From contig VYDB01000137.1 of assembly GCA_009843635.1 (NCBI GenBank), positions 1 through 36,161 of the forward strand: a stretch of 36,161 bases of DNA. The letters are read 5' to 3'. This DNA comes from Gammaproteobacteria bacterium. GTDB lineage: Bacteria > Pseudomonadota > Gammaproteobacteria > Pseudomonadales > Azotimanducaceae. The position numbers were made by a program, and so were the translations under genes. Below are positions 1 through 36,161 of this stretch, piece after piece (within the stretch, counting starts at the first letter, position 1; each line of letters starts with the position of its first letter). The notes under the pieces are model-generated. The model saw nothing but the letters and a program-made list of their open reading frames with translations, was not told where the DNA came from and ran no database searches.

Positions 1-153
1 CTCGGCAGCACAAAATTGTATGCGCTGAGCCCGGCAATGGGCAGTTTGCGCCTCCATGGTCAGCGAAGCACCCCGTCTTCTGGTAGCTTTAAGCGTTTTG
101 TCGGCACCAAGGAGCCTGCACTTGAGCAACGATTCAATTCCGCTTTCTTGCCA

Positions 154-1635
154 ATGACCAATCCACGCACACCGATCATCGTTGGGGTCGGCCAGTTTCT
201 CAATCGCATCGACGGTCTCGACGATGCCTTGGAGCCGCTTGAGATGATGCTGCGCGCCGTGCGCTTGGCGGAGCGAGACACCGGCAGCGGCGGCTTTCTG
301 GACCAGGTGCAGTCGGTGCGGGTGGTGCGCGGCTTTTGGCGCTACGGGAACCCGGCGCGGGTCGTCGCCGAGCGCATCGGCGCTTCGGCGGCGCAGACGG
401 TCGGCACCCTGTTTGGCGGCAATCAGAATCAGGCGGTCGTCAACCGCACGGCAGCCGAAATTCTGGCCGGGGAACTCGACTTGGCACTGATCACCGGTGC
501 CGAGAACGGCTACAGCGCCAGCCGGGCGCGCAAGGCGGGGATTCGCCTTGAGGCCACCGAAGCGCCGGGCGACTACGACGCGGTGATCAGCGATCCGCAA
601 CAGCCAGAGCACCACGAATGCGAACTGGACAAGGGGATTCGCACCGCCATCCAGGTCTATCCGATTTACGAAAACGCCATCCGCCATGACCGGGGCGAGA
701 CCTTGGCGGCGCACATTCGCCGGGTTTCGAAACTCTGGGCGGGCTTCAACGCGGTAGCGGTGGACAATCCCCACGCCTGGGTGCGCCAACCCATGAGCGC
801 TGCGGATATTCGAACGCCATCCCCGACCAACCGGCGCATCAGCTTTCCTTACACCAAGTTCATGAACGCCAACATGATGGTGGACATGTCGGCGGCGCTG
901 ATCATGTGTTCGGTGGCGCAGGCGAGACGGTTGGGCATCAGCCCCGACAAGTGGGTCTATCCCCTCGCTGGCGCCCGAGGCTACGACCACTTCTCGGCCT
1001 CGGTGCGCCATAGTTTCCACGCTTCGCCCGCCATTCGTTTCACCGGACGGCGGCTGTTTGAGCTGGCCGGGGTCGAAGCAGACGACCTGGACTTCGTGGA
1101 CCTCTATAGCTGCTTCCCTTCCGCCGTGCAGGTGGCGGCGCAGGAACTTGGTCTGGCCGAGGAACGCCCGCTGACCGTCACCGGCGGGCTGACCTTCGGC
1201 GGCGGGCCGCTCAACAACTACGTCATGCACAGCATCGCCCGCATGGTGGAGCTATTGCGCGAAAGGCCGAAGGCCAAGGGCCTGATCACCGCCAACGGCG
1301 GCAACCTCTACAAGTGCGTCATGGGTCTCTACAGCGGCGAGCCGCCCGCTAAGGATTTCCAGCAGGCCGACGCTCAAGCCGAGATCGAAGCGCTGCCCGC
1401 CCGGCGCTGCCTCGCCGAGCACGCGGGCGAGGCAACCATCGAATCCTACACGGTGATGTACGCAGGCGACGACGCCAAGGTGGGCCACCTTGCCTGCCTG
1501 ACCCCCGCCGGCGACCGCACTTGGGTCAATACCGAAGACCCTGACCTGATGGCGGCGATGGCGAGCGAGGAATTCTGTGGCCGCAAGGTGCGCGTGGAGC
1601 GCAGTGGGAGACTCGCCGGGGTGGCAGGACGTTGA
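154..1635 (+). CDS. Thiolase-like acetyl-CoA acetyltransferase family protein
   Basis: 493 residues. The fold is thiolase-like: an N-terminal PRTPIIVGVGQ strand, a segment at about residues 86-115 matching the thiolase nucleophile helix and ending in ALITGAEN, a glycine-rich GGLTFGGGPLNNYVMH stretch with the usual histidine, and a C-terminal ANGGNLYK loop. The cysteine normally acylated in thiolases is not at its expected place (GGNQNQ at 88-93), as in SCP-x/lipid-transfer-type thiolase homologues, so ordinary beta-ketothiolase activity is doubtful. I chose ATG 154 because homologous sequence begins there; the frame is open back to position 16 but that part looks non-coding. No clear ribosome site precedes it. 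It converges on oxyR. The substrate is unknown; fatty-acid or sterol side-chain metabolism is likely. Confidence 0.8.
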   Translation: MTNPRTPIIVGVGQFLNRIDGLDDALEPLEMMLRAVRLAERDTGSGGFLDQVQSVRVVRGFWRYGNPARVVAERIGASAAQTVGTLFGGNQNQAVVNRTAAEILAGELDLALITGAENGYSASRARKAGIRLEATEAPGDYDAVISDPQQPEHHECELDKGIRTAIQVYPIYENAIRHDRGETLAAHIRRVSKLWAGFNAVAVDNPHAWVRQPMSAADIRTPSPTNRRISFPYTKFMNANMMVDMSAALIMCSVAQARRLGISPDKWVYPLAGARGYDHFSASVRHSFHASPAIRFTGRRLFELAGVEADDLDFVDLYSCFPSAVQVAAQELGLAEERPLTVTGGLTFGGGPLNNYVMHSIARMVELLRERPKAKGLITANGGNLYKCVMGLYSGEPPAKDFQQADAQAEIEALPARRCLAEHAGEATIESYTVMYAGDDAKVGHLACLTPAGDRTWVNTEDPDLMAAMASEEFCGRKVRVERSGRLAGVAGR

Positions 1636-1662
1636 CCTAGGTGTCGTTGGAGTGCGGCGGCG

Positions 1663-2565
1663 TCAGGCTGCATCCGTCAGTTCGCGCAGGGCGCCAGCTA
1701 GGGACTGGAAGTCCTCGGCTCTGCCCGACCTTCGGCGCCAGGCGAGTCCAATTCGGCGGGAAGCGGGGGCGCCAAGGCGTGCGAGCGAGATCCGTGTGCC
1801 TTCGAGAATCCGGGCTTCGACGGCGAGGCGCGGGACCAGCGTCACGCCGATGCCGGCCGCCACCATCTGCACCAGCGTGTGCAAGCTGCTGGCCTCGAAC
1901 TGCGCTCGCGTGCGCCTGTCGCCGACTCCGCAGACCTCCAGCGCATGGCCGCGAAGGCAGTGGCCCTCCTCAAGCAGCAGGAGCGCTTCGCCCTCAAGCG
2001 CTTCAACCGGCACCTCGTCCCGACCCGCTAGAGGGTGGGCTGGGCCGCAGGCGAACAGGAACTCATCCTCCATGACCGTTTCGATGCGCAGACCGTCCGT
2101 ATCGTAAGGCAGCGCGATCAGGGCGGCCTCCAATTCGCCGCCCTCAAGCCGGGCCAGCAAGGGCGCGGTCTGCTCCTCCCTCAGGTAGAAGGTCAACGCC
2201 GGGTACTGTTCCCGCAGCAGGGGCAGGACACGCGGCAGGAGGAAGGGCGCGATCGTCGGAATCACGCCGAGGCGGATCTCGCCGGTCATCGGATCGCGTC
2301 CTGCCTTGGCCACTTCCATTATCTCGTCCGCGTCCCGCAACAAGACCTTGGCCCTTTCGGCGACCCGCGCGCCAACCCGAGTCATCAGCACTTGCCGGTT
2401 CGAGCGTTCCGCCACCGGCGTTCCAAGCACCGACTCAAGGTCGCGAATTCCGGCGCTGAGCGTCGATTGAGTGATGTAGCAACGCTGCGCCGCGCGGCCG
2501 AAGTGCTCGGTATCCGCCAGCGCCACCAAGTATTGAAGTTGCTTCATCGTCGGCAAACGCTTCAT
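1663..2565 (-). CDS. oxyR: Hydrogen peroxide-sensing LysR-type regulator OxyR
   Basis: 300 residues: an N-terminal winged helix-turn-helix of LysR type (about 7-65, FGRAAQRCYITQSTLS) and a C-terminal periplasmic-binding-like sensor domain. The diagnostic feature is GHCLRGHALEVC: Cys203 and Cys212 are separated by eight residues, the spacing of the redox disulfide pair Cys199/Cys208 of E. coli OxyR. It is therefore expected to sense peroxide through a reversible disulfide. It is divergent from katG with a 168-nt AT-rich gap, the classic arrangement for direct control of the catalase. The start ATG has AAGGAG nine bases upstream; a second ATG six codons in is possible. Confidence 0.93.
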   Translation of the reverse strand: MKRLPTMKQLQYLVALADTEHFGRAAQRCYITQSTLSAGIRDLESVLGTPVAERSNRQVLMTRVGARVAERAKVLLRDADEIMEVAKAGRDPMTGEIRLGVIPTIAPFLLPRVLPLLREQYPALTFYLREEQTAPLLARLEGGELEAALIALPYDTDGLRIETVMEDEFLFACGPAHPLAGRDEVPVEALEGEALLLLEEGHCLRGHALEVCGVGDRRTRAQFEASSLHTLVQMVAAGIGVTLVPRLAVEARILEGTRISLARLGAPASRRIGLAWRRRSGRAEDFQSLAGALRELTDAA

Positions 2566-4926
<2,361 letters not shown>

Positions 4927-4936
4927 TCGATGGGAA

Positions 4937-4971
4937 AAGGCCCTCGGCCGTTGCGTCGAGGGCCTTCTCTT
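4937..4971. terminator. Bidirectional intrinsic terminator between katG and the convergent peptide gene
   Basis: A 10-bp perfect stem, AAGGCCCTCG (4937-4946) with CGAGGGCCTT (4957-4966), encloses a 10-base loop. On the plus strand it is followed by CTCTT; on the minus strand the stem is followed by TTTTCCC (counting the last stem bases). It lies 11 nt after the katG stop and just beyond the stop of the small minus-strand ORF, so it can serve both convergent transcripts. Confidence 0.85.
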
Positions 4972-4976
4972 GCGCT

Positions 4977-5096
4977 TTAGTGGTGCGTCGGCGGCGGCTT
5001 GGGTTGCGGGAGTTCCCGGCTGGTGTCAGGACCGAGCACGTAGAGCGCGCCGAGGGCGATTAGCGTCCATACCAATAGCGAGAGCGCCAGTTTCAT
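4977..5096 (-). CDS. Small single-pass membrane peptide (39 aa), downstream of PQQ dehydrogenase
   Basis: A 39-codon ORF starting MKLALSLLVWTLIALGALYV, followed by a short proline-rich tail (PQPKPPPTHH). The first 20 residues form one hydrophobic helix, either an uncleaved membrane anchor or a signal sequence. The ribosome site AGGAG is eight bases upstream of the ATG. It lies 52 nt after the PQQ dehydrogenase stop on the same strand and ends at the shared terminator, so it is probably the last gene of that transcript. I do not recognise the family. A role as a small partner of the dehydrogenase or of a respiratory complex is only a guess from position; it could also be an unrelated small protein. 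Confidence 0.65.
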   Translation of the reverse strand: MKLALSLLVWTLIALGALYVLGPDTSRELPQPKPPPTHH

Positions 5097-5148
5097 GTTT
5101 TCGTTCTCCTGTTAGGTTTTACAACCGCTGATGCCGAAGCCGCTCCGT

Positions 5149-7356
5149 TCAACGCACCCAGCTTAGGCGCGGCGTGTCCTTTTCGCCAATGGCGACCTGC
5201 CGATCCTCGTGGGCGCGGTGGCGCACGTAGGCGTGGATTCGGGTCACGTCCTCATCGGTCAGCGAATCGGCGAACGAGGCCATGCCGTTGGCCGCCAGCA
5301 GGCCCTCCAGCACAACTTGGTTGAAGGAGGCGTGGGAGCCTTCGCCGAGCAGGCGCAGGTCGGTGATGGCACCGCCGGAACGGGCGAAGATGCCGTGGCA
5401 CACGGAGCAGTAGGTGTTGTACAGGCGCTCGCCCCGGACGAGGTCCTCGTCGCTGATTTCCGGCAGCGTCTGTTCGGGGATGTTGCGATCCACCGCCGTC
5501 GGCAACGGCAGCTCGGCGCTGCCGCCCAGACTGAAGGCCAGCAGGCGGCCCGTGTTGCCGTAAGTGAGGGAGGCCGGCGCCGGCACGGTCTCGCCGCCGA
5601 ACAGGTCCCCACCGCCGCTGCCGGTGAGAATGGTGAGGTACTGGACGCCGTCGATCTCGTAGGTGATGGGCGGAGCCAGCATGGACGTGTGCGTATTGAA
5701 CTGCCACAGGGCGTCCCCCGTGTCCTTGTCGTAGGCGGTGAGCATGCCCAGCGCATCGCCTTGGAACACCAGGCCGCCGGCGCTGGCAAGGACGCCGCCG
5801 TTCCAGTAGTGCGGGTGCTCCACCACCCATTTGTCCTCCCCGGTGAGCGGATCGAAGGCCTTCAAGTAGCCAATCGGCTTGGGCTGGGACTCCAGGTTGG
5901 TTTCCACCAACTGCGACACGCGGGCGATTTCGACGCCAAGGTTCCAAGCGTTCGGATTGCGCTTGTAGAGGCCGGTATCCCGATGGGCGTCAGGCATGTT
6001 GAAAAAGAACGGATTGTCCTGGGCGGGAATGTAGACAACGCCCGCTTGCGCATCCACTGACATCGCCTGCCAGTTGTGGGCGCCCAATGGGCCGGGCAGC
6101 ACCCAGAGGCCGTCCTCCCCGTAGTCCATGTCCGGGTTTTCGACCGGTCGTCCGGTCTCCAAGTCCACGTGGGTGGCCCAGGTCACGGTGGCGAAGGGGT
6201 GGGCGCGCAGCAGGGTGCCGTCGGCGCGGTCGATGACGTAGAAGAAGCCGTTCTTCGGCGCCTGCAGCAGCACCTTGCGCGCCTCGCCGTCGATCATCAT
6301 CTCGGCCAAGGCCATGTCCTGCACGGCGGTGTAGTCCCAGTTGTCGCCCGGCGTGGTCTGGTAGTGCCAGTTCATCTTGCCGGTGTCCGCATCGACGGCG
6401 ACGATGGACGAGAGGAAGAGGTTGTCGCCGCCGCCTGGGGAGCGGATCACCCGGGTCCAGGGGGCGCCGTTGCCGACGCCAAGATAGACTTGGTCGAAGT
6501 CGGGGTCGTAGACGATGGAGTTCCACACGGTGCCGCCACCGCCGAACTCCCACCATTCGCCGCCCTTCCAGGTCTTGGCGGCCATTTCCATTTCCTCGTG
6601 CTCGAAGGGCAGGGAGGGGTCGCCGGGCACGGTGAAGAAGCGCCAAGCCTGGTCTCCGGTCTCGGCATCGTAGGCGGTGACGTAGCCGCGCACGCCATAC
6701 TCCGCGCCGCCGTTGCCGATGAACACCTTGCCCTTGGCGGCGCGCGGGGCGCCGGTGATCGTGTAGCGACGGGCGCGGTCAATAATGGTGTCCTTCTTCC
6801 AGACCAACTCGCCCGTGGCCGCATCCAAGGCGATCAGGTAACCGTCCAGGCTGCCGACGTACACCTTGCCCTGATAGACGGCCACGCCCCGGTTGACCAC
6901 GTCGCAGCAGGCCCAGCGCGCGGTTTCGCCGGGCACCTCGGGATCGTAGAACCAAAGCTGCTCGCCGGTGGCCGCATCGAGGGCGTACACCCGGCTCCAA
7001 GTGCTGGTGAAGTACATCACGCCATCGACGACGATGGGGGTCGACTCCTGGGCGCGGTTGGTGTTCATGTCGCGATGCCAGGCCAAGCCGAGCTCGGCGA
7101 CGTTTTCGCGGTTGATGGCCGTCAGCGGCGAGAAGCGCTGCTCCTCGTAGGTGCGCCCATGGGCCAGCCAGGCGCCCGGCTCATCGCGGTCGGCGTTGTT
7201 GATGCGTTCATCGTCGATCAAGCCCGCCGAAGCGGTCGGTGCTGTAGCGGCTTGAACCTCCGCCTCCTCGGTGGGCGTTTCCGTTTGCGGCGCATCGCAG
7301 CCAGTGGAACCCACAACCAAGGCGGCGGCGAGGCCTATCCAGAACCAGTTACGCAT
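5149..7356 (-). CDS. PQQ-dependent quinohaemoprotein alcohol dehydrogenase, predicted lipoprotein
   Basis: 735 residues. An N-terminal signal ends in VVGSTGC with Cys20 as the probable lipidated residue (a weak lipobox). An eight-bladed propeller follows, with repeated DAATGE.LVW-type tryptophan-docking motifs, the adjacent Cys150-Cys151 of the PQQ disulfide ring, and the catalytic Asp341 in GDNWDYT. The C-terminal domain (about 635-715) is a cytochrome c with CSVCH (650-654) and a likely Met692 axial ligand. It should oxidise alcohols in the periplasm and pass electrons to its own haem. The start has GGGAGGA upstream; the frame is open further up to 7701, but only the 7356 start gives a signal peptide. 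It begins 58 nt after rplQ with no terminator or promoter visible between. Confidence 0.92.
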   Translation of the reverse strand: MRNWFWIGLAAALVVGSTGCDAPQTETPTEEAEVQAATAPTASAGLIDDERINNADRDEPGAWLAHGRTYEEQRFSPLTAINRENVAELGLAWHRDMNTNRAQESTPIVVDGVMYFTSTWSRVYALDAATGEQLWFYDPEVPGETARWACCDVVNRGVAVYQGKVYVGSLDGYLIALDAATGELVWKKDTIIDRARRYTITGAPRAAKGKVFIGNGGAEYGVRGYVTAYDAETGDQAWRFFTVPGDPSLPFEHEEMEMAAKTWKGGEWWEFGGGGTVWNSIVYDPDFDQVYLGVGNGAPWTRVIRSPGGGDNLFLSSIVAVDADTGKMNWHYQTTPGDNWDYTAVQDMALAEMMIDGEARKVLLQAPKNGFFYVIDRADGTLLRAHPFATVTWATHVDLETGRPVENPDMDYGEDGLWVLPGPLGAHNWQAMSVDAQAGVVYIPAQDNPFFFNMPDAHRDTGLYKRNPNAWNLGVEIARVSQLVETNLESQPKPIGYLKAFDPLTGEDKWVVEHPHYWNGGVLASAGGLVFQGDALGMLTAYDKDTGDALWQFNTHTSMLAPPITYEIDGVQYLTILTGSGGGDLFGGETVPAPASLTYGNTGRLLAFSLGGSAELPLPTAVDRNIPEQTLPEISDEDLVRGERLYNTYCSVCHGIFARSGGAITDLRLLGEGSHASFNQVVLEGLLAANGMASFADSLTDEDVTRIHAYVRHRAHEDRQVAIGEKDTPRLSWVR

Positions 7357-7414
7357 GTTTCCATTCCTCCCGTTCCCGTGCTCTCGTTCCCGGTCAAGCA
7401 GCGCAAGCCCGAAT

Positions 7415-7879
7415 TCAAGCCGTCGAAGCCAACTCCTCTTGCTCTTGCTCTCCCTCCGCTTCCGCTTCGGTGGTGGCGGACATCTCTTCGACGGCGCGCT
7501 CGTCATGGTCGGCGTCTTCCTGGCCCTGGCCCACCAATTCGATGTAGGCCATCGGCGCTGCGTCGCCCGGCCGCCGGCCGCATTTGAGAATCCGCGTGTA
7601 GCCGCCCGGACGGTCTTGGTAGCGCGGCCCGAGTTCCACGAACAGCTTGGCCACCGCCGCACTGCTGCGAATGCGAGCGAACGCCAAGCGCCGATTGGCA
7701 ACCGTGTCCTGCTTGGCCAAGGTGATCAAGGGCTCAATGACCGGGCGCAGCGCCTTGGCCTTGGCGGCGGTGGTCTTGATCAGCTCGTGCTCGATCAATG
7801 AGGCCGTCATGTTACGGAACATCGCTTGGCGGTGGGCGCTGGTTCGATTCAGGTGCCGCCCGCTTTTTCGGTGACGCAT
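7415..7879 (-). CDS. rplQ: 50S ribosomal protein L17
   Basis: 154 residues. The first 120 are typical L17 ([30 protein letters not shown], then [24 protein letters not shown]). About 27 extra residues at the C-terminus are very acidic (Glu/Asp/Gln-rich), absent from the 127-residue E. coli protein but seen as variable tails in other bacteria. It is a large-subunit structural protein near the exit tunnel. It is the last gene of the alpha operon, 29 nt after rpoA. No intrinsic terminator follows before the PQQ dehydrogenase start. Confidence 0.98.
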
Positions 7880-7908
7880 AGTCCATTCCTCGCGTTCAAG
7901 GTGTTGCC

Positions 7909-8925
7909 TCAGGCGACCTTGTCTTCGCCGTGGGGGACCGTCCAGTTTTCCAAGCGCATGCCCAAGGTGAGGTCGCGCGCCTGCAGAACGCCCTTGATCT
8001 CGGTAAGCGATTTCTTGCCCAGATTTGGCGTCTTCAGCAGTTCAACCTCGGTGCGCTGCACGAGGTCGCCGATGTAGTTGATGTTCTCCGCCTTAAGGCA
8101 ATTGGCCGAACGCACGGTGAGCTCAAGATCATCCACCGGGCGCAGTAGCACCGAGTCGATTTGCCGGTTAGGGGCCGCCACGGCAGGCTCAGCGGCACGG
8201 CTGTCGGCGAATACGGCTTGTTCGTGGAGGATGCGCTCCGCTTCCCGCATGCACTCCTCCGGGCCGATGGTGCCATTGGTCTCGACGTCCAAGATCAGCT
8301 TGTCGAGGTCGGTCCGCTGCTCAACCCGTGCGCTCTCGACGCTGTAGGCCACGCGACGTATCGGGCTGTAGGTGGCGTCCAGGCGCAGCACGCCGATCGG
8401 CCGCGACTCCTCGTCCTCCTCGTCCTCGGCCTCACGACTGTCGGCGGGCACGTAGCCCCGGCCGCGAGTGACCTTGGCCTCCATGCGAATGGCGCCCTTG
8501 TTGTTCAGGGTGCAGATGAGGTGGTCCTGGTTGATGATCTCGACATCTTGGCTGAGCGTGAAGTCGGCGGCCCGCACCTCCGTGGTTTCGCCCTCGCCGG
8601 TGCGCGACAGGGTGATCGTCGCGTGGTCGCCTTCGTGCAGCACGATGGCGACGCCCTTGAGGTTCAACAGAATGTTGATCACGTCCTCGCGCACGCCCTC
8701 GAGGGTCTCGTACTCGTGCTGGACGTTGTCGATCTCCACTTCGGTGATCGCGGCGCCAGGCATGGATGACAGCAGAATGCGGCGATAGGTGTTGCCAATG
8801 GTGTGGCCAAACCCGCGCTCGTAAGGTTCGATGCTGATCTTCGCCCGAGTGGGGCTGATCTGCTGAATCTCCATCTTCTTGGCGGTGGGCAACTCAAGCA
8901 GTGAATGGGTCGATGATGATGCCAT
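7909..8925 (-). CDS. rpoA: RNA polymerase alpha subunit
   Basis: 338 residues. The N-terminal assembly domain contains [17 protein letters not shown], which contacts beta and drives dimerisation. The C-terminal domain holds [16 protein letters not shown], with the arginine that binds UP-element DNA, and [14 protein letters not shown]. Around residue 160-175 there is an acidic run (EAEDEEDEE), longer than the EED of E. coli. The start used gives about 17 residues before MEIQQ, slightly longer than usual; the internal ATG at MEIQQIS is an alternative. It lies between rpsD and rplQ, as in other gammaproteobacteria, and is co-transcribed with them. Confidence 0.98.
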
Positions 8926-9000
8926 GATTTTCTCCGGTTTCCTGCGACGGCTTGATTCGGCTTAGCACCCAGTCCTTGGGGCGCTTGGCACAGCTTCCCG

Positions 9001-9633
9001 TTACTTGGAGTACAACTCCACGATGAGGTTCTCGTTGATTTCGCTCGGCAACTCGCTGCGGTCGGGCGGACGCCGATAGACGCCCTCAATCTTGCCGCCC
9101 TCGAGATCCGCGTCGGTGTCCACCCAATCGACCGGCGCCCGCTGGGCGGCGATCTGCAGTGCAGCCTGAACTCTCAATTGCTTGCTGGCCTTGTCTGTGA
9201 GGCCGATCACGTCCCCGGCGCTGACTTGATAGGACGGAATGTTGACGCCCTTGCCGTTGACCGTGATCCCTTTGTGCGAAACCAGTTGGCGCGCTTCGGC
9301 CCGAGTCGAGCCGAAGCCCATGCGGTACACCACGTTGTCGAGGCGGCCTTCGAGCAGGCGCAGGAGGTTCTCGCCGGTGGCCCCCCGCTGCCGGTCGGCC
9401 CGCTTGTAGTAGTTGCGAAACTGCTTCTCGAGCACCCCGTAGAGGCGGCGCACCTTCTGCTTTTCGCGCAACTGCACGGCGTAGTCCGAGGGCCGCCCGC
9501 GGCGCACGCCATGCTCGCCCGGCGGCTGATCGATCTTCGCCTTGGAGTCGATCGGCCGCACGCCGCTCTTTAAAAAGAGGTCGGTGCCCTCCCGGCGGGA
9601 CAGTTTTAGTTTCGGTCCTGTGTATCGAGCCAT
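9001..9633 (-). CDS. rpsD: 30S ribosomal protein S4
   Basis: 210 residues, close to the 206 of E. coli. It begins [19 protein letters not shown] and contains the S4 RNA-binding domain around 100-160 ([31 protein letters not shown]). The N-terminal zinc-type cysteines are absent, so it is the zinc-free form. It is a primary 16S rRNA binder that starts small-subunit assembly; in E. coli it also represses the alpha operon by binding the rpsM leader. An AAGAGG ribosome site precedes the ATG. The 80-nt gap from rpsK holds the tandem repeat described separately. Confidence 0.98.
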
Positions 9634-9666
9634 GCTTTCCTCTTAAGCGTTCCTTGCCGCTTGCGT

Positions 9667-9724
9667 CAGCCGCGCCTGCCTTGGCGGCATCAGCCACGCC
9701 TGCCCTGGCGGCACTAGCCGCGCC
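9667..9724 (-). repeat. 24-bp tandem repeat behind the rpsK stop codon
   Basis: Two 24-bp units, 9667-9690 and 9691-9714, differ at three positions; a third partial unit runs into the 3' end of rpsK at 9715-9724. Read on the minus strand in the rpsK frame, each full unit is Cys-Arg-Gln-Gly-Arg-Arg-Gly-stop. This echoes the true rpsK C-terminus (Cys-Arg...Arg-Arg-Gly-stop). It looks like tandem duplication of the end of the gene, each copy carrying its own stop codon. Confidence 0.8.
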
Positions 9725-10088
9725 GCCGCTTGCGCGGCCGGCAGCCGTTGTGCGGAATCGGGGTGACGTCGGCAATGCTGTTGATGCGCAGCCCTGCGGC
9801 ATTCATCGCCCGAACGGCGGACTCCCGCCCCGGCCCCGGTCCCTTGACCAGCACATCGACGCTCTTCATGCCCATGTCCGTGGCCATGGCGCAGACACGC
9901 TCCGCGGCCACTTGGGCGGCAAACGGCGTACTCTTGCGCGAGCCCCGGAACCCCGAACCACCGGCCGTGGTCCAGCACAGGGCGTTGCCCTGCCGGTCGG
10001 CGATGGTGATGATGGTGTTGTTGAACGAGGCGTGAATGTGCGCCACGCCGTCCGTAACGATGCGCTTGGTTTTCTTTCGCTCAGCCAT
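9714..10088 (-). CDS. rpsK: 30S ribosomal protein S11
   Basis: 124 residues (129 in E. coli). It carries [21 protein letters not shown], the [17 protein letters not shown] loop and the basic C-terminal tail [13 protein letters not shown]. It sits in the platform of the small subunit with S18 and S21, near the mRNA exit and the Shine-Dalgarno helix. Gene order rpsM-rpsK-rpsD is standard, with an 18-nt gap to rpsM. Its 3' end is the apparent source of the 24-bp tandem repeat that follows. Confidence 0.98.
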
Positions 10089-10106
10089 GTCGCTGCCTGC
10101 TTTAAG

Positions 10107-10463
10107 TTACTTGCGGATGGGCCGCCGAGGGCCTTTGCGGGTGCGCGCGTTGGTGCGGGTGCGCTGTCCGTTCACCGGCAGTCCCCGCCGATGGCGCATG
10201 CCACGGTAGCATCCCAGATCCATCAGGCGCTTGATGTTCATGTTCACCTCACGCCGCAGATCGCCCTCGATGGGCATCTTGGCGACTTCGGAGCGCAGGG
10301 CGTCGAGGTCCGCTTCGGACAGATCCTGAATCCGCTCCGCCGGATTGACCCCGGCAGCATCGCAAAGCCGGGCCGCAGTGCTGCGCCCTACGCCAAAGAT
10401 GTAAGTGAGCGACACGCCGGCGTGTTTGTTGTCGGGGATGTTGACCCCAGCTATCCGGGCCAT
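10107..10463 (-). CDS. rpsM: 30S ribosomal protein S13
   Basis: 118 residues, same length as E. coli S13. It begins [21 protein letters not shown], has the helix-two-turns-helix segment ([17 protein letters not shown]), [18 protein letters not shown], and a basic tail ([13 protein letters not shown]) that reaches the decoding site. It contacts tRNA and bridges to the 50S subunit. First gene of the classical alpha operon, where S4 feedback acts in E. coli; I did not find a convincing pseudoknot in the 46-nt leader after rpmJ. Confidence 0.98.
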
Positions 10464-10509
10464 GATGTTCCTTCCATTGCGTCTTGGTAACCTCGGTTTG
10501 GCTTCGGCC

Positions 10510-10626
10510 TCAGCCTTGCCTTTGCTTGTGCCGCGGTTCGGCGCTGCAAATCACGCGCACCACGCCCTTGCGCCGCACGATCTTGCAGTTGCGGCAGATT
10601 TTCTTCACTGATGCCCGAACTTTCAT
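10510..10626 (-). CDS. rpmJ: 50S ribosomal protein L36
   Basis: 38 residues starting [15 protein letters not shown]. It is the zinc-binding form: Cys11, Cys14, Cys27 and His33 make the CCCH ribbon. It is a late-assembling large-subunit protein. It lies between secY and rpsM, the gammaproteobacterial position. The ATG follows GGAAG, and the ORF ends 46 nt before rpsM. It is easily missed because it is so short. Confidence 0.96.
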
Positions 10627-10653
10627 TTTCACGCTTCCTTGGTCACGGGGAGG

Positions 10654-11976
10654 CTAACGCCGGCGGCCGTAGCCCTTAAGATTCGATTTCTCCATGAGCT
10701 TGGCGTATTGGCTCGACATCAGGTGCGCCTGCACTTGGGACATGAAATCCATCGCCACCACCACGACGATCAGCAGGGCGGTGCCGCCGAGCTGAAACGT
10801 GACGTTGGAGGCCACCACCATGAACTCCGGCAGCAAGCAGACCAGTGTAACGTACAGGGAGCCGAACACGGTGAGGCGGGTGACCACGTCATCGATGTAG
10901 CGCGCCGTCTGCTGGCCCGGACGGATGCCGGGCACATAGGCCCCTTGGCGCTTGAGGTTGTCCGCCATGTCCTTCGGGTCGAACTGAATTGCCGTGTAGA
11001 AAAAGCTGAAGAAGATGATGCCGCCGGCAAACATCAGAATGTATAGCGGCTGCCCCGGCGAAAGCACCAGGGCCACCTGCTGCAGCCAGCCCAGCCCTGG
11101 CCCTTGGCCGAACCATTGGGCCACGGAGGCGGGCGCGAGCAACAGGCTGGAAGCGAAGATGGCGGGTATGACGCCGGCCATGTTGATCTTCAAAGGCAAA
11201 TGGCTGGCCTGGCCTTGGAAGACACGCCGGCCTTGCTGGCGCTTGGCGTAGTTGACAGTGATGCGCCGCTGGCCGCGTTCGATGAAGACCACGAAACCGA
11301 CCACCGCAATGGCGAGCAGGGCGATGGCCAGCAGGGCGATGATGTTGATGTCGCCTTGGCGGGCCGCTTCGAAGGATTGCCCGATGGCACCCGGAAAACC
11401 GGAAACAATGCCCGCAAAGATGATCAGCGAGATGCCGTTGCCGACCCCCCGTTCCGTGATCTGCTCCCCGAGCCACATCATGAACAGCGCCCCGGTCACC
11501 AAGGTGACGGTGGCCACGAAGTAAAAGGCAAAGCCGGTTGAGAACGCCAGCCCCTGGTTGGCCAGCGTGACCGTCAGGGACAGGCCCTGCACCAAGGCGA
11601 TCAGCAGCGTGCCGTAGCGGGTGTACTGGGTGATTTTGCGCCGCCCGGACTCCCCTTCCTTGCGCAGTTGCTGCAGGCTGGGATACATCATGCTCATCAG
11701 GTTCATGATGATGCTGGAGGTGATGTAGGGCACCACGTTCAGGGCCAGGATGCTCATGCGCTCCAAGGCGCCGCCGGAAAACATGTTGAACAGCTCAAGG
11801 ATGCCGCCCTGATTTTGCTCGAACAGCGCCCGCAGCCGGTCCGGGTTGATGCCGGGCAGTGGAATGTGGGTGCCGATGCGATAGACCAGCAGCGCAAACA
11901 GGACGAACAGCAGCCGGTTGCGGAGCTCAGTCAGCCCCGCCTGCGTACCGCCCAGTTGTCCTGGATTAATCGCCAT
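10654..11976 (-). CDS. secY: Protein translocase channel subunit SecY
   Basis: 440 residues with ten hydrophobic segments, as expected for the inner-membrane channel of the Sec system. It begins [22 protein letters not shown], has the plug/TM2 region ([22 protein letters not shown]) and the cytoplasmic loop with [16 protein letters not shown] that contacts SecA and ribosomes. It works with SecE and SecG. AAGGA precedes the ATG. Unlike E. coli, where rplO and secY nearly touch, 138 nt separate them here. Confidence 0.98.
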
Positions 11977-12114
11977 GATCCTTCTCTAGCTTCAGTTTTC
12001 CTGATCGCGGGGCAAGGTTGCCAAATCGGTCAACTCTTGCGCCCGGCGACCGCCTTCTCGCTAATCTTGAGCATCGCCTCGTTTGTCGAACACCCCGCCC
12101 GCCAAGGGACGTGC
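11977..12114 (-). other. Long rplO-secY intergenic gap
   Basis: 138 nt between the rplO stop and the secY start, the longest gap inside the cluster. I see no recognisable gene, no clear promoter and no U-tracted hairpin. A 14-codon ORF (MLKISEKAVAGRKS) is present but has no ribosome site and is not credible as a gene. Confidence 0.5.
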
Positions 12115-12555
12115 TCAGGACTCGACCTTGCCTCCTGCCGCTTCGATGGCCGCCGCCGCGCCTCGGGTGACGTGAATGTCCTTGCCGCGCACGGTGAGGG
12201 GGCGCTCGATTCGCCCGGAGAGCATGATGCGCGCCCGCTTCATGTCGCGACGCACGAGGTTGGCCGCCTTAAGCTGCGCCAAGTCCACCACATCGCCCTC
12301 GATGCGGGCCAATTCACCCAGCCGAACCTCGGCGGTGGACGCACCGATCCGAGAGCGGAAGCCGAACTTGGGCACCCGCATTTGCAAGGGCAGCTGCCCG
12401 CCTTCAAAGCCGGGTGGCACACCGCCTCCGGAGCGCGCCTTTTGCCCCTTCTGGCCGCGGCCCGAGGTCTTGCCATGCCCGGAGCCGCGGCCCCGTCCGA
12501 CCCGCCGCTTGGCGCGCTTACTGCCCGGCGCCGGATGCAAATCATTGATGCGCAT
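12115..12555 (-). CDS. rplO: 50S ribosomal protein L15
   Basis: 146 residues (144 in E. coli). The N-terminal extension [22 protein letters not shown], followed by Gly/Lys/Arg-rich [22 protein letters not shown], threads into 23S rRNA; the C-terminal globular domain ends in [15 protein letters not shown]. It is a late-assembly protein of the large subunit. Five nt separate it from rpmD, so translation is probably coupled. Confidence 0.97.
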
Positions 12556-12560
12556 GCCGC

Positions 12561-12782
12561 TTAAGCCTCCCCAACGACTTGGACCATGTAGCTGACCCGG
12601 TTGATCATGCCGCGCACCGCCGGGGTGTCCTCCACCTCCACGGTGTGACCGATGCGGCGCAGCCCCAAGCCCGCCACGCAGGCCTTGTGCCGCTTGAGCC
12701 GGCCGGCGGCGCTCTTGGTCTGGGTCACCCGGATCATCCGCTTGCCACTCGTCGTCGCTGTTTTGGCGTTGTCTTCAGCCAT
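12561..12782 (-). CDS. rpmD: 50S ribosomal protein L30
   Basis: 73 residues. The core from residue 16 ([18 protein letters not shown], then [23 protein letters not shown]) is a standard 58-residue L30. The preceding 15 residues ([15 protein letters not shown]) are extra. I keep the long start because AGGG lies eight bases upstream of it, whereas the inner ATG at 12737 has no good ribosome site; the short form remains possible. It follows rpsE, the normal spc-operon order. Confidence 0.93.
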
Positions 12783-12818
12783 GGTTGCTGCCCTGTTTTC
12801 CGTCCTGGCGGCCCTGCG

Positions 12819-13322
12819 CTAAGCGCTGATTTCCTCGACGCTCTTGCCGCGCTTTTCGGCAATGACGGCCGGCGAGCGCATGTTCGTCAGGGCGTTGAAG
12901 GTCGCCCGCACCACGTTGTCCGGATTGGTCGAGCCGTAGCACTTGGCCAGCACGTTATGCACCCCCGCCGCTTCCAGGACGGCGCGCATGGCGCCGCCGG
13001 CAATGATGCCGGTGCCTTCGGAGGCGGGTTGCATATAGACCTTCGATGCGCCGTGGCGTTCCGTGATCGCGTACCAGATGGTGGAGCCGTTGAGTTCGAT
13101 GTCCACCATGTTGCGGCGGGCGACTTCCATGGCCTTTTGAATCGCCACCGGCACTTCCCGGGCCTTGCCGCGCCCGAACCCGACCTTGCCCTTGCCGTCG
13201 CCCACCACGGTCAGGGCAGTGAAGCCGAACAGCCGGCCGCCCTTGACGGCTTTCGCCACCCGGTTCACCCGGACCGTCTTCTCCAGCAGCCCCTCTTCGC
13301 GAATTTCCTCTGTGTATGCCAC
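12819..13322 (-). CDS. rpsE: 30S ribosomal protein S5
   Basis: 167 residues, the usual length. I start at GTG 13322 ([17 protein letters not shown]), which has GGAG seven bases upstream, inside the end of rplR. An open extension to 13361 overlaps rplR and has no S5 homology. The N-terminal dsRNA-binding-like domain has [23 protein letters not shown], the loop where ram and spectinomycin-resistance changes occur. The second domain has [16 protein letters not shown]. The protein shapes mRNA entry and decoding accuracy. Confidence 0.95.
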
Positions 13323-13323
13323 G

Positions 13324-13674
13324 TTAGAACTCCAAACCCCCTTCTCGGGCCGCTTCGGCAAGCGCCTTCACGCGACCGTGGAACTTGTACCCGGAGCGGT
13401 CGAAGGCGACCTGGCTGACGCCCGCTGCCTGGGCTCGTTCGGCAACCAGCGCCCCCACCTTGGCGGCCGCCTCCACATTGCCGGTAGCCCCCTCGCGCAG
13501 GCTCTTGTCGAGGGTGGAGGCTTGCGCCAGGACGTTGGCGCCATCGGCTGACAGCACCTGGGCGTAGATGTGGCGCGGCGAGCGGTTGACGGTCAACCGG
13601 CTGACGCCGAGCTCGCGCATCTTCATGCGCCCTCGGCGCGCCCGGCGCAGCCTTGCCTGTTTCTTGCTGATCAT
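13324..13674 (-). CDS. rplR: 50S ribosomal protein L18
   Basis: 116 residues (117 in E. coli): basic N-terminus ([19 protein letters not shown]), then [16 protein letters not shown] and the C-terminal [20 protein letters not shown]. It binds 5S rRNA with L5 and L25 in the central protuberance. Its TAA stop is one base from the rpsE GTG start, and the rpsE ribosome site is inside its coding end, so the two are translationally coupled. Confidence 0.97.
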
Positions 13675-13697
13675 GCTTGCTCTCCGCGTACCTGCCG

Positions 13698-14231
13698 CTA
13701 CTTCTTCTTGGCTTCCTTGCGCCGCACCTGCTCGCCTAGGTAGCGCACACCCTTGCCCTTGTAGGGCTCCGGCGGCCGGAAGCTGCGAATCTCCGCGCTC
13801 ACTTGGCCGACGAGTTGCTTGTCAGCGCCTGAAACGACGATTTCCGTTTGGCTGGGCGTCGCCGCGCTGACCCCTTTCGGCAACTGATACTCCACCGGGT
13901 GGGAGAAGCCGAGCTGCAAGGTCAGCGTCTCTCCCTTGACGGCCGCGCGGTAGCCCACGCCTTGCAATTGCAGCCGCTTCTCAAAGCCGACGCTGACGCC
14001 CTGCACCATGTTGTTGACCAAGGAGCGGGTGGTGCCCGCCAGCGCCTTGCTGCTCTTGGATTTGGTCCGGGCCCTGAAGCGCAGCACGCCGTCTTCCTGG
14101 GCGACCTCAACGGACGGGTGGATCGCCGTCTCCAAGGTGCCCTTGGCGCCGGACACCCGAATGCTGGCGCCGCTGACGGCCGCCTCCACGCCTTCCGGCA
14201 CGGCAACTGGATTGTCGGCTATTCGGGACAT
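13698..14231 (-). CDS. rplF: 50S ribosomal protein L6
   Basis: 177 residues, the normal size, with two repeated alpha/beta domains. It begins [17 protein letters not shown] and ends with the conserved [26 protein letters not shown], the 23S rRNA-binding face near the sarcin-ricin loop and factor-binding site. It lies between rpsH (7-nt gap) and rplR in the spc operon. Confidence 0.98.
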
Positions 14232-14238
14232 GCTAAAA

Positions 14239-14631
14239 CTAGAACACCGTACAAAGCACTTCGCCGCCGACGCCGAGCCGGCGCGCGTGGCGGTCGGTCA
14301 TCACGCCTTGGCTGGTGCTGACGATGGCGACGCCCAACCCGCCGCGCACCTTGGGCAATTCCGCCTTGCCCTTGTAGATTCGCAGCCCCGGCCGGCTGAC
14401 CCGGTGAATCTCCGCGATGACCGGCTCCCCGGCGTGATACTTGAGTTGCACGGTCAGTTCCCGCTTGCCTTCGCCGCTGATGCTGAAACCTTCGATATAG
14501 CCTTCCTGCTCCAGCACCTCGCAGATGGCCGCCTTGGCTTTGGAGTGCGGCATGGCCACTTCCGGGTGGCCGACGCTCTGGGCGTTGCGCACCCGGGTGA
14601 GGAGGTCGGCGATGGGATCCTGCATGGTCAT
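14239..14631 (-). CDS. rpsH: 30S ribosomal protein S8
   Basis: 130 residues as in E. coli. N-terminal [14 protein letters not shown] and the C-terminal [20 protein letters not shown] contacting helix 21 of 16S rRNA are intact. It is a primary binder of the central domain. In E. coli it also represses the spc operon by binding near the rplE start; I did not verify a matching mRNA structure here. Confidence 0.98.
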
Positions 14632-14640
14632 GGACCGCTC

Positions 14641-14946
14641 CTACCAACTCGCCTTGACCAAGCCCGGCACATCGCCGCGCATTGCCGCCTCGCGCAGCTT
14701 GTTGCGGCCAAGGCCAAACTTTCGATACACGCCATGGGGCCGGCCGGTCAGGCCGCAACGGCGTTGCCGGCGCACCGGCGAGGCGTCGCGCGGCAGCTTC
14801 TGAAGCTTGAGCTGCGCCTCCCAATGCTCGTCATCGGAAAGGTTGCGATTGTTGATGATGGCCTTGAGCTCGGCGCGCTTGGCCTGGTAGCGGGCGGCCA
14901 CCTTGGCGCGCTTCTTTTCCCGCTCAATCATCGATGCCTTTGCCAT
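14641..14946 (-). CDS. rpsN: 30S ribosomal protein S14, zinc-free type
   Basis: 101 residues, starting [20 protein letters not shown] and ending [27 protein letters not shown]. Only one cysteine is found ([14 protein letters not shown]), so this is the long zinc-independent form typical of Proteobacteria and not the 61-residue CXXC form. It sits in the head of the small subunit. It is between rplE (50-nt gap) and rpsH (9-nt gap). Confidence 0.98.
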
Positions 14947-14996
14947 GTTCTTGGTCCGTTGTGCTGATGCTTAGTTGATGGAATCGCAGCCTAGCT

Positions 14997-15545
14997 TTAA
15001 GCCGCTGGTTGCCGGAACGGGAAATTGAACTGCCGCAGCAGGGCCAAGGCCTCCGCGTCGGTGGTGGCGGTGGTGGTCACGGTGATGTCAAGACCGCGAA
15101 TCTTGTCGATCTTGTCGTAGTCGATTTCAGCGAACACGATTTGCTCCACGATGCCCATGGAGAAGTTGCCGCGTCCGTCGAACGACTTGGGGTTCAACCC
15201 GCGAAAGTCGCGGATGCGCGGAATGGCCACGCCAACCAGCCGTTCCAGGAACTCGTACATGCGCCTGCGACGGAGCGTCACCTTGCAACCAACCGGGTAG
15301 CCTTCCCGGATCTTGAAACCCGCCTCGGACTTGCGCGCCTTGGTGATGATGGGCTTTTGGCCGGAAATGGCCGTCAAGTCGGCAACGGCCGCCTCCATGA
15401 TCTTGCGGTCGCCCACCGCCTCGCCGACCCCCATGTTCAGGGTCACCTTCTCAAGCTGCGGCACCTGCATGATGCTGGCCAGCCCCAATTCCTCCTTGAG
15501 GGCGGGGCGGATCCGATCCCGGTAGTCTTCCAGAAAGCCACTCAT
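14997..15545 (-). CDS. rplE: 50S ribosomal protein L5
   Basis: 182 residues from ATG 15545 ([20 protein letters not shown]), matching the family length of about 179. The open frame extends to 15656 but that part overlaps rplX and has no L5 similarity. Conserved [18 protein letters not shown] and GKVTLR-type and [16 protein letters not shown] motifs are present. It binds 5S rRNA and contacts the P-site tRNA and S13. One nucleotide separates it from the rplX stop. Confidence 0.97.
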
Positions 15546-15546
15546 T

Positions 15547-15873
15547 CTAGCTATCCAAAACTTCGCCCGTTGATTTGAAGTAGCGGACCTTCTCTTTGTT
15601 CCCGCCGTCGCTCTCGATGCGAAAGCCCACTCGGTCGGCACGTTGCTCGGCGTCATTCCAGATGGCGACGTTGGAAGCGTCGATCGGGCCTTCGCGTTCG
15701 ACGATGCCGCCTTGCTGGCCTCGATTCGGGTCGCCTCGCTGGTGCTTCTTCAACAGATTGACGCCCGCCACGATGAGACGGCCATCGCGGCGCACTTCGA
15801 GCACTTCGCCGCGCCGTCCGCGGTCGCGTCCGGCAATCACGATGACTTCGTCGTCTTTTCTTATCTTGTTCAT
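15547..15873 (-). CDS. rplX: 50S ribosomal protein L24
   Basis: 108 residues (104 in E. coli), with the KOW motif at the N-terminus ([25 protein letters not shown]). L24 is one of the two assembly initiators of the 50S subunit, binding the 5' end of 23S rRNA. The 76-nt leader between rplN and this gene contains a 24-bp tandem repeat, and each unit carries a GGAG, so the ribosome site context is unusual. Confidence 0.97.
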
Positions 15874-15886
15874 CTGTTTGCTTCTG

Positions 15887-15950
15887 AGCCGCAGGCTTTC
15901 TATCTACTCCAGCCGCAGGCGCTCTATCTACTCCAGCCGCAGGCGCTGCC
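15887..15950 (-). repeat. 24-bp tandem repeat between rplN and rplX
   Basis: Units at 15887-15910 and 15911-15934 are 24 bp and differ at only two positions; a third, partial unit (15935-15950) abuts the rplN stop codon. On the minus strand each unit carries GGAGTAGATAGA and CCTGCGGCT. The period is a multiple of three, as in the separate repeat behind rpsK, although the sequence is unrelated. Confidence 0.85.
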
Positions 15951-16318
15951 TACAGCACCTCCGGGGCCAGCGAGACGATGCGCATGAAGTGCTCGGTGCG
16001 CAGCTCCCGGGTAACGGGGCCGAAGATGCGCGTTCCCACCGGCTGATTTTGTTGATTGAGCAGTACTGCGGCGTTCTCGTCGAAGCGGATCAGCGAGCCG
16101 TCCGGCCGCCGAACGCCTTTGCGGGTGCGTACCACCACCGCGTTCATGACCTGCCCCTTGCGCACCCGGCCCCGCGGTATGGCCTCCTTGACCGCCACCT
16201 TGATGATGTCGCCGATGCCCGCGTAGCGGCGATGGGAGCCGCCAAGCACCTTGATGCACTGCACCCGCCTTGCGCCGCTGTTGTCGGCTATGGCCAACAT
16301 GGTTTGTGCTTGAATCAT
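15950..16318 (-). CDS. rplN: 50S ribosomal protein L14
   Basis: 122 residues (123 in E. coli): [47 protein letters not shown] and the C-terminal [24 protein letters not shown]. It lies on the 30S-facing side, contacts L19 and takes part in an intersubunit bridge; it is also the docking site of the silencing factor RsfS. First gene of the classical spc operon; the gap from rpsQ is only 22 nt, so the S10 and spc operons are probably one transcript here. Confidence 0.98.
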
Positions 16319-16340
16319 GGGCGTTCAACCTGTTAGTGCT

Positions 16341-16610
16341 CTATGCCACTGCGGCGCGCTGATCGACGGACTTCAGCCGCCACGACTTGGTCTTGGAAAC
16401 GGGACGGCACTCCTCGACGGTGACCGTGTCGCCGACGTGGCCCTCGTTGCGCTCGTCGTGGACATGCAGCCGGGTCGAGCGACGGATGATCTTGCTGTAC
16501 ACCGGATGCTGGACCTTGCGTTCCACCAGCACCGTGAGGGTCTTGTCCATGCGGTCGCTGGTGACGACGCCGGTTACCGTACGCCGGCCTGCCTTGATCG
16601 GCTTAGTCAT
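16341..16610 (-). CDS. rpsQ: 30S ribosomal protein S17
   Basis: 89 residues (84 in E. coli), an OB-fold protein: [38 protein letters not shown] and [15 protein letters not shown]. It is a primary binder of the 5' domain of 16S rRNA. Its start overlaps the rpmC end by eight nucleotides, so translation is coupled. Last gene of the classical S10 operon. Confidence 0.98.
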
Positions 16611-16824
16611 GCACTTTCTCCCCGGACGCCTCGTCCGCGTGCGCCTTTTCCCGCATGATGGTCTTCACCCGGGCGATGTCGCGCCGGGTCTCCTGCACCA
16701 GATGGGTTTGACCCAACTGGCCACTGGCCCGCTGCATGCGCAGGTTGAAGTGCTCCTTGCGCAGCCGCAGCAGTTCGCTCTTGAGCTCATCCGCAGCCAT
16801 TTCCCTTAAGTCCGTCGCGTTCAT
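16603..16824 (-). CDS. rpmC: 50S ribosomal protein L29
   Basis: 73 residues from ATG 16824 ([19 protein letters not shown]), with AAGG just upstream; 12 further in-frame residues are possible up to 16860 but are not conserved. The helical hairpin core [32 protein letters not shown] is standard. The C-terminus is about ten residues longer than in E. coli. It lies at the tunnel exit next to L23 and helps bind SRP and trigger factor. Confidence 0.96.
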
Positions 16825-16867
16825 CGCCTTAACTGACCTTGATCCGTCCGCCCGCTTCAATGCCGCG

Positions 16868-17284
16868 CTAGGCGGCTACAGTCCGTTTTGCGAAGGCCGT
16901 GGAGAACGGCAACTTGGCGCTGGCCAATTCAAAGGCTCGCCGCGCCACCTCCTCCGGCACGCCTTCAATCTCGTACAGGATGCGACCCGGCTGCACTTGG
17001 GCAACCCAGTACTCGACGCTGCCCTTGCCCTTGCCCTGGCGCACCTCAAGCGGCTTCTTGGTGATCGGCTTGTCCGGGAAGGCGCGAATCCAGATCTTGG
17101 CGCCGCGGCGCACATGGCGCGTCATGGCCCGCCGCGCGGCTTCGATTTGGCGTGCAGTCAAGCGCCCTCGGCTGGTCGCCTTGAGGCCGTATTCGCCAAA
17201 GCTCACGGCGCTGCCGCGGTGCGACAGGCCGCGGTTGCGGCCCTTGTGCTGCTTTCTGAATTTCGTTCGTTTCGGTTGTAGCAT
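16868..17284 (-). CDS. rplP: 50S ribosomal protein L16
   Basis: 138 residues (136 in E. coli): [32 protein letters not shown]-like helix and [14 protein letters not shown]. The arginine in IRAFPDKP corresponds to the residue hydroxylated in E. coli L16. It organises the A-site tRNA region near the peptidyl transferase centre. The gap to rpsC is 77 nt, larger than most in this cluster; I see nothing special in it. Confidence 0.98.
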
Positions 17285-17361
17285 CGCTGTTCAACTCTCT
17301 TGCCATCCCATTGCACTGCCGCCCTTAAGCTTCCCGTCTCCAAGGGCCGCGGTGCGGATCT

Positions 17362-18021
17362 CTAGCCGGCCGCCGCCTCCGCTTCTTCCGGACTCAGGAT
17401 TTCACCCTTGAACACCCACACCTTGATGCCCAGCACTCCGTATGTGGTCTGCGCCTCCCAAGTGGCATAGTCGATATCGGCCCGCAGGGTGTGCAGGGGC
17501 ACCCGCCCTTCGTGGTACACCTCCGAGCGGGCGATCTCCGCACCGCCCAAGCGGCCGGCCACCCGCACCTTGATGCCCTGGGCGCCCAAGCGCATGGCGT
17601 TTTGGATGACCCGGCGCATGGCGCGCCGAAACTGCACCCGCCGTTCCAACTGCTGCGCCACGTTCTGCGCCACCAGCAAAGCGTCGATCTCTGGCTTGCG
17701 AATCTCCTCGATGATGACATGCACCGACTGCAGCCCCATCAGGTTGGTGAGATCCACCCGCAGGCGCTCAACGTCCTCGCCCTTTTTGCCGATGACGATG
17801 CCGGGGCGGGCGGTGCGGATGGTGATCCGCGCGGTCTGCGCCGAGCGCTTGATTTCGATGCCGCTGACCGACGCCTGGGCCAGGCGCTTGCGCAGGTACT
17901 CGCGCACCTCCAGATCCTTGAGCAGGTATTCCGAATACTGCTGCTTGTCTGCGTACCAGATGGACTTATGCGACTTGACCACGCCAAGGCGGATTCCGGT
18001 TGGATGTACTTTCTGGCCCAT
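17362..18021 (-). CDS. rpsC: 30S ribosomal protein S3
   Basis: 219 residues (233 in E. coli; the C-terminal tail is a little shorter). It begins [20 protein letters not shown]. The KH domain has [12 protein letters not shown] with its GxxG loop, and the C-terminal domain has [14 protein letters not shown]. It lines the mRNA entry tunnel with S4 and S5 and contributes to mRNA helicase activity. Four nt separate it from rplV. Confidence 0.98.
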
Positions 18022-18025
18022 CTTG

Positions 18026-18358
18026 CTACTCGTCCGACAGGGTCACGGTAATGTGGCTGGTGCGCTTGAAGATGCGATCCGCCCGGCCCTTGGCGCGGGG
18101 CTTGATGCGCTTCAGCGTGGTGCCTTCGTTGACTTGAATCTCCGCAACCCAGAGTTCATCCACATCCGCGCCCTCGTTGTTTTCCGCGTTGGCGATCGCC
18201 GACTCCACCACCTTGCGCACCAGCACCGCCGCCTTGGCCGGGCTGAAGCTCAGGAAGCCGAGCGCCTGATCCAAGGGCCGCCCGCGCACTTGGTCGGCGA
18301 CCAAGCGGGCCTTCTGCGGCGATATGGCAAGCCGTCTGGCGGTGGCGGAAACCATCAT
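18026..18358 (-). CDS. rplV: 50S ribosomal protein L22
   Basis: 110 residues, as in E. coli. It starts with two tandem ATG codons (18358 and 18355), the first overlapping the rpsS stop as ATGA. Conserved [19 protein letters not shown] and the hairpin tip around [20 protein letters not shown], which lines the nascent-chain tunnel where macrolide resistance and SecM stalling act, are present. Confidence 0.97.
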
Positions 18359-18633
18359 GACCGGCGCGCCTTGCGATCCGCAGCATGGCCCCGGTAGGTT
18401 CGCGTCGGGGCAAATTCGCCGAGCTTGTGGCCGACCATCTCTTCGCTAACGAAGATCGGCACGTGCTGGCGCCCGTTGTGCACGGCGATGGTCAGCCCCA
18501 CCATGTCCGGCAGGATCATGGAACGGCGCGACCAAGTCTTGATGGGCCGCTTGCTGCCGCTCTGCACGGCCTGATCCACCTTCTTCATCAGGTGAAGATC
18601 GACGAAGGGACCCTTTCGCACCGATCTCGGCAT
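18355..18633 (-). CDS. rpsS: 30S ribosomal protein S19
   Basis: 92 residues, the same as E. coli, from ATG 18633 ([19 protein letters not shown]) with a strong GAGGAGG ribosome site seven bases upstream. The frame is open further to 18768 but that part lies inside rplB and is not S19. Conserved [17 protein letters not shown] and [11 protein letters not shown] are present. It binds with S13 in the head of the subunit. It overlaps rplV by four bases. Confidence 0.97.
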
Positions 18634-18637
18634 GGCT

Positions 18638-19465
18638 TTACCTCCTCGTCCTGCGGCGCACGATGAGCCCGTCGGTGCGCTTGTTGCTGCGCGTTTTGTG
18701 GCCCTTGGTGGGTACGCCCCAAGGCGAGACGGGATGTCGGCCGCCCGAGGACTTGCCCTCGCCGCCACCGTGGGGATGATCCACCGGGTTCATGGCCACG
18801 CCGCGCACGGTGGGGCGAACCCCACGCCAGCGCTTGGCCCCAGCCTTGCCGAGGGAACGCAGGTTGTGCTCGCTGTTGCCCACTTCACCGACCGTGGCGC
18901 GGCATTCGGCGAGCACCCGGCGCATCTCTCCCGAGCGCAGGCGCAGGGTGGCGTAGTTGCCTTCCCGGGCCACGAGCTGCGCGGAGGTGCCGGCGCTGCG
19001 GGCGAGTTGCGCCCCCTTGCCGGGCTTGAGTTCAATGCAGTGCACCACGCTGCCGACCGGAATGTTGCGCAAGGCCATCGCGTTGCCGGGGCGAATGGGA
19101 GCGCTTGAGCCGCTCATGACCGGATCATTGGCCCGCAACCCCTTGGGCGCGATGATGTAGCGCCGCTCACCATCCGCATATTTGAGCAAAGCGAGGTTCG
19201 CGGTGCGGTTGGGGTCGTATTCAAGGCGCTCGACGCGGGCGGGCACGCCATCCTTGTTGCGCTTGAAATCGATGATTCGATAGTGGCGCTTGTGCCCGCC
19301 ACCCCGGTGCCTGGTAGTGATGCGACCGTGGTTGTTGCGCCCCCCGGATTTGCTCAATCCCTTGAGCAAGGGTTTGTGCGGCGCGCCCTTGTGCAGATCC
19401 GGATTGACCACCGTGACGACGAAGCGCCGGCCCGGGGATGTTGGTTTTGCCTTGACGACTGCCAC
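18638..19465 (-). CDS. rplB: 50S ribosomal protein L2
   Basis: 275 residues (273 in E. coli): N-terminal OB domain ([23 protein letters not shown]), SH3-like domain, and the C-terminal [16 protein letters not shown], which includes the histidine implicated near the peptidyl transferase centre. It is required for subunit association. It is four nt from rplW and four nt from the rpsS start, part of a tightly packed segment. Confidence 0.98.
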
Positions 19466-19469
19466 GGCC

Positions 19470-19766
19470 CTACTCCGTTACCATAGTGTCGAGTTCCTGG
19501 CCGGCAGCGATGCGCACGTAGGCCTTTTTCCAGTTCTTCTTGCGGGCGGTGCCGTACCGATTGCGCTTGACCTTGCCGCGCACGTTGAGCGTGGTCACGT
19601 TGAGCACCTCGACGCCGAATAGCTGCTCCACCGCCTCCTTGACTTCCGCCTTGGTAGCGTCCTTGGCCACCTTGAATGCGTATTGGTTGCTCGAATCGCC
19701 AAGGTTGGTGACCTTTTCCGAAATGTGCGGTTCGTCGAGCACGATGTAAATGCGTTCTTCGTTCAC
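19470..19766 (-). CDS. rplW: 50S ribosomal protein L23
   Basis: 98 residues (100 in E. coli). It carries [22 protein letters not shown], an early glutamate region used for trigger factor and SRP docking, and the C-terminal [23 protein letters not shown]. It lies at the tunnel exit. Its start overlaps the rplD end by four bases, so it is translationally coupled to L4. Confidence 0.97.
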
Positions 19767-20374
19767 GCCAGCGCCTCCTCAAGCTTCTTCAGCGCGCCGA
19801 CGGTCATCAGCACCTGATCGAAGCTCACCAAGCTCAACGGATCGATGGCGGCAACGTCGCGAACGGCCACCTCGCGCAGGTTGCGGGCAGCGAGTTCGAG
19901 GTTGCGGTCCACGCCGTCGGCGACGAGGAGCAGCTTTCCTTCAGGCTTTGGGTCGAGGGAGGCGAGTTTGTCGAGGAGGGCGCGGGTCTTGGGGGCGTCA
20001 ATGGAGAAGGCGTCGAGGGCAATGAGGCGGTTTTGGCGGATCAGCTCGGACAGAATGCAGCGCACCGCGCCCTGATACATCTTGCGGTTGACCTTTTGCG
20101 AATGATCCTGCGGCTTGGCCGCGAAGGTGACGCCACCGCCGCGCCAGATGGGGCTACGGATGCTGCCCGCCCGGGCTCGCCCCGTGCCTTTCTGGCGCCA
20201 AGGCTTGCGACCGCCGCCGCGCCGTTCCGATCGGGACTTGTGGGCTCTCGAACCCTGCCGGCCTGCCGCTTGGTAGGCGTTGACCACCTGATGCACCAAG
20301 GCCTCGTTGAATTCGCGGCCAAAGGCTGCTTCGGACAGCTCCACGCTGCCGCCGGCTTGCAGCGCGAGCTTCAT
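19763..20374 (-). CDS. rplD: 50S ribosomal protein L4
   Basis: 203 residues (201 in E. coli). The extended tunnel loop is [20 protein letters not shown] and [14 protein letters not shown]; the C-terminal globular part ends with [20 protein letters not shown]4 lines the exit tunnel. In E. coli it also shuts down the S10 operon by stimulating termination in the rpsJ leader. The terminator-like hairpin found before rpsJ here makes the same control plausible, but this is inference. It overlaps rplC by four bases. Confidence 0.98.
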
Positions 20375-21015
20375 GACGCAGCCCTCTTGATGGCCGGGCG
20401 AATCTGCACATCGCCCCCCGCAGGCCCCGGCACCGAGCCCTTCACCAGCAGAAGATTGCGTTCCTTATCGACACGCACAACCTCGAGGTTTTGGGTGGTC
20501 ATGCGGGTGTTGCCGAGTTGCCCGGCCATCTTCTTGCCCTTGAACACCCGCCCCGGCGTTTGGCACTGGCCGATGGAGCCGGGCGCCCGGTGGGAGATGG
20601 AGTTGCCGTGGCTGGCGTCCTGGCCGCTGAAGTTCCATCGCTTGATGGTGCCGGCGAAGCCCTTGCCCTTGGAGGTGCCGCGCACATCCACCCGTTGCCC
20701 AGCTTCAAAAACCTCAACGCCAAACTCAGCGCCGGGAACCAAGGCTTCGTCAACGCGGTCCACGCGGAATTCCCACAGCCCCCGGCCGAGCCCGGCACCG
20801 GCCTTGGCAAAGTGGCCGGCCATGGGGCGGGTGACGCGGTTGCGCCGGCCGGCGCCGGCGGTGACCTGAACAGCGGCGTAGCCGTCGCTTTCCGGCGTTT
20901 TGACTTGGATGACTCGATTGGGCTCGACTTCAATGACCGTGACGGGCACGGACGCGCCCTCGTCGGTGAACACCCGAGTCATGCCGCATTTTTTGCCAAT
21001 CAAGCCAATGGCCAT
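20371..21015 (-). CDS. rplC: 50S ribosomal protein L3
   Basis: 214 residues (209 in E. coli): [20 protein letters not shown] at the N-terminus, and the long extension toward the peptidyl transferase centre with [21 protein letters not shown]. The glutamine in GQCQTPG region matches the site methylated by PrmB in E. coli. L3 is an assembly initiator of the 50S subunit. The 72-nt gap from rpsJ contains a strong terminator-like hairpin; AGGA lies ahead of the start. Confidence 0.98.
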
Positions 21016-21051
21016 GCTTCGATCCTGGTTTGGGGTTCAACCCCGGCGCGT

Positions 21052-21085
21052 AAAAAAACGCCGGCCATTGGCGGCGCGGCGTTTT
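21052..21085 (-). terminator. Terminator-like hairpin between rpsJ and rplC
   Basis: On the minus strand, two bases after the rpsJ stop, a 9-bp stem AAAACGCCG/CGGCGTTTT (21085-21077 with 21063-21055) with a 13-base loop runs straight into seven consecutive T (21058-21052). By shape this is a strong intrinsic terminator, placed inside an operon whose next gene, rplC, starts 37 nt later. No promoter is apparent between it and rplC, so it should act as a partial terminator or attenuator. Confidence 0.75.
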
Positions 21086-21087
21086 CG

Positions 21088-21399
21088 TCAATTCAAACTG
21101 ATCTGCACCTCTACCCCGGCCGCCAAATCGAGCCTCATCAGCGCATCGACGGTCTTCTCGGTGGGTTCGATGATGTCCAGGAGACGTTTGTGCGTTCGGA
21201 TTTCGTACTGGTCGCGGGCATCCTTGTTGACATGCGGCGATATCAGCACGGTGAATCGTTCCTTCCGCGTAGGCAGGGGGATCGGCCCGCGCACCTGCGC
21301 CCCTGTGCGCTTCGCCGTATCGACAATCTCTTGGGTCGATACGTCGATCAGCTTGTGGTCAAACGCTCTCAGGCGAATGCGGATGCGCTGGTTGGGCAC
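21088..21399 (-). CDS. rpsJ: 30S ribosomal protein S10 (NusE)
   Basis: 103 residues, exactly the usual length, from GTG 21399 ([19 protein letters not shown]) with TTGGAGGT seven bases upstream. The frame is open to 21525 but that is untranslated leader. Conserved [19 protein letters not shown] and [21 protein letters not shown] are present. It is a head protein of the 30S subunit and also NusE, which binds NusB and NusG in antitermination. First gene of the cluster; tuf, fusA, rpsG and rpsL are not upstream as they would be in many relatives. Confidence 0.97.
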
Positions 21400-21421
21400 C
21401 GAACGACCTCCAAAACGCGAC

Positions 21422-21457
21422 AAAAAAGCCCTAACCCGCGCTAGCGCTAGGCAGGGC
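21422..21457 (-). promoter_or_regulatory. Hairpin plus T-tract in the rpsJ leader (candidate S10 attenuator)
   Basis: On the minus strand GCCCTGCCTAGCGC (21457-21444) can fold on GCGCGGGTTAGGGC (21441-21428), with two mismatches and two G-U pairs, and is followed at once by TTTTTT (21427-21422). The rpsJ ribosome site begins about ten bases later. This terminator-like element between promoter and first gene is where L4-dependent attenuation occurs in E. coli; the mechanism here is inferred from position and shape. Confidence 0.6.
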
Positions 21458-21496
21458 ACCTCTCCTGTTAAAGAACCCCCGAAATCGGGACGGCGC

Positions 21497-21525
21497 ACTA
21501 TACAGAGCCATTGCCCGTCCCGCAA
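21497..21525 (-). promoter_or_regulatory. Sigma70 promoter of the S10-spc-alpha cluster
   Basis: Minus-strand -35 TTGCGG (21525-21520) and -10 TATAGT (21502-21497), separated by exactly 17 bases, with a TG one base ahead of the -10. Transcription would start near 21490, giving a leader of about 90 nt before the rpsJ GTG. It is the best promoter match I see in the window. Confidence 0.75.
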
Positions 21526-21564
21526 CCGCTATTTTCAAGTTAAATCGAGTTATTTTAGGCACCC

Positions 21565-22260
21565 ATGAAGACACTGATCATCACTGGCGCGAGCGCCGGC
21601 ATCGGTCTCGCCACCGCGCGCCGCTTCGCCGACGCCGGCTACGCCGTGACCAACATCTCCCGCCGGCCCTGTCCCCTGCCGTCGGTCAATCACCTGCCGG
21701 GCGACCTGTCCGATGCGGGTTTCCTTGATACGTTGGGCGATCGGCTGAGCGAAGCCCTGGCTGGCGCCGATGCGGTGTCGCTCATCCATAACGCCTCGCG
21801 GCTGTTGAACGACAGCGCCGCCGATACGTCGAGCGATCAGTTGCGCGCCGTGATGGAAGTCAACCTGGCAGCGCCCAACACGCTGAACCGCTTCGTCATT
21901 CCCCGCATGCCCAGCGGCTCTTCGATACTCTACGTCGGCTCGACGCTGGCGGAGAAAGCGGTGCCGAACAGCTTTTCCTATGTGGTCACCAAGCATGCCT
22001 TGGTCGGCATGATGCGGGCCACTTGCCAGGACTTGGCCGGTCGGGGCATCCACACCGCCTGCATCTGCCCAGGCTTCACGGATACGGAAATGCTGCGCGC
22101 CCATGTGCCGGAGGAGGCCATGGACGCCGTGCGCGGCCTATCCGCCTACGGTCGGCTCATTGAGCCCTCTGAAATTGCCGACACCCTGCATTGGGCGGCT
22201 GAAAATCCAGTCATCAACGGCGCGGTGCTGCACGCCAACCTCGGCCAGGTGGAGCGCTGA
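21565..22260 (+). CDS. Short-chain dehydrogenase/reductase
   Basis: 231 residues, a classical SDR by size. The nucleotide-binding glycine motif TGASAGIG is at 7-14, IHNAS replaces the common NNAG at 75-79, and the catalytic Ser126, Tyr139 and Lys143 (YVGSTLAEK, SYVVTKHAL) are in place. ICPGFTDTEM matches the PG motif after beta-strand 6. It probably uses NAD(P)H on a small carbonyl or alcohol substrate; the sequence does not define which. It is divergent from rpsJ and ends eight nt before the convergent transporter gene. AGG lies ahead of the ATG. Confidence 0.88.
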   Translation: MKTLIITGASAGIGLATARRFADAGYAVTNISRRPCPLPSVNHLPGDLSDAGFLDTLGDRLSEALAGADAVSLIHNASRLLNDSAADTSSDQLRAVMEVNLAAPNTLNRFVIPRMPSGSSILYVGSTLAEKAVPNSFSYVVTKHALVGMMRATCQDLAGRGIHTACICPGFTDTEMLRAHVPEEAMDAVRGLSAYGRLIEPSEIADTLHWAAENPVINGAVLHANLGQVER

Positions 22261-22268
22261 CCCCATCC

Positions 22269-23027
22269 CTATGCCGTGGCCTCTTCGGTGCCCTTCAGGC
22301 CCAAGTAGGGCCGCAGCCAACGAACCAGCAGGTACACCGGGCCGGTATCGACTGCCGCCACAAGCAGCTTGAAGACGTATCCGGAGAGGATGAACGTCAG
22401 CAATTGGGGCGCCAAGGGCGCCGCTTCATCAATGGGCAGCGCATGGGCGTAGAAGTGGGTGATGAGGATCACCGCGGTGGTGTCCACCATCTGGCTGGTC
22501 ATCGTGGAGGCGTTGTTGCGCAGCCACAGGTGGCGTCCGCCCGTGAGCTTCTTCCAGAAGTGGAACAGTCGCACGTCGCAGAATTGGGCGGCCAGGTAGG
22601 CGATCATTGACGCCGCCACTGCGCCGAAGGCGAGTTGGCGCACCTCGAAGAAGACCGGCAGCCGTCCGGCGGCGTCGGTTTGCGGCAGCCCGGTGGCGGG
22701 GTCCATCGGCTCGAAGCCGGGCAGCGCGCCGCCAAGCCACAGCAGGAACACCACCCAGCCATTGAGCAGCAGGCCCACCCAAACCATGTCCCGCGCCTTC
22801 TTCTCGCCGAACAGCTCGCTGATCAGGTCGGTGCACAAAAAGGTGATGGGGTAGGGCAGAACGCCAATGGCCACCACCATCGGAACGTTGATGCCGAACA
22901 GTTCGAAGGACAGGTCCAGGAAGCGGCTGATGCCGAGGACGTTCAGCAGCGCCAAGGTGCCAAGGAACACGCCGGAGAGAATCAGATAGACCCGCTGGCG
23001 CCGTTTTTCGAAGTTGGGCTCAGCCAT
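22269..23027 (-). CDS. yhhQ: Queuosine precursor transporter (YhhQ/DUF165 family)
   Basis: 252 residues with about six hydrophobic segments. Family features are FGINVPMVVAIGVLPYPITFLCTDLISELFGEKKA in the first third and ASMIAYLAAQFCDVRLFHFWKK, with NNASTMTSQMVDTTAVIL in the middle. Known members carry 7-cyano- or 7-aminomethyl-7-deazaguanine across the inner membrane for queuosine tRNA modification. The loop between segments 3 and 4 (about 100-125) is longer than in E. coli YhhQ. It lies 16 nt downstream of the hydroxyacid dehydrogenase stop on the same strand; no functional link is evident. Confidence 0.88.
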   Translation of the reverse strand: MAEPNFEKRRQRVYLILSGVFLGTLALLNVLGISRFLDLSFELFGINVPMVVAIGVLPYPITFLCTDLISELFGEKKARDMVWVGLLLNGWVVFLLWLGGALPGFEPMDPATGLPQTDAAGRLPVFFEVRQLAFGAVAASMIAYLAAQFCDVRLFHFWKKLTGGRHLWLRNNASTMTSQMVDTTAVILITHFYAHALPIDEAAPLAPQLLTFILSGYVFKLLVAAVDTGPVYLLVRWLRPYLGLKGTEEATA

Positions 23028-23043
23028 GAACGATATCGCGGGC

Positions 23044-24054
23044 TTATGCTCTTTGGTCCAGCAAGTGCTGGTTGACGCAGTTCTGCAGCCGCCCGCCCGC
23101 TAGGTAGGTCAGGGCGATTTCGCCGCCCTTGAAACGCATGTCGTAAGCCGATTCCGGGGTGAAGAAGGCGGAGTGGGGCGTGATGAGCAGGCGGTGGTCC
23201 ACCCAATCCTCATCGTTGGCCCAAGCCTTGATGAGGGGATGCTCCGGATCGGCCGGCTCCTCCGGCAGCACGTCGAGGCCGGCGGCCTGCACTTGGCCCT
23301 TCCTCAGTGCCTCCGCCAAGGCGTCGAGATCGACGATCGGCCCGCGCGCCGTGTTGATGAGAATCAGCCCCGGCTTGCTGGCGGCCAGCACCCGGGCGTC
23401 GATCATCCTCTCGGTTTCGGGCGACAGCGGCGCATGCACGCTGACCACATCGCTGGTGGCGAACAGCTCATCCAAGGCATGCACCCGGCGCACACCGATG
23501 GCGAGATCGACGCCGTTGCTGAGGTAGGGGTCGTAAAACACCACATCCATGCCGAAGGCCTTGGCCCGCAGCACCGCGGCGGTGCCGATGCGGCCTAAGC
23601 CAACGATGCCGAACGTGCAGGCGGACAGCCGCCGCCCATAGGGATTGAGGGCCGGGCGCCAGTGCTCACGAGGGCTCGCCTTGAGTTCCCGGGTGTGGAA
23701 GGTGATGCCCTTCATCAGCGACAGCATCAGCGCCATGGCGTGGTCGGCCACCTCCTGGGTGCCGTAATCCGGCACGTTGCACAGGGGGATGCCAAGCTCA
23801 GCCCAGGCGGCGAGATCGAAGTTGTCGAAGCCGACCTTGGGGGTGACGACGATGCGGCATTGGCGCAACTGGGCGCGGCAGCCTTCCGGCAGGTCAGCCA
23901 CCGTAACGATGGCGTCGCAGGCCGCCCACTGGGCAACGCTGATCGCCTCGAAGGTGGTGCTGAACTCGGCGCGCCCGGTCTCGCCCATGCTGGCGAGTTC
24001 CACGTCGCGGTTGCGGCCCCATCGAAAGAACGGATACAAGACGTTAAAGGGCAT
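23044..24054 (-). CDS. D-isomer-specific 2-hydroxyacid dehydrogenase
   Basis: 336 residues. The Rossmann motif is GIVGLGRIGTA (about 148-158). The catalytic triad of the family is seen as Arg in NTARGP, Glu in LPEEP and His in TPHSAFFTPES. The substrate domain contains PKVGFDNFDLAAWAELGI. It resembles the CtBP/phosphoglycerate-dehydrogenase-like branch that reduces 2-oxoacids with NAD(P)H in the cytoplasm; the exact substrate cannot be read. It is 18 nt downstream of the luciferase-like gene and probably in the same transcript. Confidence 0.87.
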   Translation of the reverse strand: MPFNVLYPFFRWGRNRDVELASMGETGRAEFSTTFEAISVAQWAACDAIVTVADLPEGCRAQLRQCRIVVTPKVGFDNFDLAAWAELGIPLCNVPDYGTQEVADHAMALMLSLMKGITFHTRELKASPREHWRPALNPYGRRLSACTFGIVGLGRIGTAAVLRAKAFGMDVVFYDPYLSNGVDLAIGVRRVHALDELFATSDVVSVHAPLSPETERMIDARVLAASKPGLILINTARGPIVDLDALAEALRKGQVQAAGLDVLPEEPADPEHPLIKAWANDEDWVDHRLLITPHSAFFTPESAYDMRFKGGEIALTYLAGGRLQNCVNQHLLDQRA

Positions 24055-24072
24055 GTTGGGTCCCTTGATCGG

Positions 24073-24984
24073 TCAGAACAAATCCAGGACATCGGCGATG
24101 GACGCCATCAGACGCTGCTCGGCAATGCCGCCGATACGCAAGCGGGTGACGACGATGTGCGTGGCGCCGAGCACCTCTTGGTATTCATCGAATTTTGCCG
24201 CCACGTGGCCCCGATCGCCAACCAACGCCCAATCGTCGACATCCGCCTTGTCGTCCCGCCGCGGCCGCCCCGCATCCGCGAGGCCTTGTCTAACCGCCTC
24301 CACCTCCCGGCGGCTGCGGCCGATGAAGACCGTGCGCATGATGGGCCGAACGCTCAAATCGCCGTGGCCGGCTTCGACCGCCGCCCGTCCGTGGGCCTCG
24401 AAATTGGCCCGCAGGCTGCTCAGCGTTTCCATCGGCGACGCCAAGTACGGCAAGCCCAAGCGCCCCGCCTGAGCCAGAGCCTTCGGCCCGAAGGCGGCCA
24501 CCCAGACCGGGGGATGGGGCTGCTGAACGGGCAGCGGGTCGAGCCGCAGCGGCTCGTCAGCGCCCTCCACGGCGATGGGTTCCCCGGCCCATGCCCGCAT
24601 CATCACGTCGAGGTTGGCCTCGAAACGCGCCCGCTTCTCCCGAGGCGCCACGTCAAAGGCACGCAGCATGGCAGGCGCAAAACCGCGCCCGACGCCGAGC
24701 AGCACGCGCCCAGCGGAGAGTTGATCGAGCACTGCCACTTGCTCGGCAGCCAGTAGGGGATTGCGCATCGGCAGCAGATAGGAGGTGGTGCCGAGTTGAA
24801 TGGTCTCGGTGCCTGCGGCGGCCGCCGCCAACAGCATGAGCGGATCCGGCAGGGCACCCGCCGTGAAGTGGCTTTCCGGCAGCCAAAACGACTCATAGCC
24901 CAAGGATTCGCCGATTTGCGCCTGCCGGGCCAAGGACTGGGCCGAACGGTCGTTAAAGTTCCAAGGCGTTAGACCAAGGTGCAT
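24073..24984 (-). CDS. Luciferase-like (LLM class) flavin-dependent oxidoreductase
   Basis: 303 residues forming a TIM-barrel of the bacterial luciferase family: MHLGLTPWNFNDR, SLGYESFWLPESHF, IQLGTTSYLLPMRNPLLAAEQVAVLDQLSAGRVLLGVGRG and PVWVAAFGPKAL are typical. Such enzymes use FMN or F420 for monooxygenation or reduction. The substrate is unknown. It is four nt downstream of the agmatinase stop and is probably co-transcribed with it. It is a different branch from the second LLM enzyme at 31503. Confidence 0.86.
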   Translation of the reverse strand: MHLGLTPWNFNDRSAQSLARQAQIGESLGYESFWLPESHFTAGALPDPLMLLAAAAAGTETIQLGTTSYLLPMRNPLLAAEQVAVLDQLSAGRVLLGVGRGFAPAMLRAFDVAPREKRARFEANLDVMMRAWAGEPIAVEGADEPLRLDPLPVQQPHPPVWVAAFGPKALAQAGRLGLPYLASPMETLSSLRANFEAHGRAAVEAGHGDLSVRPIMRTVFIGRSRREVEAVRQGLADAGRPRRDDKADVDDWALVGDRGHVAAKFDEYQEVLGATHIVVTRLRIGGIAEQRLMASIADVLDLF

Positions 24985-24988
24985 GGCT

Positions 24989-25972
24989 TTAAGTCCCTGC
25001 CTTGCCAGCGCTGGAAGCGACCGGATTCTCAGGTGTTTGGGATTTTTTTAGCGCCTGCAGACCGATAAAGTCATGGGCGAGGGTGGCGGCGGCGATGGCC
25101 GTGATTTCGGCATGATCGTAGGCGGGCGCCACTTCCACCACATCCATGCCAACGATGTCGAGTGGCCCAAGCCCTCGTACAATGGCCAGCGCTTGGGCGG
25201 ACGACAGGCCGCCCGCCACCGGCGTTCCGGTGCCCGGGGCGAAGGCTGGGTCCAGGCAATCGATGTCGAACGTGAGATAAGCCTTGCGTTCGCCCACCAC
25301 GCGCAGGATCTCCGCAAGCGCCGCGCCGGGCCCATGCTCATGCACCCAAGGCGCGTCCAGTATGGTGAAGCCGTGGTCGCTTTCGCTGTAGGCGCGGATG
25401 CCGACCTGCACGGAGTGCGCCACGTCGATCAGGCCCTCGCGCTTGGCGCGCAGAAACATCGAACCGTGATCGAGGCGTTCACCGTCATCCGCCCAAGTGT
25501 CCACGTGGGCGTCGAAGTGAATCAGCGCCAGCGGACCGTGCCGCTCCGCATGGGCGCGCAGCAGCGGGTAGGTCACGAAGTGGTCGCCGCCGAAGGTCAG
25601 CATCATCGCGCCTTGGGCCAAGATGGCACGGGCATGGCGCTCGATCACCGCCACGGCATGCTGCGGGTAGCCGGAATCGAACTCGCAGTCGCCGTAGTCG
25701 GCCACGCCAACCGCAGCGAAGGGATCAATGCCGAAGGGAAACGCCCGCTCGGTGATCTCGGCCAGTTGAACGCTGGCGGCCCGGATGGCTGCCGGACCGA
25801 AACGGGCGCCGGGACGGAAAGTGGTGGCGCAGTCGAACGGCACCCCCGAGACTACGATGTCCGCCCCCTCGATGTCCCGGGTGCGCCTACAGCGCAGAAA
25901 GGACAGCGCCCCGCTGTAGGTCATGGCCGTGTCTTGGCGAATGGAAAACTCCTGTCGCGACCCGTCTGGCAC
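24989..25972 (-). CDS. speB: Agmatinase / ureohydrolase family enzyme
   Basis: 327 residues, strongly like E. coli agmatinase. The di-manganese ligands are visible: His in FGGDHFVTYP, Asp-His-Asp in HFDAHVDTWAD and Asp-Asp in TFDIDCLDPAFAPGTGTP; MDVVEVAPAYD is also conserved. It hydrolyses agmatine to putrescine and urea in polyamine synthesis. I chose GTG 25972 because GGAGG lies five bases upstream and the length then matches the family; an in-frame TTG at 25987 or ATG at 25924 are alternatives. It is followed closely by the LLM gene. A guanidino-acid hydrolase of another specificity cannot be excluded. Confidence 0.88.
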   Translation of the reverse strand: MPDGSRQEFSIRQDTAMTYSGALSFLRCRRTRDIEGADIVVSGVPFDCATTFRPGARFGPAAIRAASVQLAEITERAFPFGIDPFAAVGVADYGDCEFDSGYPQHAVAVIERHARAILAQGAMMLTFGGDHFVTYPLLRAHAERHGPLALIHFDAHVDTWADDGERLDHGSMFLRAKREGLIDVAHSVQVGIRAYSESDHGFTILDAPWVHEHGPGAALAEILRVVGERKAYLTFDIDCLDPAFAPGTGTPVAGGLSSAQALAIVRGLGPLDIVGMDVVEVAPAYDHAEITAIAAATLAHDFIGLQALKKSQTPENPVASSAGKAGT

Positions 25973-26074
25973 CAAAGCCTCCGGCAAAGCGCGTGAATTG
26001 GGGCGGCGAGGTCCGCCGCTTCTAGTTCATCGGCGCAATATAGGGGAAGGTTGACGCAAGAGGTAGGGGCGAGG

Positions 26075-26845
26075 TCAGGAATTGAGCTGCAACGCTTCGA
26101 GCAGGCCGGTGAGAATCAAGTCGGGCGCCACTCGATCAAACAGCTTTTCGCGATTGAACAGGTGGCAGAAGCCGCCGGTTGCGATTACTAGGGGGCGGTC
26201 GTCGCTGAACACCTCGTCGCTGATCCGCTGCACGAGTTCCTTCACCATGCCGACGTTGCTCCAGTACAGACCGCTCTGAATGCTCTCCACGGTGGTGCGT
26301 CCGATCGACGAGCGCACCGGCTTGATCTCCACCGACGGCAGTTGCGCCGTCTTGGATTCCAAGGCGTCCATGGCCAGCCGCAGGCCGGGAACGATGTTGC
26401 CGCCGAGGAATTCTCGGTCGCGGGTGATGGCGCACACGGTGGTGGCGGTGCCGAAGTCGATGACGATCAGGTTGCGGTCCGGAAACAGCTTGATCGCGCC
26501 CATGGCGTCGGCGATGCGGTCGGCGCCCACCTCCTTGGGGTCCTTGTAGCCGATCTTGAGTCCGGTCCTGATGCCGGGGCGCAGGATCAGCGGCTCGATA
26601 TTGAAGTACTTCTGGCAGCAGGCGCGCAGGGAGTAGTTGATGTCCGGCACCACCGAACAGGCCGTGATCTGGGCAACGTTGTTGGGGTCGATGCCGTTTT
26701 CCCGCAACGCCGCCCGCAGGAAGACGCCAAGTTCGTCCGACGAGCCCCGCACGGTGGAGGTGCGGCGAAACTGCACCACCAATTTGCCCTCATCGAAGAC
26801 GCCGCAGTAAATCTGGCTGTTGCCGACGTCAAGGGCCAGAATCAT
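26075..26845 (-). CDS. coaX: Type III pantothenate kinase
   Basis: 256 residues of the ASKHA fold: phosphate 1 motif MILALDVGNSQIYCGVF, the pantothenate-site GADRIADAMGA, phosphate 2 motif VIDFGTATTVCAI and the GGNIVPGL adenosine-side motif. It phosphorylates pantothenate, the first committed step of CoA synthesis; type III kinases need a monovalent cation and are not inhibited by CoA. Its ATG overlaps the panC end by four bases, giving a pathway-consistent panB-panC-coaX unit. Confidence 0.95.
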   Translation of the reverse strand: MILALDVGNSQIYCGVFDEGKLVVQFRRTSTVRGSSDELGVFLRAALRENGIDPNNVAQITACSVVPDINYSLRACCQKYFNIEPLILRPGIRTGLKIGYKDPKEVGADRIADAMGAIKLFPDRNLIVIDFGTATTVCAITRDREFLGGNIVPGLRLAMDALESKTAQLPSVEIKPVRSSIGRTTVESIQSGLYWSNVGMVKELVQRISDEVFSDDRPLVIATGGFCHLFNREKLFDRVAPDLILTGLLEALQLNS

Positions 26846-27657
26846 GATGGGTTGTCTCCGTTGGCGTCGCTGGCAGCGCAGATCTGTGCCAGCGGGATGT
26901 TGTCGATCAGGCGCACCCTGCCCTGCCCGTTGCCGATGCTTGCCGCCGCCAGCCGGCGGCCGAAGCGGGTGGCCACGTAGTCCACGTCAAAGCCCAAGCG
27001 GGAAAGGGCTTCGGCCACTTGGCCATCGGAGCCGGGGCAGGCCAACGCCTCGCGCAACCGCGGCGCCAGCGCCCTGCCTGCGGCGTCGAGCCGGGCGTTG
27101 CGCGAGCTCAATGCGAGGCCATCAGCATCACGCACCGTTGGGCAGGCCACGATCTGCGAGTCGATGAAGAAAGCCTCCGCCATGCCGCGGATGAGCTCAA
27201 GTTGCTGGTAGTCCTTCTCGCCGAAATAGGCGCGGTCCGGCTTGACTAGGTTCAAGAGCTTCAGCACCACCGTCAGGACGCCGCTGAAGTGCCCTGGCCG
27301 ATGGGCACCGCAGAGTTCGCGGCTGAGCGGCGACTCCTCAACCTGGAAGCGAAAGCCATCGGCGTAGATCGCCTCCCGGTCCGGTGCCAGCACGGCGCTC
27401 GCGCCCTGGGCTTCGGCGTAAGCCAAGTCATCCTCAAGGCTGGCTGGATAACTCGCGAGATCCCCGGGATCGTCGAACTGGGTCGGGTTCAGGAACAGGC
27501 TCACCACGGCGAGGTCATTTTCGGCGGCGGCCCGCTGAATCAGCGCGGCATGACCCTCATGCAATCCGCCCAAGGTGGGCACGAAGCCGAGGCTGCCGGT
27601 GAGCGCAGCGCGAAACCGCCGCCACTCATCGATGCTGCGAATAACTATCTTGGACAT
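26842..27657 (-). CDS. panC: Pantothenate synthetase
   Basis: 271 residues. The nucleotidyl-transferase signature is TLGGLHEGH, where the usual methionine of TMGALHEGH is leucine. Other conserved parts are SLFLNPTQFDDPGDLASYP, the GAHRPGHFSGVLTVVLKL substrate loop, KPDRAYFGEKDYQQLELI and LALSSRNARL. It condenses pantoate and beta-alanine with ATP. It is downstream of panB (76-nt gap) and overlaps coaX. The C-terminal domain ends in RLIDNIPLAQICAASD, a slightly unusual tail. Confidence 0.95.
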   Translation of the reverse strand: MSKIVIRSIDEWRRFRAALTGSLGFVPTLGGLHEGHAALIQRAAAENDLAVVSLFLNPTQFDDPGDLASYPASLEDDLAYAEAQGASAVLAPDREAIYADGFRFQVEESPLSRELCGAHRPGHFSGVLTVVLKLLNLVKPDRAYFGEKDYQQLELIRGMAEAFFIDSQIVACPTVRDADGLALSSRNARLDAAGRALAPRLREALACPGSDGQVAEALSRLGFDVDYVATRFGRRLAAASIGNGQGRVRLIDNIPLAQICAASDANGDNPS

Positions 27658-27733
27658 GTGGAGACCGCCTTACGGCCAACAGGTGGTGCCTTCGGCGTGG
27701 GCGGCGTACCGTTCTGAGGCAAGCTGAAGGCTC

Positions 27734-28522
27734 TCACCCATATGACTCCGCGATGGCCGGAAATGCGCCGCTTCGGGTGTCTTCGGCGAAGCGGTCGACG
27801 GCGCTGCGAATCAGCCCGCGCCCATCGGCGTAGTGGCGCAAGAAGCGCGGCTTGAAGTCTGGGTTCATGCCCAGCATGTCCTGCAGCACCAGCACTTGGC
27901 CATCGGTGTCGGGCCCGGCGCCGATGCCGATGGTGGGGATGGACAGTTCCTCGGTGATGCGCCGCGCCAGTTGCCGGGGCACGCATTCGAGCACCAGGGC
28001 GAAGCAGCCAGCCGCCTCCAGCTTGCGGGCGGAGTCGAGTATCCGTCCGGCTTGGCCTTCGTTGCGGCCCTGCACCTTGTGCCCGCCAAAGGCTTGCACC
28101 GATTGAGGCGTCAAGCCTAGGTGCCCCATCACCGGCACGCCGGATTCGACGATATGAGCCGTCAACTCCGCCTGGCCCGCCTCGCCCTCCACCTTGATGG
28201 CGTTGACGCCGGTCTGCATGAGCGCCTGCACCGAATCCATGGCAAAGCCCCGGCCCTTGCGCATGGACAGGAAGGGCATGTCGCCGACGATGAACTTGTC
28301 CGGCGCGCCCCGCCGCACCGCAGCGGCGTGCAGCGCCATCATTTCCACCGTAGCCTGCACGGTGCTATCGAAGCCATGCACGACCATGGCGAGACTGTCG
28401 CCCACCAGCAGGCAATCGACATCGGTTCGATTCAGGACCTCGGCCGACCAAAAGTCGTAGCAGGTGACCATGGAAATGGGCTCTCGAGCGGCCTTGCGCC
28501 GCGCAAAGTCAAGGGTGTTCAA
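27734..28522 (-). CDS. panB: 3-methyl-2-oxobutanoate hydroxymethyltransferase
   Basis: 262 residues (264 in E. coli) from TTG 28522 (NTLDFARRKAAREPISMVTCYD), with GGGAG eight bases upstream. Metal and substrate motifs are intact: LVGDSLAMVVHGFDST, HTAAVRRGAP-like AAAVRRGAPDKFIVGDMPFL, VKVEGE-type IKVEGE and GHLGLTPQSVQAFGGHKVQGR. It makes ketopantoate from 2-oxoisovalerate with methylenetetrahydrofolate. The TTG start overlaps the stop of a 39-codon upstream ORF as TTGA, which suggests coupled translation. The frame is open to 28591, but that part has no similarity to PanB. Confidence 0.93.
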   Translation of the reverse strand: MNTLDFARRKAAREPISMVTCYDFWSAEVLNRTDVDCLLVGDSLAMVVHGFDSTVQATVEMMALHAAAVRRGAPDKFIVGDMPFLSMRKGRGFAMDSVQALMQTGVNAIKVEGEAGQAELTAHIVESGVPVMGHLGLTPQSVQAFGGHKVQGRNEGQAGRILDSARKLEAAGCFALVLECVPRQLARRITEELSIPTIGIGAGPDTDGQVLVLQDMLGMNPDFKPRFLRHYADGRGLIRSAVDRFAEDTRSGAFPAIAESYG

Positions 28523-28638
28523 GGCGTTCTCCCGGGTGTGTGGAGCATGAGGCCGGGACCGGGAACCGGAGGCGGTGCAGAAGGCGCGCATTGACGCGCA
28601 GAGGCGGTAAGCGAGTGGCTGCTGCCATCGAATTGCAT
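28519..28638 (-). CDS. Short ORF upstream of panB, possible leader peptide
   Basis: 39 codons, MQFDGSSHSLTASARQ followed by a proline-rich APPPVPGPG stretch. It has a good ribosome site (GGAGGACAGG ending five bases before the ATG), better than that of panB itself. Its TGA stop (28521-28519) overlaps the panB TTG start in TTGA. This layout is typical of translational coupling or a leader peptide. I recognise no family; it may be untranslated, or the true panB start may lie elsewhere. Confidence 0.45.
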   Translation of the reverse strand: MQFDGSSHSLTASARQCAPSAPPPVPGPGLMLHTPGRTP

Positions 28639-28751
28639 GGGTACCTGTCCTCCAAGGCGGATCAAGTCCTGGCGCTTGCTAAGCGTTGCCGGCGCCGCCC
28701 AAGGGCGCGCCAGCGGTCTCCGTCCCCGCATGGGGATCGAAGCCGAGGCCA

Positions 28752-28780
28752 AGAGTAGGTGGGAAAAACAGCGTTGTAAA
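28752..28780 (-). promoter_or_regulatory. Candidate panB-panC-coaX promoter
   Basis: Minus-strand TTTACA (28780-28775) and TACTCT (28757-28752) with a 17-base spacer. The -35 is one mismatch from consensus but the -10 is poor. It lies in the divergent gap between panB and the methyltransferase gene, about 110 nt before the leader ORF. On the plus strand I see no convincing promoter for the methyltransferase. Confidence 0.35.
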
Positions 28781-28843
28781 GTCTAAACTGCCCGCCCTTG
28801 CGGCCAAGCTGGGCCGCATCGATTGCAGACGGAGAAGACCGAC

Positions 28844-29839
28844 ATGAGGCGAGACGGATTGCACAGTGCCCTGACCGACTTCCAGCGGCTTGGAGAGGTG
28901 CGCGAACTCTCGCCGCACGATACGCACCGGGTTAGCGAACAACCTAAGTCGGTTAGCCGTTACTACGACGTGGTCACGATGTTCTACGAGATCGCCTGGG
29001 GCCAGTCGTTCCACTTCTCCCCACGCCAGCCGCGGGAGAGCTTGCGCGCTTCCCAGCAGCGACACGAAGAGGAAATCGGCCAGCTCCTCGGGCTTGGGCC
29101 CGGGATGGAGGTTGGGGACATCGGCTGCGGCGTGGGCGGGCCGCTCATCCGCATCGCGCAGGCCACCGGCGCGAACATCACGGGAGTCAACCTCAATGAC
29201 TACCAAATCCGCCGCGGCCAGAACCGGCTGCAACGCGCAGGTCTGAGCGGCTCATGTGGATTTCTCCATGCGGACTTCATGGATGTGCCGCTGCCGGACT
29301 GCGCTTTCGATGCCCTTTACTCATTTGAGGCGGTGTGTCATGCCCCCAACCGGCGACTGGCGTTCCGCGAATTCCACCGATTGCTGAAGCCCGGCGCCGA
29401 AGCCGCCATCGTGGATTGGTGCCTCACGGATGCCTTCGATGTCAGCAACAGCCGGCACAACGAAATTCGGGAGCGGATCGAGAGAGCCAATGCAACGCCG
29501 GAGTTGGCGATCGCGGGAGAATACGTCGATGCCGTGCAAAGCGCCGGCTTCGAGGTGATCGAGGCCGTTGACCAACAAGCCAGGCATGGGGACCCCGCAT
29601 CACCTTGGTACATGGCGCTTCAGGGGCGAGACATCTCCCTGTCCTCGTTCGCGCGCATTCCGGCGGGACGTGCCTTCACCGCAACGCTTACTCGCGCTCT
29701 TGAACGAATCCGCATAGCCCCGGCTGGCACGTCCGAGGCGGCCCGGATTCTCAACGTCGCAGCCGACGCCCTTGTGGAAGGCGGCGAACTGGGCATCTTT
29801 ACGCCCAGCTTCCTGATCCACGCACGCAAGCCGACCTAG
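28844..29839 (+). CDS. Erg6-type sterol C-24 methyltransferase (SMT)
   Basis: 331 residues with every hallmark of sterol methyltransferases in order: region I FYEIAWGQSFHFS (47-59; Erg6 has YEYGWGSSFHFS), the SAM motif GDIGCGVGGP (91-100), NLNDYQI (117-122 area), FEAVCHAP (161-168; Erg6 IEATCHAP), VDWCLTD (190-196) and a C-terminal SMT_C domain with ALVEGGELGIFTPSF and HARKP. It should transfer methyl from SAM to a delta-24 sterol side chain. ATG 28844 has GGAGAAG six bases upstream. It stands alone, divergent from panB and convergent with a toxin gene; no sterol-synthesis gene is in view. A non-sterol prenyl lipid substrate remains possible. Confidence 0.87.
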   Translation: MRRDGLHSALTDFQRLGEVRELSPHDTHRVSEQPKSVSRYYDVVTMFYEIAWGQSFHFSPRQPRESLRASQQRHEEEIGQLLGLGPGMEVGDIGCGVGGPLIRIAQATGANITGVNLNDYQIRRGQNRLQRAGLSGSCGFLHADFMDVPLPDCAFDALYSFEAVCHAPNRRLAFREFHRLLKPGAEAAIVDWCLTDAFDVSNSRHNEIRERIERANATPELAIAGEYVDAVQSAGFEVIEAVDQQARHGDPASPWYMALQGRDISLSSFARIPAGRAFTATLTRALERIRIAPAGTSEAARILNVAADALVEGGELGIFTPSFLIHARKPT

Positions 29840-29948
29840 GGGGCCGCATCTCGACCAGATCACCGCCTGCGCAGGCCACCATTGTCTTCGAGCCCCCAAC
29901 ATGGGCCGTTGACGGCACGTCAGGTTTCATCTCCTCGTAGGGGATTCG

Positions 29949-30599
29949 CTATTGCGTAATGCGAATTCCGCTGCGCTCACCTGCGTTCCTTACGTCGTTT
30001 AGGAAGGACGCGTCGTAGCCGTCTCGTACACCCGCGACTGCGAAATCGTCCTCGGCAACCCGACCGCCGAACATCAGCAGCGCGTCGTCAGGGTCGCAGC
30101 GGTTCGACGTCCAAATCAAGCCGTCCACGTAGTCAAACTGTTCGTGGATCGCTTTGGCCCACATCGCGGTGCGATGATATTGGGTCGGCAGGCTGTCGAT
30201 CAGGCTGTGCCGTTGGATGCCCCACTTCATCAGGTCCGGCGCGCGCAGACTGGCGAATTGCAAGGTGCGGCGGACCAGCAATGCGCTGAGCTTGGTTTCC
30301 TCGATGACAAGCTGCGGCACGGTCTTCCGACGGGCATTCGGCGGAATGTCGTGGAAAATCGTCTCATGGATCGTCGCGACCACAGTGCTGGCTGCGTAGA
30401 GCGACGGAATGCAGCGGTTGCGCGAATCCCGAATGGGGGCGAAGCGTGTCTGGCCACCTTGGCAGGGATTGAAGCCATTTCCTTCCAAGTTGCGCCGGTG
30501 AACACGGTACAGCACGCTGCCCGACGTCAGTTCGACCAGATTCGGCTCCGCTAAAACGGGCGGTGGCGAGGGAACCGGTGCAACCGCCGCCTCATCCAC
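29949..30599 (-). CDS. RES-domain toxin of a type II toxin-antitoxin system
   Basis: 216 residues. The RES domain spans about 25-190, with the conserved arginine in LYRVHR (Arg32), glutamate in VATIHETIF (Glu79) and serine in DGLIWTSNR (Ser165). Studied RES toxins either degrade NAD+ or ADP-ribosylate a target such as phosphoribosyl pyrophosphate synthetase; which applies is not visible. I chose GTG 30599, which has GGAG seven bases upstream and overlaps the antitoxin stop by eight bases; an in-frame ATG at 30677 would add 26 basic residues. It is translationally coupled to the upstream antitoxin. Confidence 0.82.
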   Translation of the reverse strand: MDEAAVAPVPSPPPVLAEPNLVELTSGSVLYRVHRRNLEGNGFNPCQGGQTRFAPIRDSRNRCIPSLYAASTVVATIHETIFHDIPPNARRKTVPQLVIEETKLSALLVRRTLQFASLRAPDLMKWGIQRHSLIDSLPTQYHRTAMWAKAIHEQFDYVDGLIWTSNRCDPDDALLMFGGRVAEDDFAVAGVRDGYDASFLNDVRNAGERSGIRITQ

Positions 30600-31251
30600 T
30601 CGCCGGCTCCGCCAGCCGGCGAGCTGCTTCGACGACCTGCTGGCCCTCGTCCAAGCGTTGCTGCGGTTCGTCGCCATCGAGCCACCCGTTTCCGGAGGCG
30701 AACCACAGCGCCTTCTGCCATCCCGTCATGGCCTCTGGAAGCACGGTGAGTATGTCCTTGATGATCGGCCGAGGCGCTCCGTCCTCGAATTGAAATGCGG
30801 GGTACAGGTCGCGCCTGCCCACCCGGACGGCGAACAGCTTGTGCTCGGCCTTCCACCGCGAGGCCGGCTCGCTGGTGTTCCGCGACTGCAAACCGGAACC
30901 TGCATGAACGTCAGCCGCCGTCAGCATCGGCGTTTCCTCCAAGTACTCGCGCCGCAACTCCAGATTATCGACCGCCAACTGCGCCTGAACGCCGGAACCC
31001 GCGGACACCAGCCATGCCAAAACACGGTCTAGATCCTGAACGCTGCCCTCCTTAAAGCGCCTCCCGTAGAGTCGGCTCAGCCGATCCATCACACCGCCTA
31101 CTGACACGCCGGTGGCATGCACCACGACCCATTCGTCATCCTCCCCGCGCTCGACTTCAGCGTCCAAACGGTCCCGCACCTGCAGTGGCAGCTTTTCGAC
31201 ATCGTCAGTCTGGAGCGGTGCCCAAGAGATCGGCTTCGGTTGATTGGCCAT
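30592..31251 (-). CDS. Antitoxin partner of the RES toxin
   Basis: 219 residues from ATG 31251. The C-terminal third (AEHKLFAVRVGRRDLYPAFQFEDG, IIKDILTVLP and GWQKALWFASGNGWLDG) matches the toxin-binding region commonly encoded just before RES toxins (the Xre/MbcA/ParS-type C-terminal domain). The N-terminal half is not an obvious helix-turn-helix; it has charged helices and a LRREYLEETPMLTAADVH segment. It should neutralise the toxin and probably represses the pair. The start has no strong ribosome site, so it is less certain than the frame. Confidence 0.72.
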   Translation of the reverse strand: MANQPKPISWAPLQTDDVEKLPLQVRDRLDAEVERGEDDEWVVVHATGVSVGGVMDRLSRLYGRRFKEGSVQDLDRVLAWLVSAGSGVQAQLAVDNLELRREYLEETPMLTAADVHAGSGLQSRNTSEPASRWKAEHKLFAVRVGRRDLYPAFQFEDGAPRPIIKDILTVLPEAMTGWQKALWFASGNGWLDGDEPQQRLDEGQQVVEAARRLAEPASG

Positions 31252-31502
31252 CAAAACTACACCATGAGATTCATGATTTGAACTGAGGTTAACAATTCTC
31301 ACTACAGGGCTCAACTTGAGCCTCACATTACTGTTGAAACGTCCTCTCTGATCAGAAAGGGTGGTCTGAGAGCGACCCCACTCCAAAAAAAGTCTAGTAC
31401 AATCAAAATGGCGGCGGCATTTGAGAAGATAGCCCGCCCACAGGGTACGCGAGCAGGAAGCTGGCCGCGCCGCAGTTGTCTCGTTTGGATTAAGGGGGAT
31501 CG
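31252..31502. other. Intergenic region between the antitoxin and the luciferase-like oxidoreductase
   Basis: 251 nt, clearly more AT-rich than the surroundings, divergent promoter space for the toxin-antitoxin pair (minus) and the oxidoreductase (plus). It contains the palindrome at 31308-31322 and a TACAAT hexamer near 31394 that could be a plus-strand -10 but has no recognisable -35. AAGGGGG precedes the oxidoreductase ATG. No gene is seen in it. Confidence 0.5.
31308..31322. promoter_or_regulatory. Perfect palindrome upstream of the toxin-antitoxin pair
   Basis: GGCTCAA-C-TTGAGCC, a perfect 7-bp inverted repeat with one central base, lies 57 nt before the antitoxin ATG in a locally AT-rich stretch. 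Antitoxins of this class usually repress their own promoter by binding such repeats. It is a candidate operator; no clear -35/-10 pair was found. Confidence 0.45.
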
Positions 31503-32558
31503 ATGAAACTCGGACTTATGCTCGGCTATTCCGGGGCTGGCCTTTCGTTGCCCATCAAGAAAGTGCAACTTGCCGAACGGCTTGGCTACGATTCGGTGTG
31601 GACCGCCGAAGCCTATGGCTCCGACGCCATCACGCCGCTGGCCTTCATCGCCGCGCGCACCGAACGCATCCGCCTTGGCACGGCGGTCATCCAGCTCGCC
31701 GGGCGCACCCCCGCCAACGCGGCCATGGCCATGGCCACCCTGGACCAACTGGCGGGCGGCAACCGGGTGATCTGCGGCATCGGCGTATCCGGTCCGCAAA
31801 TCGTGGAAGGCTGGTACGGGCAGCCTTGGGGCCGGCCCTACTATCGCCTTAAGGACTACGTCACCATCATGAAGAAAATCTGGGCCCGTGAAGAGCCGGT
31901 CACCCACGATGGCCAGGAGATCAGCCTGCCCTACGAAGGCGAGGGGGCGATGGGCGTCGGCAAGCCGCTGAAGTCTATCCTGCACATGAATCCCGACATT
32001 CCCATTTGGCTCGGCACCGGCATGGCCTCCACCGTGCGCCTAACCGCCGAGATAGCCGACGGCTGGCTGCCTTTGGGCTACGTGCCGGAGTCCGCCCACC
32101 TCTATCAAGACTGGATCGACGAAGGGCTGGCCAAGGCGGGCAAGAGCCGGGCGGACTTTGAAGCCCAGGCGGGCACCCAGGTGATGATTACCGAGGATTC
32201 CAGCGCCGCGGTGCAGGCGGCACTCGGCCGGCTGAAACCCAACGTCGCCCTGTACGTCGGCGGCATGGGCCATCGCCACAAGAACTTCCACAAGGAAATG
32301 ATGGTGCGGCGCGGCTTTGGCGACGCGGCCGAGAGGATTCAGGAACTCTTCCTGGCCAAACGCAAGGATGAGGCAGCGGCGGCGGTGCCGGACGAGTTCG
32401 TTGACCAGGGCGCGCTGGTAGGCCCCAAGGCCCGGATACGCCAGCGCTTCCGGGCTTGGGAGGACGCAGGCCTCACCGGGCTGACCATTGGCGGGGACGA
32501 GGCGGCCATCACCTTTGCCGCCGAGTGCGCCCGCCTCAACACGGAACTCTCCGGCTAA
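31503..32558 (+). CDS. LLM-class oxidoreductase, probable F420-dependent (Rv3520c-like)
   Basis: 351 residues of the luciferase-like TIM barrel. MKLGLMLGYSGAGLSLPI, ERLGYDSVWTAEAYGSDA, RLGTAVIQLAGRTPANAAM, CGIGVSGPQIVEGWYG and WGRPYYRLKDYVTIMKKI match the Rv3520c-type family, which in mycobacteria uses F420 and is encoded among steroid-degradation genes. The strong AGGGGG ribosome site supports the ATG. It is 86 nt upstream of the acyl-CoA synthetase on the same strand, probably one transcript. Cofactor and substrate are inferred from family only; whether this organism makes F420 cannot be told from the window. Confidence 0.85.
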   Translation: MKLGLMLGYSGAGLSLPIKKVQLAERLGYDSVWTAEAYGSDAITPLAFIAARTERIRLGTAVIQLAGRTPANAAMAMATLDQLAGGNRVICGIGVSGPQIVEGWYGQPWGRPYYRLKDYVTIMKKIWAREEPVTHDGQEISLPYEGEGAMGVGKPLKSILHMNPDIPIWLGTGMASTVRLTAEIADGWLPLGYVPESAHLYQDWIDEGLAKAGKSRADFEAQAGTQVMITEDSSAAVQAALGRLKPNVALYVGGMGHRHKNFHKEMMVRRGFGDAAERIQELFLAKRKDEAAAAVPDEFVDQGALVGPKARIRQRFRAWEDAGLTGLTIGGDEAAITFAAECARLNTELSG

Positions 32559-32644
32559 GGACTTCGGCCATCCCCTTCAGCCGCGCGGCGGCAAAAGGCG
32601 CACAGGCAGACACAGGCAATCACTAAGAACACGAGGACTGCGCG

Positions 32645-34198
32645 ATGTATCCAGGCAAGTGGGGGGTTGAATGCCCCGACAAACCGGCGGTCATTCACGC
32701 CACCACCGGCGAAACGCTCTCCTACGGCGAACTGAACGACCGCTCCAACCAGCTCGCGCAACTGCTGTGGGCGCGGGGGCTGCGCCACGGTGACCGCATG
32801 TGCATCTTCATGGAGAACAACCTGCGCTACTTCGAGGTGGTCTGGGCGGCGATGCGCTCCGGCCTCTACGTGACCACGGTGAACCGCTACCTGACTGCCG
32901 AGGAAGCGGGCTACATCATCGACAACAGCGAGTCCCAAGCGTTGATCACCTCGAACTACCTAGGCGAGGTGGCCCAGGATTTGCCGCGCCATGCGCCCAA
33001 CTGCCACACTTGGCTGATGACCGGGGGCACGGTGGAAGGCTTTGAGGCCTATGAGGACACCATCGCCGGCAAGCCCGCCGAGAATCTCGATGATGAGCCG
33101 GCGGGCTCCTTCATGCTCTACAGCTCCGGCACCACGGGCCGCCCCAAGGGCATCTACCGGCCGCTGCCGCCGAACAAGATCCATGAAGATGCGGGCGCTG
33201 TCGGCGCCCTGCAGAAGGGTCTTTGGGGGTTTGACGAGAACGCCGTCTATCTTTCTCCGGCACCCCTGTACCATTCCGCACCGATCGGCTTTTGCATCTC
33301 CACCCAAGTTTTGGGCGGCACGGTGGTGATGCTGCCGCGCTTCGACGAGGTGGGCGCCCTGAGGGCAATTCAAGACCATCGTGTCACCCACAGCCAATGG
33401 GTGCCGACCATGTTCACCCGCCTGCTCAAGCTGCCCGAAGAGCAGCGCAGCGGCTACGACCTGTCATCGCACAAGGTGGCCATTCACGCCGCCGCGCCCT
33501 GCCCAGTGGGCATCAAGCAGCAGATGTTCGATTGGTGGGGGCCGATCATCTACGAATACTACGCCGGCACCGAACTCAACGGCTTCACCCACGCCACGCC
33601 CGAGCAATGGCTTGCCCATCCCGGCACCGTGGGCCAACCCATTCTCGGCACCATCCACATTTGCAACGAGGAAGGCGAGGAACTGCCGAACGGCGAACCC
33701 GGCATCGTTTATTTCGAGATGGACCAGATGCCCTTCGAGTACCTCAAGGACGAGGCCAAGACCAAGGACGCCCAGCACCCCAGGCACGCCAACTGGACCG
33801 CCTTGGGCGACGTGGGCTACGTTGATGACGAGGGCTACCTCTACCTCACCGACCGCGCCACCTTCATGATCATCAGCGGCGGCGTCAACATCTATCCCCA
33901 GGAGATCGAGGACGCGCTCATCATGCACCCCAAGGTCGCCGACGTGGCGGTGGTGGGCGTGCCCAACGAGGAAATGGGCGAGGAGGTGAAGGCCGTCGTC
34001 CAGCCACCCGACGGCATCGAGGGCGACGACGCGCTGGCCGACGAGCTGCTGGAATACGCCCGCGAGCACATCGCCCGCTACAAGTGCCCGAGGAGCATCG
34101 ACTTCATGGCGCAACTGCCCCGCCTGCCCACCGGCAAGCTCTACAAGCGCCTGCTCAAGGACCGCTACTGGGGCAAGACGGACTCGCGGATAGTTTAG
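32645..34198 (+). CDS. AMP-forming acyl-CoA synthetase
   Basis: 517 residues, adenylate-forming family. Seen in order: P-loop SSGTTGRPKG (about 159-168), YYAGTE, the hinge region LGDVGYVDDEGYLYLTDR, then IISGGVNIYPQEIE and the C-terminal catalytic lysine motif PTGKLYKRLL. It activates a carboxylic acid with ATP and CoA. The chain or ring specificity is not readable; relatives handle fatty or steroid-derived acids. GAGGA lies upstream of the ATG. It follows the LLM oxidoreductase, suggesting a shared catabolic route. Confidence 0.9.
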   Translation: MYPGKWGVECPDKPAVIHATTGETLSYGELNDRSNQLAQLLWARGLRHGDRMCIFMENNLRYFEVVWAAMRSGLYVTTVNRYLTAEEAGYIIDNSESQALITSNYLGEVAQDLPRHAPNCHTWLMTGGTVEGFEAYEDTIAGKPAENLDDEPAGSFMLYSSGTTGRPKGIYRPLPPNKIHEDAGAVGALQKGLWGFDENAVYLSPAPLYHSAPIGFCISTQVLGGTVVMLPRFDEVGALRAIQDHRVTHSQWVPTMFTRLLKLPEEQRSGYDLSSHKVAIHAAAPCPVGIKQQMFDWWGPIIYEYYAGTELNGFTHATPEQWLAHPGTVGQPILGTIHICNEEGEELPNGEPGIVYFEMDQMPFEYLKDEAKTKDAQHPRHANWTALGDVGYVDDEGYLYLTDRATFMIISGGVNIYPQEIEDALIMHPKVADVAVVGVPNEEMGEEVKAVVQPPDGIEGDDALADELLEYAREHIARYKCPRSIDFMAQLPRLPTGKLYKRLLKDRYWGKTDSRIV

Positions 34199-34317
34199 GC
34201 TTCTTTTTGAGAAACTAGGGATACACGGCGGTGAGGTCCGAATGCGCCAGACTCGCGAAGCGGCGGCACCGCCTATTGCGCTGATCGCGGCGCAAGACCG
34301 CGCCGCGCAGGCGGCGC

Positions 34318-34566
34318 TTCGTCTATGTGGACCGGATCGTGGTGTCGGAGCGCCATCGCCGGCAGGGCCTCGCTGACGGTCTCTATCGAGACCTGTTCGA
34401 ACGCGCAACGGCAGCAGGGCACGACCGCATCGTCTGCGAAGTCAATCTCGAGCCGCCCAACCCTGGGTCCGATGCGTTCCACGAAGGGATGGGGTTCGTG
34501 GCGGTGGGGCGCGCCGAGTTGCAGCCGAGCGGCAAAACCGTGCGATATTGGGAGAAGTTGCTGTAG
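34318..34566 (+). pseudogene. 5'-truncated GNAT acetyltransferase remnant
   Basis: The readable part begins FVYVDRIVVSERHRRQGLADG, the acetyl-CoA-binding motif A of GNAT enzymes, and runs through CEVNLEPPNPGSDAFHE, GMGFVAVG and KTVRYWEKLL to a normal stop. Intact members of this group are about 160 residues; here roughly the first half is missing. In frame, a TGA lies at 34282-34284 and there is no ATG between it and the conserved region, only GTG 34327. So it is a broken gene; expression of the fragment from GTG is possible but unlikely to be functional. Confidence 0.7.
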
Positions 34567-34590
34567 CTATGGGCGGGTGAGGCGCGGTTG

Positions 34591-35394
34591 ATGGCCGAGA
34601 AAAACGCGCAGGGATTGTTGGGGCCGTACGGTCTGGCCCAGTACCTGTGCGTGCTGGCTGCGCTGTTGTTGGCAAGCCGGGTCGAGGCAGCCGAGTGGAG
34701 CAGCACTGAACTGCACCTTCAGCTTGGGCGCCTGGATGTCCCGTCGTTCGCTGGCGGCGGCAGCGCCGACCACCTCACCTACACGTTGCAGCATGCGAGC
34801 CGCTGGAAACACGGCAACCTGTTCTTCTTCCTCGATGTGCAGGACTCGCGGGAGAGCGGCTTCCAAGACTTTGACGCCTATGGCGAAGCCTACGCCAACC
34901 TGAGCTTGGGCAAGATCAGCGGCAAGCCGATGACCTTCGGCCCGGTGTCGGACGTCGGCCTGATCGGCGGGGTCAACTGGTCTGCGGACTCCAACGTTCG
35001 AAAGTACGCCGCTGGCGTGCGGCTGGCCCTCGACCTGCCGGGCTTCGCATTTGCCAACCTTGACGTGATGGCGCTCATGGATGACAGCGGCGGCATCGCA
35101 TCGGGTGGGGCGCCCGCCCAGGACGACACCCTCGTAGTGGATTTCAACTTCGCACGACCATTCCGGATCGGCGGAGCGGACTTCAGCATCGAGGGACACA
35201 TCGAGTACGCTGGCAAACGGACCAACGAACTCGGCGGGAAGGTCGCGTCTTGGATCCTCGCGCAACCCCAGTTGCAATGGCATGTGAGCGAACGGATCGC
35301 GGTTGGCATCGAGTACCAGTTCTGGATGAACAAGCTCGGCGACGGCTCGACGGACGAAAGCGCCGTTCAAGCGCTGTTCGTCTGGGAGTTCTAG
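34591..35394 (+). CDS. Tsx-like nucleoside-channel-type outer membrane protein
   Basis: 267 residues. A signal peptide (hydrophobic YLCVLAALLLAS, likely cleavage after VEA near residue 35) is followed by alternating beta-strand sequence and a terminal phenylalanine (ALFVWEF), the usual beta-barrel assembly signal. KHGNLFFFLDVQDS and FDAYGEAYANLSL resemble the Tsx/DUF5020 family of twelve-stranded barrels, some of which pass nucleosides. GAGG lies eight bases before ATG 34591; a TTG one codon earlier is unlikely. Neighbours do not define the solute. Confidence 0.75.
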   Translation: MAEKNAQGLLGPYGLAQYLCVLAALLLASRVEAAEWSSTELHLQLGRLDVPSFAGGGSADHLTYTLQHASRWKHGNLFFFLDVQDSRESGFQDFDAYGEAYANLSLGKISGKPMTFGPVSDVGLIGGVNWSADSNVRKYAAGVRLALDLPGFAFANLDVMALMDDSGGIASGGAPAQDDTLVVDFNFARPFRIGGADFSIEGHIEYAGKRTNELGGKVASWILAQPQLQWHVSERIAVGIEYQFWMNKLGDGSTDESAVQALFVWEF

Positions 35395-35584
35395 GACAGG
35401 CCTGCTCCTTGGGATGAATGATGGCGGGAACAGGCCGCCAACATCGAGAGTCGCCGCTGAATTCCCTGACTCTGATGACGCGGGTCAAGGACGTTACAGC
35501 GGAACTGGAGGCCAGTCGGGGAGCGAGCAGGAAGGAGACGCGGTTCCTAGTGCGCTAGCCGGGCTGTCGAGATAAGAACGCCTT
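35395..35584. other. Intergenic region between convergent genes
   Basis: 190 nt between the outer-membrane protein gene and the DUF4396-like gene. I see no ORF with a ribosome site and no hairpin with a T-tract; a distant GGCCTG/CAGGCC pair is too short and widely spaced to call a terminator. Confidence 0.4.
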
Positions 35585-36031
35585 TCAGTGGCAGGCCTTG
35601 CCGAGAGCCTTCAGGCGCCAGTAGTTATAGGGCAGGGGCGTGACGAAGCCGACGGCGAGCATCACCGGAATCACCCACCAAGTCAGCTTCGCACCGCCGG
35701 TCAGGACCCAGTCGACCAGGTTCATGGCGGTTTCCATGGCCACCATGGAGATCAGCGACATGCCGATCGCCGTCCTGAAGGCACCGATTGGGCCCATTTG
35801 CCGCCAAAGAACCGCCGTCTCCAGCGCAATGGAGGTCACTATGCCGTTGATGATGGCCAGCACCATGATCGCCAGCGTCGGCCAGGGGATGCCGGTGAAC
35901 TGGAAGAAGGCGATGGTGCCGAAGTCGCCGATCGCGCAGCCCAAGAGGCACCATGCCGTGTTGGCCGATGCGGTTCGCCAAGTGTGGCGGCAGCGCCAGT
36001 CGATGCTAGGGGATGCTGTGGATTCGCTCAT
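35585..36031 (-). CDS. Small DUF4396-like integral membrane protein
   Basis: 148 residues from ATG 36031, with GAGGGA eight bases upstream; the open frame to 36091 lacks a better start. Four hydrophobic segments are apparent. CLLGCAIGDFGTI near the first segment, SMVAMETAMNLVDW in the middle and PYNYWRLKALGKACH at the end resemble DUF4396 proteins. The two cysteines of CLLGC and the terminal CH could bind a metal, but this is speculation. Function is unknown. No operon partner is visible before the window ends. Confidence 0.65.
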   Translation of the reverse strand: MSESTASPSIDWRCRHTWRTASANTAWCLLGCAIGDFGTIAFFQFTGIPWPTLAIMVLAIINGIVTSIALETAVLWRQMGPIGAFRTAIGMSLISMVAMETAMNLVDWVLTGGAKLTWWVIPVMLAVGFVTPLPYNYWRLKALGKACH

Positions 36032-36161
36032 GTTTTCGGTCCCTCGGCGGGGCACCTGGACAACTAAACCTGCCGCAGGCTGAAAGGTCAAGCGTGGGGC
36101 GAGGCGGGGCAGGCCTATTCAAAAGTCCTTGATTTGCCGTTGATCGGTCGGGTTTTTGGAG
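36032..36161. other. Right-end region without a recognised gene
   Basis: 130 nt upstream of the DUF4396-like gene. It presumably holds that gene's promoter, but I see no convincing -35/-10 pair. No coding sequence can be supported. Confidence 0.4.

Follow-up and report, generated by a model that had tools for sequence, protein, structure and literature searches.

The window, the whole 36,161-nucleotide stretch of DNA that was analyzed, carries on its plus strand a gene whose product has the domain layout of a sterol C-24 methyltransferase (SMT). The gene and the features of its protein are:

28844–29839, plus strand: SMT-type gene of the SMT-A clade, 331 residues, with ATG at 28844 and stop at 29839
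28997–29020, plus strand: Region I, WGQSFHFS, residues 52–59, aligned with other SMTs
29117–29404, plus strand: Methyltransf_11, the SAM-binding methyltransferase domain, residues 92–187 (Pfam E = 2.5e-20)
29123–29143, plus strand: GCGVGGP, residues 94–100, inside Methyltransf_11
29324–29347, plus strand: FEAVCHAP, residues 161–168, inside Methyltransf_11
29660–29833, plus strand: Sterol_MT_C (PF08498), residues 273–330 (Pfam E = 9.6e-21; 74.1 bits, the cut-off being 21.7), containing IFTPSF (residues 318–323) and HARKP (residues 326–330)

An in-frame TTG at 28823 is an alternative start that would add seven residues. The earlier note on this DNA had described a full-length SMT bearing these five motifs; we found the reading frame in its place with every motif in the order described, and Pfam sets Methyltransf_11 ahead of Sterol_MT_C. 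In a motif table, conserved regions I–IV, whose roles we take to be those assumed for SMTs generally, are followed in order by the C-terminal FTP...RKP, with substitutions at three places. Compared with yeast Erg6 and plant SMT1/SMT2 (33–40% identical and with all regions in order), the window protein has AWG instead of GWG, EAVCHAP instead of EATCHAP, and AN instead of GD (GDG/GDA). Region I is presumably the proposed sterol-binding region. The AlphaFold model (mean pLDDT 89.8, pTM 0.88) has a predicted fold similar to those of the class I methyltransferases AtmM, RebM, MitM, and SpnF, a likeness that does not discriminate the substrate, and no eukaryotic SMT was among the PDB matches of the window protein (phmmer, E 1e-3).

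We then scored the protein against an SMT profile made from 13 SMTs of other clades (10 myxobacterial and three eukaryotic sequences) with no SMT-A row; the myxobacterial rows include both rows of the Sandaracinus NAT131 contig, which we take to be the SMT pair published as functional. The window protein reached 381 bits, against 114–119 bits for segments of RebM and MitM (partial sequences), while 35 SMT-A rows scored 359–397 bits and 12 SMT-C rows 287–381 bits, 287 being the lowest SMT row tested. Among 632 called frames, the profile listed no matches other than SMTs. Being partial, the RebM and MitM segments make a reasonable though imperfect control. These scores and the 74-bit match to Sterol_MT_C bear out the earlier view that the protein is closer to Erg6/SMT than to generic SAM methyltransferases. 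A generic or cyclopropane-type enzyme (for mycolic acids or other small molecules) was rejected, as CMAS reaches 60 bits, below the 74 of Sterol_MT_C; the NCBIfam models shown for the window protein all fall far under their cut-offs. By family membership the window gene is a genuine sterol C-24 methyltransferase, with catalysis predicted.

Sterol_MT_C was detected in one of 398 genomes sampled from the phylum (the genome of the window itself), in none of 14 control genomes, and in 13 of 100 genomes and 4 of 37 genera of its own family. At least 572 relatives of the window SMT were confirmed in genome contigs; the best 80 were kept, with titles among them from Pseudomonadota, Chloroflexota, Acidobacteriota, Myxococcota, Actinomycetota, and others. 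SMTs had been described in the earlier note as known from only a few bacterial groups, and the distribution is wider than that, given at least 572 relatives and the many phyla among the best 80. A 2023 study reports that bacterial SMTs from sponge metagenomes alkylated sterols when expressed (PMC10070321), and a 2022 study reports ERG6/SMT1 enriched in MAGs from Ircinia sponges (PMC9531527).

We constructed a first tree of 107 rows and a more careful one of 40 rows, from which L086 and four duplicate rows were left out. Both consist of SMT rows with no non-SMT outgroup and are anchored by the Sandaracinus NAT131 rows, together with three eukaryotic rows in the 107-row tree. In the 40-row tree, SMT-A forms a clade of 31 rows separate from other SMTs (support 100/100), with row titles from Gammaproteobacteria, Chloroflexota, Acidobacteriota, and Actinomycetota. 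The window SMT and that of locus L052 group with gammaproteobacterial rows inside SMT-A (9 rows, 99/96); the eukaryotic rows of the 107-row tree, yeast and plant SMTs, lie outside the clade. The SMT-A genes of the congeners G076 and G033 branch away from the window and L052. Forcing these four rows together was rejected (p-AU 2.9e-5, the tested group having been chosen after the first tree was seen), and the window SMT is accordingly not a vertical orthologue of its congeners' SMT-A.

Five of the 31 distinct SMT-A loci (L034, at the same place as L073, L035, L055, L058, and L062) lie beside squalene synthase and/or a fused epoxidase-cyclase, which ties the SMT-A clade to sterols; the other 26 have neither neighbor within the available flank, and many flanks are short. 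At L055 the matched part of the SMT is interrupted by in-frame stops. Four loci of the clade, L034, L035, L058, and L062, encode proteins 61–65% identical to the window protein and carry a fused epoxidase-cyclase and CYP51, for both of which the window genome has no match.

The whole window is contig C102 of a MAG of 4.49 Mb (96.46% complete, 152 contigs), and it includes a bacterial chromosome marker:

7909–21015, minus strand: rpoA with the ribosomal-protein operon

The operon genes at ~7.9–21.0 kb are rpoA, secY, and those for S4, S11, S13, L15, L18, L6, S14, L5, and L14, with further genes for L16, S3, L22, L2, L4, and L3. Eukaryotes are the best-known home of SMTs, and the gene might be thought a eukaryotic contaminant sequence; its place on the same 36-kb contig as rpoA and the ribosomal operon effectively rules this out, in agreement with the argument that the earlier note had drawn from this linkage. 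Furthermore, a second MAG has the same gene context, the nearest rows are all bacterial (among the best 80 of at least 572 relatives), and the SMT is intronless with a GC content like that of its surroundings, leaving contamination a negligible possibility.

The second MAG is Gammaproteobacteria RHO2_bin_33, home of L052, which at 97% identity is the closest locus with a name among the best 80 of at least 572. The SMT row of the congener G076 is identical to the SMT of Candidatus Azophilus lithoversatilis (NCBI: Candidatus Azotimanducaceae, Pseudomonadales); a literature search on Azophilus as a sponge symbiont returned no paper. Bins here have the prefixes RHO, COS, and IRC, which match the initials of Rhopaloeides, Coscinoderma, and Ircinia in PMC8163846; we infer that the bins stem from that study and that the window is from a sponge, so that the bacterium appears to live in sponges.

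The SMT lies in a variable segment of 2.7 kb, bordered as follows:

27734–28591, minus strand: panB (Pfam Pantoate_transf), the conserved left flank by synteny
28782–31490, strand not assigned: segment comprising the SMT, a RES gene and its partner, extra relative to G033 and present in RHO2_bin_33
29949–30677, minus strand: RES-domain protein (Pfam RES, E = 4.7e-12), probably the toxin of a toxin-antitoxin pair of the RES type
30592–31386, minus strand: RES partner of 264 residues with no Pfam match, a putative antitoxin by position only
31503–32558, plus strand: LLM-class F420-type oxidoreductase, the right flank, which G033 and G076 have at this site too

The toxin role of the RES protein is presumed from its family. 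In G033, positions 12361 and 12232 of contig C18 correspond to window positions 28781 and 31491, so that the flanking homologues stand ~129 bp apart, and in RHO2_bin_33 the segment is the same at 99% identity. G076 has ~2.6 kb of other DNA at this site, and in G092 and G057 the panB side alone aligned. No integrase or transposase was found by Pfam among the three called genes of the segment. Absence of the segment from G033, together with the placement in the tree, suggests that the SMT was acquired horizontally.

Between the window MAG and RHO2_bin_33, the SMT differs by 7 synonymous and 11 nonsynonymous changes (dN/dS 0.51), as against 66 and 17 in six pooled neighbors, two of which overlap by 86 bases (Fisher p = 0.001 vs the SMT), and a neutral ratio for the SMT between the two MAGs is not rejected (p = 0.13). 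This excess of amino-acid change, with the absence of the segment from G033, could mean that the SMT arrived recently, does little for the bacterium, and evolves under relaxed selection. That explanation is unlikely: the frame and motifs are intact in both MAGs, dN/dS to more distant relatives is 0.16 (L053) and 0.11 (L054), values which indicate that the clade is under constraint, and a second SMT of the genome, from another clade and on contig C31, has a dN/dS of 0.13. The recent change in the SMT of the window lineage could be relaxed or adaptive.

The absence of a squalene or oxidosqualene cyclase from the window, already remarked in the earlier note, extends to the whole genome (96.46% complete), in which we found no match for PF13243 (SQHop_cyclase_C), PF13249 (SQHop_cyclase_N), or PF08491 (SE). 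The search of the remaining genome for squalene epoxidase and oxidosqualene cyclase, which the note had proposed, thus found neither. No CYP51 orthologue was detected in the genome either (best match 37 bits, compared with 858 in G092, 939 in G033, and 1037 in G076, the query's own genome). Of the de novo sterol set, squalene synthase is present, and epoxidase, cyclase, and CYP51 have no match. The congeners G033, G076, and G092 carry a sterol cluster, at another site in G092, whose genes encode a fused squalene epoxidase-cyclase (1129 residues in G076), CYP51, an ERG24-type reductase, a Rieske protein, and 3-beta-HSD. On the unbroken 84.8-kb contig C13 of the window genome, the flanks of the G033/G076 cluster have between them 1.67 kb of DNA unrelated to it, in which the sterol genes tested gave chance-level matches only. 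Contig C96 of RHO2_bin_33 likewise spans from flank to flank without the cluster, and that MAG gave no hit to PF13243 and lacks a CYP51 orthologue (best match 36 bits). G057, which is one contig, and G092 also lack the cluster at that site, and loss and original absence therefore fit the empty site alike.

These observations bear on whether the genome encodes a conventional de novo sterol pathway, with the SMT acting late in it and the remaining genes lying in unassembled or unbinned parts. Three congeners have the cluster, that of G092 shows that it could lie elsewhere in the window genome, the MAG is 96.46% complete, and squalene synthase is there. A missed cluster was nevertheless rejected, as four queries gave no match (cyclase N and C domains, epoxidase, and CYP51) and the site on the unbroken 84.8-kb contig is empty. 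A second MAG, from a separate bin, also has neither a cyclase C domain match nor a CYP51 orthologue, and chance absence of a whole clustered pathway from both bins is improbable; we consider the de novo explanation quite unlikely.

More widely, 18 genomes could be reached from the 80 SMT loci, and all but two of them, RHO2_bin_33 and the Microthrixaceae genome G112, have a cyclase-family match (16 of 18). Thirteen of the 18 have an SMT-A locus: nine with a cyclase frame of fused size (split over two in G104), two with shorter cyclases only, and two with none. The shorter ones are that of G101, which has the DxDD motif of squalene-hopene cyclases, and that of G109, which is SHC-like by score and frame length. 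Within the family, SQHop_cyclase_N has no match in 7 of the 13 genomes that bear an SMT, among them the single-contig genome G062. The fused squalene epoxidase-oxidosqualene cyclase itself was seen at L029 (9145–12537, 1129 residues), with long frames in L030–L035. It was dismissed as a novelty, since the methods of PMC10070321 already mention fused SMO/OSC homologues.

Several lipid genes are retained in the window genome. The second SMT on C31 is 35% identical to the window SMT and belongs to another clade, SMT-C; the same locus is found in RHO2_bin_33 at 97% identity. Two ERG4/ERG24-family reductases are encoded on C62 and C22, the nearest solved structure to the C62 protein being a delta-14 sterol reductase, and RHO2_bin_33 has one such reductase. 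Squalene synthase is encoded on C107 and in RHO2_bin_33. Its gene row on C107 (L166, 2847–10929) has no cyclase and includes a protein of the MPAB/Lcp type (rubber-oxygenase family), an MMPL transporter, a LolA-like protein, and a 562-residue protein with no Pfam match; the MMPL protein has a Sterol-sensing match of 34 bits. The row is conserved at L173 of G033 and, in part, at L176 of G062. Synteny with contig C379 of RHO2_bin_33 (L169) suggests that window positions 1–1635, the left end of C102, adjoin the end of C107 at L166 11517–12647, which is the end carrying the squalene synthase row.

We compared 12 cyclase-free genomes of the family, of which the five SMT-free ones are hand-picked single-contig genomes of the same genera. 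Squalene synthase occurs in 7/7 with an SMT and 1/5 without (Fisher p = 0.010), and ERG4/24 matches above the cut-off occur in 5/7 and 0/5, respectively (Fisher p = 0.028), both tests ignoring kinship.

These data raise the question of whether the enzyme acts on squalene or on some other terpenoid, linear or polyprenyl, instead of a sterol. The alga Botryococcus has SMT-like triterpene methyltransferases (TMT) that methylate linear squalene. The window genome and RHO2_bin_33 both have squalene synthase with no cyclase match, the synthase stands in a row with an oxygenase of the MPAB/Lcp type, a transporter, and a LolA-like protein, and it follows the SMT across the cyclase-free genomes (p 0.01, kinship ignored). 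Such co-occurrence could, however, reflect habitat and kinship. Moreover, five of 31 SMT-A loci adjoin squalene synthase or a sterol cyclase cluster, ERG4/ERG24-type sterol reductases are present, and G112 has SMT-A with no squalene synthase match, which speaks against a squalene substrate for the clade. On balance, we regard a linear terpenoid substrate as rather unlikely.

We lean, with modest confidence, towards a real sterol C-24 methyltransferase, horizontally acquired, that alkylates sterols scavenged from the host or from other symbionts. The sterol-type reductases and two SMTs, with no detectable cyclase, make the alkylation of acquired sterols the best reading. The established SMT reaction is the SAM-dependent methylation of the side chain of a delta-24 sterol. 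By this scheme, S-adenosylmethionine would be bound in the Rossmann domain of the window protein, and the methyl group would pass to the double bond in the side chain of a delta-24 sterol, desmosterol for example. The bacterium would make no sterols and would alkylate those taken from its sponge host or from sterol-making symbionts, yielding a 24-methyl or 24-ethyl sterol; the two ERG4/ERG24-type reductases would perhaps reduce the acquired sterols, and the gene may have arrived by transfer among sponge symbionts. The earlier note had left a choice between host sterols and other genes lying elsewhere: host uptake is probable, as there is no match for cyclase, epoxidase, or CYP51, and genes elsewhere are disfavored by the searches, by the empty site on an unbroken contig, and by a second MAG with no cyclase match. 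A precedent in PMC10070321 is a Chlamydiae MAG with a working SMT and no other sterol genes.

Several points weigh against the scavenging of sterols. A completeness of 96.46% in 152 contigs leaves room for missing single genes, and the empty site is one location; 26 of 31 SMT-A loci have no sterol-synthesis neighbor within the available, often short flank, and G092 has a sterol cluster with no SMT match. The substitutions at the GWG, EATCHAP, and GD positions, which yeast and plant SMTs have in common, also count against it. The excess amino-acid change in the SMT means that constraint may be weak, and the squalene synthase in the genome puts a squalene-type substrate on hand. Brown et al. (PMC10070321) report that, of the SMT homologues they assayed, 2 of 10 from symbionts and 2 of 14 from the environment were inactive on the two sterols offered.

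The second SMT of the window genome belongs to a recurrent class of locus, SMT-C, seen at L003 (C31, 6359–15151), L041–L045, and L213. An RND transporter at least 73% identical to that of L003 occurs in 6 of 12 such loci (L003 counted), a P450 match in 8 of 12, and a KshA-like Rieske gene in some; in L003 the P450 is fused to a GPP34 domain (Pfam). The class is also found in genomes with no cyclase match. A literature search on bacterial GPP34 with P450 returned only insect and pesticidal-protein titles. Sponge Gammaproteobacteria with no sterol pathway may edit the sterol side chains of hosts or neighbors through SMT-A, carried on the mobile 2.7-kb segment, and SMT-C. A joint reading, which we offer tentatively and think doubtful, is that SMT-A alkylates scavenged delta-24 sterols while the SMT-C locus, with its RND exporter, GPP34-P450 fusion, and sometimes a Rieske oxygenase, makes and exports a methylated, oxidized steroid or terpenoid. 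If so, alkylated steranes could record bacteria that never made the sterol ring.

Sterols alkylated at C-24 are taken as biomarkers of eukaryotes. Should this lineage alkylate sterols that it is unable to make, one could not tell from a cyclase gene, present or absent, whether a bacterium contributes alkylated sterols, and a division of labor between host and symbiont could account for some of the sterol diversity in sponges. A lone SMT with no synthesis would be a useful case for interpreting sterol fossils, and the two MAGs with no cluster, set against the congeners that have it (G033 and G076), provide a testable contrast.

Much of the setting is already published. Brown et al. 2023 (PMC10070321) likewise describe SMTs of uncultured bacteria, often sponge-associated, that were selected because they have both a methyltransferase and a Sterol_MT_C domain; Sandaracinus, sponge-symbiont, and Chlamydiae SMTs are included, the active Chlamydiae case having no other sterol genes; bacterial SMTs, sponge-symbiont SMTs, and an active SMT unaccompanied by other sterol genes are therefore known from that source. 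Identity between the window protein and the matched SMT from the Sandaracinus NAT131 contig is 46%. SMT genes were also found in sponge-associated bacterial genomes among the Ircinia MAGs of PMC9531527, a study that reports clusters of synthesis genes, whereas the window genome has no cluster where its congeners have it. No publication on the SMT of this lineage was found in the bacterial and sponge sterol literature, preprints and most subscription papers being outside the scope of the search.

Other SMT loci have features of their own. G112, the Microthrixaceae (Actinomycetota) genome of L079, has SMT-A and four ERG4/ERG24-family matches with no match to PF13243 or squalene synthase; this gene set fits the use of imported sterols and makes G112 another candidate sterol scavenger. 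At L059, L061, L063, L064, and L066, from Chloroflexi and Holophagales MAGs, a Rieske oxygenase ~30% identical to the KshA-like protein follows close after SMT-A, perhaps as a traveling pair. At L053 (10001–12156), SMT-A is followed by the start of a second SMT-A, inside which the contig ends, the two being 73% and 81% identical to the window protein. Finally, L092, from an Alphaproteobacteria MAG, has three SMT matches in a row adjoining a sterol cluster.
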